DNA of 64,000 bases, taken from the NCBI RefSeq assembly GCF_900302465.1, contig NZ_OMOR01000001.1, positions 3,070,729-3,134,728 of the forward strand, given 5' to 3'. Positions within the stretch are counted from its first letter, which is position 1. Every line of letters starts with the position of its first letter. The translations under genes were made by a program, and so were the position numbers. Positions 1 to 64,000 of this stretch are shown here, piece after piece. Under the pieces are notes generated by a model that saw only the letters and a program-made list of their open reading frames with translations, was not told the DNA's origin and ran no database searches. The stretch is from Ascidiaceihabitans donghaensis. GTDB lineage: Bacteria; Pseudomonadota; Alphaproteobacteria; Rhodobacterales; Rhodobacteraceae.

Positions 1-16
1 TGATCCAATGTGTCAT
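1..16 (-). CDS. mrpD: MrpD (Na+/H+ antiporter subunit D), first codons only
   Basis: The ATG at 14-16 on the minus strand overlaps the mrpC stop codon in an ATGA arrangement, and five codons (MTHWI) are visible before the window ends. This is the position and type of start expected for subunit D, a membrane proton-translocating subunit that follows subunit C in every Mrp operon. The identity is inferred from synteny and the typical MTHW-like start; almost no sequence is available. Confidence 0.6.
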
Positions 17-378
17 GGCCGACCCTCCGCGTCCGCAGGCTGTGATGCGTCGGGTTCCGGCTGGTCATCTATGTGATCATCGTCAGACCCCAAAAACGCC
101 CCCAACCCGATCATCACCACAACCGCCGTCATGCCAAAGGAGATCACAATCGCTGTCAGTACCAAAGCTTGCGGCAACGGGTCTGCGTAAAGTGCCGCAC
201 CGTCTTGCAAGACAGGGGGGGCACCGATGGTCAGACGTCCTGAGGAAAAGAGAAACACATTCACTGCATAGGTCAAAAGCGAGATACCCAAAATGACAGG
301 GAAGGTGCGCAACCGCAGCACCAGATAAATTCCTGCAGTCGTCATAACGCCAATGGCAGAGGCAACAAGAAGCTCCAT
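13..378 (-). CDS. mrpC: Na+/H+ antiporter subunit C (MrpC/MnhC/PhaC)
   Basis: A 121-residue membrane protein homologous to NuoK, one of the small subunits of the multisubunit Mrp antiporter, which exports Na+ or K+ in exchange for H+ across the inner membrane. Three hydrophobic segments are visible (about residues 3-20, 27-46 and 68-95), followed by an acidic hydrophilic tail rich in Asp and Glu. Its length is usual for the family. It begins one base after the mrpA stop and overlaps mrpD by 4 bp, so translation is probably coupled. The family is clear; the transported cation (Na+ or K+) cannot be read from the sequence. Confidence 0.93.
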   Translation of the reverse strand: MELLVASAIGVMTTAGIYLVLRLRTFPVILGISLLTYAVNVFLFSSGRLTIGAPPVLQDGAALYADPLPQALVLTAIVISFGMTAVVVMIGLGAFLGSDDDHIDDQPEPDASQPADAEGRP

Positions 379-379
379 A

Positions 380-3280
380 TCAGTTGCCCTCCTTCACGGG
401 TGCAGTTGGTGCATTGTGTGCATCGTCTGAATCATCGCGCGACGGGTCAATATCCATCGGATGCTCGCTGTCTTGCGCACCTGCGCGGCGGGCCAACCTC
501 GAGAAACTCTCAAGTGACAACATCACGGCCCCGACCACTGCCAGAAAGACACCCACATCGAACAAAGCCGCCGTGGCCAGTTCAAACTTATAGAAAGGCG
601 GGATGCGCACGTAGGTGAAATCGGATGTCAAGAAAGGCTTGGCCACAAACCACGATCCGATGCCAGTGAATCCCGCCACCAGAACGCCTGCGCCGATTAC
701 CCCGTGATAGGGGTACTTCAATCGCGCTGTTGCCCAGTTAAAGCCGCTGGCCATGTACTGCATCACCACACCAATCGACACAATCAAGCCGGCGATAAAG
801 CCGCCGCCCGGTTCATTGTGTCCGCGCAAGAAGATGTAAAACCCGACCATCAGCACCACAGGCATGATCACACGTGTCAGCACCACCATCATCATAGGAT
901 GCATATCGCCCGCGCGCGGCTGGTCTGGCACACGGTTCAACAGCCGCGCACGCACAGGCCCGCTGAGCAACGTTTCCGTCAGCGCATAGATCAGCAGCGC
1001 CGCGATGCCCAAAACGATGATTTCGCCGTATGTGTCAAAGCCACGGAAATCGACAAGGATCACGTTGACCACATTGGTGCCACCGCCCCCTTTATAGGAA
1101 TTGGCAAGGTGAAATTCGGAAATAGATGCAGCCACCGGATCGCGCAGCATGTAGTGATAGGCCAACGCAAACGTGGCAAGCCCCCCCAAAACAGCCACGC
1201 CACCATCGCGCAACCGGCGCAAAACCGTACTTTCCACTGGCGTTTTGTTGGGCAAGAAATTCAGCGCCAACAACAGCAGAATGATCGTGACAACTTCGAC
1301 AGTAAACTGCGTCATCGCAAGGTCAGGGGCACTGAGATAGACGAAGCCCACCGACACCATCAGCCCCACAATTCCGATCAGGATCAGCGCCAAAAAGCGG
1401 TTGCGGTGCAGCAAGACCAACCCCACAGTGGCTGCAACCAACATCGCCCAACCTGCCAACGGAACTGGCCCGGCTGCCTGAATGTCGCGTGTCGCGGGCC
1501 CTACTGTACCTGTTGTCCATGCGTAGTATCCGGCCAAAACGATAGCAACCGTTGCGATCGTGGCATAACGGGTAAACGCGCCGTTGTGTGAAGAATGGAT
1601 GACCGTTTTCGCACTCCGTGCTACGGCTTCAACCAGAGCTTCAAAAATTGTTTTCGCTTCAGGGCGCGGCGCCACATCCCACAGCTTTTGCAGGGGGTTG
1701 TAGACAACCATCAGCACCAGACCGCCAACAACGGCAATAATCGACATGTAAAGCGCCGGCACCAGACCATGCCAAATCTTGAAGTAGTTCTTTGGCACAT
1801 CTGCAGCATCGCCCAACAAAGACGCCGTGACTGTTTTGACAAATGGTTCCGCCAGGAAAGGCGCCACACCAATCGCCACCACAAGCACCACCAGAATGGC
1901 TGGCGGCATCCACAGGCCCGTATTCGGGTCATGCGGGTTTGACGGGTAATCGTCGCGCACCGGTCCCAAAAACGTGTGTCCGATCAAACGGAAACAGTAG
2001 GCGGCGGAAAAGAGAGACCCAAATGTCGCAACCGCAGGCACCAACCAAGGCGTGTTGAACAACACCGTGTGGTTGGCTTCCTCAAGCATCATTTCTTTGG
2101 ACAAAAAGCCGTTCAGGAACGGAATACCCGCCATCGACAAAGCCGCAAGCGTCACGATGGCAAACGTCACCGGCATCAGCTTGCCCAGTCCACCCAAGCG
2201 ACGAATGTCGCGTGTGTGTGTTTCGTGGTCCACAATGCCTGCCGACATGAACAACGCCGCTTTGAAGGTCGCGTGGTTCAGGATGTGAAAAACAGCCGCC
2301 ATCGCCCCAAAGGCTGTACCTGTTCCCAAAAGCATCGTGATAAGCCCAAGGTGGCTGACGGTTGAGAACGCCAACAACGCCTTCAGGTCATGTTTGAACA
2401 AGGCAATTACCGCGCCCAGAACCATCGTGATCAGACCCGCTGTTGTGACAATCACAAACCATTCAGGCGTGCCCGACAGCACTGGCCACATGCGCGCCAT
2501 CAAAAAGATACCTGCTTTCACCATCGTGGCCGAGTGCAAATAAGCAGACACTGGCGTGGGCGCAGCCATGGCATGCGGCAACCAGAAGTGGAACGGGAAC
2601 TGTGCCGATTTGGTGAAGCACCCCAGGAGGATCAAAATGAGCGCTGGCAAATACATCGGATCTGCTTGGATAAGTTCGCGGTTTTGCAAGATCACGCTTA
2701 AATCGTAGCTGCCCGCGATTTGTCCAAGGATCAGCATACCACCGATCATGGCAAGACCGCCCATTCCCGTCACGGTCAACGCCATACGCGCGCCCTGACG
2801 GCCCTCGGGCAAATGTTTCCAATATCCGATCAACAAGAAAGAAGACAGCGATGTCAGCTCCCAGAACACCAACAAAAGCAGTATGTTATCGCTTAGGACA
2901 ATCCCCACCATCGCGCCCTGAAACAGCAGCAGATAGGTGAAAAACTGGCCCATATTGTCATCGCGGCTTAGGTAATGCCGCGCATAAGCGATAATCAAAA
3001 GCCCGATGCCAAGGATGAGCAGCGCAAAGAAAAATCCAAGCCCGTCCAGCATCAAGGTCATGTTCAACCCAAGCTGCGGCATCCAGTCGACCCGCGCCAT
3101 CACGACGTCTCCGCGCAGCACCTGCGGCAGGTTCGTCAGCAAACCGATGAATGCCGTTAACGTGACCGTAAATGTGACACCAGCACAGGCAGCGCGGCCG
3201 GCGCGGTTCATCAAACCCGGAACAAGTGCGCCCAGAAAGGGCAATGCGACGATAAAGAAAAGTGACAAGACCGGGCCCAA
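380..3280 (-). CDS. mrpA: Fused Na+/H+ antiporter subunits A and B (MrpAB)
   Basis: A 966-residue polytopic membrane protein and the largest Mrp antiporter subunit. The first roughly 500 residues are the NuoL/MrpA proton-channel module, with the FTKSAQFPFHFWLPHAM lysine/histidine segment. This is followed by the MrpA C-terminal module. The last part, from about residue 790 (VLTRVIMPVVLMVGFYIFLRGHNEPGGGF), is an MnhB-type domain, so subunits A and B form one chain, as is common in Rhodobacteraceae. It ends in a charged cytosolic tail. The frame opens with TTG at 3278-3280; an in-frame TAG lies nine codons upstream and there is no ATG between, so the exact start is uncertain. It begins the operon mrpAB-mrpC-mrpD. 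Confidence 0.93.
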   Translation of the reverse strand: MGPVLSLFFIVALPFLGALVPGLMNRAGRAACAGVTFTVTLTAFIGLLTNLPQVLRGDVVMARVDWMPQLGLNMTLMLDGLGFFFALLILGIGLLIIAYARHYLSRDDNMGQFFTYLLLFQGAMVGIVLSDNILLLLVFWELTSLSSFLLIGYWKHLPEGRQGARMALTVTGMGGLAMIGGMLILGQIAGSYDLSVILQNRELIQADPMYLPALILILLGCFTKSAQFPFHFWLPHAMAAPTPVSAYLHSATMVKAGIFLMARMWPVLSGTPEWFVIVTTAGLITMVLGAVIALFKHDLKALLAFSTVSHLGLITMLLGTGTAFGAMAAVFHILNHATFKAALFMSAGIVDHETHTRDIRRLGGLGKLMPVTFAIVTLAALSMAGIPFLNGFLSKEMMLEEANHTVLFNTPWLVPAVATFGSLFSAAYCFRLIGHTFLGPVRDDYPSNPHDPNTGLWMPPAILVVLVVAIGVAPFLAEPFVKTVTASLLGDAADVPKNYFKIWHGLVPALYMSIIAVVGGLVLMVVYNPLQKLWDVAPRPEAKTIFEALVEAVARSAKTVIHSSHNGAFTRYATIATVAIVLAGYYAWTTGTVGPATRDIQAAGPVPLAGWAMLVAATVGLVLLHRNRFLALILIGIVGLMVSVGFVYLSAPDLAMTQFTVEVVTIILLLLALNFLPNKTPVESTVLRRLRDGGVAVLGGLATFALAYHYMLRDPVAASISEFHLANSYKGGGGTNVVNVILVDFRGFDTYGEIIVLGIAALLIYALTETLLSGPVRARLLNRVPDQPRAGDMHPMMMVVLTRVIMPVVLMVGFYIFLRGHNEPGGGFIAGLIVSIGVVMQYMASGFNWATARLKYPYHGVIGAGVLVAGFTGIGSWFVAKPFLTSDFTYVRIPPFYKFELATAALFDVGVFLAVVGAVMLSLESFSRLARRAGAQDSEHPMDIDPSRDDSDDAHNAPTAPVKEGN

Positions 3281-3494
3281 TAATGCTATTTCTAGTTCAT
3301 TCTAACGCGAGATATGGTGTGCTAAGGGGCACAAACAACCGGAATCGCAGAACTATTCGATTAGGACTTTATAAAACCATCTTTTTGGATGGCCAACCAG
3401 TGCAATTCGGATGCGACACGACAACATAGGTCACGTAGGCATGACGATAATGCGCAAGCTCAGACCGTCTGGCAGCTGCGGGCACCTATGTCTT
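3281..3494. other. Intergenic region upstream of mrpA
   Basis: A 214-bp gap between the mrpA start and the 3' end of the fructokinase gene, both read on the minus strand. It should hold the mrp promoter and any transcription stop for the polyol operon. I see no convincing stem-loop with a T-run, RNA gene or ORF here. Confidence 0.4.
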
Positions 3495-4421
3495 TTACGA
3501 AATCTCTGACCGGTAAGGCGGGTTTGCCCCTTGCCGCGTTACAGTGACCGCCGCAACTTTGGCAGCAAAGCCCAATGCATGTTCAACTGTCGCGGCAGCA
3601 ATGGTTTTCAAAGCCGTTTTATCCAGAACTCCGCAGTCGTGAAGATGCGCCAGAAAACCCGCGTTGAACGTATCGCCAGCCCCGACAGTGTCCACAACAA
3701 CCACGCTGGGCACCGATACAGACACACAGTTCCCCCCACGCAAATACGCGCACGCACCATCACCTCCCTTTGTCACAATGACAACGCCCGCACCCAAAGC
3801 CTGCAGGTGCTGCGCTTTCGTGGCATGATCCGCATCACCTTCAATGATCCAGTCCAAATCTTCATCAGACACTTTAACGATGTCCGCCACCGCCATCATG
3901 TCGTTCAAACGTTGCCGGTAAGCCGGTTCGTCCTGAATAAAGCCGGGCCGAATGTTGGGATCAATCATGACAATGGCATGGCCTGCAGCACGCAAAGCCA
4001 AATCAGCATACACCGATGCGGCAGGGTCCGCGCAAAGGCTTATGCCGCCAAAATACAACGCCGAGATGTCCGGACCAATATCAGGTGCATCATCCGCCCC
4101 CAACATACGCCCGGCCGAATTTTCATCATAAAATGTGTAGTGCGCTTGCCCATCTTGCAACGCCACAAAAGCCAAAGTGGTTGGGCAATCGCTGCGCACC
4201 AACGTATCTGTGCCGACGCCCGCCCCCTCCAACGCACCGGCAAGCTGGGCGCCAAACAAATCTTGCGACACGCCTGAAAAGAACTGCGTTGGCACATCCA
4301 GCCGACCAAGTGCGATGGCCGTATTGAAAATGGCCCCACCCGGCAAAGGCAAAAACGCTTGCCCACTTTCCGATTGCACAGGCACCATGTCGATCAACGC
4401 CTCACCGCAACACAATATCAT
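3495..4421 (-). CDS. frk: Fructokinase, PfkB/ribokinase family
   Basis: A 308-residue sugar kinase that would phosphorylate fructose to fructose 6-phosphate with ATP. The N-terminal MILCCGEALIDMVP segment and GGAIFNTAIALGRL are the PfkB substrate-binding signature. The C-terminal VDTVGAGDTFNAGFLAHL segment is PfkB signature 2, with the GAGD anion hole and catalytic Asp. It is the last gene of the polyol operon, 46 bp after the transporter ATPase gene. This fits, because mannitol and sorbitol dehydrogenation by MtlK gives fructose. Another ketose specificity is possible, but context favours fructose. Confidence 0.9.
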   Translation of the reverse strand: MILCCGEALIDMVPVQSESGQAFLPLPGGAIFNTAIALGRLDVPTQFFSGVSQDLFGAQLAGALEGAGVGTDTLVRSDCPTTLAFVALQDGQAHYTFYDENSAGRMLGADDAPDIGPDISALYFGGISLCADPAASVYADLALRAAGHAIVMIDPNIRPGFIQDEPAYRQRLNDMMAVADIVKVSDEDLDWIIEGDADHATKAQHLQALGAGVVIVTKGGDGACAYLRGGNCVSVSVPSVVVVDTVGAGDTFNAGFLAHLHDCGVLDKTALKTIAAATVEHALGFAAKVAAVTVTRQGANPPYRSEIS

Positions 4422-4467
4422 TTTCGTGCCTCTTGTTTATCTGCGGTTCTCGCGTGATCTTTGCGTG

Positions 4468-5505
4468 TCACGTCAAACGTAAATCAGTGGCTTTGTCAAA
4501 GAAGTGGGCCAACTCAGGTTTGATCGCAAATCCCAGCATAGCGCCTTTGTCTGCCTGCGGCGGTTTTTCGGTTTTGGCGATAAACTCGACACCGGTCGCG
4601 GTGCGCAAATGAACCAAGGCATATTCGCCCAGATTTTCAACCAGCTCCAACGTGCCCTCCACGACAGCATCGGCACCGTCTGCCGGGGTCAGATTTTCGG
4701 GGCGCAGGCCCACTTGCACGTTGGGTGAAAGATCGTTGCCCAATACGGCACCCGCACCAGACGTCAAATCGCCTGTCCCAAAGAAGTTCATTTTCGGGCT
4801 GCCGATAAACTGCGCCACAAAGGCATTCGCAGGCCGTTCATAAAGATCAATGGGGCTGCCCACCTGTTCGATACGACCATCCCGCAGCACAACAATTTTG
4901 TCGGCCAATGTCATGGCTTCGACCTGATCGTGGGTGACATAGATCATCGTTGTCTTCAGGCGCTCATGCAGGCGTGCAATTTCCAGCCGGGTTTGCACGC
5001 GCAGGGCTGCATCCAGATTGGACAGGGGTTCGTCAAACAAAAAGACCTCTGGGTCACGCACAATCGCGCGGCCAATGGCGACCCTTTGACGTTGCCCCCC
5101 CGACAGGTTGCGCGGACTGCGTTCAAGGTAATCGGTGATCTGCAAAATCTCGGCGGCGGCTTTGACGCGTCGGTCAATTTCCGCAGGGGCCGTTTTGGCC
5201 TGCTTCAGCCCGAACGCCATGTTCTTGTACACGGTCATATGCGGGTAAAGTGCGTAGGTCTGGAACACCATCGCCACACCGCGCTTTGAGGCCGCCACGT
5301 CATTCACTTCCGTGTCGCCGATGGCCACAGACCCGCCAGAGATTTCCTCAAGACCCGCGATCATGCGCAGCAAGGTAGATTTCCCACAGCCCGAGGGGCC
5401 GACAAACACCACAAACTCACCGTCTTTTATGTCCAGATCGACGCCGTGCATCACTTGCGTGGCGCCGTAGCTTTTTTTTACATCGCGTAATGTCAGACCG
5501 GCCAT
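4468..5505 (-). CDS. smoK: Polyol ABC transporter ATP-binding protein (SmoK/MalK-like)
   Basis: A 345-residue ATPase of the CUT1 (MalK/UgpC) class that energises polyol uptake. It shows Walker [10 protein letters not shown] (about residues 37-45), signature [16 protein letters not shown], Walker [14 protein letters not shown] with a following switch His in VTHD, and a C-terminal regulatory TOBE domain (about 240-345). It overlaps mtlK by 13 bp and precedes frk. The paired membrane and binding proteins are encoded upstream in the same operon (smoE, smoF, smoG). Confidence 0.92.
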
Positions 5506-6914
5506 GTTGCCTCCATTTCAGAAATTTCCTCGCGCAGTGTCGTGATGAACTGCGGATATTTGCGCGGCACGTCGCCCCAAAGCTGCGTGCTGGTTAAAAA
5601 GTCGTCCGAGCCAAGCAATGCTTCCAACTGCACCCAGCTTGGCTCAACATACTCGAACGGAATTTTACCGGCGGCCACGTGGCGTGCGAAAACATACCAG
5701 CTTGCAATACTTCGAATGGCAAACTTGGGCGTGGTCCCCGCGGCAAAGCATCCCTCTATGGTGGGGCGTATGAAAATCGGGAACTTTGCCATGCCATCAG
5801 CGCAAATGCGGGCCACGGTGTCACCAATAGCCTGATTGCCAAAGCGGCGGGCGATTTTTGCAAGGTAATCGTCTTTGGAAAAGGGCAGCGCCAGTGTCAG
5901 GGCCGGCAGCACCTCTTGGGTCTCGAAGTTCTGGAAATGGGCCTTCAAATGCGGCACGCGCATCGCCGCATCGAATGTGTCCACCCCTTCCAGAGCTGCC
6001 ATGTAGGTCAGCGCCGTGTGCCCGCCGTTCAAGACACGAATTTTGGTTTCTTCAAAAGGGTCCACATCAGGCGTGACCGTCACCCCCACACAGCCCAGAT
6101 CGGGCATGGGTGCGGTGGCGGTATCTTGCAAAACCCATTGGATAAAGTCTTCGGCCATGACCGGCGATACCACATCTTTGCCAACCAAAGCGGACAGTTC
6201 CGCGCCCAAGGTTACGGGGCTGCGCGGCGTGATCCGGTCCACCATAGAACACGGGAACGTCACATGCGCAGTCACCCAATCCGCCAAAGCCTGTTCAGTG
6301 CAAGCGCGCAGATAGGCGATCAGGTTGCGTTCCAGCATTTTGCCGTTCTGACGAATATTGTCACAGCATGCGATGGTCAAAGGGGCAGAGGTTGCCTTCA
6401 TACGCTGCGACAGCGCAGCCCTTAGATATCCGTAGACTGACTGTGCGGCGTCACCCTTGATCTCGGCCTCAATTGTGGGGTCAGCCAGGTTCAAATCCCC
6501 CTTGGGATCGGTGTAATATCCGCTTTCGGTGACAGTAATCGTGACCAAATGCACGGAAGGGCGGGACAACAATGCCTCCGCTTCCGTCCGGCCTGTGCTC
6601 CAGTCTGCGAAATGCACGTGGCTGCGTACGCGTCGGACTTCTTCGTCACCGTCCGCCGAGATGGATTTAAGGAAGTAGCCGTCGTGGTCCACGAAATCCG
6701 TCTGCGCCAAACGCAACTGATCGGTTTCAGAGGCGCGCAAATTCACCGCAGCGATCCCCCAACGCATATCGCCCGATGCTTCCATGTAATCGTCCAGATA
6801 AACCGCTTGATGGGCACGGTGGAACGCACCGAAGCCAAGATGCACGATGCCGACGTCACAGGTAGAACGGTCGTATTTGGTGGCATAAATCGGGGCAAGC
6901 GTTGCGCTGTTCAT
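5493..6914 (-). CDS. mtlK: Mannitol 2-dehydrogenase / polyol dehydrogenase
   Basis: A 473-residue polyol-specific long-chain dehydrogenase that oxidises D-mannitol (often also D-arabinitol or sorbitol) to the ketose with NAD+. The N-terminus has the nucleotide-binding segment [17 protein letters not shown] (about residues 24-40). The catalytic K-x4-N-x2-H signature is present as KIRVLNGGH (about residue 293). The length matches Pseudomonas and Rhodobacter MtlK. It lies between the AraC regulator (4-bp ATGA overlap) and smoK (13-bp overlap). Its product, fructose, is the substrate of the downstream kinase. Confidence 0.93.
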
Positions 6915-7804
6915 GACGTCACCTTGGGTTGTGGCATAAGATCTTTGCGGGCTGTGTCACGGTATTCAGACGGCGTCATTCCCTTTACTTTCAGGAAGTG
7001 ACGATTGAAGTTTGCAAGGTTTTTGAAACCGGCATTCTGGGCGATGGAAATGATCTGGTCGTCAGAGGCATAGAGCATCCCGCAGGCCTGCCCGATGCGG
7101 ATACGGTTCAAAAAATCGACAAAACTGTGGCCCGTGGCCGCCTGAAAATTCCGGCTGAAAGTGGCTTCGGTCATACCTGCCATACTGGCAGCTTGCGTCA
7201 CCGAAAACGTCTCGTGGAAGTTCTTGGTCGCAAAGTCCACGACGTCGGCGATACGTGCTTGTTTGCTGCCGCCTTCAGGTTGCACAATACGCGTCACGGA
7301 CAGTGTCTTTTTCTCTGCGTGTTCGTTCAGACGCACAAGAAAGCGGATGAAGGCCAAAATACGCTCTGCGCCTTTGCTGTCGCGAATGGCTTCCATATGC
7401 CCGCGCGCAAAAGTCGGGTTAAATCCTTCAAACTGAATACCCGACTGCGCCAGATGCAAAAGTCTCAGAACCTGAGAAAACTCGGGAAAGCCCTCGGCCA
7501 GTTTTTCAACGCTTTCGTGGCTGAATTGCACAAGCATGTCGCGGGTTTGCACAGGCTCGGTCCAGACATGATCCGTGATCCAGTTGTGTGGCAAATTCGG
7601 CCCTGTCATGAACAAGTCACCGGCTTTGAAATCACCAATGTAATCCCCAACAAAGGCTTTGCCGCGCGTTTCAACGATCAGGTGCAATTCGTATTCTTCA
7701 TGGGCATGCCAGCGGCATAAATCCGTAGGCCACCCATGTTGCAGATAGCGAATGGACCGGGTGCTGCGGTCCACCATTTCGATTTCAGGTTTGATAATGG
7801 ACAT
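6911..7804 (-). CDS. AraC-family activator of the polyol operon (MtlR-like)
   Basis: A 297-residue regulator with an N-terminal cupin-like sugar-sensing domain (HEEYELHLI...GDYIGDFKAGDLFMTGPNLPHNW, about residues 33-76) and a C-terminal double helix-turn-helix. The first helix pair is in VTQAASMAGMTEATFSRNFQ and the second in IISIAQNAGFKNLANFNRHF, ending with the family motif MTPSEYR. It sits inside the operon between smoG (9-bp gap) and mtlK (ATGA overlap). It therefore probably controls the operon and itself. The direct repeats at 11128-11163 are candidate binding sites. The ligand is inferred to be mannitol or a related polyol. Confidence 0.88.
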   Translation of the reverse strand: MSIIKPEIEMVDRSTRSIRYLQHGWPTDLCRWHAHEEYELHLIVETRGKAFVGDYIGDFKAGDLFMTGPNLPHNWITDHVWTEPVQTRDMLVQFSHESVEKLAEGFPEFSQVLRLLHLAQSGIQFEGFNPTFARGHMEAIRDSKGAERILAFIRFLVRLNEHAEKKTLSVTRIVQPEGGSKQARIADVVDFATKNFHETFSVTQAASMAGMTEATFSRNFQAATGHSFVDFLNRIRIGQACGMLYASDDQIISIAQNAGFKNLANFNRHFLKVKGMTPSEYRDTARKDLMPQPKVTS

Positions 7805-7813
7805 CGCACTCTC

Positions 7814-8650
7814 TCACTTGACGGCCCCGAAGGTCAGACCCTGCACCAACTGTTTCTGGCAGAACCAACCCAGCACAACAATCGGACCAACGGCGGCTGT
7901 GGACACAGCAGCCAATCGACCAAAGAACAGCCCCTCGGGTGCGCGGTTCCCTTCAATCAGCTTGGACAGGGTGGCCGCGTCAATGGTGGTCAGGCGCACC
8001 GTCCAATAGGCTTCGTTCCAGCAGAAGATAAACGTCAAAAGCGCCGTCGAGGCCACGCCCCCCCAGGCCAACGGAATCAAGATGTCTTTGATTTCGCCCC
8101 AGGTGGTCACACCGTCCATCTTGGACGCCTCGATGATCTCTTTAGGGATCTCCTTGAAGTAGGTGAACAACATCCAGATCGCGATGGGCAAGTTGATCAG
8201 GCACAAGACCAGGATCACCAGAAAATGGGTGTCGAAAATCCCAAGGAAATTCTTGGTCAGAAACGTCATTGGATACAGCACAGCAGCGGCAGGCAGCATC
8301 TTGGTGGACAGCATCCACATCAGGATGTCTTTGGTGTGACGGCTGGGATTGAACGCCATCGCATAAGCTGACGGCACGCCGACGACCAAGGCGAACAATG
8401 TGGCAAATGTCGAGGTGATGACGGAATTGATCGCAAAGCGCCAATAGTCATAGTTTTCCGTCATATTGGTGTAGTTTTCCAACGTTGGCGTGAAGAAAAA
8501 CAGGTGTTCCGGCTTCACTGCATCCGCATCCGTTTTGAAGCTGGTGAACACCAACCAGAAGATGGGAAAGAAGAAAATCAGCGCGACACCCCATGCCAGC
8601 ACAGGCCATGCAAAGTTGCCGAATTTGGATCGTTCTGTAACAGCTGCCAT
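7814..8650 (-). CDS. smoG: Polyol ABC transporter permease (SmoG)
   Basis: A 278-residue inner-membrane permease of the MalG type with six expected transmembrane segments. The coupling-helix EAA motif is in EIIEASKMDGVTTWGEIKDILIPL (about residues 175-198), which docks on the SmoK ATPase. It forms a heterodimer with SmoF, the gene immediately upstream (11-bp gap). The polyol substrate is inferred from mtlK and frk in the same operon. Confidence 0.92.
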   Translation of the reverse strand: MAAVTERSKFGNFAWPVLAWGVALIFFFPIFWLVFTSFKTDADAVKPEHLFFFTPTLENYTNMTENYDYWRFAINSVITSTFATLFALVVGVPSAYAMAFNPSRHTKDILMWMLSTKMLPAAAVLYPMTFLTKNFLGIFDTHFLVILVLCLINLPIAIWMLFTYFKEIPKEIIEASKMDGVTTWGEIKDILIPLAWGGVASTALLTFIFCWNEAYWTVRLTTIDAATLSKLIEGNRAPEGLFFGRLAAVSTAAVGPIVVLGWFCQKQLVQGLTFGAVK

Positions 8651-8661
8651 GTTCTTATCCC

Positions 8662-9600
8662 TTAATCCATCAAGCTTTTGCCAACCATGCGCAGCAAGAA
8701 GATGGCGATGATATTGGCAAGGATGACGGCGAAGATGCCCGTGGCGCTTGCGGCACCGATGTTGTTGGATGAAAATTCGCCGATCAGGTACGGAAGGTTT
8801 TTGTTCCCGTTGCCGCGACTGACAATTTCAATTTCGGCATAAAGCGACAAGTGGAAGATCGACTGGATCATCACAACAATCGCGATGGGGCGCGCCAGAT
8901 GTGGCACTGTCAGGTTGATGAATTGCGACCATGCCCCCGCACCGTCCAGTGTTGCGGCCTCTTTTTGCGACTCGTCCTCGGATTGCAGTGACGTCATGAA
9001 AATCAGGATCGCAAAAGGCGTCCATTGCCATGCCACCATCATGATAACGGCATAAGCCGACGTTTGCGTCGCCCGGAATGAAATCGGTTCGATCTCGGGC
9101 CAAAGCGAAAAGAACGCCCCAAGCACCGGAACATCACGTAGACCGTCAACCAGATTGTTCAAACCACCAACGGCAATCCCCTGCAAGCCAAGCACCGGAT
9201 CAAGGATCATGTTGATCCACAAAACGGCATTCACTGCCGGCATCACGAAAAACGGCGAAATCAGCAGCACGCGCACAATGCCGCGCCCGGGGAAATTACG
9301 GTTGATCAAAACCGCAATAGCCAGCCCCAGAACCACGGTGATGATCAGAATACTGGTTACGATAAAAACCGAATTCTGGATCGCGAACCAAAAATCTTTA
9401 GCGTTGAGCACATATTCATAATTGCCAAAGCCACGCCAGTTGCTCAGGGCAGGTTTTGTCCATTCGGGGCGGCGCAAACTGTTCAAGACATATCGAATGA
9501 ATGAAAAATACAGCGTCATGCTGAGTGGGACCAACATCCAGATCAACAACAAGATGACGGCGGGTGTTTGAAGCAAACGGGGAATCGTTCTGTCGGACAT
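8662..9600 (-). CDS. smoF: Polyol ABC transporter permease (SmoF)
   Basis: A MalF-type permease of 312 residues if translation starts at the ATG at 9598-9600 (MSDRTIPRLLQTPAV), which I prefer. The frame is open to 9663, but the extra 21 residues do not look like a permease N-terminus. Hydrophobic segments begin at about residue 14. The EAA coupling motif is visible as QKEAATLDGAGAWSQFINLTV. It lies downstream of smoE after a strong intercistronic hairpin and 11 bp before smoG. Confidence 0.9.
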   Translation of the reverse strand: MSDRTIPRLLQTPAVILLLIWMLVPLSMTLYFSFIRYVLNSLRRPEWTKPALSNWRGFGNYEYVLNAKDFWFAIQNSVFIVTSILIITVVLGLAIAVLINRNFPGRGIVRVLLISPFFVMPAVNAVLWINMILDPVLGLQGIAVGGLNNLVDGLRDVPVLGAFFSLWPEIEPISFRATQTSAYAVIMMVAWQWTPFAILIFMTSLQSEDESQKEAATLDGAGAWSQFINLTVPHLARPIAIVVMIQSIFHLSLYAEIEIVSRGNGNKNLPYLIGEFSSNNIGAASATGIFAVILANIIAIFLLRMVGKSLMD

Positions 9601-9707
9601 AACGGTTTCAAAGCCTTTGCTGGACAAAGATGCGGTGGGTGATGGCATGATACAGCTTTTCAAGAACGCAGATTATCGCTGGCGCACCTGAAAAACAGTA
9701 TGGGGCG

Positions 9708-9738
9708 AGAGGTCCGGCGACACTTTGGCCGGACCTCT
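9708..9738 (-). other. Intercistronic stem-loop between smoE and smoF
   Basis: Perfect 11-bp arms (AGAGGTCCGGC at 9708-9718 and its complement at 9728-9738) enclose a 9-base loop, 17 bases past the smoE stop. No T-run follows on the minus strand, so it is unlikely to be a full terminator. A hairpin here usually protects the binding-protein message from 3' decay, raising SmoE over the permeases. The structure is seen; the role is inferred. Confidence 0.65.
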
Positions 9739-9755
9739 GCACGTTTTAAAGAGAG

Positions 9756-11051
9756 TTAGTAGTAACCCGCTTCCGACATGATTGCGTCAGCAGCTGCTTG
9801 TGCAGCTTCCAAGGCTTCATCGACGGATTTCGCACCTGACAACGCAGCTGCCATTTCTTGCGCAACCGCAGACCCGACTTCCGGGAACTCGGGGATCGCG
9901 GCAAACTGAACACCTACGTATGGCTTGATGTCTGTGGCTTCTGGGGCCGCAGATTCAATGGCTGCCATTTCAGCAGCAGCGAAAGGTGCTGCGGCTTGGA
10001 ATTCAGGGATCGCATATGTGGATGCGCGTGTGCCTGTTGGCACTTTGCCCCATCCAAAGTCAGGGTGGTTGCCCACGGCTTTGATATAATCTTTGGACGT
10101 GGCCCATTCGATGAACGCTTGGGATTCAGCAGCATTCGGGGAACCGGCTGGAACCGCCATCGCCCATGCCCACAACCAGTTCGCGCCCACTGGGTTACCA
10201 GCGTTCGGTGACTGAGCGTATGCAACGCCGTCAACTGTCAGGAAAGATGCCGCGATTGTGGCGTCGATCCACATGCCGCATTTGCCTTCGTTGTACAAAG
10301 CCAAGATCTCGTTGAAGGAGTTGCCTTCGGATCCGGGAGGGCCGTAGTTGCCCAGCAGATCAACGTAGAAGTTGATCGCCGCTTTCCATTCGTCGGAATC
10401 AAGCGTTGGTTTGAAATCTGCGTCGAACCATGCACCGCCAAAGGAGTTCACAACGGTCGTGATGAACGCCATGTTGTCGCCCCAGCCCGGCTTGCCGCGC
10501 AAGCAGGCCCCGTAAACGCCATTGTCCGGGTCGTGGATTGCAGCGGCTGCCGCTTTCACGTTGTCCCAGCTGTCGTTGTCGGCGATGTTCACGCCTGCAG
10601 CATCTGTCAGGTCCTTGCGGTACATGACCATGGAAGATTCACCATAAAATGGTGCGGCATACAATGTGCCTTCGTGGGACAAGCCGTTGCGCATCGCTGG
10701 CAGCATGTCGTCAACGTCATAGTCTGCGCCGAAGTTCAGTGGCTCGATCCAGCCTGCCGCACCCCAGATCGGTGCTTCTTGCATACCGATGTTGATGATG
10801 TCGTACTGGCCGCCACCGGTTGCTGTGTCGGATGTGACCTGCTCGCGCAGAACGCCTTCTTCCAGCGACACCCAGTTCAGCTTTACGCCCGTTTCTTCGG
10901 TGTAGGCTTCAGCCACTTTTTGCATGTTGATCATGTGACCGTTGTTCACGATCGCAATCGTAAGTTCCTTGGCGTGGCCATCGGCCAACGCAAAAGATGC
11001 ACCAGCGATACCAAGCGTCAAGCCAAGCGCAGTGTTACGAAGAGATTTCAT
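9756..11051 (-). CDS. smoE: Polyol-binding periplasmic protein (SmoE)
   Basis: A 431-residue extracellular solute-binding protein of family 1. It has a signal peptide (KSLRNTALGLTLGIAGASFALA, cut before DGHAKE) and then a mature domain starting ELTIAIVNNGHMINMQ. It captures mannitol or sorbitol for the SmoFGK importer; the substrate is inferred from operon partners. It is the first gene of the polyol operon. A strong ribosome-binding site, GGGAGG (complement of 11058-11063), lies 6 bases before the ATG and fits the need for excess binding protein. Confidence 0.93.
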   Translation of the reverse strand: MKSLRNTALGLTLGIAGASFALADGHAKELTIAIVNNGHMINMQKVAEAYTEETGVKLNWVSLEEGVLREQVTSDTATGGGQYDIINIGMQEAPIWGAAGWIEPLNFGADYDVDDMLPAMRNGLSHEGTLYAAPFYGESSMVMYRKDLTDAAGVNIADNDSWDNVKAAAAAIHDPDNGVYGACLRGKPGWGDNMAFITTVVNSFGGAWFDADFKPTLDSDEWKAAINFYVDLLGNYGPPGSEGNSFNEILALYNEGKCGMWIDATIAASFLTVDGVAYAQSPNAGNPVGANWLWAWAMAVPAGSPNAAESQAFIEWATSKDYIKAVGNHPDFGWGKVPTGTRASTYAIPEFQAAAPFAAAEMAAIESAAPEATDIKPYVGVQFAAIPEFPEVGSAVAQEMAAALSGAKSVDEALEAAQAAADAIMSEAGYY

Positions 11052-11127
11052 AGATTTCCTCCCAGAAATGACAGAATCGTTTTTTGTCTGTCCTACAAGA
11101 GTGATAGATTAACCCGGTCCACTCTAA

Positions 11128-11163
11128 TACAAATCTATCAAAATGGCGTACAAATGCATCAAA
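11128..11163 (-). promoter_or_regulatory. Candidate AraC/MtlR operator: two direct repeats
   Basis: Two 15-bp direct repeats, TACAAATCTATCAAA (11128-11142) and TACAAATGCATCAAA (11149-11163), match at 13 of 15 positions. They begin exactly 21 bp apart, i.e. two helical turns. They lie 77-112 bp upstream of the smoE ATG, where an AraC-family activator would bind. Direct repeats at this phasing are the usual AraC-family site. Assignment to the regulator at 6911-7804 is inferred. Confidence 0.6.
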
Positions 11164-11256
11164 TATCCCGCAAAAACGGGGCATCGTTGTGCATTTATCA
11201 GTGGCCTGTTTCGATGACGGCCGCCTAGACGACGTCTACATCTTATCCAAAATACG

Positions 11257-11286
11257 CAAAAGGCGGACAGGACTGCCCGCCTTTTG
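11257..11286 (-). terminator. Rho-independent-type terminator after xylA
   Basis: Arms CAAAAGGCGG (11257-11266) and CCGCCTTTTG (11277-11286) pair perfectly. The stem can extend inward through four more pairs including one G-U. On the minus strand the descending arm ends in TTTTG. It lies 28 bp past the xylA stop and separates lacI-xylA from the polyol operon promoter. Confidence 0.7.
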
Positions 11287-11313
11287 TGATTGTTTGATAA
11301 GGCAAAAAACCGA

Positions 11314-12609
11314 TCAAACGAAACGGTTGACGATGTTTTCCAAAATTTCTTGCTTGCCGGACCGCGGGGCAGGATCGATGCCCGTTGACGCGACCCGCTC
11401 TGCGATACTTGAAAAGTCGCTGGCCAGCATAGCTTTGGCGTCGGATGTGTCCCAACCCGCATAGCGATCTTGCCGCATGGCTTCCAAGGTGCCGTCTTCC
11501 GTCATGGCCACTGCCGCTTTGAAACCACGCGCACAAATGTCCATTGCACCGGCATGCGCTGCAATCAGATCTTGCGCATCCAAAGATTGACGGCGCAGCT
11601 TTGCGTCAAAGTTTGTGCCCCCCGTTGTGAAGCCACCCGCTTTGATGACCTCATAGTAAGCCAAAGCCACTTCGGGTGTGTTGTTGGGGAACTGATCCGT
11701 ATCCCACCCCGATTGATAGTCATTCCGGTTCATGTCGATTGACCCAAAAATGCCCAGACTGCTGGCAAGCGCCAATTCGTGTTCAAACGAGTGTCCGGCA
11801 AGAATTGCGTGCCCTTGCTCGATGTTCATTTGCACTTCGTCTTCCAGCCCGTAGTCTTTCAAGAAGCCATATACGGTCGCCACATCATAATCATACTGGT
11901 GCTTTGATGGCTCTTGCGGCTTTGGCTCAACAAGGATGGCGCCCTTGAAACCGATCTTGTGTTTGTATTCGACAGCCATCTGCAAAAAACGCCCGGCGTT
12001 CTGGCGTTCGCGCTTCATGTCCGTGTTCAGAAGCGTTTCATACCCTTCACGCCCCCCCCACAACACATAGTTCTGGCCATCCAGCTTATGCGTTGCGTCC
12101 ATACACGCCTTGACCGTGGCAGCAGACCACGCAAAGACATCAGGATCAGGGTTCGTGGCCGCTCCAGACATAAACCGGCGATGGCTGAACATGTTGGCGG
12201 TCCCCCACAGCAATTTCGTTTTTGCCCCGTCCATTTTTGCGCCAAGGTAATCAATGATTTCCTCAAAGTTGCGCAGACTTTCGGCAAAGCTATCCCCTTC
12301 GGGACGGATATCGGCATCATGCCAACAAAAGAACGGCACATTGAGCAGATCAAACATTTCAAAGGCCACATCCGCCTTCATACGCGCCAAATCCATGGTA
12401 TTCCCAAACCAGGGGCGCTCGAATGTTTCTCCGCCAAACGGATCACCGCCCGGCCACGCAAACGAATGCCAATAGGCCACGGCGAAACGCAAATGCTCCT
12501 CCATCCGTTTGCCCATCACGATCTCGTCTGGGTTATAGTGCCTAAAGGCCAGATCGGTGCTGCTGGGGTCATAGCGCAGCGGCGTTATACCTTTGAAAAA
12601 TTCAGTCAT
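11314..12609 (-). CDS. xylA: Xylose isomerase
   Basis: A 431-residue TIM-barrel aldose-ketose isomerase of the longer class II type, converting D-xylose to D-xylulose (and often glucose to fructose) with two divalent metals. Family segments include [14 protein letters not shown] near residue 50, [14 protein letters not shown] with the catalytic His/Asp, [30 protein letters not shown] with metal ligands, and [13 protein letters not shown]. It overlaps the upstream lacI gene by 8 bp. No xylulokinase or xylose transporter lies nearby. It is instead next to a fructose-forming polyol operon. Confidence 0.95.
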
Positions 12610-13669
12610 GGGAAGTGTCTTTCATCATTGCCAAAGTGGGGTCCGCAGGAAGGTTATCGCGGACATATATAGTGGGAACCAAATCAGGAGCCGGAAGCGG
12701 CGAACGCCCGTCGATCAATGCCTTTAAAACGCTAAGTGCCCTGTTCACTTCCACATCTGGTCCCTGATCAATCACCAGATCGATATGGCCGTGTTGCAAG
12801 GCGTGGCATGTGTCCGGCATCAATTCATGCGTCACACAAAACGGGCGGTGGGCTTCGTTAAGCTGCGCCATTGCGTCTATCAGGCCACCGTTGCCGGCAC
12901 CGATGTTGTAAAGCGCCGTGATACCGCACGACCCGTCGACCACCTGTTCTACTTCGGCTTTCACGACAGTTGGGTCATCGCAGGTCATCACAGGATCATT
13001 CACAGCAAGATTTGGGAAATCCCGTCGTATTACCTCGTAAAAGCCTGCCAGACGATCAGCGTGGTCATGGGCCTCTGTTGATCCGGCTAGGATGTGGATA
13101 CGCCCCGATTGCCCGCCATGCGACACTCCGACAAGACGGGCGGCCGTGCGCCCCGCGGCGACATTATCGATGCCAATATAGGCCGAGCGCAGATGCTTGG
13201 GCAGGTCAGACACCAAGCCAATGATGTGAACGCCCTGCTCCACCAAGCGCTCTATCGGGGCTTCCAGTTCAGTGCTTTGCAGCCCGACGACAGCAACGCC
13301 ATCGAAACCCTGATCAGCAATCGCGCTCAAACAAGATTTCAGACCGCCAACGGCAAAGGCATCGACACCGATAGCCGTTGCGCTGATCTGATCCTTTGCA
13401 AGATGGGCCGACAGCCCATGCAGATGACTGCGGATACGATCGTAGAACGCATTCGGTCCGTTCGGAAGCAGGAAAGCAAGCCGGTAAATCCGCTTGCGCG
13501 ACAGGTTGGCGGCGGCAACATTGCGCACATAACCCAAAGCAACCATCGCATCACGGACCTTGCGAGTGGATTTTTCCGCGACATTCCCGCGCTTATTAAT
13601 AACGCGATCAGCAGTTGCATAGCTGACACCCGCGGAGTGCGCCACGTCACTTAACGTCGGGTTCTTCAT
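12602..13669 (-). CDS. LacI-family transcriptional regulator (probable xyl repressor)
   Basis: A 355-residue regulator using the ATG at 13669 ([28 protein letters not shown]). This places the LacI helix-turn-helix right at the N-terminus; the frame is open to 13702, but the extra 11 residues precede the conserved start. The hinge is near residue 50 ([20 protein letters not shown]). A periplasmic-binding-like sensor domain with [16 protein letters not shown] follows. It forms an operon with xylA (8-bp overlap) and is preceded by paired candidate operators, suggesting autoregulation. The effector is inferred to be xylose or a related sugar. Confidence 0.88.
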
Positions 13670-13709
13670 GCCACCTCCATCGCAGTTACTGTGGTGCGGC
13701 ATTTGCTAC

Positions 13710-13764
13710 TGCTAGAAATGATATACGTCAATCATATTTTGACATACGTCAATCAATTCTAGCA
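13710..13764 (-). promoter_or_regulatory. Candidate operator array for the lacI-xylA promoter
   Basis: The 12-mer ATACGTCAATCA occurs twice in direct orientation (13723-13734 and 13744-13755), 21 bp apart. The second copy lies in a perfect inverted repeat TTGAC-ATAC-GTCAA (13739-13752), and the first is in a weaker version of the same palindrome. Both are enclosed by perfect outer arms TGCTAGAA (13710-13717) and TTCTAGCA (13757-13764). This is 41-95 bp upstream of the lacI ATG. Two phased LacI-type operators with autoregulation are the simplest reading. Confidence 0.6.
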
Positions 13765-13991
13765 TTGATAGAACTTTGCTTTTTGGGGGGCGTCGAGTTC
13801 ACGACAAGATGCCGCACTGCAGTCGGCGCTTTGATGCGTATTTGTCTTGCTTTCTGCAGCTTATGGCCCTAACCAGCGGGTGCTACGTTACCACTATCGT
13901 TTATTCTGCTCCTAAAGGCTCAGTCTTGCGATCTTGCACTGACCACGCCGACCTGCCGCATTCCGCGGGCAGTATTTTAAGGAGAAACACG
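13765..13991 (+). other. Upstream and leader region of the cold-shock gene
   Basis: A stretch of about 227 bp between the lacI operators and the csp start. A frame in line with csp is open from 13776, but its translation is unlike any Csp and the conserved protein starts at 13992. The stretch is therefore read as promoter plus a possibly long 5' leader, as cold-shock mRNAs often have. An AAGGAG ribosome-binding site is at 13979-13984. Confidence 0.45.
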
Positions 13992-14198
13992 ATGGCTAAT
14001 GGCACCGTGAAATGGTTCAACTCTACTAAAGGCTTCGGCTTTATCGCACCTGACGAAGGTGGCAAAGACGTGTTTGTACACATCTCTGCTGTTGAGCGCG
14101 CAGGCCTCACAGGCTTGGCAGACAACCAAAAAGTCACATTCGACATCGAAGCTGGCCGCGACAACCGCGAAAGCGCGACAAACATCGCATTGGCGTAA
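13992..14198 (+). CDS. cspA: Cold-shock protein, CspA family
   Basis: A 68-residue single-stranded nucleic-acid-binding OB-fold protein acting as an RNA chaperone. RNP1 is seen as KGFGFIAP (about residues 14-21) and RNP2 as VFVHISAV (about 30-37), the aromatic stacking surface of the family. The ATG at 13992 is chosen because it starts the canonical [10 protein letters not shown] and has AAGGAG 7 bases upstream. It is a monocistronic gene followed by two hairpins, the second a clear terminator. Cold induction cannot be seen directly. Confidence 0.93.
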
Positions 14199-14210
14199 GC
14201 TGATCCGGCA

Positions 14211-14227
14211 GCCGACTTTACGTCGGC
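14211..14227 (+). other. Small stem-loop after cspA
   Basis: GCCGAC (14211-14216) and GTCGGC (14222-14227) form a perfect 6-bp stem with a 5-base loop, 12 bp past the stop. It is not followed by T residues. It may support the terminator downstream or protect the 3' end. Confidence 0.4.
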
Positions 14228-14242
14228 GCCAACCAAGAATTC

Positions 14243-14271
14243 AAAGGCGCACGGTTCTCTGTGCGCCTTTT
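14243..14271 (+). terminator. Rho-independent terminator of cspA
   Basis: AAAGGCGCAC (14243-14252) and GTGCGCCTTT (14261-14270) pair perfectly across an 8-base loop and run into T residues (14268-14271, then GCGTTTTG). The stem is A-rich at its base and T-rich at its end, as intrinsic terminators are. Confidence 0.85.
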
Positions 14272-14502
14272 GCGTTTTGTGCTGGGTGATCAGTGCGCCT
14301 ATATATCCCTGCGCCAAACGATCCATTGGCAGTTGATTTTCAATGCAAATTACGAATGCCCGCTTTTGACTTGGTCGCTTTGCCATGGGGTTTCAACAAA
14401 TCGTAACCGAATCGAACTAGACAGATACAACACCATCTGATGCTGTAGCAGATCCGCGATCGTTCTATGGATTCAGTGATCTTTGAGACGATTGAGGTTA
14501 TT

Positions 14503-16986
14503 ATGAAAAACCCTATCCGTAACATCGCTATTGGCGTGAAATTGCCCATTGCGATCGCATGTTCGGTAGCAATCACGGTCATCGCACTGACGATCGTTAG
14601 TGTCACTGCAGCGCGCGGTATCATTGCCAATTCTGTGGAAGAAAAGCTGGAATCAATTGCAATGATGCAGGCCGACCGGGTGAATGACCTGTTTGGCTCA
14701 ATTGAACGTGACATCAGACTTCAATCGGCCACCCCGCTTATCGCCCAAGCGCTTGTTGCCTTTACCGACGGTTTCGAAAGTCTCGGGGAAGATGCATATG
14801 AAACTCTGACACGTGTTTATATCCACGAAAATGAGAATCCGACCGGTCAAAAAGATCTGTTGGTGAAAGCCGACACTCAATCAAGCTACGGGTTTATGCA
14901 CAGCATTTACCATCCCGTTCTGGACAATCTGCAGAATGAAATGGGCTATTATGATGTGTTCCTTTTCGATGTGAAAGGAAACCTAGTCTACAGCGTGTTT
15001 AAAGAAACCGATTTTGCGACCAACTTTGTCGACGGCATGTGGAAGGATACCGGGTTGGCCACAGCCTTCTCCAAAGCGTTGGAGCGGACACCAGACCAGG
15101 AAACCGTGTATGTAGACTTCTCCAGATACGGGCCCTCACACTCTGTTGCTGCCGCATTCATGTCGCGCCCTGTTGTTGACCAAAACGGTATTCTCGTCGG
15201 TGTATTAGCGTATCAAATGCCAGTTGCGGCTTTGAATCAGGCTGCAGGCGATCTGCAAGGCCTTGGCGCGACTGCGGATGGGTTCCTGATTGGAGATGAT
15301 CACCTTTTGCGTTCTAGCTCAATTCAAACAAACGAAACCGACATTCTCGAACTGGCGCACAACGGTGAAATCATTACACGCGGGCTGACGGGTCAAGGTG
15401 GTGGTTTTTCCGATACCGGATTTAACAGCCAGGGCGTGATGGGTTATTTTAACCCAATCGAATTTCTCGGCACCAAAATGGTCGCGATCGTGCAGCAAGA
15501 CACAAAAGAGCTTTTTGCCGGAGTTGGGCCTTTGGTATTCAAAATCTTGCTGTTTTCACTCGCAATTTTTTTAACAGTATTGATGGCCGCAATCATGTTT
15601 TCGCGCAGCATTTCAGTGCCGATCAAAAATCTAACAAATTCTGTAAAAGACGTAGCAGCTGGGAATTTGCAAACCAATGTGCCTGAGACAACACGCGGCG
15701 ATGAGATAGGCAGCCTTGCCAGAGCAACTGAAGTTTTTCGACAGAATGCACTCAAGATTGACGCATTAAACGCAGAGCAAACCCGTGCGAACACGAAGAT
15801 GGAACAACTCAACACTGAACGTGAATCTGCCGCTCAAAGAGAAGCGCTTTTGGCTTCTGAAAAAATTGAAGCCGACAAATCCGCAGCAGCAGAACGTCAG
15901 GAAATGGTGGAAATTTTAGGGCAATCCATCGGCCAAGTTGTCACCGAAGCCATTGCCGGCAATTTTTCCAAACGCATCGAAGCGCAGTTTGACGATCAAA
16001 CACTGGTTGCGCTGTCAAACGACATCAATGCCTTGATGCAGGCCGTGGACAGTGGCTTAACAGAAACAGGCCGGTTGCTGGAGCGTGTCGCTCAAGGTGA
16101 TTTTTCCCAACGAATGACAGGCCGATTTGATGGTGCTTTCGCTGATTTGCAGCGAAATGTGAATGACATGATAGATGCTTTGACCTCACTGATCGTCGAT
16201 ATTGCCGACACAGGAGAGACACTGGCAATTTCTTCTTCCGAAATGCAAGAAACAGCACAAGCGCTATCCCAACGCGCCGAAGACAATGCTGCATCCGTTG
16301 AAGAAACATCGTCCGCACTTGAACACTTGTCATCATCCGTCCGACAGGTACGAGACAACGTCCATGAAGCAAGCGCAGATGCAACAGAAGCCCGGAAAAC
16401 TGCAGCCTCAAGCGAAAAGATCGCTGCAGAAGCGGTATCTTCGATGGACCGCATCGCAGAAGGATCGCGGGAAATCACCCGTGTGGTTGCTGTCATCAAT
16501 GAAATCGCCTTTCAAATTAACCTTCTTGCGTTGAACGCCGGTGTCGAAGCCGCAAGAGCAGGCGAGGCAGGACGAGGTTTTTCCGTTGTTGCATCCGAAG
16601 TAAGAGCTTTGGCACAACGCGCCAGCGAAGCAGCTACTGAAATCGAGGGTGTCATTTCAGCAAGCGACATCGCCGTAACAGATGGCGTTTCCAAAGTAGG
16701 AAGTGCGCGAAATCTGCTTGAACACATTGCAGCACGAGTCGTTGCGATCTCTGATCGTGTCGAAGTCGTTACGGCCGCTGTATCGGAGCAATCCAAGGGA
16801 ATTGATGAAATTTCCACCGCGGCGATTGCAATAGAACAAAACACTCAAAAGCAAGCGGCCTCTTTGGAAGAAGTTACGGCTTCCACCTTGGAATTGGCAA
16901 GCCAGTCTCGTGACTTGAAAAAATCGACAGCACGCTTTCAAATTGAAGCCCCAAATCACAATCAGAACAATCGGAAAGCGGGTTAA
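14503..16986 (+). CDS. Methyl-accepting chemotaxis protein
   Basis: An 827-residue chemoreceptor using the ATG at 14503, with GAGG at 14494-14497; the frame is open from 14467. The first membrane segment is LPIAIACSVAITVIALTIVSV (about residues 12-32). A periplasmic Cache-like sensor of some 310 residues follows, then a second membrane segment (about 346-367) and a HAMP domain (RSISVPIKNLTNSVKDVAAGNL). A second HAMP-like stretch (LERVAQGDFSQRMTGRF) precedes the signalling domain. The highly conserved hairpin tip reads INEIAFQINLLALNAGVEAARAGEAG, which binds CheA/CheW. There is no C-terminal CheR pentapeptide. Ligand unknown. Confidence 0.95.
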   Translation: MKNPIRNIAIGVKLPIAIACSVAITVIALTIVSVTAARGIIANSVEEKLESIAMMQADRVNDLFGSIERDIRLQSATPLIAQALVAFTDGFESLGEDAYETLTRVYIHENENPTGQKDLLVKADTQSSYGFMHSIYHPVLDNLQNEMGYYDVFLFDVKGNLVYSVFKETDFATNFVDGMWKDTGLATAFSKALERTPDQETVYVDFSRYGPSHSVAAAFMSRPVVDQNGILVGVLAYQMPVAALNQAAGDLQGLGATADGFLIGDDHLLRSSSIQTNETDILELAHNGEIITRGLTGQGGGFSDTGFNSQGVMGYFNPIEFLGTKMVAIVQQDTKELFAGVGPLVFKILLFSLAIFLTVLMAAIMFSRSISVPIKNLTNSVKDVAAGNLQTNVPETTRGDEIGSLARATEVFRQNALKIDALNAEQTRANTKMEQLNTERESAAQREALLASEKIEADKSAAAERQEMVEILGQSIGQVVTEAIAGNFSKRIEAQFDDQTLVALSNDINALMQAVDSGLTETGRLLERVAQGDFSQRMTGRFDGAFADLQRNVNDMIDALTSLIVDIADTGETLAISSSEMQETAQALSQRAEDNAASVEETSSALEHLSSSVRQVRDNVHEASADATEARKTAASSEKIAAEAVSSMDRIAEGSREITRVVAVINEIAFQINLLALNAGVEAARAGEAGRGFSVVASEVRALAQRASEAATEIEGVISASDIAVTDGVSKVGSARNLLEHIAARVVAISDRVEVVTAAVSEQSKGIDEISTAAIAIEQNTQKQAASLEEVTASTLELASQSRDLKKSTARFQIEAPNHNQNNRKAG

Positions 16987-17725
16987 CCCCCGCGCAAGAA
17001 CCCGTTGTAACATCGGGTTGCGCACGGACGACCAAGTAACTTGCCTATCCAAACGACGTAATTTTGGTCAGATTACACTTAGGCTGCCAAAATGTTCAAA
17101 GACCGTTTTTGGATCATCCAGACGGTTTTACGCTGGCGCCAAAATACCCTGCAAATATCCATATTTTACGTGCTCATTGCACGAGAACCCATCTCGGCGC
17201 ACCTGTGGTAAAACTGCTAGGACCGCTTCCAGAGTTTCGACTGCTCAGGCTGTAAATAATTCGAACACGTAGCCATTGTGGTTAGCAGCTACAACCATTT
17301 CCAGTAGAAACACACACAAGATGTTGTGTGAAGAAAAGCAGTCCACAGGCCTTGGCATGTCAGGACGGTACTCACCGCCAAGCGGCTAATACCTTTCCAG
17401 CGCCCTTCGACACATCACGTCTTTACCAAGAAGTACACGAATGCACCCGCAGTTTCACCATCTCATCCAGCGCAACGCCTTGAACATCAAAAGCGTTCAT
17501 TACCAAATCATACACTTATGGATCCAGAAAATACGATTATTGCGACTATGATCAAACTGCATCAGGTTCTCTTGCACTGTGACCGCAAAAAAACTGTACA
17601 GAGAACTATTATTCACATTGCCTTAGATCGAGAACTTGGAAAAGGTCAGCGACGTTGCGACTTAGATCATTATTGCCACCAGGTTCAAAAAGACTTTGAC
17701 GACGAAAAATCCGAATTATTGAAAT
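16987..17725. other. Long intergenic spacer between the chemoreceptor and lysR
   Basis: About 740 bp with no recognisable gene, noticeably richer in A and T than its surroundings toward 17500-17750. A weak hairpin (AACCCG 16999-17004, CGGGTT 17014-17019, extendable through GCGC arms with a 3-base bulge) follows the chemoreceptor stop but lacks a T-run. A short plus-strand ORF (17518-17751, 77 codons) runs into the lysR 3' end. It has no visible ribosome-binding site or family resemblance, so I do not call it a gene. Confidence 0.4.
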
Positions 17726-18565
17726 CTAAGCTATTGAAATCAAATGGCTAATAGAACCAAACCAGTTCCAGTTTTTCTCGGCAGATTTATTTGAAGTCAG
17801 ATAAACCCTTCGTTCAAAAACAGGTGCTGAGGGTACAGTAAACATCGAACCGTCTGACACAGCATCCGCCACCATTCGAAGCGGTACATAAGCCGAACCG
17901 CCTGCGCGTAATAGATGCTGTAGCCCCATGGTGGCCGTACCAAAACTTAACCGCGGGCTCACTGCATTTGTAAATGCGGACGCATGATCGCGACCAAAGT
18001 CCTGGCCTCCTTCCACAAAAACATAACCTGCATCCCCACGCCCAAGGCTGTCATGGTGCGTTGCGACCAACGTTAACTGATCGGGCTTCAATTCTATCTG
18101 ACTTTGGCGTGGAGAAATTGCAGCACGGTAAGTGAAAGCAATGTCTGACCGTCCAGACCCAAGCCATTCAGCAACGTCAGACTGGCTGCCCAACCAGACT
18201 GAAATCGCCGTCGCCGGATATCTGTTTTGCAAATTGACAAAAAATCTTTCTCCCAATCCGGGCCACAAATCCGTTTCACACGCCAAATTGCACACGCCCG
18301 ACAGCTCTTCTGGCAGCGACGCCTCTTGCTGTGCCTGTCGCCAAAGTTCGGAAATCGTGTCCGCATACCGCAAAAGGCGCATGCCAGCCGCCGTCAAGGT
18401 TGCACCCGATTTGCTGCGGTTGATTAGGGTTTGACCAACTGTGTCCTCAAGGGTTTTCAGACGTGCAGTCACAGTCGACTGGGTCACATTCAACGCCTCC
18501 GATGCTCGGACGAGGCTGCCGGTTTCGACAATAGACAGGAAAGTTCTGAGCTCGGACAAATTCAT
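17726..18565 (-). CDS. LysR-family transcriptional regulator
   Basis: A 279-residue regulator using the ATG at 18565 (MNLSELRTFLSIVETGSLVRA); the frame is open to 18601. The winged helix-turn-helix is at about residues 1-60 (ASEALNVTQSTVTARLKTLEDTVG). The rest is a two-lobe effector domain, slightly shorter than the usual 290-300. It is transcribed divergently from the flavin reductase gene with a 99-bp shared promoter region. It is therefore the probable regulator of that oxidoreductase operon. The effector is unknown. Confidence 0.9.
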   Translation of the reverse strand: MNLSELRTFLSIVETGSLVRASEALNVTQSTVTARLKTLEDTVGQTLINRSKSGATLTAAGMRLLRYADTISELWRQAQQEASLPEELSGVCNLACETDLWPGLGERFFVNLQNRYPATAISVWLGSQSDVAEWLGSGRSDIAFTYRAAISPRQSQIELKPDQLTLVATHHDSLGRGDAGYVFVEGGQDFGRDHASAFTNAVSPRLSFGTATMGLQHLLRAGGSAYVPLRMVADAVSDGSMFTVPSAPVFERRVYLTSNKSAEKNWNWFGSISHLISIA

Positions 18566-18607
18566 ACATAGATAATTCGAATATTTCAAACTTACTGTCA
18601 AATAACT

Positions 18608-18626
18608 TTCAATATCATATATCGAA
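18608..18626. promoter_or_regulatory. Candidate LysR site in the divergent promoter
   Basis: TTCAATAT-CAT-ATATCGAA (18608-18626) is an inverted repeat with one mismatch, AT-rich and in the 99-bp gap between lysR and the flavin reductase gene. LysR proteins bind such T-N11-A dyads. The 10-mer TATCATATAT inside it recurs at 24020-24029 upstream of hyuA. The role is inferred. Confidence 0.35.
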
Positions 18627-18664
18627 GTTTCACATTATCCTCTCCTCAACAGGAGAAACGCTTG

Positions 18665-19171
18665 ATGCAATCTACATCCAGTCAAGAATTCATTGCGGCC
18701 ATGCGCACCGTTGCAAGCAGTGTCAGCGTTGTGACGACAGATGGCGACGCGGGTCGTTACGGCGCCACAGTGTCAGCCTTTTGTTCGGTGTCGGCCAATC
18801 CGCCAACAGTTCTGGTTTGCCTCAATGCAGCATCGACAATTACGGCAAAAGTCCAAGACAATCGTGCGTTTTGTGTAAACGTCTTGCCCGATCATGCATC
18901 ATACATCGCAGACCGATTTGCAGGGCGACATGACACGTTTGTCCAAGACCGATTTGAAGGGATGGACGTCACGGGGCCAGATTTTGGACCTGTCCATGGC
19001 CTCGCTGGCGCCACGTCCTTGCAATGTCAGCTGACGCAAGCAGTCCTGGAAGGCACCCACCTTATCTGCATCGGGCGCGTCACCCAAATCGCTTTGGGAT
19101 CAGAAATGCCTTTGACGTATTTGGCCGGTCAGTACCAAACCTCAGTCCCCACAAAGGCGGCAATGCCATGA
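18665..19171 (+). CDS. Flavin reductase (HpaC/RutF-like)
   Basis: A 168-residue flavin reductase-like FMN-binding protein that would supply reduced FMN to a partner monooxygenase. Family segments are MRTVASSVSVVTTDGDAGRYGATVSAF at the N-terminus and FCVNVLPDHASYIADRFAG near residue 75. ATG 18665 follows an in-frame TTG at 18662; AGGAG at 18651-18655 could serve either. It overlaps the ALDH gene by 4 bp (ATGA). The luciferase-like oxidoreductase two genes downstream is its likely partner. Confidence 0.88.
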   Translation: MQSTSSQEFIAAMRTVASSVSVVTTDGDAGRYGATVSAFCSVSANPPTVLVCLNAASTITAKVQDNRAFCVNVLPDHASYIADRFAGRHDTFVQDRFEGMDVTGPDFGPVHGLAGATSLQCQLTQAVLEGTHLICIGRVTQIALGSEMPLTYLAGQYQTSVPTKAAMP

Positions 19172-20637
19172 CAGCACACTACCAAATGTTAATCGACGGG
19201 CAATGGGTCGATGCATCCGATGACGCCCGTTTTGACAGCTTCAATCCGGCAACCGGCCAGAAATGGGCAACGATTCCCGAAGCGACAGAACAAGATGTCG
19301 ACGCCGCTGTTCGCGCCGCAGACAGGGCGCTGGACGGCCCATGGGGACAGATGACACCGACGATGCGCGGCAAATGTTTGCGCCGATTGGGGGATTTGTT
19401 GTCGGAAAATTCCGAAGCGATCGGACGCATTGAAACCGTCGATACAGGAAAGCTGTTTAAAGAAACCGCGTGGCAAGCCACTTACATAGCTGAATTTTTC
19501 CAATTTTATGCAGGCGCTGCCGATAAAATCCACGGCGAAACGCTGCCCATCGACAAGCCCGACATGTTTGTTTTCACTGACCGCGAACCTATCGGCGTCG
19601 TGGCCGCTGTCATACCATGGAACAGCCAGATGTTCCTAAGTGCCGTCAAAATTGGCCCTGCTTTGGCGGCAGGCAACACAATCGTATTGAAAGCGTCCGA
19701 ACACGCCTCTGCGCCATTGTTAGAGTTTGGAAAACTGGTGTCTGAAGCCGGTATTCCTGACGGTGTCATTAACATCGTGACCGGCCATGCCGCCCCCTGC
19801 GGTCAAACCCTGACCACCCATCCGCTGGTGTCCAAAATCGCCTTCACAGGGGGGCCCGATGCGGCACGCCACATTGTGCGCAATGCTGCGGAAAACTTCG
19901 CCGAAGTGTCGCTGGAACTGGGCGGTAAGTCCCCGTTTATCGTCTTTGAAGACGCGAATTTGGACAGTGCGGTCAATGGATCGGTGGCCGGAATTTTCGG
20001 AGCTACGGGGCAAAGCTGCGTCGCGGGCTCCAGGCTATATGTGCATGAGGACATCGCGGAAGCGTTCTTGGAACGCCTCGTGTCCATTGCCCAAGGCATC
20101 CGCATTGGCGACCCGCAAGCTGAAGATACGGAAATGGGGCCGCTGTGCACCCAAGGTCAGCTTGACCACATTGACACCCAAGTCGCTTTGGCCGTGCAGG
20201 AAGGTGGCACTGTGTTGACGGGCGGCAAGCGGGCTGATGTGCAAGGGTTGTACTATGAACCCACCCTTATTTCTTGCCCGAGACAGGACATGACGATCGT
20301 CGACACCGAACTTTTTGGGCCTGTTCTGTCCGTACAAACTTTTAAAACCGAAGATGAAGTTCTGGCCTTGGCCAACGACAGCAAACACGGGTTGGCCGCA
20401 GGAATTTTCACCAAGGACAGTGCGCGTGCCTTGCGCATGTCAAAACGTGTGAAGGCCGGCATCGTATGGGTCAACACATACCGCGCCATCAGCCCCGTTG
20501 CGGCCTTTGGTGGCGTCAAAAATTCCGGTTACGGCCGCGAAGCCGGGATGCAGGCTGTTTACGCCTACACCCGCCCAAAAACCGTCTGGATGAACCTGTC
20601 CGACGCCCCAATCGCCAACCCCTTCAAAATGAGCTAG
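19168..20637 (+). CDS. NAD(P)+-dependent aldehyde dehydrogenase
   Basis: A 489-residue ALDH-superfamily enzyme oxidising an aldehyde to its acid. The active-site Glu loop is SLELGGKSPFIVF (about residue 250) and the nucleophile Cys is in GATGQSCVAGSR (about residue 285). The N-terminus MTAHYQMLIDGQWVDA is typical. ATG 19168 is chosen because it overlaps the flavin reductase stop; the longer frame from 19024 only shadows that gene. Similarity looks closest to betaine/hydroxymuconate-semialdehyde types, but the substrate cannot be read from sequence. Confidence 0.92.
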   Translation: MTAHYQMLIDGQWVDASDDARFDSFNPATGQKWATIPEATEQDVDAAVRAADRALDGPWGQMTPTMRGKCLRRLGDLLSENSEAIGRIETVDTGKLFKETAWQATYIAEFFQFYAGAADKIHGETLPIDKPDMFVFTDREPIGVVAAVIPWNSQMFLSAVKIGPALAAGNTIVLKASEHASAPLLEFGKLVSEAGIPDGVINIVTGHAAPCGQTLTTHPLVSKIAFTGGPDAARHIVRNAAENFAEVSLELGGKSPFIVFEDANLDSAVNGSVAGIFGATGQSCVAGSRLYVHEDIAEAFLERLVSIAQGIRIGDPQAEDTEMGPLCTQGQLDHIDTQVALAVQEGGTVLTGGKRADVQGLYYEPTLISCPRQDMTIVDTELFGPVLSVQTFKTEDEVLALANDSKHGLAAGIFTKDSARALRMSKRVKAGIVWVNTYRAISPVAAFGGVKNSGYGREAGMQAVYAYTRPKTVWMNLSDAPIANPFKMS

Positions 20638-20641
20638 CCCC

Positions 20642-21673
20642 ATGAAATTCCATCTCGCAATCAACTTGGAACGTATGGATGACGCCACCGACATTCGTGC
20701 CGTACGTGACCACACGCTTAAAATGGTACAGCAGGCCGACGCCGCTGGGTTTGAAATTGCGTGGGCCGCTGAGCACCATGCGCTCGAAATGACCATCGCC
20801 CCGAACCCTTTCCAATTGATGACGTGGTGGGCGGATCACACCGACACCATTCGTGTGGGCTGCGGCGTTGCGAACGCGGCGTATTGGCATCCTATCAATC
20901 TGGCTGGCGAAGCTGCGATGGTCGATGTTCTGTCCGGCGGGCGGTTAGAGCTGGGACTGGGATCCGGGGCCTATCAACGCGAATTTGATCGTATGAAACC
21001 CGGTCTCGATCAACGCGACAGCTACAAATACATGCAAGAAATGTTGCCGCTGGTGCGCGAATTGTGGCAAGGCGACGTCACACACAATGGCACGCACTGG
21101 CAATTCCCTGCAGCAACGTCCTGCCCCAAACCTTTGCAAGACAAAGTGCCGATGTGGGTTGCCGCACGTTCGCCAATCACCTTCGATTACGCGGTCGAAA
21201 ACGACTGCAACATCATGTGTTGGCCTTTGGCGATGCCCATGGACGAGGCCGTCAAATACCGTGCCCAATTGGACGAAAGCATTGCAAAAGCAGGGGGTTG
21301 GAACGGCACTTTCGCACTTATGCGCCACACCGCTGTCTACGACAACGACGCCGATCGTGCCACAACCATAGATGCCATTCGCGCGGCCTTGGGACGATTC
21401 GGCAATGTCATGATCAAAAAGGGCGAGGTTGTGAATGGCTTTCCAGAACAGGTGGCACTCGCCGATCTGGATGGCAACGCCCGCGTCGACCCATCGATGC
21501 TGGAAGAAAACCTGATGTTCGGCTCGCCCGCGCAAGTCATCGAGAAACTGAAAGCCTACGAAGCCCTTGGCGTGGATGCTTTCATTTATTACGCCTCGAT
21601 GGGGCTTGATATGGATGTGCAACAGCGATCCATGGACCTATTCATCAACGAAGTTATGCCGGAGTTTACCTGA
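20642..21673 (+). CDS. LLM-class flavin-dependent oxidoreductase (luciferase-like)
   Basis: A 343-residue bacterial luciferase-like TIM-barrel protein, probably an FMNH2-dependent monooxygenase. Typical segments are IAWAAEHHALEM (about residues 37-48), GRLELGLGSGAYQREFDRM and the C-terminal MFGSPAQVIEKLKAYEALGVD. It begins 4 bp after the ALDH gene. With the flavin reductase it would form a two-component oxygenase that opens or hydroxylates a substrate; the ALDH and hydrolase would process products. The substrate is unknown. Confidence 0.88.
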   Translation: MKFHLAINLERMDDATDIRAVRDHTLKMVQQADAAGFEIAWAAEHHALEMTIAPNPFQLMTWWADHTDTIRVGCGVANAAYWHPINLAGEAAMVDVLSGGRLELGLGSGAYQREFDRMKPGLDQRDSYKYMQEMLPLVRELWQGDVTHNGTHWQFPAATSCPKPLQDKVPMWVAARSPITFDYAVENDCNIMCWPLAMPMDEAVKYRAQLDESIAKAGGWNGTFALMRHTAVYDNDADRATTIDAIRAALGRFGNVMIKKGEVVNGFPEQVALADLDGNARVDPSMLEENLMFGSPAQVIEKLKAYEALGVDAFIYYASMGLDMDVQQRSMDLFINEVMPEFT

Positions 21674-22269
21674 TGCCCGCTGAAATTCGCCGTACAATCC
21701 TGAATGTGCAAGACACCTACATCGAAGGTTGGAAAGCCGTAGAGACCCCAACCAAATTGATTGCTGCCATGGCGATTATCAAGAACCCGTGGTTCGGGCG
21801 CGGTCATGTTGAAAACCTGCGCCCCGAAATTCGGGACGTCGGCCCCGAAGTGGGTGCTTTGTTGACAAAAATGATATTGGACGTGGCAGGGGATGGCGTT
21901 GAAGGCTACGGCAAAGCGTCGGTTGTAGGCATGGGCGGTGAACTGGAACACGCCCAGGCTTTGACCCACACGCTGTGGTTTGGCAACAAGTACCGCGAAG
22001 CTGTCAACGCACAATCCTATTTGGTGTTTTCCAACACCCGCGGTGCGGCGGGTACATCCCTGATGATACCTTTGATGCACAAGGATGACGGTGGAAAGAG
22101 GTCTCATTACCAGACCATTCATGTCAGTGTTCAAGACGCCCCTGCCGAAGATGAAATCATCATGGCCCTTGGGGCATCCATTGGTGGTCATCCCAACCAC
22201 CGCATCGGCAATCGCTATGAAGACCTGAAGGAGATGGGCCACGACGTGGACAATCCCGCCGGTGTCTGA
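21673..22269 (+). CDS. AA_synth (DUF1185) family protein
   Basis: A 198-residue protein of the amino acid synthesis family (PF06684/DUF1185). Recognised segments are FGRGHVENLRPEI, GVEGYGKASVVGMGGELEHA and the C-terminal SIGGHPNHRIGNRYEDLKEMG. The biochemical role of the family is not established. It commonly sits beside luciferase-like oxidoreductases, as here. Its ATG overlaps the previous stop by one base (TGATG) and its end overlaps the hydrolase start by 8 bp. Confidence 0.8.
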   Translation: MPAEIRRTILNVQDTYIEGWKAVETPTKLIAAMAIIKNPWFGRGHVENLRPEIRDVGPEVGALLTKMILDVAGDGVEGYGKASVVGMGGELEHAQALTHTLWFGNKYREAVNAQSYLVFSNTRGAAGTSLMIPLMHKDDGGKRSHYQTIHVSVQDAPAEDEIIMALGASIGGHPNHRIGNRYEDLKEMGHDVDNPAGV

Positions 22270-23053
22270 TGCATGTGCCCCTGATGGCACAGCCTATGAC
22301 CTGACAGGCCCGGTGGATGCGCCTTGTGTCGTTTTGATACACGGGCTGGGCTTGTCGCGCGCACTATGGGACACGCACCTGACAGCTTTGGCGGAATTTC
22401 GCGTGCTGCGTTATGATTTATACGGCCATGGCGGCAGCGCACCCAGCGCTGAGACGACCAGTCTTGCTGTCTATGCACGGCAGCTGGCTGGTCTTATGCA
22501 GCATTTGGACATAAACGCTGGCCATATTGTCGGCTTTTCCATTGGCGGCATGATCAACCGACGCTTCGCTTTGGACTTCCCGCAGATGGCGCAGTCTTTG
22601 ATCATTATGAATTCTCCCCATAATCGCGGTGCGCAAGCACAAAAAGCCGTCGAAGACCGCGCAATTGCCGCCCGCAACCAAGGCGCTTTTGCGACTTTTG
22701 ATGCAGCCGTAGCGCGGTGGTTCACGCCTGATCATCAAAAACACGGGGCGGGACCGGTTCTGGTGCGGGACTGGCGCACCCAAGTTGATGACGAAAGCTA
22801 TGCGCAGACCTCTTGGGTTCTGGCGCATGGCGTGCGTGAATTAATCGATCCCGATCCAGCGATCACACACCCCACTTTGGTTATGACGTGTGAAAACGAT
22901 GTGGGGTCAACACCCGCCATGACCCATGCAATCACAGAAGAGATCGCAAACGCAACCTGCGTTATTGTACCCGAATACAAACACTTAGGCCTGATTGAAG
23001 ACCCGGACGCTTTCACGCGCCCGATACTGAATTTTCTGAACACCCTAGATTGA
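22262..23053 (+). CDS. Alpha/beta hydrolase
   Basis: A 263-residue hydrolase starting with GTG at 22262, inside the end of the previous gene. The oxyanion segment is LIHGLGLSRALWD (about residues 24-36). The nucleophile elbow is GFSIGG (Ser about residue 91) and the catalytic His is in EYKHLGLIEDP near the C-terminus. It resembles 3-oxoadipate enol-lactonase and RutD-like enzymes. In this operon it would hydrolyse an ester, lactone or carbamate-like product of the flavin oxygenase. The substrate is unknown. Confidence 0.87.
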   Translation: MSDACAPDGTAYDLTGPVDAPCVVLIHGLGLSRALWDTHLTALAEFRVLRYDLYGHGGSAPSAETTSLAVYARQLAGLMQHLDINAGHIVGFSIGGMINRRFALDFPQMAQSLIIMNSPHNRGAQAQKAVEDRAIAARNQGAFATFDAAVARWFTPDHQKHGAGPVLVRDWRTQVDDESYAQTSWVLAHGVRELIDPDPAITHPTLVMTCENDVGSTPAMTHAITEEIANATCVIVPEYKHLGLIEDPDAFTRPILNFLNTLD

Positions 23054-23084
23054 CAAGCCGCTTGGCCCGCCTCAGGTTGCGCGA

Positions 23085-24005
23085 ATGATTGGCCACATCC
23101 TGACCCTTAAACAACTCGAGGCGCTTATCTGGGTCGCCGACTTGGGCAGTTTTCGCAAAGCAGCCAAACACCTGAACACCACGCAGCCCAACATCTCGAC
23201 CCGCATTGCAGGGCTGGAAAAGACCCTTGGCGTGATCTTGATGGAACGCGATGCGGGCTCTGTGCGCCTCACCGACAAAGGGCGCGACATTCTGCATGCC
23301 GCACGCGCAACATTGCGACAAGCCGAACATCTGGTCGAAGTGGCCGAACGCCCCGACCTGATCCATGACCGCTTGCGATTGGGTGTGACAGAACTGGTCG
23401 CGTGCACATGGCTGCACAGCTATCTGCGCCGCATCAAAGAAACCTACCCTTCGGTTTTTGTGGAATTGACCGTGGACCTGTCGCGCAATCTGGACAGGGC
23501 ATTGGCATCCAACCGGCTGGACATCGCGATCATGAATGCGCCATTTACGGCCCCTGTTGACGGCATGATAGAATTGGGGCGCTTCGGATATACGTGGACG
23601 GCAAGCCCGAATGTCGCGGCCGAACTGCAAGGGCCCTGCACGATCAAGGACCTGCTGCCATACTCGATCTTGACCCATGCACGCCACACGTTGCCTTTTA
23701 TCGAGCTGACCGAAGAGGCCACACGCATGGGGCTGCAAACGGCGCGTATTGTGCCCTCCAATTCCATGACGTCCTGTGTGCAAATGGTTGCTGACGGCAT
23801 GGGGGTTGCCCTGTTGCCACGTGTTCTGGTCGAACGTGAAATCGCCCAGCGCCGCCTTGTTCAACTCGATGTCAACTGGACGCCAAATGCGTTGCGGTTT
23901 GCAGCACGGTATCAAACAGAAAAAATGACGGTGTTCATGAACAATGCCGCCGAAATGGCAAAGGATGTTCTGGTCGCTTACCAAGCTGACCGATCTTCGC
24001 TTTGA
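23085..24005 (+). CDS. LysR-family transcriptional regulator
   Basis: A 306-residue LysR protein with an N-terminal winged helix (LTLKQLEALIWVADLGSFRKAAKHLNTTQPNISTRI, given here as the first 40 or so residues) and a full effector-binding domain. It follows the hydrolase gene by 31 bp and precedes hyuA by about 95 bp. It may therefore be read with the upstream operon while controlling the downstream one. The inverted repeat at 24005-24025 is a candidate site. Confidence 0.9.
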   Translation: MIGHILTLKQLEALIWVADLGSFRKAAKHLNTTQPNISTRIAGLEKTLGVILMERDAGSVRLTDKGRDILHAARATLRQAEHLVEVAERPDLIHDRLRLGVTELVACTWLHSYLRRIKETYPSVFVELTVDLSRNLDRALASNRLDIAIMNAPFTAPVDGMIELGRFGYTWTASPNVAAELQGPCTIKDLLPYSILTHARHTLPFIELTEEATRMGLQTARIVPSNSMTSCVQMVADGMGVALLPRVLVEREIAQRRLVQLDVNWTPNALRFAARYQTEKMTVFMNNAAEMAKDVLVAYQADRSSL

Positions 24006-24025
24006 TGATAGATTTTTACTATCAT
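24005..24025. promoter_or_regulatory. Inverted repeat upstream of hyuA
   Basis: ATGATAG (24005-24011) and CTATCAT (24019-24025) are perfect arms 7 bases apart, overlapping the lysR stop codon. They lie about 75 bp before the preferred hyuA start, in AT-rich DNA. They could be a LysR-type site or a weak transcript hairpin followed by an AT-rich tract. Confidence 0.4.
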
Positions 24026-24100
24026 ATATATTTGAAATAAAAATTTGCAGCTATGCAAGGAACAGCTCATTCTGATCATGACAGCATATGGACGGATCAG

Positions 24101-26179
24101 ATGGCACAACATTCTACTCGGCTTGGCGTCGACATCGGCGGCACTTTTACAGATGTGGTTCTGGAAACTGGCGGGGCGTCGTTTTCGACCAAAGTTCTGA
24201 CCACCTATGCCGCCCCTGAAAACGCGATCATCGACGGGATGCATCAGGTTTGCGCGAAAGCCGGTATCACCCCGTCGCAGATCAACCAGATCATTCACGG
24301 CACAACATTGGCGACAAATGCCCTGATCGAACGCCGCGGCGCCAAAACCGCGTTGATCACCACCGAAGGCTTCCGCGATGTGATCGAAATGCGCACTGAA
24401 TCGCGCTTTGAACAATATGACCTAAACCTGAACCTGCCCGATCCCCTGTTGCCCCGCTATATGCGGTACACTGTGCCCGGACGGGTAGATGCGACTGGCG
24501 CTGTGCTAAAGCCGTTGACCCGCGCCGACATTGAACCTGTCGTCGACCAGATCAAGGCGGCAGGCTATGACAGTGTCGCGGTCGGGCTGATCCATTCCTA
24601 CCTGAACGACAGCCACGAGACACTGGTGCGTGACGTGTTGGCCGAAAAGCTGCCCGATGTGATGGTGTCCCTGTCCAGCGAAGTGTCACCGCAAATGCGT
24701 GAATACGAACGCTTCAACACCGTTGTCGCCAACGCCTATATCAAACCTTTGATGAAGTCCTATCTGGGCCGCCTCGAAGGCCGTTTGCAAGACGAAGGCG
24801 TGGGCTGCAACATCTTCTTGATGCATTCCGGCGGCGGGATCATTTCCATCGAAAGCGCCGCCGAATTCCCCGTGCGTCTGGTCGAATCCGGCCCTGCAGG
24901 CGGTGCGGTTTTTGCGGCACATATCGCTGCGCGTTACGGGTTGGACAAAGTATTAAGTTTCGACATGGGCGGCACAACAGCCAAGATTTGCCTGATTAAA
25001 AACCAAACCCCGAAAACATCGCGTGTTTTTGAAGTCGCCCGCACCTACCGCTTCAAAAAAGGCTCCGGCATGCCGATTTCCATTCCTGTTATCGACATGG
25101 TCGAAATCGGTGCAGGTGGTGGCAGTCTGGCGCATGTTGATGCGATGCGCCAAATCCGTGTTGGGCCGGAAAGCGCAGGCTCTGAACCCGGCCCTGCATG
25201 TTACGGGCGCGGCGGTAAACGTCCTGCTGTAACGGATGCCGATCTGGTTCTGGGCAAGCTTGATGCAGACAACTTTGCCGGTGGATCAATTGTTCTGGAT
25301 GCAGGCAGTTCCAAAAATGCCCTGACAACCCATCTGGGCGATGCATTGGATATGGATGCGGCAACATCAGCTTTCGGTTTGGCCGAAGTTGTAGATGAAA
25401 ACATGGCCAACGCAGCACGGGTACACGCCGTGGAAAATGGCGAAGACCTCAGCGATTACACCATGATTGCCTTTGGCGGGGCAGCGCCCTTGCATGCGGG
25501 CCGCTTGTGCGAAAAACTGGGTGTCGAGCGCCTGTTGGTGCCACCCGGAGCGGGGGTTGGGTCTGCCATCGGATTTTTGCGTGCGCCCTTCAGCTTTGAA
25601 GCAAATAGATCGGTTTACATGACGCTGGACGCGTTTGATCCGGACAAAATCACAGCCCTTTTGGGGGATTTGAAAACCGAAGCCACGGGATTTGTGCGCA
25701 ACTGTGATGCGCAGGCCGAAATCCTGTCCGAATTCAAAGTCTACATGCGCTACGCAGGGCAAGGTTGGGAAATTCCGATCATGTTAACCGAAGCACAAGC
25801 CATGGCGCCCGATGCCGAGACCTTCAAGGCCCGCTTCACCGAAGACTACGTCAAGCTGTTTGGCCGCGCCGTTGAGGGCATGAACATCGAAATCACCGTG
25901 TGGTCCGTCAACGCCACCACGCGCCCCGAGGCCGTTTCCCCCATCGCCCAAAGTGACGTGGGCACAGCCGCGCCTGTCGACGCTCACCGCCGCCTGTTCG
26001 ATCCGGCAAAGGCCGACTGCATGCAGGCAGACGTTGTGCTGCGCGACCAGATGCAGTCGGGCCAGACCGCGCAAGGCCCCGCCGCCATCACAGAAGACGA
26101 AACCACGATCATTGTGCCCGCATCACGCATCGCGCTGCGCCAGCCTGATGGCTGCATCGACTTGCGCGTGAAAGGATAA
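24101..26179 (+). CDS. hyuA: Hydantoinase/oxoprolinase subunit A (HyuA)
   Basis: The ATP-dependent half of a hydantoinase/5-oxoprolinase-type amidohydrolase, which opens cyclic amides such as N-methylhydantoin, hydantoins or 5-oxoproline. The actin-like ATPase phosphate loop is RLGVDIGGTFTDVVLE near the N-terminus and a second is LSFDMGGTTAKICLI. GPESAGSEPGPACYGRGG is the strong family signature. The preferred ATG at 24101 (MAQHSTRLGVD) gives 692 residues; the frame is open from 24053. It pairs with HyuB, 4 bp downstream. Substrate specificity is not visible; the FAD amine oxidase that follows hints at an N-methyl amino acid product. Confidence 0.92.
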   Translation: MAQHSTRLGVDIGGTFTDVVLETGGASFSTKVLTTYAAPENAIIDGMHQVCAKAGITPSQINQIIHGTTLATNALIERRGAKTALITTEGFRDVIEMRTESRFEQYDLNLNLPDPLLPRYMRYTVPGRVDATGAVLKPLTRADIEPVVDQIKAAGYDSVAVGLIHSYLNDSHETLVRDVLAEKLPDVMVSLSSEVSPQMREYERFNTVVANAYIKPLMKSYLGRLEGRLQDEGVGCNIFLMHSGGGIISIESAAEFPVRLVESGPAGGAVFAAHIAARYGLDKVLSFDMGGTTAKICLIKNQTPKTSRVFEVARTYRFKKGSGMPISIPVIDMVEIGAGGGSLAHVDAMRQIRVGPESAGSEPGPACYGRGGKRPAVTDADLVLGKLDADNFAGGSIVLDAGSSKNALTTHLGDALDMDAATSAFGLAEVVDENMANAARVHAVENGEDLSDYTMIAFGGAAPLHAGRLCEKLGVERLLVPPGAGVGSAIGFLRAPFSFEANRSVYMTLDAFDPDKITALLGDLKTEATGFVRNCDAQAEILSEFKVYMRYAGQGWEIPIMLTEAQAMAPDAETFKARFTEDYVKLFGRAVEGMNIEITVWSVNATTRPEAVSPIAQSDVGTAAPVDAHRRLFDPAKADCMQADVVLRDQMQSGQTAQGPAAITEDETTIIVPASRIALRQPDGCIDLRVKG

Positions 26180-26183
26180 ACCC

Positions 26184-27893
26184 ATGGCAAAATCACACTC
26201 AAACGTCGCCTACCAAGTCATGTGGAACCGGCTGATTTCGGTGGTCGAAGAACAGGCACAAGCCTTGGTGCGCACGGCCTTCTCCACTTCAGTGCGCGAA
26301 GCAGGCGATCTGTCAGCAGGCGTCTACGACGTGCAGGGCCAGATGCTGGCGCAGGCCGTGACAGGCACCCCCGGCCACGTCAATGCGATGGCCGACGCCG
26401 TGGCCCATTTCATCCGCCGGATCGGGCGCGACAACATTTTTGAAAACGACGTCTACATCACGAACGACCCGTGGGAGGGCACAGGCCATTTGCACGACAT
26501 CACCATGGTGTCGCCCTCTTTTTACAACGGCACGCTGGTGGGCTTTTTTGCTTGCACCGCCCACATCGTCGACATCGGCGGGCGCGGGTTCGGGGCTGAT
26601 GCGGCCAGCGTCTATGAGGAAGGTCTGTATATCCCGATCATGAAATTCGCTGAACGCGGTCACGTGGATGCCACCCTGCTGCGTATCGTCCGCGGCAATG
26701 TCCGCGAACCTGATCAACTGGTCGGGGACATGTATGCTTTGGCCACCTGCAACGAAATCGGCCACCGCCGCCTGATCGACATGATGGAGGAATTCGGGCT
26801 GGACGCATTGGATGATGTGGCCACCTTCATTCTCGACAATTCGCGCCGCGCCACGATTGAAGCCATTGCGGCCCTGCCCCGCACCTCGGCCACCGGCGAA
26901 ATGACCGTGGACGGGTTTGCCGCCCCCATCACCCTGAAGGTCAAAGTCACCGTTCACGAGGACCGCATCGTGTCGGATTTCACCGGGTCGTCGGGCTTGG
27001 ACAAGAAAGGCATCAATTGCCCGCTGGTCTATGCCAAAGCCTACGCCTGCTACGCGTTGAAAGTCGCGATTGCGCCAGAAGTGCCCAACAACGCGGCCAG
27101 CCTAGCCCCCTTCGAGATCGAAGCGCCGGTTGATACGATTGTGAATGCCGTGCACCCTGCCCCCGTGGCCTTGCGCCATATCGTGGGGCACTTTGTGCCA
27201 GACACGGTTTACAATGCTTTCGACAAAATTGTGCCGGGTCTTGTGCCTGCGGAAGGGGCGGGATGTTTGTGCAACTTCCAGGTGTCGCTGCGTCCGCGCA
27301 CCGATGCGCCTGCGCCCGACGATGCCCGCCGGTCCGAGGTACTGACATTCAATTCAGGCGGATCTGGGGCGCGCCCCGAACACGACGGGCTGAATGCAAC
27401 GGCCTTTCCTTCGGGTGTTATGACCATGCCCATCGAGGCCACAGAGCACGCAGGCCCTGTCATTATCTGGCGCAAAGAATTGCGCCCTGATTCAGGCGGT
27501 GCCGGTCAGCAACGCGGCGGCTTGGGGCAATATATGGAAGTGGGCGCACGCGAAGGTCATGAATTCGACATTCAGGCCATGTTCGACCGTGTGAACCACC
27601 CCGCACAGGGACGACGGGGCGGTGGCGCAGGGGCGGCGACCACAATCGCACAAGATGACGGCAGCCCGATGAACGGCAAAGGCAAGCAATTCGTGCCCCA
27701 CGGGCGGCGCGTGATGATGGCCTTCCCCGGTGGCGCAGGCTACGGCGACCCGGCAAAACGTTCAAAGGATCACGTAAAAAGAGACTTGGCATTGGGCTAC
27801 ATCTCTGCCGAAACTGCCGCACAGGACTATGGCTTAAGCGCCGAAGATATCGCGGATGTGCAAAACACCGTGACCAAGGGAGGAACAATTTGA
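26184..27893 (+). CDS. hyuB: Hydantoinase/oxoprolinase subunit B (HyuB)
   Basis: A 569-residue partner of HyuA. The family core is ITNDPWEGTGHLHDITMVSPSF with downstream ACTAHIVDIGGRGFG (about residues 90-135). The C-terminal glycine-rich GGSGARPEHDGLNATAFPSG and HGRRVMMAFPGGAGYGDP are typical. It couples to the next gene by a TGATG overlap. Together with HyuA it should form a cytosolic complex hydrolysing a cyclic amide at the cost of ATP. Confidence 0.92.
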   Translation: MAKSHSNVAYQVMWNRLISVVEEQAQALVRTAFSTSVREAGDLSAGVYDVQGQMLAQAVTGTPGHVNAMADAVAHFIRRIGRDNIFENDVYITNDPWEGTGHLHDITMVSPSFYNGTLVGFFACTAHIVDIGGRGFGADAASVYEEGLYIPIMKFAERGHVDATLLRIVRGNVREPDQLVGDMYALATCNEIGHRRLIDMMEEFGLDALDDVATFILDNSRRATIEAIAALPRTSATGEMTVDGFAAPITLKVKVTVHEDRIVSDFTGSSGLDKKGINCPLVYAKAYACYALKVAIAPEVPNNAASLAPFEIEAPVDTIVNAVHPAPVALRHIVGHFVPDTVYNAFDKIVPGLVPAEGAGCLCNFQVSLRPRTDAPAPDDARRSEVLTFNSGGSGARPEHDGLNATAFPSGVMTMPIEATEHAGPVIIWRKELRPDSGGAGQQRGGLGQYMEVGAREGHEFDIQAMFDRVNHPAQGRRGGGAGAATTIAQDDGSPMNGKGKQFVPHGRRVMMAFPGGAGYGDPAKRSKDHVKRDLALGYISAETAAQDYGLSAEDIADVQNTVTKGGTI

Positions 27894-29101
27894 TGAGCAA
27901 TCAAACACCAAATCACAGCAGCTATGACATCATCATCGTGGGGGGCGCAATAATGGGATCGTCCACGGCTTGGTTCCTGACCGAACAAAAAGACTTTCAG
28001 GGACGCGTGCTGGTCGTAGAAAAAGATCCAAGTTACGAATTTTCCTCAACGGCGCACACCAATTCCTGTATGCGCCAGCAGTATTCCAACGCGCTAAACG
28101 TCAACATCTCGCAATTTGCGGCCGATTTTGTGAAAAACATCCGCAACTACATGAAAGACGACCGCGTCCCGGAACTGTCGATCCGGTCCTTTGGTTACAT
28201 GTATCTGGCTGACACCGAAAGCTTCGCCCAAACCCTGCGCGAAAACATCAAGGTCCAGCACGATGCAGGGGCTGCGACCGTTTTGATGACACCGGAGGAA
28301 ATCAAGGCGAAATATCCGTTCTACAATGTAGACGACATCGTGTTGGGCTCCATCAACACTGTGGACGAAGGTTATTGGGACGGGGCCGCTGTGTTTGATT
28401 GGTGGCGACGACTGGCCCGTGAACGCGGCGTTGAATATGTGCAAAACGAAGTGGTCGCGATGACCAAGAACGCAGGCGGGACGCGCGTGGAAAGCGTCAC
28501 TTTGGCGGGCGGTGAGGTGATTTCCTGCGGGCAGGTTGTCAACGCCTCCGGCCCACGCGCCGCACGCACGGCGGCGATGGCGGGCATTGATATCCCCGTT
28601 GAACCCCGCAAACGCTTTTCGTGGATTTTCTCGGCCGAACAGCCGCTGGATCAGGACCTGCCGCTGACGATTGACCCGTCCGGGGTGCATTGCCGCGAAA
28701 ACGGCGGTGGCACTTATCAGGCGGGGGGGCACGCCGATATCGATCCGGCAGTGGACTACGATGATTTCAACATGGACCACAGCTTTTGGGAAAACCACGC
28801 ATGGCCGATCCTTGCGACCCGTATTCCGCAGTTCGAGGCCGTGAAGGTCACCCATTCCTGGGCCGGTCACTACGCCTACAACACGCTGGATCACAACGCG
28901 GTTTTGGGACGTCATCCCGAGATTGAGAACTTCATCTTCCAGAACGGGTTTTCCGGCCACGGATTGCAACAGTCCCCCGCCATGGGACGCGGCATTGCCG
29001 AACTTTTGGTGCATGGCGCGTATCGCAGCCTTGATTTGTCGCCCTTTAGCTATGAGCGGATCACAACAAATACACCAATGATCGAAAAGGCGGTTATCTG
29101 A
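27893..29101 (+). CDS. FAD-dependent amine oxidoreductase (DAO family)
   Basis: A 402-residue D-amino-acid-oxidase-fold flavoprotein. The dinucleotide-binding motif is YDIIIVGGAIMGSSTAWFL at the N-terminus, the final glycine being replaced by Ser (GxxxGS). The C-terminal FAD/substrate region reads NFIFQNGFSGHGLQQSPAMGRG. Sarcosine, dimethylglycine and glycine oxidases belong here. The ATG at 27893 overlaps the hyuB stop; a TTG at 27890 is in frame. In context it would oxidise the N-substituted amino acid released by HyuAB, giving an aldehyde or keto acid and an amine. Confidence 0.88.
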   Translation: MSNQTPNHSSYDIIIVGGAIMGSSTAWFLTEQKDFQGRVLVVEKDPSYEFSSTAHTNSCMRQQYSNALNVNISQFAADFVKNIRNYMKDDRVPELSIRSFGYMYLADTESFAQTLRENIKVQHDAGAATVLMTPEEIKAKYPFYNVDDIVLGSINTVDEGYWDGAAVFDWWRRLARERGVEYVQNEVVAMTKNAGGTRVESVTLAGGEVISCGQVVNASGPRAARTAAMAGIDIPVEPRKRFSWIFSAEQPLDQDLPLTIDPSGVHCRENGGGTYQAGGHADIDPAVDYDDFNMDHSFWENHAWPILATRIPQFEAVKVTHSWAGHYAYNTLDHNAVLGRHPEIENFIFQNGFSGHGLQQSPAMGRGIAELLVHGAYRSLDLSPFSYERITTNTPMIEKAVI

Positions 29102-29874
29102 TGCAAATGCCCCCGAATCCGTTCATGCGCGCCTTAGCCAGCAAACAAAAGCAATTGGGCATCTGGACCAGTCTCAATAGCCCTTTCGCAGCCGAGGTTA
29201 CAGCCCCAGCCGGATTTGATTGGGCGTTGGTCGATATGGAACATTCGATCAACGATTATTTCAGCGTTCTGGGGCAATTGCAGGCCTTTGCGGCCAGCAG
29301 CACAACTGCGATTGTGCGCCCTGAATGGAACGATCCTGTCGCCGTCAAACGCCTGTTGGACATGGGCGTGCCGGGTCTGCTGTTTCCCATGATCCAGACC
29401 GTGGAAGAGGCCGAAAAAGCCGTGGCCGCAACCCGATATCCCCCACATGGAATACGCGGATTTTCGGGGGGCACGCGGGCCAATAAATTCGGGCGCGTCA
29501 CGGATTATCTGGATAAGGTCGAAGGCGAAACCGCCGTTTTGCTGCAAATCGAAACCCGCAGTGCCATCGAACAGGCCGAAGCCATCGCAAGCGTCGATGG
29601 TGTGGATGGCATTTTCTTTGGCCCCGCTGACATTGCCGCAGACATCGGCAAACTGGGCCAGCCTTTGGATGCTGCAGTGTGGGATTTGATCCGACCGGTG
29701 GCCGCAAAATTGCGTGACATGGGTATGCCTGTCGGGACTTTGGTCAATGATCCGGATTTTGCAGCCCAGCTGTTGAACGAAGGCTTCACCTTTGTGGCGT
29801 GCGGCACGGACACCACCCTTCTTGCCCGCGCATCTGATGCATTGCTGGCAAACGTCAAAGGGCAGTTGAAATGA
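29101..29874 (+). CDS. HpcH/HpaI-family aldolase
   Basis: A 257-residue metal-dependent class II pyruvate aldolase of the HpaI type, splitting a 4-hydroxy-2-oxo acid into pyruvate and an aldehyde. Segments seen are GFDWALVDMEHSINDY (metal-binding Glu), LLFPMIQTVEEAEKAVAATRYPP with GIRGF, LLQIETRSAIEQAEAIA (Glu ligand) and DGIFFGPADIAADIG (Asp ligand). It overlaps the previous stop (TGATG) and the next gene by 4 bp. It would act late in the pathway, feeding pyruvate to central metabolism. Confidence 0.9.
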   Translation: MQMPPNPFMRALASKQKQLGIWTSLNSPFAAEVTAPAGFDWALVDMEHSINDYFSVLGQLQAFAASSTTAIVRPEWNDPVAVKRLLDMGVPGLLFPMIQTVEEAEKAVAATRYPPHGIRGFSGGTRANKFGRVTDYLDKVEGETAVLLQIETRSAIEQAEAIASVDGVDGIFFGPADIAADIGKLGQPLDAAVWDLIRPVAAKLRDMGMPVGTLVNDPDFAAQLLNEGFTFVACGTDTTLLARASDALLANVKGQLK

Positions 29875-31088
29875 AATATGCGGCGTCCCGTCTGGATCCG
29901 GTCAAACCTTCGGCCTCGGCCTGGGTCAGCCAAGCGGCGAAAGCTGCCATTGCAGCCGGGGAAGACGTCATCGATCTGGGGCTGGGCGAGCCCGATTTCG
30001 ACACGCCGCCCCACATCATTGAGGCTGCCCACCGCGCGGCCCTGAACGGCGAAACGCGCTATCCGCCGACCAATGGAACGGTGGTCTTGCGCCAAGCCGT
30101 TGTGGACAAGCTGGCGCGCGAAAATGCCCTGACCTACGGGCTGGACGAGGTGATCGTGTCGAACGGCGCAAAACAGGTGCTGTTCAATGCGATGATGGCG
30201 ACGTTGGAACCGCAGGACGAGGTGTTGCTGTGCGCCCCCTACTTTGGCCAGTACAAAGACATCGTATTGATCCTGGGCGGCACTCCTGTTGAGCTGATCT
30301 GCCCGGCAACAGACGGATTTATCCTGAAACCCGATGCGCTTCGGGCCGCCATCACCCCGAAAACACGTTGGATCATGCTGAACCTGCCGTCCAATCCGGC
30401 TGGCGCAGTCTATTCTGACGACGATCTGCGCGCTTTGGGGCAGGTTCTGGACGATCATCCGGACGTGTTGATCCTGTCTGACGAAATCTACGAACATATC
30501 CTGTTTGACGGGCGCAGCTTCCTGTCTTTTGCGGCGGCAAACGCGCAGTTGAAAGACCGCACCCTGACCGTGAACGGCGTGTCCAAAGCCTACGCGATGA
30601 CAGGATGGCGCATCGGGTACGGGGCTGGTACGGCCCCCTTGATCGCGGCCATGACCAAGGTGCAGTCGCAGATTTGTTCAGGCGCTTGCGCCATCGCCCA
30701 GGCTGCCGCCGCCGCTGCCCTGAATGGCCCGCAAGACGAGGTGCGCCGCTTCAACGCCGCTTTCGAGGCGCGGCGCAACCTTGTTGTGGACCACGTTGCA
30801 AGGATCGACGGGTTGACGCTGGACCCGCCGCAAGGCGCCTTTTACGCCTTGATCGGCTGCGCGGCCCTGATCGGTGCCACCACACCCGATGGCACGACGC
30901 TGGCCAATGACGCGGATGTGACGGCCTATTTCCTGAAAGCCGCAGGCATTGCTGCCGTACCGGGCAGCGCCTACGGGCTAGAGCCGTTTTTCCGTATTTC
31001 CACGGCCGCTTCCGAGGCCGTACTCTCGACTGCAATGACGCGACTGGCTTCGGCAGTCGCAGCCCTTCAACTAAAGGAAACATCATGA
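29871..31088 (+). CDS. Class I/II aminotransferase (aspartate aminotransferase-like)
   Basis: A 405-residue fold-type I PLP aminotransferase. The Schiff-base lysine lies in NGVSKAYAMTGWRIGYG (about residue 235); ILSDEIYEHILFDG holds the PLP-binding Asp/Tyr. NLPSNPAGAVY is the usual Asn segment, and the C-terminal FFRIS carries the substrate carboxylate Arg. It overlaps both neighbours by 4 bp. It would transaminate an amino acid intermediate to the oxo acid used by the aldolase. The true substrate is unknown. Confidence 0.9.
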   Translation: MKYAASRLDPVKPSASAWVSQAAKAAIAAGEDVIDLGLGEPDFDTPPHIIEAAHRAALNGETRYPPTNGTVVLRQAVVDKLARENALTYGLDEVIVSNGAKQVLFNAMMATLEPQDEVLLCAPYFGQYKDIVLILGGTPVELICPATDGFILKPDALRAAITPKTRWIMLNLPSNPAGAVYSDDDLRALGQVLDDHPDVLILSDEIYEHILFDGRSFLSFAAANAQLKDRTLTVNGVSKAYAMTGWRIGYGAGTAPLIAAMTKVQSQICSGACAIAQAAAAAALNGPQDEVRRFNAAFEARRNLVVDHVARIDGLTLDPPQGAFYALIGCAALIGATTPDGTTLANDADVTAYFLKAAGIAAVPGSAYGLEPFFRISTAASEAVLSTAMTRLASAVAALQLKETS

Positions 31089-31921
31089 AAAAAATCGTAT
31101 TGACCGGCGCCGCGGGCCGTCTGGGGTCATATTTGCGCGAACCGCTGACCAAGCTGTGCGATGAATTGGTGTCCACAGACATCAAGGACGATGTTGGCAC
31201 GCTGTATGCCGGTGAAACCTACATGCAGGCCGATCTTGCGGATTTTGCCGCGATGGACAAAGTGATCGAAGGCGCCGACATGGTTGTACATATGGGCGCT
31301 TTTGTGGATGAAGGCCCGTTCGAGCAATTGCTTGGACCAAATTTCGTAGGGTCTTACAATGTCTGGGAAGCGGCCTCAAAGCATGGTGTGCGCCGTGTCG
31401 TTTACGGGTCTTCCATCCATGCCGTTGGCATGTATCCCAAGAACGAATTCATCGACACCGAAGTCGCCCACCGTCCCGACACATTCTATGGTCTGGCCAA
31501 GTGCTTTACCGAAGATTTGGGCCGCATGTATTGGGAAAAGCGTGGGCTGGAAAGCGTTCACATGCGTATCCTGTCCTGCGCCCAAGTCAACAATGCCCGC
31601 GCTTTGGGGTCGTGGTTGTCTTACGATGACCTGATCCAGCTGGTCACACGGTGCATCGAAACCCCTGTCACCGGATTCGCCGTCATTTACGGCGTGTCAG
31701 ACAATGATCGTGCGCCCGTGGACAATTCCAAGGCCAGCTTTTTGGGCTACCGTCCGAAAGACAACGCAGAACAATTCGCGGAAGAGATCTTGGCCAATGA
31801 ACCACCCATGGACCCACACGACCCCAACCACATGTGCCATGGCGGTCCATTTGCGGGTGTCGATTTGGGCAATTCCGGTCTGGCCGGAATGAACGTCGTT
31901 GACGACCGAAAAGAGAATTAA
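31085..31921 (+). CDS. NAD-dependent extended SDR (uronate dehydrogenase-like)
   Basis: A 278-residue short-chain dehydrogenase/epimerase of the uronate dehydrogenase type. The NAD-binding motif is VLTGAAGRLGSYL at the N-terminus. Acidic STDIKDD after strand 2 suggests NAD preference, and the catalytic YGLAKCFTEDLG (Tyr-x3-Lys) is near residue 138. Such enzymes oxidise aldohexuronates to lactones, but in this amino-compound operon another hydroxy substrate is equally likely. It is the last gene of the operon, followed by a strong hairpin. Confidence 0.82.
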   Translation: MKKIVLTGAAGRLGSYLREPLTKLCDELVSTDIKDDVGTLYAGETYMQADLADFAAMDKVIEGADMVVHMGAFVDEGPFEQLLGPNFVGSYNVWEAASKHGVRRVVYGSSIHAVGMYPKNEFIDTEVAHRPDTFYGLAKCFTEDLGRMYWEKRGLESVHMRILSCAQVNNARALGSWLSYDDLIQLVTRCIETPVTGFAVIYGVSDNDRAPVDNSKASFLGYRPKDNAEQFAEEILANEPPMDPHDPNHMCHGGPFAGVDLGNSGLAGMNVVDDRKEN

Positions 31922-31938
31922 AACCCATAAAATGGTTC

Positions 31939-31967
31939 ATTCGGGGCGCGTAAATTGCGCCCCGAAT
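31939..31967 (+). terminator. Hairpin ending the hyu operon
   Basis: ATTCGGGGCGC (31939-31949) and GCGCCCCGAAT (31957-31967) form a perfect 11-bp stem with a 7-base loop, 17 bp past the last stop. There is no downstream T-run, so it may act as a terminator with help or as a 3'-end stabiliser between the convergent hyu operon and gap. Confidence 0.6.
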
Positions 31968-31982
31968 AGTACATAAACGGCG

Positions 31983-32024
31983 CTAGGCTCAGGACCCATT
32001 AAAGTTAATGGGACCTGAGCCTAG
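31983..32024. repeat. 42-bp near-perfect palindrome overlapping the gap stop codon
   Basis: Twenty-base arms (31983-32002 and 32005-32024; ends CTAGGCTCAGG and CCTGAGCCTAG) surround a 2-base centre with one A/A mismatch. The gap stop codon (32021-32023, minus strand) lies inside the outer arm. It sits between two convergent transcription units. It could be a terminator for gap, or one copy of a genome-wide palindromic repeat. Confidence 0.75.
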
Positions 32025-33022
32025 ATCAGCTTGCCCATCGCCACGGCAGTGTCGGCCATGCGGTTGGAAAAACCCCACTCGTTGTCATACCAGCTCAAAA
32101 TGCGCACCATGTTGCCGTCCAGCACTTTGGTTTGATCCAGATGAAAGATCGACGAATGGGGGTCGTGGTTGAAATCCGAACTCACCAAAGGCAAGTCGGT
32201 ATATCCCAAAACATTTTTCAATGGCCCATCGGCTGCGGCGATGATGGCTGCATTGATTTCTTCAACAGATGTGTTGCGCTGCGCCTCAAAGGTAAGGTCC
32301 ACAACAGACACGTTGGGGGTTGGGACACGGATCGCCACGCCGTCCAGCTTTCCGTTCAGTTCGGGCAACACAAGTCCAACAGCTTTTGCGGCGCCCGTTG
32401 ATGTCGGGATCATAGACAACGCGGCGGCGCGGGCACGATATAGATCGCTGTGCATCCGGTCCAACGTCGGTTGGTCACCGGTATAGCTGTGGACAGTGGT
32501 CATGAACCCTTTCGTGATACCCACGGCATCGTTCAAGGTCTTGGCCACGGGGGCAAGGCAGTTTGTGGTGCATGACGCATTGGACACGATCACATCGTCC
32601 GCCGTCAGATCACCGTGGTTCACACCATACACGATTGTTTTATCGGCATCTTTCCCTGGCGCCGAGATCAGAACCCGCGACGATCCATTATCAAGATGCG
32701 CCTGACACGCCTCTTTGGATTTGAAGATACCCGTACATTCCAACACCACATCCACATGTCCCCATGGCAGGTCTGCAGGGTTGCGCATTGCGGTGACTTT
32801 GATGGGGCCACGCCCGACATCAATGGTGTCATCCGTGGTTTTGACATCGCCATTAAAGCGTCCATGCACTGTATCGAAACGGAACAGATGCGCATTTGTT
32901 TCGACAGGCCCCAAGTCGTTGATGGCGACAACTTCGATGTCTGTGCGTCCACTTTCGCAAATCGCACGCAATACATTGCGCCCGATCCGCCCAAATCCAT
33001 TGATGGCTACAGTCACTGGCAT
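32021..33022 (-). CDS. gap: Glyceraldehyde-3-phosphate dehydrogenase, type I
   Basis: A 333-residue NAD(P)-dependent enzyme oxidising glyceraldehyde 3-phosphate to 1,3-bisphosphoglycerate. The Rossmann motif is [15 protein letters not shown] at the N-terminus, the catalytic Cys is in [15 protein letters not shown] (about residue 152), and the C-terminal [12 protein letters not shown] is invariant. It is monocistronic. Its promoter region carries a perfect palindrome of the LacI-operator type at 33080-33091, and its stop codon lies inside a large palindrome. Whether it is the glycolytic or gluconeogenic paralogue is not visible. Confidence 0.96.
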
Positions 33023-33079
33023 GTCAGGCTCTCCGTAAATATTGTGTATTTTGCATCACGCATGAAGGTTCATGGTTAA

Positions 33080-33091
33080 GTTAGCGCTAAC
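33080..33091 (-). promoter_or_regulatory. Palindromic operator upstream of gap
   Basis: GTTAGCGCTAAC is a perfect 12-bp palindrome with the central CG typical of LacI-family operators, 58 bp before the gap ATG. From memory it resembles the site of the Rhodobacterales central-carbon regulator CceR, which controls gap; that link is recalled, not checked. Confidence 0.55.
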
Positions 33092-33193
33092 AAATACTGC
33101 CAATTTTCAAAATTGCAACCGTCAGTATGAAGCATCTTGAGAGAACACCAAATCGCTATACCAGATGCGCAACCAACACCCAGCCGATCCAGA

Positions 33194-34132
33194 CTAACGA
33201 TCTTCGCGTGACATCGCCCCAAGCAGCCGCGCTCTGGATGCTTTGCGTTCGGGTAAGATCACAGCACTTCGGGCGGCGAATTTTCCAGTATATCCGCCGT
33301 TGAAAAGCATACGTTTGTCCTTGTACGCATCCAGTTTCAAATTGCGTTGGAAGCTGTGGCCCAAACCCGCAATGCGGTAACCCGGCGCCGCACGCGTCGG
33401 TTCCAGATACCCTTCCACCGATAAGTGCACCAATGGAACAGCGGCACCAATGAACCGCCCCGATGTCACTTTGGTGACATTCAAGATCCCGGTCAGCGGA
33501 TCATATTGGCCCACCGCCGTTGCGAATCCACCCGGCTGCAAGGATCCGATACCCGCACCGCGCACTTTCGCGCCGCCCACCTGCATGACATTGAACCCCG
33601 ACGCGCGGGACACATCGCCTGACACCAAATGTTGTGTCGGTTTTACGATTTCCACCGCGCTGCCAACCACAGATTGCCCACGCCACAAGCCAGACACTTT
33701 GACAAACGCCCCCGCGCGCACAGATGGCACGCCACGGGCCAACACCACATCAACCCCGTTGACACGCAAAAGCCGGCCACCCTGCGTGAGCTGTTCAACC
33801 CGTCCCACCAAGGGATGCGTGACATGAACGCGGCGGGCGACAAGGTGATCTGGCCCGCCTTGGGCCTCAACTGTCAAACTGTTGCCCAGCCGCAAGTCGG
33901 CTTCGCGGATCGCACCAAACCCGTCGGTGAACAGGGTTGTCTTATCCGTCTGCACATAATTCCCACTGACGATCAAACTGCCAAATTCCGTCAGAACCCC
34001 AACGATGCCGGTTCCCCCGATGCCGCCTTCCACGGGCGCTTCGATATTTTGCCCGAAACTGGTCCGGGGCAACAGCAAACACGCTGAAGCCCCGACGATC
34101 ATCGCGCGACGCGTTACAGGCTTTGTGGTCAT
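33194..34132 (-). CDS. DUF5666-containing exported protein
   Basis: A 312-residue protein with an N-terminal export signal (TTKPVTRRAMIVGASACLLLP, ending near SFG), which includes a twin-arginine pair but not a strict Tat consensus. The rest is a series of short beta-rich OB-like repeats typical of DUF5666 (GGIGGTGIVGVLTEFGSLIV, about residues 36-55, with related VGRVEQLTQGGRLLRVNGVDV later). Function is unknown. It overlaps the DUF6502 gene by 4 bp, so the two are one operon. Confidence 0.7.
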   Translation of the reverse strand: MTTKPVTRRAMIVGASACLLLPRTSFGQNIEAPVEGGIGGTGIVGVLTEFGSLIVSGNYVQTDKTTLFTDGFGAIREADLRLGNSLTVEAQGGPDHLVARRVHVTHPLVGRVEQLTQGGRLLRVNGVDVVLARGVPSVRAGAFVKVSGLWRGQSVVGSAVEIVKPTQHLVSGDVSRASGFNVMQVGGAKVRGAGIGSLQPGGFATAVGQYDPLTGILNVTKVTSGRFIGAAVPLVHLSVEGYLEPTRAAPGYRIAGLGHSFQRNLKLDAYKDKRMLFNGGYTGKFAARSAVILPERKASRARLLGAMSREDR

Positions 34133-34962
34133 TGGGGACCTTTTCCTTTCGGGGCTTCGCTTTCGTCTTCTTTGTAAAAGAACACACCGTATCTAAAGCG
34201 TTGTTTGCCTTCGGCCAACACCTTGTCGGTGCTTTGCATATCTGCCGCCAACCTATTGATTTTCAACAACGTATCCTGGCTGAGGCTGCGTGCTTGGGCT
34301 TCCAATTTGTCAACGGAGGACGCCGTCAGGTGGTTGTAAAACACCGCACGTTCCAACAGTTTCGGTTGCTCTTCCAGTAGGTTTTCCACAGCCGCTGCCA
34401 TATGGTCCCCCAAGTTGTGCGCGAAAAAATGCATGCGTTGGTCGGTGTCGGCAGGCCCCACCAAGACATCCATATCCAACGCGATAAGATCATCCGTTTG
34501 ATACACAATGTCTTGGCGGATCAGCTCATCCAGAATCGTACGTGGCCGTACATCCCGGCTGACAGATTGCACCAGCGCGTCAAAACTCGGAGCCTCTCCA
34601 GTGCGTTTGATCGCAACAGGAGCGCCCTGCGCATCGGCATAAACCGGATCAGACAACCAGCGCCCGACAATTGACGTCAAAATGGAAACCTTGCGGCGCA
34701 GGCTTTCTTCCGCGTGCCGGTCGGGGTCCCGAAATTCTTTCACATCCCGCCGGTGCACACCTGTCATGACACTTATGCGGCTGTCTGTGGCGTCGCGGCC
34801 CAGCAGTTCAACAGCTGTTTCTACATAGGTTTGTTTCACCACACGGTAAAAAGCGGGGGCCGCAATCCCTTTTGAGATCAGCATGCGCATCATTGGGCGC
34901 AATACAGTCTTTAAGGCCCGCTCAAAAATTTGGGCGTTCGGGGAAGGATCTGCGCTGCTCAT
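34129..34962 (-). CDS. DUF6502-family protein, possible regulator
   Basis: A 277-residue cytoplasmic protein matching DUF6502, with N-terminal FERALKTVLRPMMRMLISKG and a predicted helix-turn-helix segment ISVMTGVHRRDVKEFRD (about residues 63-79). The C-terminal part is helical and charged. No function is established. The helix-turn-helix suggests a DNA-binding role, possibly controlling the co-transcribed DUF5666 gene. It is divergent from the ABC exporter genes. Confidence 0.7.
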   Translation of the reverse strand: MSSADPSPNAQIFERALKTVLRPMMRMLISKGIAAPAFYRVVKQTYVETAVELLGRDATDSRISVMTGVHRRDVKEFRDPDRHAEESLRRKVSILTSIVGRWLSDPVYADAQGAPVAIKRTGEAPSFDALVQSVSRDVRPRTILDELIRQDIVYQTDDLIALDMDVLVGPADTDQRMHFFAHNLGDHMAAAVENLLEEQPKLLERAVFYNHLTASSVDKLEAQARSLSQDTLLKINRLAADMQSTDKVLAEGKQRFRYGVFFYKEDESEAPKGKGPQ

Positions 34963-35148
34963 ACGGTTAGATTATCGCCAAGTGTGCAAATTTTCCACAG
35001 CTTTTCGTGCACCCCAAAGGACCAAACGCCGCACGGCAAGGACGCATTTTCAGGCACCTGGTTACGCGTCCAATCGCCACAACGACTTTATCCGCCAAAG
35101 TTGCTTTTTTCACCCCAGCCCCGTAGGCCGATCCCAAGGGAGACCCAA

Positions 35149-35805
35149 ATGCTTCTTCAGGCGCACCAGCTCAAAAAATCCTTTCAAAGTGTCGACGGCC
35201 CCGTCCCTGTTTTACGCGGCATAGACTTGTCAGTTGACGCAGGCGAAACCCTTGCTTTGACGGGCGAATCCGGGTCTGGAAAAAGCACACTTTTACACAT
35301 TCTGGGCGGCTTGGATGTGGTGGACAGTGGCACAATTTCACTGGAAGGCCGCGACATCACGGGGCTTGATGACACGGGTCGCGCCGCTTTGCGCCGTGAT
35401 ACGTTTGGTATTATCTTTCAACAGTTTAACTTGATCCCGTCACTGACCGTCGCCGCAAACATCGCATTCCAAGCGCGTCTGGCGGGAAAAGCGTCCGCCG
35501 AAGATCTCGCACATCTTGCCGATGCTTTGGGCTTGACCGAACAGTTAAACAAATACCCGGAGCAATTGTCGGGTGGACAACAACAAAGGGTCGCTATCGC
35601 CCGCGCTTTGGCTGTGCGTCCAAAGCTGGTGTTGGCCGATGAGCCCACTGGCAATTTGGACGAAGACACAGCCGAACAAGTGCTCGCCCAAATGTTGAAC
35701 CTTGTGGCGGACACCGGTGCGGCACTGGTCATGGTGACCCACTCGCCTACCTTGGCCAATCGCATGGGACGCAGGTTGCATTTACGTCAGGGACAGCTTG
35801 CATGA
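35149..35805 (+). CDS. ABC transporter ATP-binding protein (LolD/MacB type)
   Basis: A 218-residue ATPase using the ATG at 35149 (MLLQAHQLKKSFQSV); the open frame extends to 34930 but that part is not ABC-like. Walker A is GESGSGKST (about residues 42-50), the signature LSGGQQQRVAIARAL, Walker B LVLADEPTGNLDE, and the switch His is in VTHS. It overlaps the permease gene by 4 bp. It powers a type VII (MacB/Lol-like) mechanotransmission system rather than an importer; no binding protein is encoded nearby. Confidence 0.9.
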   Translation: MLLQAHQLKKSFQSVDGPVPVLRGIDLSVDAGETLALTGESGSGKSTLLHILGGLDVVDSGTISLEGRDITGLDDTGRAALRRDTFGIIFQQFNLIPSLTVAANIAFQARLAGKASAEDLAHLADALGLTEQLNKYPEQLSGGQQQRVAIARALAVRPKLVLADEPTGNLDEDTAEQVLAQMLNLVADTGAALVMVTHSPTLANRMGRRLHLRQGQLA

Positions 35806-38198
35806 CGGCTGCAGGCTTTCACGCGCTTTGGTCGCATTGGCGGCGTAACCCGTTGCAATTGTTCACACTTGTCGCAGGGCTTGCTTTGGCCACTGCCTTG
35901 TGGTCGGGCGTGCAAGCCGTCAACGCCGAGGCCCGCGCCAGCTACGGCGCGGCTGCTGCAACCCTAGGCGAAGGGCAATTCGATCAGCTGTTGCCGGCAC
36001 AATCGGACTCAATTGCGCAGGCCGATTACATCGCACTGCGCCGCGCAGGCTGGCAAGTGGGCCCTGTTGTGGACGGGCGGCTAGACGCAGACGGCACCCA
36101 AATCCGCATCCTTGGGATAGACCCGTTGACGGCCCCGAACGGGTTTGGCGCCGTCGGAGAGGGGCAACCCGTTGATCTGGTAGGCTTTTTGTCCAAACCC
36201 ACAGTTTTTGCAAACGCGGACACTGCTGACCTGCTTCAAAGCCTCGGCTTGCGTGTGATCGAGGATGCAGGCGTGGCCAGCGGCATGGTCATAACGGATG
36301 TATCAGTGGCCCAAGATATCCTGACACTGCCCGGACAATTAAGTCGGCTTGTGATTGCGAACCAACAACCACTGGGGGTTCCACCGCTGGCAGACGTCGT
36401 TCCCAACCTAACCCGTATTGCCGCACATTCTGGCACAGACGTCGCACGCTTGACCGACAGCTTCCATTTGAACCTGACAGCCTTTGGGTTGCTTAGTTTT
36501 GCGGTGGGCATTTTCATCGTGCACGGCACCATCGGGCTGGCGTTTGAACAAAGACGCAGCATGGTGCGGACATTGCGGGCTTTGGGCATGCCTTTGCGGC
36601 GCGTTATGGTCTTGATGGGGGTTGAGCTGATTGTGCTGGCCTTGATCGGGGGCGGTGTGGGCGTGGTCATGGGATACCTGATCGCAGCAGCTTTGCTGCC
36701 GGATGTCGCGGCGACCCTCAAAGGGTTATACGGCGCGGACGTGTCTGGCACCTTACAACTTAGACCAAGCTGGTGGATTTCGGGATTGCTGATTTCGGTT
36801 GCCGGCACTGGGGTCGCCGCGATCGGTTCTTTGATGCAGGTTGCACGCATGCCCCTGCTGGCAAGTGCGCGTCCACAGGCCTGGGTAACCGCATCTTCCG
36901 CACGGCGCATATTGCATGTGGCGGTTTCGGGCCTGTTGCTTGCTGTGGCGGTGGCTTTGGGGTTTTGGGGCAAGGGTCTGGTGTTGGGATTCGTTATGCT
37001 GGGGGCGTTGTTGATCGGCGCCGCATTGGCCCTACCCTTGATTTTGGATGTGGCTTTGCGCCTTGGGCAGGCCCGTGCCAGACATGTGATTTGGGAATGG
37101 TTTTGGGCCGACACCCGCCAACAATTGCCTGGTCTTAGCCTTGCTTTGATGGCCTTGCTGTTGGCAATGGCGGCCAACGTGGGCGTATCTACGATGGTGT
37201 CGAGCTTTCGATTGACCTTTGTAGGGTTCTTGGACCAACGCTTGGCTTCAGAGCTTTATGTCACCGCGCAGACACCCGCACAAAGTGAAGCCTTGCAAGC
37301 ATTTCTAAAGCCGCAAGTCCGTGTCATTTTGCCTGTTTTGTCCGTGCAAACCGATCTTGCCGGACTGCCTACGGATCTCTACGGCGCCCGCATCGACAGC
37401 ACCCACCGTAACAACTGGGCTTTTCTGGAGGCGCGTAGTGACGCATGGGACAGCGTCGATACGGGGCGCGGTATCATTATCAACGAACAACTGGCACGCC
37501 GCGCTGGTCTTTGGGTGGGCGATGATGTGCCATTGGGGGGCAGCCGCAGTTTGCCCGTCGTGGGCATTTACGGCGACTACGGCAATCCAATCGGGCAAGC
37601 CATCGTTCAGGAGGATCTGTTCAATGCCCTGCACCCCAATCAAATCCCCACCCGGTTCGGGCTGCGCACAGACACCCCGAACAGCGTGCGCAAAGCCTTA
37701 ATTGACGACTTTGGACTGCCAGAGGCAAACATCATTGATCAAGCGGGGATCAAAGCATTCTCGCTGTCTATATTCGAACGTACATTCACCGTAACAGGTG
37801 CGTTAAATGTACTGACATTGGCCGTTGCAGGGTTCGCGATTTTCATGAGCCTTCTTACACTGGCCTCTATGCGCGTGCCGCAGTTGGCCCCCGCTTGGGC
37901 GCTTGGCCTGACACGACGCAAACTAGGGCAACTGGAATTGACACGCGCGGCCATTCTGGCCGTTTTGACCGCAACAGCGGCCATCCCTTTGGGATTGGCA
38001 TTGGCGTGGGTGTTGTTGGCTGTTGTCAACGTCGAGGCCTTTGGATGGAAGTTGCCGATGTATGTTTTTCCCGCAGCCTACGCGAAACTATGCGGCTTTG
38101 CTTTGTTGGCAGCCATCGTCGCAGCCCTTTGGCCGGCTTTGCGATTGGCACGAACGCCTCCCACCGATCTTTTGAAGGTTTTTGCGAATGAGCGTTAA
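35802..38198 (+). CDS. FtsX-like ABC transporter permease
   Basis: A 798-residue inner-membrane protein with two FtsX/MacB modules. The first has a membrane segment near residues 15-35, a large periplasmic loop to about 215 and three membrane helices (about 220-340). The second begins near 430 with another periplasmic domain (about 470-650) and ends in three helices (about 665-785). GIFIVHGTIGLAFEQRRSMVRTLRALGMP is the coupling region. Its end overlaps the lipocalin gene by 11 bp. The layout matches AttF/AttG-type permeases fused into one chain. Confidence 0.88.
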   Translation: MTAAGFHALWSHWRRNPLQLFTLVAGLALATALWSGVQAVNAEARASYGAAAATLGEGQFDQLLPAQSDSIAQADYIALRRAGWQVGPVVDGRLDADGTQIRILGIDPLTAPNGFGAVGEGQPVDLVGFLSKPTVFANADTADLLQSLGLRVIEDAGVASGMVITDVSVAQDILTLPGQLSRLVIANQQPLGVPPLADVVPNLTRIAAHSGTDVARLTDSFHLNLTAFGLLSFAVGIFIVHGTIGLAFEQRRSMVRTLRALGMPLRRVMVLMGVELIVLALIGGGVGVVMGYLIAAALLPDVAATLKGLYGADVSGTLQLRPSWWISGLLISVAGTGVAAIGSLMQVARMPLLASARPQAWVTASSARRILHVAVSGLLLAVAVALGFWGKGLVLGFVMLGALLIGAALALPLILDVALRLGQARARHVIWEWFWADTRQQLPGLSLALMALLLAMAANVGVSTMVSSFRLTFVGFLDQRLASELYVTAQTPAQSEALQAFLKPQVRVILPVLSVQTDLAGLPTDLYGARIDSTHRNNWAFLEARSDAWDSVDTGRGIIINEQLARRAGLWVGDDVPLGGSRSLPVVGIYGDYGNPIGQAIVQEDLFNALHPNQIPTRFGLRTDTPNSVRKALIDDFGLPEANIIDQAGIKAFSLSIFERTFTVTGALNVLTLAVAGFAIFMSLLTLASMRVPQLAPAWALGLTRRKLGQLELTRAAILAVLTATAAIPLGLALAWVLLAVVNVEAFGWKLPMYVFPAAYAKLCGFALLAAIVAALWPALRLARTPPTDLLKVFANER

Positions 38199-39228
38199 GG
38201 CTTTGGTCTTTTTGTTGTGCTTGCCTGCTATGGCATGGGCCCAAGGGTTCGGAGGCTTGGGAACGCAAGCCGATGGCTTCACAACGCCCCGTCCCAACCC
38301 TGTTTTCGACTTCCCCAAAGATCATGGCCCCCACCCTGACTACCGGATTGAATGGTGGTATCTTACGGCCAATATGACGGGACCGGATGGCGCGGAATAC
38401 GGGCTACAATGGACGTTGTTCCGGTCTGCGCTTGCCCCTGAGATCGGCGTCGGATGGACTTCGCCCCAAATCTATTTCGGACATGCCGCAGTCACCACAA
38501 AGGACGCCCATTACGTGTCTGAACGCTTTGCAAGGGGCGGCATCGGACAGGCTGGCGTCACGCCCGCCCCTTTTGAAGCATGGATTGATGACTGGCATCT
38601 TAAGGGAGACGACTTTGACACGATGCAGATGCACGCCACCGGACCGGATTTCGCCTATGATGTGACACTAAACGCCCAAGGGCCGCTGGTTTTCCACGGC
38701 GATGGGGGCTTTTCTGTAAAATCGGCAAAAGGCCAGGCCAGCTACTACTATTCGCAGCCTTTCTATGACCTGAGCGGCACGCTTACCCTGCCAGACGGGC
38801 CTGTTTCGGTCACGGGCACCGCATGGTTGGACCGCGAATGGTCGTCGCAGCCTTTGGCCGACGATCAGTCCGGTTGGGACTGGTTTTCGCTGTCCTTTGA
38901 GGATGGCAACAAGCTGATGGGATTCAGATTACGCCAGACCGACGGTACGTTTTTTGCATCCGGAACGTGGATTGCGCCGGATGGCACAGCGACCGCGTTG
39001 CGCCCCGACGACTTTATCGCATCCCCCTTGGCCCTGTCCGATGTGGGGGCGCGCGACGTTCCGACGACGTGGCGCGTGCAGGTGCCCCGGTTCAATGTGG
39101 ACGTCACCACAACGGCCCTGAACCCGCAGTCATGGATGGCCGTGTCATTGCCTTATTGGGAAGGGCCTGTGACAGTGCAAGGATCACATACGGGGCGTGG
39201 CTATCTGGAAATGACCGGCTACGAATAG
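38188..39228 (+). CDS. AttH/CrtC-like lipocalin family protein
   Basis: A 346-residue secreted protein with signal peptide SVKALVFLLCLPAMAWAQG and the AttH/carotenoid 1,2-hydratase fold: DYRIEWWYLTANMTGPDG near residue 50 and GTAWLDREWSSQPLADDQSGWDWFSL near residue 215, two lipocalin-like beta-barrels. The family handles hydrophobic ligands. With the ABC ATPase and FtsX permease it forms the att-type set (AttE, AttF/G, AttH). A role in moving or modifying a lipid at the cell envelope is inferred. The ATG at 38188 is preferred over the TTG at 38182. Confidence 0.85.
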   Translation: MSVKALVFLLCLPAMAWAQGFGGLGTQADGFTTPRPNPVFDFPKDHGPHPDYRIEWWYLTANMTGPDGAEYGLQWTLFRSALAPEIGVGWTSPQIYFGHAAVTTKDAHYVSERFARGGIGQAGVTPAPFEAWIDDWHLKGDDFDTMQMHATGPDFAYDVTLNAQGPLVFHGDGGFSVKSAKGQASYYYSQPFYDLSGTLTLPDGPVSVTGTAWLDREWSSQPLADDQSGWDWFSLSFEDGNKLMGFRLRQTDGTFFASGTWIAPDGTATALRPDDFIASPLALSDVGARDVPTTWRVQVPRFNVDVTTTALNPQSWMAVSLPYWEGPVTVQGSHTGRGYLEMTGYE

Positions 39229-39230
39229 CG

Positions 39231-40910
39231 TTACTTTTCGAACAAAACGTCTTCCAAAAGCAGTGCATCCAGCCCTGATGTCATGAACATGGCCACTGCG
39301 TCTTCAACACTGTGCACGATGGGTTTGCCCATAATGTTGAAGCTGGTGTTCAAAACGACCGGCACGCCTGCCGTTTTCCCCATGGCGCGACACAGCGCGT
39401 GCATCCATGGGGCGCAGGCTTCGGTGACTGTCTGCAACCGGCCTGTTCCATCTTCGTGCACCACGGCTGGCACCTTCGCGCCCTGCCCCGCAGCCCATGG
39501 CAAGGTGAAAGACATATAGGGTGCAGGCTGCGCATGGTCGAACCATTGGCTGGCATCTTCGGCTGGAATAACCGGTGCAAACGGGCGATACGCTTCGCGG
39601 CCCTTCACAAGCATGTTGATGCGGTCTTTCATGTCCGGGACACTTGGGTCTGCCAAAATGGACCGGTTTCCCAATGCACGAGGCCCGAATTCGGCGCGGC
39701 CTCGCATGACGCCGATGATTTTGCCATCTTTTAGCAGTTGCGCCACCTTGGGCACAGACCTGTCCCCACACTCGGTGACGCAGGCCACTTTGCAATAGTC
39801 TTGTGCTTTCGTGATGGCTTCGGGGTTTGGACGTGCGCCCAAGTAGGCTGTGCCTGTGCCTTTTGGAATCTGCTTTTGCTTGGTGTCGTCCATCCAGGCC
39901 AACAGTGCTGCACCCACTGCGTTTCCATCGTCGCCGGGGGCGGATGGCACCGTGACGCTGGCGACATTGAACCGCCGCGCGATGGTCCCGTTGTAGGAGG
40001 AATTGAGCGCACACCCCCCCGTCAGCACCAGATTTTCCGGACTGTCAGACAACACAGATTCGACCACTTGGTCCGTAATACGCGCGTAGGCCGCTTGCGC
40101 AGAAGCTGCAAGATCGGCACCCTGCATGATAGGATCGTCCGCGCTGCGACCGTATGTTTGCGCCATGGCCAGCGCCTGCTTTACGATGTCGGTATCCGCA
40201 AATCGTAACCTGCCCCGATCCACAGTCACTGTTGCGCACAACGCCTCAATCAAAGCGGGAACCGGCGTGCCGAAGGCCGCAAGCCCCATCAGCTTCCATT
40301 CTTCGCCCAGGCGCCAATCAAAGCCCGCCAACAGCGTCAATTTGGAATAGAATGCACCCAATGACCCGGGCCCCCAAGACCGCCACCGGCGTTTGATCTG
40401 TCGATCGGTCATGTCGTAAACCGCAGCAGCCCCGGCTTCGCCTTCACCGTCAATTACCAGACACACCGCGTCGTCATGCGGCGTTTGGTGGCAGGCGGCA
40501 ACAGCGTGGCACAAATGGTGCTCAAAGCGTTTGATGTCCGGCATCTGCCCGTTCGCAAACCCCTGCCGCATCACGCCAGCCCCCATCGCGGATTGCGCGT
40601 TTTGGTGCACATGCCATAGCCATAAGGCATGGTCTGCTGGCATCATCAGATCGACCATATCAGGTGGCAGATCCACCTTCTGGGTTTGCCATGTACTGGC
40701 AACCACCAGCTTGTCTTTTTTTGGATCCGCACCGACAGCCTTTAAGGCTTGCGCCAGATGCGCAGGATGATCTGCAGCCACACCCCAAGCGCGCTTGTCT
40801 TGCATATAGCGTTCGGTTGCTTCTGCAAAAACCAAAGTTCCGCGTTCGTCGACAAGCGCCAACGCCGGGTCATGTCCAGTGGTGGACAGGCCCAGATACC
40901 ACGTGGTCAT
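39231..40910 (-). CDS. O-carbamoyltransferase, NodU/CmcH/TobZ family
   Basis: A 559-residue enzyme that makes carbamoyl adenylate from carbamoyl phosphate and ATP and transfers the carbamoyl group to a hydroxyl. The YrdC/Kae1-like metal-binding histidines appear as FEHHLCHAVAACHQT (about residues 128-142). LTGGCALNSSYNG and MRGRAEFGPRALGNRSILADP (about 405-425) are the NodU signature, and VLNTSFNIMGKPIVHS is the C-terminal one. It overlaps the ACP gene by 4 bp and is the last gene of a five-gene operon, so it probably carbamoylates a hydroxylated acyl product. The acceptor is unknown. Confidence 0.9.
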   Translation of the reverse strand: MTTWYLGLSTTGHDPALALVDERGTLVFAEATERYMQDKRAWGVAADHPAHLAQALKAVGADPKKDKLVVASTWQTQKVDLPPDMVDLMMPADHALWLWHVHQNAQSAMGAGVMRQGFANGQMPDIKRFEHHLCHAVAACHQTPHDDAVCLVIDGEGEAGAAAVYDMTDRQIKRRWRSWGPGSLGAFYSKLTLLAGFDWRLGEEWKLMGLAAFGTPVPALIEALCATVTVDRGRLRFADTDIVKQALAMAQTYGRSADDPIMQGADLAASAQAAYARITDQVVESVLSDSPENLVLTGGCALNSSYNGTIARRFNVASVTVPSAPGDDGNAVGAALLAWMDDTKQKQIPKGTGTAYLGARPNPEAITKAQDYCKVACVTECGDRSVPKVAQLLKDGKIIGVMRGRAEFGPRALGNRSILADPSVPDMKDRINMLVKGREAYRPFAPVIPAEDASQWFDHAQPAPYMSFTLPWAAGQGAKVPAVVHEDGTGRLQTVTEACAPWMHALCRAMGKTAGVPVVLNTSFNIMGKPIVHSVEDAVAMFMTSGLDALLLEDVLFEK

Positions 40911-41152
40911 TTGGCCGCTTTCAGCGCCAATACCGCAGTCGCAAAAGCACCCAAAGTATCATGTTCGAAAATCATGGACGGATCAATTTCAACGTCGAAT
41001 TCGTCCTCCACGTCACCGCACAACAAAACGGCGTCTATGCTTTCCAGTCCGATGTCGATCAAAACCGACTCTTCGCGGACATCTTCAAGCGGAAGATCGA
41101 TGCGTTTGGCTATTTGTTCACGCAAGTAATGCGTCAGGTTAGGATCGGACAT
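40907..41152 (-). CDS. Stand-alone acyl carrier protein
   Basis: An 81-residue four-helix carrier protein. The phosphopantetheine attachment site is the Ser in IDIGLESIDAVLL (about residue 40), where the usual DSL is ESI. Acidic helix II (DVEDEFDVEID) fits partner docking. ATG 41152 has GAGAAA 8 bases upstream and is preferred to a TTG at 41164. It lies between the double-P450 gene and the carbamoyltransferase (ATGA overlap). It is probably loaded by the fatty-acyl-AMP ligase encoded two genes upstream. It is not the housekeeping AcpP, which has DSL and a fab-operon setting. Confidence 0.9.
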   Translation of the reverse strand: MSDPNLTHYLREQIAKRIDLPLEDVREESVLIDIGLESIDAVLLCGDVEDEFDVEIDPSMIFEHDTLGAFATAVLALKAAK

Positions 41153-41211
41153 TGGGTTTCTCAATCAATAGTAGAATTGTAAGCCTATAAAATCATTAAA
41201 TAAATACGGAC

Positions 41212-43404
41212 CTACAAATCGCACTTTAAGGACTGCATTGCAACAGTTTGGGACATATCAAAATAGCGATGCCCTTGAGACGTCAATCGAATGTCGGGAA
41301 AACGTGCAAAAACGGCAGGAATTGCCCGCCTGAGCAACAAGCGCGACAAAGACGCACCAACACAATGGTGCAGCCCGTGACCAAAAGACAAATGCCCCGT
41401 TGTTTTGCCCCTGTTCACGGCGTTCAAGTGGATGCAGGCTGTGTCCTTTGCATTGAACGCCAACCCGTCAACCTGCTGGGTGTTTCGCGCATGCCGGTAG
41501 ATAAATTTGGGTGATCCGCAGGTGGACATGATTTCTTCGATCCGCGTGTTTGTCCAAGCCGGGTCCGCCACATCCTGTCGCAGATCCCACGGCAAGCTCA
41601 GGATCCAATGCAGCGCATTGCCCAAAGTATGGCTTAGGTTGAAACTGGCCCCGTACAAGACCAAAACCAACGCCGCAATATCTGCATCGTCGTATCCTTC
41701 GGGGGGATTTTGCTGCAGGTGGTCTTGCAAGGAAACGGCCCCTGTTGGGGCATCCTCGGTGCGCGCGTGGCCGGTGCTGACCAGCGCCATGGTCTCCGCA
41801 AACACCTCTTGCAGCTGCAAAATCTGGCGCATAGGCAACAAAGGCTCAAGCACGTCCTGCAAGACAGGCGCCAGTGTGTCAAAGCGGTCCAGATCGGAAG
41901 GATGCAACCCCAAAATCGGCTTGGTGATGGCCCGAAAGACAGGATTTGCAAAGTCTTCGACCAGATCGGGGGCGCTTGAGGTTTGCAAAGCGTCCAACGC
42001 CATCTGAATGCGATCATCAATAAGCCCATGCCAAACGCGCAGTCGGTTTTGGCCAAGAATCTGCATGACAGATTTGCGGGCCGCAGCGTGACGCGGGCCT
42101 GACATAAAAAACATCGCGTTTTTGGCGATATGAATAACCGGGCTTAGGTCACGCCCACTTTTGTCGTGCAATGCCTGCAAGTGGGCTTCCATTTGCGGCG
42201 GCGCAAAACCTTTGTCATCCGTGATAATGGCGCGAGCGGTCGTGTGGTCTTTGACGTTCCACAGCTTGGCCGCCGGCTTTTCACACAGCGGCATGGGGGT
42301 GCACGGCAGCGCGCGTGGCCCTTGCAACATTGGCGACACCAGAAAACTGCAGCGGTCTTTGTGCAAGATCATATCGGGAAAACGGCGGCTCAGTGCTGGC
42401 AAAGCCCGCAAGATGAACAACCGTGCAAAAGCTTCACCGGGGCATTTGTGCCGCCCGGCCCCGAAGGCTTGCGTCGGGCTACGCACCCCGTTCGGGCGGT
42501 CTTGCGACAACCAGTCTTTGCGCAACGCTAGATTGCTGGCCTGCATATCAAGGCTGATGTGTTGGTTCTGATGGACAGGACACCCGCCCACATCGCCGTC
42601 GGCATCGGACACGCGGCCTACGAAACGCGTCGACAAATAGACACTCAGCACCTGTTCCAGTTTGCGGTCTGGCCAGTCCTGCTGGCCTGCGTCTTGCCAT
42701 TCCCCTTGCCCATGCATCAACAGGCCCCATGCTGCAAACCCAAGCCCCAAACCCGCCGAATGGGCCGCCACAAACAAGCTTAGGCCAGTGTCACGCACCA
42801 TGTTTTTCTTGTCCGGCACATCACCCAAGGCGGCGGCCACGTGGCTGGACAAGGTGGCAGGGCCATCTGCAGGTGCGTCCATGTTGGGTGCAACAAGCCC
42901 TGTGTCATTCAACCAGGCATTCATTTGTCGCAATTCGCGCAGACTTAGAAATTTTTCGGTGAACTTGCGCAGGTCCGCGACCGCGTTCAGCATTTCGGTC
43001 TGACCTTTGGGATGCGGATCAAATCCGATGATTGGCAAAATCACATCGCAAAACAGAGGGTCCACAAAATCGCGCATCAGGTCTGCATCTTGAACCTGTG
43101 CCAAGGCATCCAATCGCACCGCAATCGCGGCGTCCATCATGGGCACCCAAGCTTCCAGCGCTTTTTCAGAAAAGACAGAGGCGATCATACGCCGCGATTG
43201 CAGATGTGTTTCGTCATTTTGGTAAATCAACGAATGCTGTGCAAAACGACGGACGGCGGACAAATCATGACCCGATGCCGCTTCGATCTGTTCCAGATAT
43301 CCCTGCAACGCAAAAATCGAAAAGTCTTTACCACGTAAAATCCGGTCCACATCCTGCGGGTCGGAAAATGTCAGCGTGGGCAATTTGTTCAAGCTTCGGG
43401 TCAT
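41212..43404 (-). CDS. Tandem (double) cytochrome P450-like protein
   Basis: A 730-residue protein made of two complete P450-like domains (about residues 1-370 and 375-730) that are homologous to each other. Each keeps the heme-thiolate loop: FGAGRHKCPG (Cys about 321) and FGHGLHHCVG (Cys about 681). Each also has the C-helix HxxxR (HLQSR near 68, HAAAR near 440). The K-helix ExxR is lost in both (QVLS near 248, EIMS near 622). The I-helix AGxET/T is replaced by AAHSAG and GASFNL. There is no membrane anchor. The ATG at 43404 overlaps the ligase stop (ATGA). It probably acts on an ACP-bound acyl chain, perhaps not as a normal monooxygenase. Confidence 0.85.
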   Translation of the reverse strand: MTRSLNKLPTLTFSDPQDVDRILRGKDFSIFALQGYLEQIEAASGHDLSAVRRFAQHSLIYQNDETHLQSRRMIASVFSEKALEAWVPMMDAAIAVRLDALAQVQDADLMRDFVDPLFCDVILPIIGFDPHPKGQTEMLNAVADLRKFTEKFLSLRELRQMNAWLNDTGLVAPNMDAPADGPATLSSHVAAALGDVPDKKNMVRDTGLSLFVAAHSAGLGLGFAAWGLLMHGQGEWQDAGQQDWPDRKLEQVLSVYLSTRFVGRVSDADGDVGGCPVHQNQHISLDMQASNLALRKDWLSQDRPNGVRSPTQAFGAGRHKCPGEAFARLFILRALPALSRRFPDMILHKDRCSFLVSPMLQGPRALPCTPMPLCEKPAAKLWNVKDHTTARAIITDDKGFAPPQMEAHLQALHDKSGRDLSPVIHIAKNAMFFMSGPRHAAARKSVMQILGQNRLRVWHGLIDDRIQMALDALQTSSAPDLVEDFANPVFRAITKPILGLHPSDLDRFDTLAPVLQDVLEPLLPMRQILQLQEVFAETMALVSTGHARTEDAPTGAVSLQDHLQQNPPEGYDDADIAALVLVLYGASFNLSHTLGNALHWILSLPWDLRQDVADPAWTNTRIEEIMSTCGSPKFIYRHARNTQQVDGLAFNAKDTACIHLNAVNRGKTTGHLSFGHGLHHCVGASLSRLLLRRAIPAVFARFPDIRLTSQGHRYFDMSQTVAMQSLKCDL

Positions 43405-45083
43405 GGTGTCTCTGGTGTCGACTTTGGGCCAAGGCCTGCGTGCATTTCGCCTTGTTGGTAGGTTCTGGCACATATTCTGCGTCGAACTTTGCCGCTGCTG
43501 GTTTTTTCTAAAGTGCCGCGCGGCAAAAAGCGAATGTCTTTTAGCTGAACCCCGAAGGCGCCGCGCACCGCACGTGTGATGGCGCGGCGCACTGTGTCTG
43601 CGCCGTCAAAATCACGCGCCTTTTCGGTCACTTCGATCAGCAATGCCGCGTCGCTGGGAACAGATGGGTCTGGCGCAAAGGCCGCAGCGGCCAGTTTGTT
43701 CAGACGCCCGTCCATGGACGCTGCCAACCACTCAACTTCGGTGGCGGCCACATTGCGTCCGTGCACAATCAGCATGTCTTTCAAACGCCCCGTCACAAAC
43801 AGGTCATCTCCCTCGATCACGCCCAGATCTCCGGTGCGCAACCACGTTTTGGCATCTTTGGTCACAAAACGATCAGCCGTTTCCTGCGGCGCATTCAGAT
43901 AACCGCCAGTGCAGCTTGGCCCATGCACCCAAATCTCGCCTTCAACGCCATCACGACAAAGCTGCCCGTCGTCTGACATGATACCAATGCAATGGCGGGT
44001 CTGCGGCGTCAGGCGACAAGGCGCCAACGTGTTGTCGTGCGGCGCATCATGATCAGGTTGCGCCCCAGCGACAAACAATGCGTTTTCCGCCATCCCGTAG
44101 CAGGCAAAGCTTGCACCTTTCGGCAATCCATATGCCTCAAAACGGTCTTGAAAGGCGGGCAACAAATCGGCAGGCACAGGTTCTGCACCACAAAAGGCTT
44201 GCTTCAACGAAGAAAGGTCCAATGCCGCACAGTCTTCTGGCGCAATCCGTTTCAGGCATTCGGCATAGATAAACGCAGGCCCCCCCGTGATCGTACCCTT
44301 GAAATCCTGCACAGCCTGCAGCCACGTCAACGGTTTGCGAATGACATCAAACGGGCTGAGTTGAACGCTCGATCCACCAAAAAGGATCGGGTACAGCAAA
44401 CATCCCATAAGCCCCATGTCATGGTAGTGTGGCATCCAATTCACCACGACGGTATCGCGCCCCAACCCCCATGTTTGCGCCACAAGGGCCGCATTGGCGA
44501 TAATGTTTGCGCCACTCATTTCCACACCTTTGGGCATGTGTGTCGAGCCGGATGTATATTGCAGCAGTACGGTAGAGGGCGCCACGGAAACATCCAGCGA
44601 AGGCACATCAGACGCTGCCAAGAGGGTCCCGTCAGCGTTATAGATTGGGCATTGAACCACATCATTGTCCGTAAGGCTGCGCAGTAATCCAGCCGCGCTT
44701 TTCGTCTGAGTGATCACGGCTCGTGCTCCGCAATCGCGCACAATATGCGGCAGACGCGGATCACCTGCTTTGGCGGGTGGCATCGCGGATACAATGATGC
44801 CCTCAAGAAGTCCCGCAAGTACAGCCGTTACAAACCCCAAGCCATGTGGCATCGCCAAGGCCAAAACATAGCGACCCGGTCCAAACGACTTGCGCCAGAT
44901 CCGTGCCTGTTGTTCCGCAGCCTCAAGCAGCGCCTGCCCACTTATTTCGGTGGCTTGCATGCCTCCCGAGCGGTGCAAAAACGTCATGATTGTCTGATTT
45001 TTGCGGTCCAATAAACGGTCGCGCAACATGTCCGCCAAGGATGGGTCGCGGGTTGTGTCAGACACGCTTTTGACCCAGTCCAT
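43401..45083 (-). CDS. Fatty-acyl-AMP ligase (FAAL-like)
   Basis: A 560-residue ANL-superfamily enzyme. The P-loop is LLQYTSGSTHMPKGVEMS (about residue 175), followed by the FAAL-type VVNWMPHYHDMGLMGCLLYPI. The hinge is TGRLKDMLIVHGRNV, and the catalytic Lys lies in LEKTSSGKVRRR (about 530). FAALs activate a fatty acid as acyl-adenylate and load it on a carrier protein instead of CoA; the ACP in the same operon is the obvious acceptor. ATG 45083 (MDWVKSV) is preferred, overlapping the upstream gene by 26 bp. A FACL making acyl-CoA cannot be fully excluded. Confidence 0.87.
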   Translation of the reverse strand: MDWVKSVSDTTRDPSLADMLRDRLLDRKNQTIMTFLHRSGGMQATEISGQALLEAAEQQARIWRKSFGPGRYVLALAMPHGLGFVTAVLAGLLEGIIVSAMPPAKAGDPRLPHIVRDCGARAVITQTKSAAGLLRSLTDNDVVQCPIYNADGTLLAASDVPSLDVSVAPSTVLLQYTSGSTHMPKGVEMSGANIIANAALVAQTWGLGRDTVVVNWMPHYHDMGLMGCLLYPILFGGSSVQLSPFDVIRKPLTWLQAVQDFKGTITGGPAFIYAECLKRIAPEDCAALDLSSLKQAFCGAEPVPADLLPAFQDRFEAYGLPKGASFACYGMAENALFVAGAQPDHDAPHDNTLAPCRLTPQTRHCIGIMSDDGQLCRDGVEGEIWVHGPSCTGGYLNAPQETADRFVTKDAKTWLRTGDLGVIEGDDLFVTGRLKDMLIVHGRNVAATEVEWLAASMDGRLNKLAAAAFAPDPSVPSDAALLIEVTEKARDFDGADTVRRAITRAVRGAFGVQLKDIRFLPRGTLEKTSSGKVRRRICARTYQQGEMHAGLGPKSTPETP

Positions 45084-47256
45084 TGTACACAAGATGTTGC
45101 CACATCGGCGCACTCAGATCCTGATTTTCAGGCCCACTGCACATAACCCGCGTCACACGCGCCAAGTAGTCAGCCGCCCAGATATTGGCCGCGTCCTGAA
45201 ACGGCATATCCTTTGGGGGGACGTCCATCTCTTCAATCTCGAATGTGATCCGGCCGTCACGCCACAACGGTTGCACCCAGATCATCGGAACACCAAACGC
45301 ATGTGCAAGCTTTAAGGGCGTGGTCGAAATCGTGACAGGAACGTCAAACACCGTGCCCGTAGCCCCCTTGCCGCTGCGCCCGCCGCTTTGCCACAACGTA
45401 GGGGAATCCACCGCCATGCTGATGGTTTTTCCAGCAGCCAGCGCCTGCACCAAAGCCTTCGCCGCGTTTTGCGGGTTATATCCAACAGTGATCAGCCTAT
45501 CCTTTTGGCGATCATCCACTGCATGGGTGCGCAAATAGGCCAATTCACGCCCCGCCAAGAGGCCCTCGTCGAGCGCACATGACACCGACGGCCCACCATG
45601 ACTGGACATCAAGATCAAAGGCGCTGTGGTCTGGCTATGAACGCCCAAAGCCGATCGATCAGGAAAATCTGTAAATTCCGCGATGTCCTGCGCCCGCGGC
45701 GCAATATGAGACACCCGCCGCGTGTTCGCTGTCGCCATACGCGCAAGACGTTGCCACGTGCGAAAACCCATGTCGGTATGATCGGATACCGCCCATGCCG
45801 CGTTCACAGCCAGTGGTACCGGCAATCCACTGGCCTTTTGGTCAAGGCGTGCGCCGATAGCTGCCATAGACTGAATATCGGACGGGTCGCCCTTTTGCAG
45901 AACCGGCAACGTGTGTGCGTTCTGTTCCGGGCAGCCAAAACTACGCTTCGTCATGGTTTCGACTGTGCGAAACAGATCCAGATGCACACCGCTTTCAAAG
46001 GCGTTTTGCGCCCATGGCATACACACTTCAAACGCATCATTGGCAGCGCCGAATTGCAGCAGCGTCTCAACCAGTTCCGGTTCAAACTGTGTTTTGCCCA
46101 GCCCAACCAATTCGGCCTGAACACGGTGCGCCTGGTCCAGCTTTTCGATGCGCATATAGCTGCGCATAAGTTTAACCCCGAAAGCCATTTTTCGGGCGGA
46201 TTGCAGTCCGAACAAATGTTCGAGCGTAGAAATGCTTTCAGCGCTTCGCCCTTCGATCGTGTCGATCGTCGCACGTAACGACAAAGCGTCCAGCGAATTG
46301 GGCACTTGTTCCAAAACACGGGTCAGCGCAGCACGACAGGCTCTGAAATCCAACAGTTTGTAGTAACACCGCGCAATCTTCATGGATCGCATACGATTTT
46401 GACCGGCATTGGCATCAGCCAGTTTGAACTGGCGCAATGCACCGCGCCAGTCCTCTTTGATGTATAGTAGATCACCAAGATCCAAATGCGTCTGGAACGA
46501 CGATGCGCCATCGTCCTCACCCGACAAAAGTTGCCCCATACGCGCATTGATCCGCGCATACGCGGCGCTGTTCGGGCGCCCGGACAATGCATCCAGATTC
46601 AATTGAATTTGCAAGGCCTGCAGCGTAGGCAAACTGCGTTGCAGCAATGTGTTGGCCGTGTTCAGATCATTTACGGACACCGCAAGCTGGGCACGCTGCA
46701 CAAGGAAAACATGATCTTCAGGTTCATTTTGAAGGACCGCATCCAAAAGCGATGCAGCTTCTTTATGGCGCAGGTTTTTCGCCAGCACATCGCAGTGCAC
46801 TGTCAAAATTCCGCGATCCTGCGGCCATGTTGCATAGGCGGATTGCGACAACCGCAGCGCTTTGGCAACATCCCCTTGCGCCAAAGTAAGCTTGATCTTG
46901 GCGATTGCCATGTCGCTGCTGCTGTCGTCCACCAACAGCGCGTTTGCGTCGTCGAAATCACCCAGTACCCGCGCCGTTTCTATCAACAACTGCCGCGCCT
47001 GCCGATCGTCGCTGTGGGTTTGAACATGCTTGCTTAGGACTGCTTTGGCATCTGTCAGGGACATCATCATGCGTAGGATTTGTGCCCGCATGACCATGGG
47101 GCTGGCGTTGTGGACATCGTCTTCGGAAAGCGCATCCAAAAGGGCCAGGGCATGGTTCAACGCCCGCCCCTTTCGTGCCATCCTGATGTCTTTCAAGGTC
47201 ACCGATTTCGGTCCCGTCGACGCAACCTGCGCATTCAATACCCCTGTCTCAGGCAT
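45058..47256 (-). CDS. TPR protein fused to an LpxL/HtrB-like acyltransferase domain
   Basis: A 732-residue protein and first gene of the operon. Residues of about 20-440 are helical repeats of TPR type (LLDAVLQNEPEDHVFLVQRAQ, LDLGDLLYIKEDWRGALRQF, ALTRVLEQVPNSLDALSLRA). The C-terminal 230 residues resemble lysophospholipid acyltransferases of the lipid A (LpxL) class: LILMSSHGGPSV, KTISMAVDSP, FDVPVTISTTPLKLAHAFGVPMI, RDGRITFEIEEM, ending APMWQHL. The active-site His is present, but the expected Hx4D/E acid is Val. No signal peptide is visible. ATG 47256 is preferred; another at 47286 is in AT-rich, promoter-like DNA. Confidence 0.6.
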   Translation of the reverse strand: MPETGVLNAQVASTGPKSVTLKDIRMARKGRALNHALALLDALSEDDVHNASPMVMRAQILRMMMSLTDAKAVLSKHVQTHSDDRQARQLLIETARVLGDFDDANALLVDDSSSDMAIAKIKLTLAQGDVAKALRLSQSAYATWPQDRGILTVHCDVLAKNLRHKEAASLLDAVLQNEPEDHVFLVQRAQLAVSVNDLNTANTLLQRSLPTLQALQIQLNLDALSGRPNSAAYARINARMGQLLSGEDDGASSFQTHLDLGDLLYIKEDWRGALRQFKLADANAGQNRMRSMKIARCYYKLLDFRACRAALTRVLEQVPNSLDALSLRATIDTIEGRSAESISTLEHLFGLQSARKMAFGVKLMRSYMRIEKLDQAHRVQAELVGLGKTQFEPELVETLLQFGAANDAFEVCMPWAQNAFESGVHLDLFRTVETMTKRSFGCPEQNAHTLPVLQKGDPSDIQSMAAIGARLDQKASGLPVPLAVNAAWAVSDHTDMGFRTWQRLARMATANTRRVSHIAPRAQDIAEFTDFPDRSALGVHSQTTAPLILMSSHGGPSVSCALDEGLLAGRELAYLRTHAVDDRQKDRLITVGYNPQNAAKALVQALAAGKTISMAVDSPTLWQSGGRSGKGATGTVFDVPVTISTTPLKLAHAFGVPMIWVQPLWRDGRITFEIEEMDVPPKDMPFQDAANIWAADYLARVTRVMCSGPENQDLSAPMWQHLVYNGLGQKRV

Positions 47257-47440
47257 GAGACATAATCTATTTATATAAAAAAACATTACAATGATCGCCC
47301 AAGTCGTAAGCCGTGTAAATCAACGCAGCTGGGTCAATCATTGCAGTCGTACCTAGAGGTTTCAATGGGATTTTGGATTTAGGCCAGTTTACGACGCCCA
47401 TCTCAACCTAGAGTTCCGCAAAACAGGCTTTCCCCTTAAA
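47257..47440. other. Promoter region of the acyl/P450/carbamoyl operon
   Basis: About 180 bp between the flavoenzyme stop and the TPR-acyltransferase start. The part next to the gene is AT-rich (complement of TTATATAAAA at 47271-47280), consistent with a minus-strand promoter close to the start. I see no clear operator or terminator. Confidence 0.35.
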
Positions 47441-49486
47441 TCAGAGGTCTTTCATCAACCTGAGCGCGTCATAAATTGCCGCGTGGGTGTTGCGTGCACT
47501 GACAGCATCACCGATGCGGAACAGTTGAAATTGCCCTTCAGTGTTGCGCAAAACCGCTTGCGGGCGCCCTGCGATCAAAGCACTTTGATCAACTTCGCCC
47601 AAGTTCACGCTAAGCGGTTTCAAATCGTAATATACGTCATCCAGTGGCAGGGTTCCGTAATTCACCACCACTTGGTCGTAGTGTTTGACCGTTTTTAAGT
47701 CGCTGTAATCCGTTCCGATGGTCGCATCCAAACGATTGCCGACCCGCGCCACCTGCAGCAAACGTTGCGCGACAGTGAATGTCACATCCTTGTCTTGTAG
47801 ACTGCGCATATACGGCACCAGGTTCATCGCCATAACTTCTGGGGCGATGCTGCGGTCGGGTGTCATGACTTCGACGTGCGATCCAGCCATGGCCGCAATT
47901 TCCGCGGCTTGCAGACCGGAATGGTCTCCGCTTTCGTCATAGATCAGCACCGATGCGGCGGGCTTTACGTCGCCCGAAATGATATCCCAAGCGGACACCA
48001 CATGCGCAGCTTCTTTGCCTTGTTCCAACAGTTCGAGATTTGGCAACCCGCCGGTTGCAACGACAACAAGGTCCGGGTTCTGGGCCTGCACATCCGCAGC
48101 CTCTGCCCATGTGTTGAAATGAAACACAACGTCACGCGCAGCGCATTGCGCCATGCGCCAGTCAATGATGCCGATCATCTCGCGTCTGCGCGGGCTTTGT
48201 GCGGTCAGTCGGATCTGACCACCCGGCTCTGGTTGCGCTTCAAAGACGACAACTTCGTGACCGCGTTCTGCCGCCACGCGGGCCGCCTCTAAGCCGCCCG
48301 GCCCCGCACCTACAACGACCACTTTCTTGCTTTTGTCTGCCTTGGCAATCACATGCGGCATCGTCAGCTCGCGCCCTGTCGCCGGATTGTGAATGCACAA
48401 CGCTTCGCCTGCTTGATAAATCCGGTCCAAGCAATAGGTCGCGCCCACGCAAGGTCGAATGTCGTCCTCGCGACCTTCGGTGATTTTTTGCACAATATGC
48501 GGGTCCGCCATGTGGGCGCGGGTCATACCCACCATATCCAACAGGCCTGCATCAATGGCATGGCGCGCTGTGGCGACATCGGGAATACGCGCGGCATGAA
48601 ACGTCGGCATTCCGGTTTCCTTGCGGACGGCACCGGCAAAATCCAGATGCGGCGCGGATGGCATGCCTTGAACAGGAATAACATCTGTCATGGCCGGGTC
48701 CGTATGAATGCGCCCTTTAATGACATTCAAGAAATCCATTTGCCCTGTGTCCGCCAGGATTTTCGAGATTTGCAACCCTTCTTGGGCGGTTATCCCACCG
48801 GCTTGTGCCTCGTCTGCGGTATAGCGTGCACCGATGATAAAATCATCACCAACGCGTTTACGGATAGCGTCCAGCACGTCCAACGGAAACCGCATGCGGC
48901 TTTCCAAAGTTTGCCCGCCATATGGTCCGTCCAGATCATTGGTCAGCGGCGACCAAAACTGGTCCAGCAAGTGGCCATAGACCTGCAGTTCAATCCCATC
49001 CATGCCACCGGCTTTCATACGTTCCGCAGCGTCCGCAAAATCGGAAATGACGCGGGCGATGTCCCAGTCTTCGACCAACTTGGGAAACGCGCGATGGGCA
49101 GGTTCGCGGTGCTTTGACGATGAAATTGACGGCAACCAATCGCCTTTGTTCCACGTCGTGCGGCGGCCCAAATGGGTCAGTTGGATCATCACCGCACAGC
49201 CATGTTCGTGACATCGATCTGTCAACTGCCTGATCCATGGCACAACTTCATCTTTGTAGGCCAGCACGTTGTTGAACACCGGTGGGCTGTCTTTTGACAC
49301 CGCCGCCGAACCTGCCGTCATCGCCAAAGCCACACCCGCCTTTGCGCGTTCCGCATGATAGGCGGCGTAGCGTTCTTTGGGCATGCCGTCTTCAGGGTAT
49401 GCCGGTTCGTGACTGGTGGTCATGATCCGGTTTTTAAGGGTGAGATGTTTTAACTGATAGGGCTGCAACAAGGGGTCTTGCGACAT
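47441..49486 (-). CDS. TMADH/FadH-type NADH:flavin oxidoreductase
   Basis: A 681-residue modular flavoenzyme: an old-yellow-enzyme TIM barrel with FMN (about residues 1-350), a cluster-binding linker, then FAD and NAD(P) Rossmann domains (VVVVGAGPGGLEAARVAAERG near 395). Relatives include trimethylamine, histamine and dimethylglycine dehydrogenases, stachydrine demethylase and dienoyl-CoA reductase. The linker reads RPCVGATYCLDRIY...LCIHN, where one Cys of the usual CxxCxxC...C 4Fe-4S set is Ala. The ATG at 49486 has AAGGAC upstream. It is the last gene of the TTT operon, 86 bp after the CoA ligase gene. Substrate unknown. Confidence 0.85.
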   Translation of the reverse strand: MSQDPLLQPYQLKHLTLKNRIMTTSHEPAYPEDGMPKERYAAYHAERAKAGVALAMTAGSAAVSKDSPPVFNNVLAYKDEVVPWIRQLTDRCHEHGCAVMIQLTHLGRRTTWNKGDWLPSISSSKHREPAHRAFPKLVEDWDIARVISDFADAAERMKAGGMDGIELQVYGHLLDQFWSPLTNDLDGPYGGQTLESRMRFPLDVLDAIRKRVGDDFIIGARYTADEAQAGGITAQEGLQISKILADTGQMDFLNVIKGRIHTDPAMTDVIPVQGMPSAPHLDFAGAVRKETGMPTFHAARIPDVATARHAIDAGLLDMVGMTRAHMADPHIVQKITEGREDDIRPCVGATYCLDRIYQAGEALCIHNPATGRELTMPHVIAKADKSKKVVVVGAGPGGLEAARVAAERGHEVVVFEAQPEPGGQIRLTAQSPRRREMIGIIDWRMAQCAARDVVFHFNTWAEAADVQAQNPDLVVVATGGLPNLELLEQGKEAAHVVSAWDIISGDVKPAASVLIYDESGDHSGLQAAEIAAMAGSHVEVMTPDRSIAPEVMAMNLVPYMRSLQDKDVTFTVAQRLLQVARVGNRLDATIGTDYSDLKTVKHYDQVVVNYGTLPLDDVYYDLKPLSVNLGEVDQSALIAGRPQAVLRNTEGQFQLFRIGDAVSARNTHAAIYDALRLMKDL

Positions 49487-49572
49487 GGGCTGTCCTTGGA
49501 AATGTGATCGTTCCCAAAATTGTGTCGTTGACCAACGCGTACAACAAGTCCCCAAACCGACAAAAGCGAACC

Positions 49573-51072
49573 TCAGCCAGTCGCTTCCGTCATGTCCAGC
49601 AACTTGAGACGCTGGATTTTCCCCGATGGCCCCTTCGGCAACTCGGGCAAAAAGTGGATGTAATCAGGTGCTTTGAATTTGCCGACACGCTCCACGCATA
49701 AAGCAATCAGTTGTCCGTCGGACAACCCTGACCCGTCACGCACACGCACAGCCGCTTCCACCCGCTCACCGTAGGTCTTGCAGGGTCGGGCAAAGGCCGC
49801 GGCCTCTATCACATCGCCATGTGCATAAAGCGCTTCGTCAATTTCGCGGGGCGCTATGTTTTCGCCGCCCTTGATGATCAGTTCCTTTAGCCTGCCCGTC
49901 ACAAACAGGTATCCGTCCGCGTCTTTACGGCCCAAATCCCCGGTGCGCAGCCACTGACCTGCAAAGGTGGCTTTGGTGGCGTCCGGATTTTTGAGGTATT
50001 CCAACATCACATTTGGCCCGCGCACCACGATCTCTCCCTCAACGTCGGGGGCGCATGGCGTCATATCGCTGGCAAACACGTCAACTGCGTTCCCATAGGC
50101 CAGACCGGGCGACCCGATCTTGCGTGTGCCAGGGGGCAATGGATTGGACAATATTTGCGCTGCTGTTTCGGTAAGCCCCATTGTCTCGACAATAGGCACA
50201 TCAAAACGCGTCTCAAAGGCAGTTTGCACGTCGGGTGCCAACGCAGATGACGCAGACCGCCCAAACCGCAGACGCCCTTTTGTGTCCGCGTCGGGATCAC
50301 TTTCACCGTGTAACAAGTGCGAAATGATTGTAGGCACAACAGAGAACCAGTTGGCCTTGGTATCGCGCACCTGATCCCAGAAGCGCCCAGCCGAAAACCG
50401 CGGCGCCATCGCCACCGATCCACCAGACACAAGTGGCCCGATCATCGTGACGCATAACCCGTTGATGTGATAAATCGGCAGCACACACAAAGCACGGTCT
50501 TGCGCCGTCAACGCGTGTGCCACAGCCGTCGTCCATCCCCCCGCCAAAAGGCTGGCGTGGGTGTGCACAACCCCTTTGGGGCGCCCTGTGGTTCCAGAGG
50601 TATACATCAACAACGCATGATCTTGGGGACCAATATCGTGCAATTTCGCCCCGCTGTCCGCACGGTCAACCGTCAAAGCTTCAAGCCCGTCCGGCTTCGT
50701 CTCGGCAAACAATTCCACAGCCGTGTTATGGACAAGTGCCAGCTTGGCATCGCAATGGGTCAATGCATAGGAAATCGCATCATGACCCGCGGCAAGATTT
50801 ATCATGGTGGCGCGAAATCCGCCGTACACAGCCCCAAAGAATGCCAAGACACCTTCACGACCATTGGGCTGCATCACTGCAACGCTTTCCCCTTTTGCGG
50901 TGCCGGCAGCGGTGATCGCCAAAGCCACGCGACGCGCTTGCCGGCACAAATCACGCCACGTCAGCGGACTGGCCCCGTCGGTAAACACATAAGCGATGTC
51001 ATCACTATCGCATCGCGCGTCCAGCCAGTCACGTAACGTGCCTTCAGGCGGGGTATCCTTGCGCAAAATCAT
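49573..51072 (-). CDS. AMP-forming acyl-CoA synthetase (SauT-like)
   Basis: A 499-residue ANL-superfamily CoA ligase. The P-loop is LLMYTSGTTGRPKGVVHTH (about residue 155), the ATP-binding ETMGLTETAAQILSN segment is near 290, the hinge is TGRLKELIIKGGENIAP, and the catalytic Lys lies in LPKGPSGKIQRL at the C-terminus. It overlaps the acylating aldehyde dehydrogenase gene by 4 bp. A CoA ligase beside an acylating dehydrogenase and a carboxylate transporter fits sulfoacetate:CoA ligase (SauT), producing the acyl-CoA that the dehydrogenase reduces. Specificity is inferred. Confidence 0.85.
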   Translation of the reverse strand: MILRKDTPPEGTLRDWLDARCDSDDIAYVFTDGASPLTWRDLCRQARRVALAITAAGTAKGESVAVMQPNGREGVLAFFGAVYGGFRATMINLAAGHDAISYALTHCDAKLALVHNTAVELFAETKPDGLEALTVDRADSGAKLHDIGPQDHALLMYTSGTTGRPKGVVHTHASLLAGGWTTAVAHALTAQDRALCVLPIYHINGLCVTMIGPLVSGGSVAMAPRFSAGRFWDQVRDTKANWFSVVPTIISHLLHGESDPDADTKGRLRFGRSASSALAPDVQTAFETRFDVPIVETMGLTETAAQILSNPLPPGTRKIGSPGLAYGNAVDVFASDMTPCAPDVEGEIVVRGPNVMLEYLKNPDATKATFAGQWLRTGDLGRKDADGYLFVTGRLKELIIKGGENIAPREIDEALYAHGDVIEAAAFARPCKTYGERVEAAVRVRDGSGLSDGQLIALCVERVGKFKAPDYIHFLPELPKGPSGKIQRLKLLDMTEATG

Positions 51073-52469
51073 TTACCAACCGCATCCCAATAGTCCGAAA
51101 ATATGTCTTCGACTGCAGGTTCTCGCGCTGGAATTTCGCGCACGATTTTGGTTGTTTGCATGAAGTGTTTCCAATGCACGTTGTCGTCAATGGAATTGCC
51201 CCCCCAAGACCCGCATCCCATAGACAATGAAAACGGCATTCCGTTGTTGAACGCCCCCCCAGTTGCAAAACAATGTGCTTGGTTCACAATCACGCGGCTT
51301 GTGGGGATGGCATGGGCCAACGTCACGGCACGGTCATCGCGTGTGGAATGCAGTCCCACGGAATGACCTGCCCCCAAATGATCCTGAACAGCGGCTGTTT
51401 TGGTGACAGCATCCTCAAAATCCGTGGCACGGTACAAAGCAGCCACGCGGCTTAATTTTTCGCCGGACAACGGGTGCCCTTTACCAATACCAGTGGTTTC
51501 AACAGCCAGAAATTCGGTATGCGCCGGCGCATCCGTGATCCCGAATGCGGCCAGCATCTTGTCGGCATCTTGCGCCATGATCGCGGGGTTCAGGTGCCCG
51601 TTTGGCCAAAGCTTTTCGATAATGGGCGCATCGTCCTGCACATGGATGCCCCCCGACTTTGCAAGCTCGGTCATGAAGGCCTCAAAAATCGCATCAACGA
51701 CAACAATTGCATTCTCGGATGAACAGGACGTGGCATTGTCGAAGGTTTTAGACGCCGTAATCTTTGCCGCAGCCTCTGCCAAATCGGCCGTTTCGTCCAC
51801 GATCACCGTGACATTGCCTGCGCCGACCGCCAACGCCGGTGTCCCAGAGGTATAGGCGCGTTTGACGTTGTTCTGACTTCCGGTCACAACGATGGTGTCG
51901 GTGATTTCCAGCAAGCGTTGGGTTTTTTCCTTTGACCCCGGTGCAGGCACCATCTGAACCAGATCATGATCCAGACCGAATTTATCGAATTCTTCGTAGA
52001 TGTATCCGATCAATGTTTCGCAGCTTGGGACCCCTTTGGGCGAAGGAGACAGCACAATCGCATTGCCGCATTTCAGCGCATTGATGATGTTGTTGGCAGG
52101 GGTTGCCGCCGGGTTCGTCGAGGGCACGACAGCCCCGATAACGCCTTTGGGGCGCGCAATTTCCGTAATGCCTGTCGCGGGATCGTCTGAGACCACGCCG
52201 AAGGTTTTTGCCACTTCAAGATCGCGCATCAACCCCAACGTCTTGCGGTGGTTTTTGATAATCTTATCGGGAACATTGCCAAGGCCTGTGGTCTGCACAG
52301 CCATCTCTGCCAGGGTTTTGTTGCGCGTGGGTTCCATTATAGCCCAAGCAGCTGCTTTCGCCGCGCGGTCGTAGATGTCCTGACTGCCGGATGCTTCATA
52401 TTTGGCTTGCGCCACACGGGCACGTGCCACAATGGCATCTACTTGCATCAAATCGTCCTGGGCGGTCAT
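51069..52469 (-). CDS. CoA-acylating aldehyde dehydrogenase (sulfoacetaldehyde dehydrogenase-like, SauS)
   Basis: A 466-residue acylating ALDH related to the N-terminal half of AdhE, interconverting an aldehyde and its acyl-CoA with NAD(P). VVPSTNPAATPANNIINALKCGNAI (about residues 115-140) is the cofactor-binding region. The nucleophile Cys is in FDNATSCSSENAIVV (about 247), and the C-terminal CFATGGAFNNGMPFSLSMGCGSWGGN is typical of this branch. It follows the TTT binding-protein gene by 62 bp. Among known members, sulfoacetaldehyde dehydrogenase SauS best matches the setting; a succinate-semialdehyde or propionaldehyde type is possible. Confidence 0.85.
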   Translation of the reverse strand: MTAQDDLMQVDAIVARARVAQAKYEASGSQDIYDRAAKAAAWAIMEPTRNKTLAEMAVQTTGLGNVPDKIIKNHRKTLGLMRDLEVAKTFGVVSDDPATGITEIARPKGVIGAVVPSTNPAATPANNIINALKCGNAIVLSPSPKGVPSCETLIGYIYEEFDKFGLDHDLVQMVPAPGSKEKTQRLLEITDTIVVTGSQNNVKRAYTSGTPALAVGAGNVTVIVDETADLAEAAAKITASKTFDNATSCSSENAIVVVDAIFEAFMTELAKSGGIHVQDDAPIIEKLWPNGHLNPAIMAQDADKMLAAFGITDAPAHTEFLAVETTGIGKGHPLSGEKLSRVAALYRATDFEDAVTKTAAVQDHLGAGHSVGLHSTRDDRAVTLAHAIPTSRVIVNQAHCFATGGAFNNGMPFSLSMGCGSWGGNSIDDNVHWKHFMQTTKIVREIPAREPAVEDIFSDYWDAVGK

Positions 52470-52531
52470 GTCATGTTCCTTTTCTGGGTGTGGCAGGCCG
52501 TGTACCGCCCCGCCACCTCATGCGTAGAGTT

Positions 52532-53500
52532 TTAAAGACCTGCAAGCAGCTCTTTGAGGGTTTCTTCACGTGCGGCCCACATGGCCAACACTTCGTCGCG
52601 TGTCATGATGTGCATCGGGCTACCACCGGCTTTCATTTTGCCAGCCACACGCTTGTTTTCGAACATTGCAGGCACTGTTGCAGCCAGCTTGTCGATGATG
52701 CCTTGTGGTGTGCCTTTTGGCACCATCACACCGCGGAAGTTCACGGACGAGTTGTCTACGTCCAAGCCGCTTTCCATCATCGTTGGAACGTCTGGCAGAA
52801 ATTCGTTGCGCTCAAGATCAGCAACCGCAAGAATTTTGACAGAGCCTGCTTGTGCCGCGCGGAACGCATCCGACAAGTTGTTGATGCCAGCCATCACGTC
52901 ACCCGCAATCACAGCCTTCATCGCCGCAGCACCGCCACCTTTGGTGGGGATGTAGGCCATCTTCATGTCGCCTGCTTTTTCCATCTGCAACGCGGCGATG
53001 TGGTGGCCCACGAAAAGGCCCGCGCCCGATGTCGTCAGCTTGCCGGGGTTGGCTTTGGTGAAATCCACAACGTCTTGCAACGTGTTGAATTCGCTGTCTG
53101 CGCCAACAACCAAAACGGCTGGGTCTGCGCCCCAGTTGGCAATCGGTTCAAATGTGTCTGCGCTGTACTGCACACCGCCCTTGATGGACTGTGCCACGAA
53201 GTGCGGGATGTTGTAGGCGCCCAGCGTATAGCCATCGGCCTCGGCTTGCGTTGCAAGCCAGTTCCAGCCCACGCGGCCACCGGCGCCCGGCTTGTTCAGG
53301 ATCGCAATAGGCATGCCCAGCGCGTCTTCGTTACCCGCTGTCATTGTGACAATCCGTGCTTGGAAATCTGTCGCGCCGCCAGCGCCATAGCTGACCATCA
53401 TCATGATGGGACGCTCTGGATAGTTGGCATGACCGTCCGCAGCTGCGACACCTGACATACCCATAAGTGCAATCGCTGCACCTGCTAGTAGTTTTTTCAT
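52532..53500 (-). CDS. tctC: TTT transporter substrate-binding protein (TctC family)
   Basis: A 322-residue Bug/TctC receptor with signal peptide KKLLAGAAIALMGMSGVAAA, cut before DGHANYP. The mature start YPERPIMMMVSYGAGGATD and ILNKPGAGGRVGWNWLATQ are the carboxylate-binding loops. It captures a carboxylate (or sulfonated carboxylate) in the periplasm for the TctAB channel. It lies after tctB by 45 bp and leads into the catabolic genes. Confidence 0.92.
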   Translation of the reverse strand: MKKLLAGAAIALMGMSGVAAADGHANYPERPIMMMVSYGAGGATDFQARIVTMTAGNEDALGMPIAILNKPGAGGRVGWNWLATQAEADGYTLGAYNIPHFVAQSIKGGVQYSADTFEPIANWGADPAVLVVGADSEFNTLQDVVDFTKANPGKLTTSGAGLFVGHHIAALQMEKAGDMKMAYIPTKGGGAAAMKAVIAGDVMAGINNLSDAFRAAQAGSVKILAVADLERNEFLPDVPTMMESGLDVDNSSVNFRGVMVPKGTPQGIIDKLAATVPAMFENKRVAGKMKAGGSPMHIMTRDEVLAMWAAREETLKELLAGL

Positions 53501-53545
53501 AGTTCTTCCTCCCTAAAGGTTAATTCTGCCTGCTATTCTTGCAGG

Positions 53546-54016
53546 TCAGAACAAAATCTCTCGCGGTGTGTAAACTTTCAAAAGCAACGCGAAGAGTCCG
53601 TACATCACCGCCATAAAACAAGCTGTGATGATCATGCGTTTCAACCATGATTTCAGCGCCGTATGTGGTGCCGGATCGTAGAGGCTGAGCAAAACGAAAA
53701 AGGCGACTGCGGTGGCTGTATAAAAACCCAGCCCCTTCGCCGCCCAAAAGATGTAGACCAAAGCCACCAAAAGCCCCGGCACCAGATTTGTGATTTGCGG
53801 CATGGATATACCGCTGCCAACTTTGGTCCACCCTAGACAGGCCTTAGCAAAAGTCCAAATCGCCAAAATCACGAACACCGTCGCAATCAATCGCGGAAAC
53901 AGGAACGCCTCGGACGGTTGTTGCGTAAAGCTGATGTAGGTCACCCACACCCCGACGGCGGCGACCACGCCGGACCCGATGATATGTTGAAGACGTGGCA
54001 GGCTGACGTCGCTCAT
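53546..54016 (-). CDS. tctB: TTT transporter small membrane subunit (TctB family)
   Basis: A 156-residue protein with four hydrophobic segments (SGVVAAVGVWVTYISF, FLFPRLIATVFVILAIWTF, ITNLVPGLLVALVYIFWAA and a C-terminal MIITACFMAVMYGLFALLL). This matches TctB, the small membrane subunit. The ATG at 54016 overlaps the tctA stop by 4 bp; the frame is open to 54067 but the upstream part is within tctA. Confidence 0.9.
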   Translation of the reverse strand: MSDVSLPRLQHIIGSGVVAAVGVWVTYISFTQQPSEAFLFPRLIATVFVILAIWTFAKACLGWTKVGSGISMPQITNLVPGLLVALVYIFWAAKGLGFYTATAVAFFVLLSLYDPAPHTALKSWLKRMIITACFMAVMYGLFALLLKVYTPREILF

Positions 54017-55524
54017 CCGATGATCTCCTCTTTGGAGGTGTAGCGGCGCGACCGCAGTTCCATCCACCCTGAGTAAGCAATTGAGGCAATGACCAGCGCG
54101 ATCAAAATGATGTTCAATCGACCGGTCAGGAAGTAAGGCGCCAAACCGTCTGTCGCATTGGCGATCATTGCGCCGGTCGCAAAGTTTTCCTCAGCGATGG
54201 GGCCAAGGATCAGACCCAAAACCAAAGGGGCCGCCGAAAAGCCAAAGCGTTCCAGAAAGAACATCATCACACCCAGCGTCGCCATGACGTAAACATCGCC
54301 CATGCTGGTCTGCACGGAATAGCTGCCGTAAACGGCCAGCGCCAGAACGATAGCGGCCATAACGTGTTTGGGCACCTGCGCCACTTTGGCGGCAACGCCC
54401 GCCACCAAAAGCCCAAGCACACACATCAAAATCTGGCCAATCAGCATTGAATTGATGAAGGTCCAAGCGACGTCTGCGTGGTTCACAAACAAATCCGGCC
54501 CCGGGAAAATCCCATGGATCAGCAAGCCACCCAACAAGACAGCGGCTGTCGGCGATCCCGGGATAGAAAGCGTCAGAAGTGGCACCAAAGACGGGCCAAC
54601 CATCGCGTTGTTCGCAGCCTCTGCGGCGATCACGCCTTCTGAGTGGCCGGTTCCGAATTTGTCCTTCTCGGACGAAAATTTCTTGGATTGGTCATAGGCG
54701 ACAAGACCCGCAATCTGGCCACCGACACCGGGGATAAGCCCAATCACAGAACCCACAAATGTGCCAATTGTCGCCGCACGGCTGCGTTTCACCAATTCGC
54801 GCATCGCATCCGTGATTTTGTGCTTTTGCACTTGTATCACTTGGGCTGCGGTATCAATGCGCCCGCCTGCAAGCATCGTAATCACCTGCGGGATTGCAAA
54901 CAGACCGATAAGGGCCGCGATAATGTTGATGCCGCCGCCCAAGGATGGGTGAAACACAAAGCGTTGCGCACCCAACATGTCGTCAAAGCCAATGGTGGCC
55001 AGCCACATGCCAATACAGCCTGACAACAAACCTTTGACCAGTGATTTGCTGTCCAAAGACCCAATGATTGTGACCCCCAAGATCGCCAACCAGAACAATT
55101 CGGACGGACCAAAGATAAGCGCCCATTCAGACAAAGGTTTTGTCAGTGTTATTAAAAGGAAAACGCCAAACAAGCCGCCGACAAGTGACGCCAGAAACGA
55201 CAGCTGTAACGCTTTCGCCCCTTCGCCTTTCGCAGCCATTGCGTTGCCGTCCAACGTCGTGGCGATATTGGCAGGCGCACCCGGAATACGCAGCAAGATG
55301 GCGCTGACGGCCCCCCCTGCGACAGTTGATGTGTAAAGCGCACCAAGCAAAATCAGCCCAGCGGTTGGTTCAAGCTTGAAGGTGAACGGAATGGCAAGCG
55401 CCACGGTCATCGTCGGGGACAGGCCAGGCGTGGCCCCAAAGATCAACCCGAACACGGTGCCCAGCACCAGCAGGCCGAAATTGAATGGCGTAAACACCTC
55501 CCCGAAATGTAGTAAAAATTCCAT
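54013..55524 (-). CDS. tctA: TTT transporter large membrane subunit (TctA family)
   Basis: A 503-residue polytopic permease with about 11-12 hydrophobic segments and the TctA signatures GLIFGATPGLSPTMTVALAIP (near the N-terminus) and IGLIPGVGGQIAGLVAYDQSK. It uses an ion gradient, not ATP. The ATG at 55524 is chosen for its GGGAGG ribosome-binding site just upstream; the frame is open to 55536. It is the first gene of the operon, divergent from a LacI regulator across a 95-bp gap with a clear operator-like palindrome. Confidence 0.93.
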   Translation of the reverse strand: MEFLLHFGEVFTPFNFGLLVLGTVFGLIFGATPGLSPTMTVALAIPFTFKLEPTAGLILLGALYTSTVAGGAVSAILLRIPGAPANIATTLDGNAMAAKGEGAKALQLSFLASLVGGLFGVFLLITLTKPLSEWALIFGPSELFWLAILGVTIIGSLDSKSLVKGLLSGCIGMWLATIGFDDMLGAQRFVFHPSLGGGINIIAALIGLFAIPQVITMLAGGRIDTAAQVIQVQKHKITDAMRELVKRSRAATIGTFVGSVIGLIPGVGGQIAGLVAYDQSKKFSSEKDKFGTGHSEGVIAAEAANNAMVGPSLVPLLTLSIPGSPTAAVLLGGLLIHGIFPGPDLFVNHADVAWTFINSMLIGQILMCVLGLLVAGVAAKVAQVPKHVMAAIVLALAVYGSYSVQTSMGDVYVMATLGVMMFFLERFGFSAAPLVLGLILGPIAEENFATGAMIANATDGLAPYFLTGRLNIILIALVIASIAYSGWMELRSRRYTSKEEIIG

Positions 55525-55566
55525 CCGCCCTCCCAAGCAGAAACTTCTAGCTTTTCAACAGTAGAG

Positions 55567-55596
55567 AATGAAAATAGTATTGCAAATGTTTTCATT
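55567..55596. promoter_or_regulatory. Candidate LacI operator between tctA and lacI
   Basis: AATGAAAA (55567-55574) and TTTTCATT (55589-55596) are perfect 8-bp inverted arms around a 14-bp centre that includes TTGCAA. They lie midway between the divergent tctA and lacI starts (43 bp and 24 bp away). This is the expected site for a repressor controlling both directions. Confidence 0.6.
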
Positions 55597-55619
55597 TTTG
55601 GGTGGGAATTGAGGGTTAA

Positions 55620-56684
55620 ATGTCTGATAAAAATAATGAAAAAGTCGATATTTTTGCAGTTGCAAAGGCTGCAAAAGTATCCATCTCGACCGTCTCGCGT
55701 AGCTTCAACCATCCCGAAAAACTAAAACCGGCGACTCGCAAAAAAATCGACAATGCGGTGCGCAAACTGGGCTACATCCGCAACCGCGCGGCCCAGACCA
55801 TGCACGGGATCCGCAGCGGTACGATCGGTTTGATTGTACCCACCATTGACCACGCAATTTTCTCGGAGCTGATGCAAGCCTTTGCAAAATCGGTAGAAAC
55901 CCAAGGCTTCTCCATTCTCGTGGCACCGCATGATTACGATCTGGAACGCGAATATGCAGCGGTTCGGAAATTTCTGGAACACCGTGTCGATGGCATCGCC
56001 TTGATCGGTCAGGACCACTCGGAAGCCACATATCAACTGTTGGACAGCAACAACACACCCGCCATTTCGATTTGGAACTATGATGCCACATCGCGGTTAC
56101 CTTGCGTTGGCGCAGACAACCGGAAGGCCGGGGAAATGGCGGCGCAATGCGTGTTGGAATACGGGCATCGCGACATAGGGTTGGTGTTCCCCCCCTTGTC
56201 GGGAAATGACCGCGCCAGCGCCCGCTTTGAGGGGGCGATGTCCGTTTTGCAAAAAACGGATGGTGGATTCACAGCGAACCCCGATTGGCACATCCAAAGC
56301 CCCTACAGCCTGTCAGAGACCAAACGCAGCGTGTCGTTGATGCTGAAAACCACACCCCGCCCAACAGCCCTTTTGTGTGGCAACGACGTGCTAGCAGTGG
56401 CCAGCATTTATGCAGCACATGCGATGGGCTTACAGGTGCCCCGTGATGTGTCCATCGTCGGGATCGGAGATTTTCGCGGCTCTGAAGATATGCATCCGTC
56501 TCTTACAACGGTACGGCTGCCCGCAGGCGAAATCGGCCATCTGGCGGGTCAGCATCTGGCGGAAATGGTCATCGGTGAACCGACTGATATGGCACGGATC
56601 AATTGCGATATCAGCCTGAAGCATCGTCAAAGCTGCGGGCCCGTGCCCCGGAATGCCGATCAACCAGAGCAGAAAAAAATCTGA
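55620..56684 (+). CDS. LacI-family transcriptional regulator of the TTT operon
   Basis: A 354-residue LacI protein with helix-turn-helix VDIFAVAKAAKVSISTVSRSFNHPEKL (about residues 9-35), hinge NRAAQTMHGIRSGTIGLIVP and a periplasmic-binding-like sensor domain. GAGGG lies about 5 bases before the ATG. It is divergent from tctA and so is the probable regulator of transporter and catabolic genes. The effector is inferred to be the transported acid or its CoA ester; SauR of sulfoacetate clusters is also described as a LacI-type regulator. Confidence 0.9.
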   Translation: MSDKNNEKVDIFAVAKAAKVSISTVSRSFNHPEKLKPATRKKIDNAVRKLGYIRNRAAQTMHGIRSGTIGLIVPTIDHAIFSELMQAFAKSVETQGFSILVAPHDYDLEREYAAVRKFLEHRVDGIALIGQDHSEATYQLLDSNNTPAISIWNYDATSRLPCVGADNRKAGEMAAQCVLEYGHRDIGLVFPPLSGNDRASARFEGAMSVLQKTDGGFTANPDWHIQSPYSLSETKRSVSLMLKTTPRPTALLCGNDVLAVASIYAAHAMGLQVPRDVSIVGIGDFRGSEDMHPSLTTVRLPAGEIGHLAGQHLAEMVIGEPTDMARINCDISLKHRQSCGPVPRNADQPEQKKI

Positions 56685-56804
56685 ACGCGCCGAAAAATTC
56701 GTGCTAAGGTTACAGCGTCTATTTGACTGAACCACATTTTTCTGACTGTGACCAATATTTTTTAGGTCGCGAATTCAACCATTTTTATGAGCAACAGGTG
56801 CAAA

Positions 56805-59060
56805 ATGTCTTTTTCCAAACCAGCGCTTTTGGGCGCTTTGATGACGTTGGGGTTAAGTGCCCCGACGCTGCTTTTCGCGCAGCCTTTTGATGGCTACTAC
56901 CGGCTTCAAACACTCTTTCAGGAACCCAACAACAGATGCCTGGAAGGCAACAGGGTTTCCGCGCAATCTACGTTGATGGGGGCTGCCTTTCTGGACAATT
57001 GTCAATGGGTCAGCGGCCAGTTTTGGGCGTTTGAAAGCGCCGGAAACGGCTACTACACAATGAAAACCCAGTTTCTGGAGGCCGACAACAAATGTCTTGA
57101 TCAGGGCAATTTTCCTGACGGCCCCGCAGGCGGGCGTGCTTATATGGCGGATTGCACCGGTGCTGACACCCAGCTGTGGAAGATCAAACCTTTCACAGGT
57201 GACTTCGTCTATTTGCAAACCAAAGCGTCCGAAGCCTCGAACACTTGCCTTGAGGGCAACCGCTATGACTTTGCCACAGGCGAAGGCGGTGGGTCGTTTA
57301 TGACACCGTGCGGAAACTTTTCAGGTCAGGCGTGGTCTTTGCAAACGCGTAAATTTGTCCCAAGCCCCGAAGTGCCGACTGATCTGACATCCAGCAAGAC
57401 GCCCTACCCTGACGTGGTTCTTTATGATCTTGCACATTTCGCATGGCGCGAGTTTGCCGCGTTGAACTATCCGGCAGACCCCAACCATCGCGGCAAGCCG
57501 CTGGCCGGGGCGTCCATTGGCGACGCCGCGGATGCGCGGGTTTGGGAAACCTACTGGCACCGCGTCGAAATGTTCCCCGGCGATAAGACCCCTGTGCAAT
57601 CAGGTGGCAAAGCCGATGTAACAGCCAAACCATCCTACAAATACACAGGCTTTGCCTTGGACAGCACGACCTTTGGTGGCGGCGCCCCCGGCATGGACGC
57701 AACCTTGTGGAACAATCTGGACGAAGACAATGAGCTGAATGTCGACGAGATGTTTGCCCATGTGTCCGCCAACCCCAGCGATCCCAACGCCCCCGATGGC
57801 TTCGTCGATGAAAATCGCATCGTTTATGAAGCAAAAATGAACGAGGCCGGTTTCAACTATGTGCTGTCGACCAAGCTGTATGACACAGAAACGCGCGACA
57901 CGATGGTGGCGGCAACCAAAACGGCTGACGCATTGACGGCATATGGCGGCACCTGTGGCAAAGCGCCTGCTGGCATCGTGTCCTTGCCGTGCGGCGTTAT
58001 GGGAGGCGCCGAAGGCAATATCGAAATCAAGGCCGCATGGCGCAAGCTGAACGCGGATGAAACAGCCAGCGGCGCCTATTACACCAACAAGGTCATTCGC
58101 TATCAGGCTGTCGGCGCGACGAAAGCTGACAAAGTAAACAAGTGGTTCACAGACACCTACGGTTTGATCGGATTGCACATCATCCACAAAACGGCCAACT
58201 TCCCTACCTATGTCTTTGCTACTTTTGAGCACAAAGACAACATCGCATCGGGCATCGGCTACATTGATGAAATCACCCAGAACGGACGCGGTGCAGGCGA
58301 CGTTGCAGGGGCCAAGGTCATTATTTCAGACCGCGACAACCCTATCCCCAACGCCGTCAAGGCCATGAACAGCGTGGCGCAAACCGGATTGGCAGGGACC
58401 GTTTGGGCCAACTACCAATTGGTTGGCGTCCAAGCCCACCCCGTTGACTACAGCGCGATCAAAGACAGCACCAATCAAGAGGACATCTCGACCTATCTTC
58501 TGTCCAATATCGTGATTGAATCCAACGAAGAGCTGCAAAACTTTCGAGGCGGCAAAGCTGCAAACCAGATCGACATGCAAAACACGGTGGTACATGACAC
58601 CGGCAAAGTGAACATGGGTGGATGTTTGGGCTGCCACGGCGTGGCGCAATTGAATGGGTCGGATTTCAACTTCCTTATCAAGAACAGCCCGTTCACCGCC
58701 CCCGAAGTGGTCGGATCGAACATCGGCATCATTGATTTCATCGCTATCAAATCCTATGCGGACGTGCTTGAAATGCTCAATTCCTATGTGAAACTCAACG
58801 GGATCGGCATCAACGGCGCCCCTCACGGCAAATTCTGGGATGGCCTAAGCTACACTGATTTCAAATCCAAAGAGGTATTCGGGGTGCGTCTTGTGACGTG
58901 CGGGACACCCGAAACGTCGGGCTTGGTTAAAATTCTGGAAGAGAAAATGATGAGCGATTTTCCATCAGGATTTCCGGAAATGCCCGCGGGTGGTCCATAC
59001 TTCCCTGAAGAGCAAATCAAAAGCTTCTCGGCATGGGTTGGCGACAACTGCCCTGAGTAA
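56805..59060 (+). CDS. Secreted protein with ricin-type trefoil and cytochrome c motif
   Basis: A 751-residue exported protein: signal peptide SKPALLGALMTLGLSAPTLLFA, then three beta-trefoil-like repeats (about residues 25-180; QEPNNRCLEG, LEADNKCLDQ, SEASNTCLEG, each ending in a QxW-like Trp) as in ricin B lectins. A large domain follows (FAWREFAALNYPADPNHRG onward) with one heme c site, GGCLGCHGVAQ, at about residue 606. The C-terminal FPEMPAGGPYFPEEQIKSFSAWVGDNCPE resembles cytochrome c tails. ATG 56805 is preferred to 56787 because of the better-spaced AGG. Role unknown; a carbohydrate- or lipid-binding periplasmic redox protein is plausible. Confidence 0.75.
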   Translation: MSFSKPALLGALMTLGLSAPTLLFAQPFDGYYRLQTLFQEPNNRCLEGNRVSAQSTLMGAAFLDNCQWVSGQFWAFESAGNGYYTMKTQFLEADNKCLDQGNFPDGPAGGRAYMADCTGADTQLWKIKPFTGDFVYLQTKASEASNTCLEGNRYDFATGEGGGSFMTPCGNFSGQAWSLQTRKFVPSPEVPTDLTSSKTPYPDVVLYDLAHFAWREFAALNYPADPNHRGKPLAGASIGDAADARVWETYWHRVEMFPGDKTPVQSGGKADVTAKPSYKYTGFALDSTTFGGGAPGMDATLWNNLDEDNELNVDEMFAHVSANPSDPNAPDGFVDENRIVYEAKMNEAGFNYVLSTKLYDTETRDTMVAATKTADALTAYGGTCGKAPAGIVSLPCGVMGGAEGNIEIKAAWRKLNADETASGAYYTNKVIRYQAVGATKADKVNKWFTDTYGLIGLHIIHKTANFPTYVFATFEHKDNIASGIGYIDEITQNGRGAGDVAGAKVIISDRDNPIPNAVKAMNSVAQTGLAGTVWANYQLVGVQAHPVDYSAIKDSTNQEDISTYLLSNIVIESNEELQNFRGGKAANQIDMQNTVVHDTGKVNMGGCLGCHGVAQLNGSDFNFLIKNSPFTAPEVVGSNIGIIDFIAIKSYADVLEMLNSYVKLNGIGINGAPHGKFWDGLSYTDFKSKEVFGVRLVTCGTPETSGLVKILEEKMMSDFPSGFPEMPAGGPYFPEEQIKSFSAWVGDNCPE

Positions 59061-59112
59061 GACAGGCCGATGTCACGACACAAAGGGCGTCCCGATAACG
59101 GGGCGTTCTTTT

Positions 59113-59859
59113 TCAATCAGATGGCGTATTATTTTGGCGCAGCTGTACCAGATATGGCAGTGGCAGAGACAGCAAGTACAGCGAATTTGCCAGGATCAGC
59201 GTTGGCCACGGATACACCATCAAGCATACCACCAATACAACGGCCCCTATCACAGCAAACGGCAGATGCGCCCGTTTGATGCTGGCGTGTTTGATGGAAA
59301 ACGTAGGGATCGTGCTGACGGCCAACATACCGACCCCGATGATGTAGGCCGCCCGCAACAACGGAAAGTCCGTTTTGTCCCAGCCGTGAAGATACATGAA
59401 CACAGGCATCAACGCCAAACACGCCAAGGCAGGTGCAGGCACCCCCACGAAATGATCGTCCTTTTTCAACGCGACATCCGCAGCTTTGGTGGATAGATTA
59501 AATCGCGCCAAACGCAGCCCGCAACACACCGCCAGAACCATCGTTGCAAGCCAACCCAGATTGGCGTGATCTGTGCCAATGTACAGCGTGTTGTAGATCA
59601 AGACACCGGGCACGATGCCGAAGTTAAAAAAATCGGCCAATGTGTCCAATTCCGCGCCAAACGGGCTTGCAGTGTCCAGAAAACGCGCCAATTTCCCATC
59701 CGCGGCATCCAGAAAGACCGCCAGAAGGATAAAGTACAACGCAAATTCAATATTGCCTTCAATGCTCATGCGCAGACTGGTCAGACCGGCACAGATCGCA
59801 AAGACCGTGACCAGGCTGGGCACGATATGGCGCAGCTTGAGGCGCTGGGGCTCGTTCAT
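59113..59859 (-). CDS. pssA: CDP-diacylglycerol-serine O-phosphatidyltransferase
   Basis: A 248-residue inner-membrane enzyme making phosphatidylserine from CDP-diacylglycerol and L-serine. The CDP-alcohol phosphotransferase motif D-G-x2-A-R-x8-G-x3-D-x3-D is complete ([10 protein letters not shown]... DTLAD, about residues 51-73). About seven hydrophobic segments follow. It overlaps psd by 4 bp, so the two steps of phosphatidylethanolamine synthesis are translationally coupled. Confidence 0.95.
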
Positions 59860-60548
59860 TCGTAGGTCCCGTGGCGTTGGATGTCGGGATCCTTTAAATC
59901 AGCCAAAATAGTTTCGCCCGCAACAGCCGTTTGGCCGACGCACACCATCGGATTGACGCCTTTGGGAAGGTAAATGTCCAACCGGCTGCCAAAACGGATC
60001 AAGCCAAAGCGGTGACCTGCCCCCAATGTGTCCCCCGTTTGCACAAAGCACACAATGCGTCGCGCGATCAGGCCCGCAATCTGCACCACACCAATGCGTG
60101 TGCCGTCAGCGGCCTCAAGGGTGACGCTGTTGCGTTCGTTGTGTTCACTGGCCTTGTCCAAGGACGCGTTCAGGAATTTGCCGTGGTGATAGGTAATTGC
60201 GGCCACTTTCCCTGCAATCGGCGCACGGTTCACATGGCAGTTGAACACATTCATAAACACCGACACACGCGTCAACGGCTCTGAGCCAAGCTCCATATCA
60301 GGGGTTGGCAACACGTCTTCGATCAAGGACACAACGCCGTCTGCGGGGGATACAACCAGACCCTCTTGTTGCGGGATCACGCGGACCGGGTCGCGGAAAA
60401 AGTAGTAACACCAAATTGTTGCCCCAACACCCAGCCAAAACAACGGCATCCAGACAAGCCCCAAAAGGGCGGTCACAATCGCAAAAATCGCCACGAATTT
60501 GCGGCCTTCCTTGTGCATGGGCACTGCGACGATCTTGAGCATATTCAT
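59856..60548 (-). CDS. psd: Phosphatidylserine decarboxylase proenzyme
   Basis: A 230-residue pyruvoyl-dependent decarboxylase converting phosphatidylserine to phosphatidylethanolamine. It is the short bacterial form. A membrane segment lies near residues 20-45, [14 protein letters not shown] and [17 protein letters not shown] are conserved, and self-cleavage occurs at the Gly-Ser of [12 protein letters not shown] (about residue 197) to form the pyruvoyl group. The ATG at 60548 (MNMLKIV) is preferred; the frame is open to 60572. Confidence 0.95.
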
Positions 60549-60572
60549 AAGTGTTCTTTCACAACGGGGCAA

Positions 60573-60813
60573 AGGTCTGGACGTGCTTTACCGTGCAATT
60601 GGCAAAGAATAAATGAAAACTATAGCGCAGCCCGATCATCGCACACGCACCACACGTACGCGCCAGCCGCCGCGAATGCGAAGGGCGCCTGACGATAACC
60701 GCCAGACGCCCTTCATTTCGGAAAGTCTAAGAAGGAAGTCACTTTTAAACACTGTCATTCAACAAGAACGACCCAAACACAACAAACACCCCCACCCCTT
60801 CTGGAAAGCCAGA
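60573..60813. other. Intergenic region with a stem-loop upstream of psd
   Basis: About 240 bp between psd and the protease gene. GAAGGGCG (60680-60687) and CGCCCTTC (60707-60714) form a perfect 8-bp stem, extendable by CTG/CAG, with no clear T-run. It could end the protease transcript. No ORF or RNA gene is seen. Confidence 0.45.
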
Positions 60814-61800
60814 TCACTTCCGAAATATGTACTCCCAACAATAGACGTTCACGTCCTTTGCAGAGATGTAACCGTACCCTTTGCCCAACGCCCCCGGTTC
60901 AAAAGGATTGTCGTCAAAGTATCTTGCAAACCCATCGCCATGACTGTTGCGAAAATGGAACCAGCCTCCGCTTTGGGTGTCTCCATCAGCCGGCGGTTCA
61001 TATCCCACGATACAAACTGTGTGCCCATCTGGCTGACCGTCTGGCCGACCCGACACTTGCAAATCTTCCTTCAGGCAATAGCGTACCTTGCCCCATTGTT
61101 CCGCCGTGTTACTGAACCAACTGCCTTTGTCCAAAATCGCAAAAGACGCGACCACCGGAATGCCATGCGCCAGTTTGTCTTTAAACAACGTCACGATGTT
61201 TGATCGCAAAGCCTTCACCCATGTCAGATTTTGCGGCGGTGCAGCACCTGTGCGCACGTCGATGATGTTATGTTCCAAGGCATCCGCATCCAACCGGCGA
61301 CTGGCAGCGTCCTTGGCCACTGCGTCCGGGATCTCTTGCATAAAGAACGCCGGATCATCCGTTTCAAACGTCGGCATCAATGTGTCTTGGCACAGCCCGA
61401 ATTCAATCAACGCTTGTTTGGCTTGCGCCAGAAATGTCAGTCCTTGGGTGTTTTGGGCCCGCTTTACATCGTCGGTGACCTGCATCCCGATTTTTTCGAA
61501 AGTACATTGGCGAATGGCAGAATAAAAATGCTCTTGCGAAAACAGCTGCATAGTTTGCGTCTTGGATTGGCGCATGCGGTACAGTTCTTCCGCGGCGACA
61601 ACTGCAAAGGCATTGCATGTGCCGCGACCAGCCTGATCGCCCAGCGGCCAGTCTGCATGGGACATCACATCATCCAGCAAGTTGATCCGGCTTTGCGGTA
61701 GCACGGCAGCTGTTTGGGCGTGCGGCATTTCACGCGCCCCCTCTAGGGTCCATCCCGGCGGGGTACATGCCCCGTAAACAGCTTCAGCCATCAGCGCCAT
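60814..61800 (-). CDS. Papain-like (C1 family) cysteine peptidase
   Basis: A 328-residue protein with the C1 peptidase triad. The oxyanion Gln and nucleophile Cys are in GDQAGRGTCNAFAVVAAEE (Cys about residue 61), the His in DGHTVCIVGYE (about 260), and the Asn in FHFRNSHGDGF (about 286). No clear signal peptide or propeptide is present, unusual for secreted papain relatives. ATG 61800 overlaps the PAP2 stop by one base (TGATG), so the two are coupled. Substrate unknown; a role in modifying or maturing the neighbouring PAP2-type protein is one possibility. Confidence 0.82.
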   Translation of the reverse strand: MALMAEAVYGACTPPGWTLEGAREMPHAQTAAVLPQSRINLLDDVMSHADWPLGDQAGRGTCNAFAVVAAEELYRMRQSKTQTMQLFSQEHFYSAIRQCTFEKIGMQVTDDVKRAQNTQGLTFLAQAKQALIEFGLCQDTLMPTFETDDPAFFMQEIPDAVAKDAASRRLDADALEHNIIDVRTGAAPPQNLTWVKALRSNIVTLFKDKLAHGIPVVASFAILDKGSWFSNTAEQWGKVRYCLKEDLQVSGRPDGQPDGHTVCIVGYEPPADGDTQSGGWFHFRNSHGDGFARYFDDNPFEPGALGKGYGYISAKDVNVYCWEYIFRK

Positions 61801-62672
61801 CAAATCTGCAATTCAGCGCGACAGCCGGGGATCAATTCGTCTTTGACAAATCCAACCTCTAGCAGCCGTTCCGTGACCACTTGGGCCAATGCGATACCGC
61901 CAGCCGTGTCATCCGCCACATGCAGCCCTGCCCGCTCACGGTTTTCACTGACACGCTTTGCCAGTTCATCAAGGCGCCGCGCATAGGCTGTTTCGGCGGC
62001 CCCCGTCAGGGCGTGTTTCAAAAGGGCCGTCACAGTGTGGCTTTGCGTGGCGTGGTTGCTTGGAAACGTCGGATGCGCGGGTGTTGGCAGTAGCGGAAAC
62101 AGTCCGGGCATCATCTGTGCAGGGCGCGGGCGGTTGAATTTCATCTTCCAATACAGCCCGATCACCCCCGCCACAGACATGCCCAACGCAATCAGACGGG
62201 CGGTGTTGGGGTGGCTGCGCGTGTTGATCGACAGTACATTGTGGTAATAGTGATCAAAGTTACCCGATTGATCAGCCGTCTCTGAAAAGTAATCCTGCAG
62301 CGCGTTTTTGCGGTCCAGAATTTTCGACCAGTTGTCTTCGTCAGACGCAGGCGTGATGCTGGTCAAAGCGGCACCAAACCTGTCATCGTCAGGCGACAAA
62401 ACCGCGAAAATTTCGTTGTATTTGGCAATCACCCACAGGTCCGGATGGCAATTCTGGTCGCCGAAAGACAGACCTCTTACAATGCTGGTTTCAGCGTTTG
62501 CAGCACTGGACGGCAAGGGCATGTTCGCGGGAATGACGGTGCCAGATCCCGGCCCCATCGCGATGTGGGTGCCGCCATGCGTTCCCCCGTGGGTTCCGCC
62601 ATGCGTACCGCCGTGTGTACCACCATGCGTGCCACCGTGGGTGCCGCCGTGCCCTGCGCCTTTTATCGTCAT
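61800..62672 (-). CDS. PAP2/vanadium haloperoxidase-fold protein with GGTH repeats
   Basis: A 290-residue protein. After MTIKGAGH come seven exact Gly-Gly-Thr-His repeats (about residues 9-36), then the PAP2 fold. Its three phosphate/vanadate motifs are KMKFNRPRP (about residue 176), PSNHATQSH (about 207, PSGH-like) and RERAGLHVADDTAGG (about 250). It could be an acid phosphatase or a vanadium-dependent haloperoxidase; the soluble layout and few membrane segments favour the latter type. ATG 62672 has GGGGAG upstream. It lies 42 bp after the TPR gene and is coupled to the peptidase gene. Confidence 0.78.
   Translation of the reverse strand: MTIKGAGHGGTHGGTHGGTHGGTHGGTHGGTHGGTHIAMGPGSGTVIPANMPLPSSAANAETSIVRGLSFGDQNCHPDLWVIAKYNEIFAVLSPDDDRFGAALTSITPASDEDNWSKILDRKNALQDYFSETADQSGNFDHYYHNVLSINTRSHPNTARLIALGMSVAGVIGLYWKMKFNRPRPAQMMPGLFPLLPTPAHPTFPSNHATQSHTVTALLKHALTGAAETAYARRLDELAKRVSENRERAGLHVADDTAGGIALAQVVTERLLEVGFVKDELIPGCRAELQI
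62565..62648 (-). repeat. Seven tandem 12-bp coding repeats (GGTH)
   Basis: Seven in-frame copies of a degenerate 12-bp unit encode GGTH each time. Third codon positions vary (GGC, GGA, GGT, GGG; ACC, ACG, ACA; CAC, CAT), while the peptide is perfectly kept, pointing to selection on the protein. The His spacing suggests metal binding. Confidence 0.9.
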
Positions 62673-62714
62673 CGAAGTTCTCCCCAAACCCACGACGACG
62701 TTAACCATACCGCG

Positions 62715-64000
62715 TCAGTCTTGCGTCAAAGCTGCGTCAAGGGGCATACCTGCGCTTAACAGTCGATCGCAAAACTGCCTGCGCGTGTCTTCTGACCGGA
62801 AGGCTGCACGTTTGAAGAATTCGGAGACCGAGAAACCCTGTTCTACTTCAGCATGTTGGGATGCAAGGTAACGGGCGTCATTTAACCGGCCCACCGCAAC
62901 CAATGCCGCAATGGTTGTGCGCATATTTGAGGCGTAGTTGGGCACACGTTCGTAGGATGACTGCCCCAAAGCCGCCGCCCGTTCAAAATCACCGATCCCG
63001 TAGCACGCAACACTTAAGAAATGTTCGTTGCGAAAAACGAATGGGTCCAAAGGAGACAGCTTCATCGCCTTCTCACCGATCGCAACACCGCGCTCTGGCT
63101 GCCCGAGAAAGGCAAAATTCGGCACGGTCCATATCAGCGTTTCCGCGTCATTCGGCCCAAGTTGCAACGCTGTTTCAAAAGCTTGTTCTGCCTTGCCGTA
63201 CCGGCGGTGCATCACAAGCTGGCTGTGTCCCCAAAGCGCCAGTGCCCGTCCGTCGCCCGGCGAAAGCGAAATGGCCTTTTGCAGATGTCCTTCCAGAGCC
63301 TCCTGATCGTCTTGAGGGGTGCGCGACCAACCTTGCCAAATCGCAATCGCAAACCACTCAGCCATCAGCGCATGGGCGGGCGCAAAATACGGGCTTTGGG
63401 TGGTGGCATGTTTCAACAGGACTCCTGCCCGTTCAAATTCCGGCCATGACAGTTGAAAAATCAGATCTTTGGCGCGCAGCAACAAATGATACGGTTCCAG
63501 TTCAGTCAGCGGAGTGGCCACTGTGCGCGTCAATTCAGCCGAGTTGATAGAGGGTGAAACAACCTGAACAATTTCAGCCGCAATCGGAATATTCACGTCG
63601 TACAGATCATCCAAAGCGCAGACGTGCCGGTTGGCCCAGACCACCCGATTGTCAGACGTCTTTGCAAGTTGCACCGAAATGACGGCCTTTTCACCATCCG
63701 TTCTGATTGCGCCCGTCACAGCATATGTGGCCTGCAACACACGCCCGATTTCCCGCGGTTCAGGGTGCTGGCGCAAAAACCTGCGTGTTGAATTGCTGGA
63801 AATAACCGCCGGGGCGCGAAGCCCAGCAAGCTGGCATGTCACATGATCCATGAGACCGATGATGATATGCTCGGGCAAATCAGTTCCCGCCGCATCAAAA
63901 GGCAAAACCGCCACCGAAACTTCGTCAGACACGGCCGGCATCACGCTGACAGGGTTTTTATCTTTGGCCAGTTTTATTGATACAGCCAGATCCTGCGTTT
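62715..64000 (-). CDS. TolB-like/TPR protein, 5' part beyond the window
   Basis: At least 427 residues; the frame has no stop up to the window edge, so the N-terminus is missing (an internal GTG at 63944 is not needed). The visible part starts with a TolB-like region (VAVLPFDAAGTDLPEHIIIGLMDHV, then YAVTGAIRTDGEKAVISVQL). It continues with TPR repeats (KAISLSPGDGRALALWGHSQL, AFETALQLGPNDAETL, KAMKLSPLDPFVFRNEHFL). This layout is the C-terminal half of CadC-like winged-helix or class III adenylate cyclase proteins. It is probably the regulator of the PAP2-peptidase pair. Confidence 0.75.
   Translation of the reverse strand, partial: TQDLAVSIKLAKDKNPVSVMPAVSDEVSVAVLPFDAAGTDLPEHIIIGLMDHVTCQLAGLRAPAVISSNSTRRFLRQHPEPREIGRVLQATYAVTGAIRTDGEKAVISVQLAKTSDNRVVWANRHVCALDDLYDVNIPIAAEIVQVVSPSINSAELTRTVATPLTELEPYHLLLRAKDLIFQLSWPEFERAGVLLKHATTQSPYFAPAHALMAEWFAIAIWQGWSRTPQDDQEALEGHLQKAISLSPGDGRALALWGHSQLVMHRRYGKAEQAFETALQLGPNDAETLIWTVPNFAFLGQPERGVAIGEKAMKLSPLDPFVFRNEHFLSVACYGIGDFERAAALGQSSYERVPNYASNMRTTIAALVAVGRLNDARYLASQHAEVEQGFSVSEFFKRAAFRSEDTRRQFCDRLLSAGMPLDAALTQD

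Follow-up and report, generated by a model that had tools for sequence, protein, structure and literature searches.

What might be made by an operon that combines a fatty-acid-activating ligase, an acyl carrier protein (ACP), a double cytochrome P450, an O-carbamoyltransferase and an acyltransferase? Such an operon lies in the window, the whole 64,000-nucleotide stretch of DNA analysed here (Table 1). All five minus-strand ORFs at 39231-47256 were open and intact where the earlier note had placed them, and its description of five genes joined by overlaps or short gaps was borne out: the TPR-acyltransferase and ligase genes overlap by 26 nt, the ligase and double P450 genes and the ACP and carbamoyltransferase genes by 4 nt each, and a 59-nt gap separates the double P450 and ACP genes. 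Neither promoter-like (4 vs 4.8, sd 2.0, in shuffles) nor terminator-like sequences (13 vs 11.4, sd 3.5) were in excess. One PPTase-family gene was found, elsewhere in the genome. A search of the open-licence literature found no description of a pathway with this gene set, and the earlier note had known of none.

Table 1. Genes of the operon in the window
Feature	Coordinates	Strand	Product length	Supporting features
TPR-LPLAT acyltransferase (VexE-like)	45058..47256	-	732 aa; alternative start 47286	TPR Pfam, VexE NF011721, dyad
FAAL-like acyl-AMP ligase	43401..45083	-	560 aa	AMP-binding, FadD23/28/32 PDB matches
Double cytochrome P450	41212..43404	-	730 aa	p450 Pfam, two heme-Cys motifs
Acyl carrier protein (ACP)	40907..41152	-	81 aa	PP-binding; Ser in GLESIDA
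O-carbamoyltransferase	39231..40910	-	559 aa	Carbam_trans_N and _C

The reading that we prefer, and to which we give an even chance, is that the four genes from the ligase to the carbamoyltransferase form an ACP-based fatty-acid tailoring module, the fifth gene encoding one of several exchangeable off-loading enzymes. The FAAL-like ligase would convert a free fatty acid to its acyl-AMP and load it onto the stand-alone ACP, which the PPTase encoded elsewhere would convert to the holo form; the double P450 would work on the ACP-bound chain; the carbamoyltransferase would cap a hydroxyl by carbamoylation, using carbamoyl phosphate and ATP; and an acyl-ACP-using transferase would pass the chain to an acceptor. 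In the window, the VexE-like TPR-LPLAT would most likely esterify a sugar or nucleotide sugar and so anchor or decorate a glycan or glycolipid of the envelope with lipid. We infer all of these chemical steps, the acceptor and the source of the hydroxyl, be it the P450 or an acid already hydroxylated, from the sequence, namely from the gene families, the packed core and its recurrence, the change of transferase, the VexE dyad and the conservation of the heme sites. If this reading is right, bacteria would possess a further route, independent of PKS and NRPS, by which a modified fatty acid is both made and attached, tailoring enzymes of secondary metabolism would be linked to the assembly of envelope glycolipids, and a natural double-heme P450 devoid of two textbook catalytic motifs would be available for studying what the P450 fold can do.

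The four-gene core occurred in identical order (ligase, double P450, ACP, carbamoyltransferase) at all ten loci examined that carry a full-length double P450, window included, and the double P450s of the nine other loci were 38-75% identical to that of the window. At the ligase/P450 and ACP/carbamoyltransferase junctions, the nearest candidate start overlapped the upstream stop at 9/9 loci measured (all but L057), with the ligase of L008 taken from the ORF list. The ligase query used in the locus searches was one codon short at its start, and its first residue was given as M.

The ligase matched the AMP-binding Pfam family (3.7e-49). By sequence it stood closest to FAALs. Among its 20 matches to PDB sequences below 1e-25, seven carry the name FadD23/28/32 or fatty acyl-adenylate ligase and four that of acyl-CoA synthase; the four best (7r7e-g and 3kxw) bear names other than FAAL, and we take them to be FAALs. 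The adenylation motifs HYHDMG, Y/HTSGST and T[ST]SGK[VI]RR were identified in the ligases of all ten loci, the window ligase carrying HYHDMG and TSSGKVRR. In FAALs, a specific insertion sits between subdomains B and C (PMC4667280). The stretch from CYGMAE to GE[IV]W comprised 48-54 aa in nine of the ten ligases (the motif was not found in L056) and 43 aa in the acyl-CoA ligase of the window, as compared with 70 aa in 7r7f and about 67 in FadD23 (8hd4), both counted from printed alignments. We call the ligase FAAL-like because the FAAL-specific insertion is mostly absent from it, leaving it about 13-22 residues short at that place.

The ACP matched the PP-binding Pfam family (7.7e-14), and the Ser of GLESIDA was present in 5/5 aligned sequences. 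Its best NCBIfam model, below cut-off, was that of Pks13, an enzyme in which the FAAL FadD32 loads the ACP. In the alkyne modules JamABC and TtuABC (FAAL-desaturase-ACP), the acyl chain is put on a dedicated ACP by a FAAL and altered there by an oxidative enzyme. The core would be alike in both respects, but has a double P450 instead of a membrane desaturase and an additional carbamoyltransferase, with no PKS or NRPS in the set.

The double P450 matched the p450 Pfam family (2.4e-13). The heme-Cys loop FxxGxHxC was found in both halves of all ten sequences, in the window as FGAGRHKCPG followed by FGHGLHHCVG, and the heme Cys, the C-helix His and the post-K-helix Arg were likewise retained in both halves at 10/10 loci; the C-helix Arg is replaced by Lys in domain 1 of L056. 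The Arg of ExxR was absent from both halves in 10/10 sequences, with the register taken from alignments to solved P450s. The acid-alcohol pair of the I-helix was also missing, domain 1 lacking AGx[DE]T and domain 2 reading GASFN in all ten. Because both motifs are lost, the double P450 may not hydroxylate, and ordinary hydroxylation by it is not established from these sequences. Its halves matched, among many other P450s, structures of P450BioI with acyl-ACP (PDB, Foldseek). P450BioI (3ejb, 3ejd, 3eje) is comparable in acting on an ACP-bound fatty acid, but it has a single domain, whereas the operon P450 has two fused domains without ExxR. A structural model built from three sequences was poor (mean pLDDT 45), with P450s as its Foldseek matches.

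The double P450 might alternatively be a pseudo-enzyme, that is, a heme-binding scaffold or activator of the carbamoyltransferase or ligase, with the hydroxyl coming from a pre-hydroxylated (e.g., 3-hydroxy) fatty acid picked by the ligase. The loss of ExxR and of the acid-alcohol pair is consistent with this, as are the best NCBIfam model (TIGR04515 P450_rel_GT_act, a P450-derived glycosyltransferase activator; 3.0e-23, below cut-off), the lack of a redox partner among the five genes of the operon and the use of 3-hydroxyacyl donors by VexE. However, the heme Cys, C-helix His and post-K-helix Arg are kept at all ten loci, which would not be required of a mere scaffold, and domain 2 has an invariant GASFN; we regard a pseudo-enzyme as somewhat unlikely.

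The carbamoyltransferase matched both Carbam_trans_N (6.1e-26) and Carbam_trans_C (3.1e-64) and aligned with solved carbamoyltransferases (novobiocin type, GdmN and TobZ), with which it has the two-domain family and the motifs HHLCHA, DGEGE, GRAEFGPRALGNRSILAD and LNTSFN in common. The known substrates of those enzymes are antibiotic scaffolds, not ACP-bound acyl chains. To judge from the operon alone, the acceptor here would be a hydroxyl of the acyl-ACP. The window enzyme grouped with three enzymes from PKS/terpene-type clusters and not with one from a glycosyltransferase cluster; at L056, the grouping of the carbamoyltransferase differed from that of the ligase. This kinship, together with the recurrence of the core as an overlapping block, the Pks13-like ACP and the P450BioI-acyl-ACP matches, lends support to the putative logic of loading, tailoring and capping proposed in the earlier note.

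The protein of the first gene contained TPR repeats (Pfam), and the VexE model NF011721 matched residues 596-733 of its 742-aa form (E 3.8e-15) with a score of 55.1 bits, the NCBIfam cut-off being 1200 bits. By sequence, it is similar in architecture to VexE and is not a VexE orthologue. VexE, which provides the glycolipid anchor of the Vi antigen, is an ACP-dependent acyltransferase of UDP-GlcNAc with 3-hydroxyacyl donors. Its catalytic dyad His466/Asp532 corresponds to H553/D617 in the window and was present in 8/8 aligned sequences (window included), with a spacing of 64 residues in the window protein, 66 in VexE and 62-66 over the aligned set; the HX4D/E acid is absent from the window protein in the alignment, as it is from VexE. 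Since the His/Asp pair of VexE is kept, the evidence points towards a sugar or glycolipid as acceptor. The resemblance also fits the putative role of handing the acyl group onward that had been assigned to this protein. The two systems differ in that the VexE donor is an ordinary 3-hydroxyacyl-ACP, whereas the window transferase is accompanied by its own ligase, ACP, double P450 and carbamoyltransferase; in addition, capsule genes do not adjoin it, and its score is far below the VexE cut-off. At two further loci, in G1316 and G1348 (one genus), about 15 kb of a single contig separates the core from the TPR-LPLAT, the two flanking a polysaccharide-type cluster; the intervening genes in G1316 include a glycosyltransferase, a GHMP kinase, a nucleotidyltransferase and methyltransferases, and the stretch in G1348 is collinear with it (93-97% DNA identity).

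The acceptor of the TPR-LPLAT could instead be one of the usual membrane lipids (a lysophospholipid, an ornithine lipid or lipid A), in which case the operon would yield a carbamoylated membrane lipid and not a glycan anchor. The LPLAT fold is common to LpxM and PatA, which made up 14/14 Foldseek matches at E<=0.001 of a medium-quality model of the C-terminal part (mean pLDDT only 58.5; LpxM 7.1e-7), and no glycan gene of the G1316 kind was found among the operon's tested neighbours in the window. This acceptor is nevertheless unlikely, given the presence of the VexE dyad, the missing HX4D/E acid and a TPR-LPLAT architecture that is that of VexE.

The earlier note had treated the five genes as one unit; the four-gene core stood, and the TPR-acyltransferase was ruled out as a core member, because it adjoins 3/10 cores and one of these three copies is broken by a transposase gene. 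With the two copies about 15 kb off, a TPR-LPLAT was present at 5/10 loci; the plasmid search gave no match to it. A DltB-like MBOAT replaces it at four loci (L009, L012, L056 and L057), and DltB was the best NCBIfam model for the MBOATs of the 3/3 loci tested (8.1e-33, 8.7e-31 and 2.9e-36, all below cut-off). Within the DNA examined around the ten loci, none had both transferases, and no MBOAT was found in the window. This distribution supports an exchange of transferases between loci around a constant core. In the Dlt system, consisting of the DltA ligase, the DltC carrier, the MBOAT DltB, and DltD, DltB is likewise supplied by a carrier protein. The four MBOAT loci share with it a ligase, a stand-alone carrier and a DltB-like MBOAT; they differ from it in that the ligase is of the fatty-acid type, that tailoring genes come between loading and transfer and that the hosts are Gram-negative, and the window has no MBOAT. 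A small protein encoded directly after the MBOAT at 4/4 of these loci had no Pfam or NCBIfam match and no meaningful PDB match; it looks SGNH-like by eye only.

A more speculative extension of the preferred reading, which we hold to be rather unlikely, is that a system for acyl decoration moves horizontally: a single core would make an unusual carbamoylated acyl-ACP, unrelated transferases (the VexE-like LPLAT, the DltB-like MBOAT and perhaps a third type) would have adopted it in different lineages, and the fused heme domains, devoid of ExxR and of the acid-alcohol pair, would perform a non-canonical (peroxide-type or non-oxygenase) reaction on the ACP-bound chain.

It seems improbable that the operon makes a small molecule for secretion (a carbamoylated fatty acid, an ester or a signal), with the transferases serving to release it by esterification of small alcohols or by hydrolysis of the thioester. 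The plasmid location of two of the ten loci and the kinship of the carbamoyltransferase to PKS/terpene-type cluster enzymes would suit such a product, as would the unclassified protein encoded upstream of the ligase at L011 (Phaeobacter sp. G2), which is thioesterase-like by eye only, a name that comparison with Pfam, NCBIfam and PDB sequences did not bear out. Against it stand a TPR-LPLAT or DltB-like MBOAT at 9/10 loci, the VexE type of the LPLAT and the polysaccharide-type cluster embedded in two loci. Points that count against the preferred tailoring module are L011, where no transferase was recognised by any library, the lack of adjoining glycan genes at the window operon, the grouping of the L056 carbamoyltransferase, the shortfall of the ligase, the missing redox partner and the motif loss of the P450.

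The module is rare and patchy among relatives of the marine Rhodobacteraceae, contrary to the conservation in many members of the family that the earlier note had envisaged. It was found in just 4/394 genomes of a family draw holding about one genome per genus (one of the four a remnant) and in 6/390 of an order draw, two of which (G000 and G341) were shared with the family draw. The one positive among 385 genomes of a class draw was the window's own. In a phylum draw, 24/398 genomes matched at 1e-20, at 28 places, with a full-length match only at the window's own, and the best other match was a single-domain P450 in G851 (2.8e-40). In the family, order and class draws, scoring was confined to the two top candidates of each genome. 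One plasmid match (H3; 25% identity, in two pieces, about 1 kb) was left out of the locus set, and L078 is known from a tblastn match alone. That the five genes are an unrelated chance neighbourhood, as the inconstant TPR-LPLAT and the deviating carbamoyltransferase tree of one locus might suggest, is highly improbable, and for the four-gene core chance is refuted because the same order recurs at nine other loci, ten in all, with the overlaps repeated and with two loci plasmid-borne in unrelated flanks.

The window operon is flanked by a sulfoacetate-type catabolic cluster and an ABC/FtsX/CrtC trio. The trio was rejected as a dedicated exporter because a genus-mate (G780) carries it without the operon. 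A B12-radical SAM gene, of which none was found in G000 and G1359 and an unlinked copy in G187 among five genomes searched, was rejected as an obligatory component; it lies upstream of the ligase at six of the ten loci.

The core formed by the acyl-AMP ligase, the double P450, the acyl carrier protein (ACP) and the O-carbamoyltransferase is a real, rare and patchy module, as judged from 10 loci in one order and low counts across the draws of comparison genomes. The double P450 was used as the search query, as it was the most specific gene. Full-length matches were found in eight genomes (G000, G187, G341, G1223, G1316, G1348, G1359, and G1374) and on two plasmids, CP104105 of Phaeobacter sp. 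G2, which originated from an Emiliania huxleyi culture, and CP049029 of Rhodobacteraceae bacterium SC52. The earlier note named conservation of the block in many Rhodobacteraceae as what would support it; the gene order ligase-P450-ACP-carbamoyltransferase was indeed identical at all 10 loci with a full-length double P450 (window included), but only 4 of 394 genomes in the family draw carried the module, including the remnant in genome G212. The order draw yielded 6/390, and the class draw 1/385 (the window's own genome). In the genus, 2 of 12 genomes had this carbamoyltransferase, eight of the 12 being <90% complete. The 10 loci represent about eight distinct core versions, since L012 resembles L057 (98-99%) and L054 resembles L055 (94-99%). 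At ligase/P450 and ACP/carbamoyltransferase junctions, the nearest candidate start overlapped the preceding stop at all nine loci measured.

The apparent remnant in G212 (L010) comprised only P450, ACP, and carbamoyltransferase fragments, seemingly frame-broken and partly deleted. The P450 fragments ran into ACP-like residues, and the carbamoyltransferase lay in several frames and was cut by the contig end; as the assembly is 62% complete in ~250 contigs, sequence error is a possible source of the broken frames. The ABC/FtsX/CrtC genes flanking the window operon were also found in G187, and the genus-mate G780 kept them without the module, as expected of an accessory island.

Features of the window and of related loci
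Feature	Location	Strand	Size or content
Operon	window 39231-47256	minus	five genes, all intact
TPR-acyltransferase		minus	732 aa
Acyl-AMP ligase		minus	560 aa
Double P450		minus	730 aa
ACP		minus	81 aa
Carbamoyltransferase		minus	559 aa
Upstream block resembling sulfoacetate catabolism	window 47441-56684		SauS-type dehydrogenase (above cut-off), acyl-CoA ligase, OYE-like reductase, TctA/TctC transporter, LacI-type regulator
Flanking trio	window 34930-39228	convergent with operon	ABC ATPase, FtsX permease, CrtC-type lipocalin
Split TPR-acyltransferase gene	L008 1843-5804		DDE transposase gene (DDE_Tnp_1_4) inserted
Apparent core remnant	L010 1-2100		
Second recurring set	L040 462-6745		
Second recurring set	L075 4003-9003		
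Second recurring set	L076 8070-13258		
Second recurring set	L077 6568-10669		
Second G1223 locus	L058 8135-10805		stand-alone ACP, single-domain P450, alpha/beta-hydrolase-like protein (by eye)

The window (G000:C1:3070729-3134728) belongs to a 4.08 Mb genome in 7 contigs. Pfam and NCBIfam confirmed the families previously assigned to the five genes, whose junctions were -26, -4, +59, and -4 nt in operon order. The ligase was nearest to FAAL-type enzymes and is termed FAAL-like because it is ~13-22 residues short around the FAAL insertion. The best NCBIfam model for the ACP was Pks13 (5.8e-12, below cut-off); according to an excerpt of PMC4667280, the ACP of Pks13 receives the acyl chain from FadD32, a FAAL. 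A single phosphopantetheinyl transferase match (PF01648) was present in the genome, outside the window.

Motifs of the double P450 were read by their generally assigned roles. All 10 sequences retained, in each half, the Cys loop, a C-helix His, and an Arg following the K helix; the C-helix Arg is replaced by Lys in domain 1 of L056. The Arg of ExxR was lost in both halves of all 10, and in domain 2 an invariant GASFN (10/10) occupied the site of AGx[DE]T in monooxygenases. Because heme residues are kept and the latter two motifs lost, the protein likely binds heme, and ordinary O2 activation is doubtful. PDB and Foldseek searches, the latter with a poor structural model, matched many P450s, among them OxyB and P450BioI bound to acyl-ACP; the best NCBIfam model was P450-derived glycosyltransferase activator.

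Loading, on-carrier tailoring, and transfer are known logic (Dlt, Jam modules, BioI). In the open-licence literature, no pathway with ligase, carbamoyltransferase, ACP, and P450 was found, although an account in a subscription journal is possible given this coverage. The sole match concerned laxaphycins, and an excerpt of that study describes putative carbamoyltransferases that its authors were unable to assign to the cluster. Sole matches for Roseobacter gene clusters with carbamoyltransferase and for carbamoylated fatty acids concerned saxitoxin and lipoproteins, respectively. Nothing was found there on a ligase-MBOAT pairing, and among the matches listed for double or fused P450s nothing resembled the present protein. 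We know of no precedent for this gene combination or for the switch of transferases described below.

The gene expected to release the acyl group from the ACP varied from locus to locus. The TPR-acyltransferase (TPR-LPLAT), which the earlier note counted among the five operon genes, accompanied 5 of 10 cores: the window, L008 (same genus; interrupted), L053 (downstream of the core), and G1316 and G1348 (~15 kb off on the same contig). In L008 the split gene appears inactivated, and the four core genes stay open. Four loci (L009, L012, L057, and L056) instead had a DltB-like MBOAT with a small protein after it that was SGNH-like by eye and had no library match. The Phaeobacter locus (L011) had neither; the protein ahead of its ligase was thioesterase-like by eye, and from both possible starts it gave no Pfam, NCBIfam, or PDB match. 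Both transferases together were seen at no locus within the DNA examined. A B12-radical SAM gene preceded the ligase at 6/10 loci.

The C-terminal part of the window TPR-ACYLTRANSFERASE matched VexE at 3.8e-15, far below cut-off, as did its relatives at L053 and L040. For residues 440-732, modeled at a mean pLDDT of 58.5, all 14 Foldseek matches at <=0.001 were LpxM and PatA. In VexE, H466A abolished activity, D532A cut it substantially, and Tyr occupies the position of the HX4D/E acid; likewise, H553 and D617 are present in the window protein, whose corresponding position lacks the acid. The His-Asp pair was found in 8/8 aligned sequences (window included), 62-66 residues apart. The C-terminal profile matched 9/361 order genomes. 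The best two outside the profile, G1348 (8.9e-41) and G1316 (1.1e-39), both carry the core and, being of one genus, are nearly one observation; five weaker matches (8.3e-24 to 1.1e-11) were in order-draw genomes without a double-P450 match. Between core and TPR-LPLAT, G1316 encodes a glycosyltransferase, GHMP kinase, nucleotidyltransferase, and methyltransferases (Pfam), with epimerase/dehydratase-like and sulfotransferase-like genes by eye; G1348 is collinear across ~17.8 kb, in two pieces. These findings favor a sugar-type acceptor, for the window by analogy only.

L056 joined L054/L055 in the ligase tree (100/99), and these three grouped with L011 in the P450 (93/98) and ACP (77/95, weak) trees. 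Its carbamoyltransferase joined that of L009 (100/99), with an MBOAT adjoining both, so a swap of carbamoyltransferase and transfer end as one block is possible. The ten core carbamoyltransferases formed one clade (100/98) in a tree flagged for long branches. Motifs of the window enzyme agreed with solved novobiocin-, GdmN-, and TobZ-type enzymes. Plasmid relatives nearest outside the module were from an Eleftheria terrae PKS cluster (41%) and a Nostoc PKS locus (40%), followed by a Planktothrix terpene-type cluster rich in P450s (37%).

In a second recurring set, a CxxxCxxC protein occurred with a P450 and with a TPR-LPLAT from the window's family. The CxxxCxxC protein was radical SAM by eye, with Pfam values of just 0.0032 to 0.15 in three loci and no Pfam match in L075. 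A methyltransferase-like gene was present at L040, L075, and L076, and L040 also encoded a protein related to the double P450 but with a single domain. At L058, the ACP was 39% identical to that of the window, and the P450, with Arg at the ExxR position and AGQTT kept (by eye), is possibly near an ancestral single-domain form.
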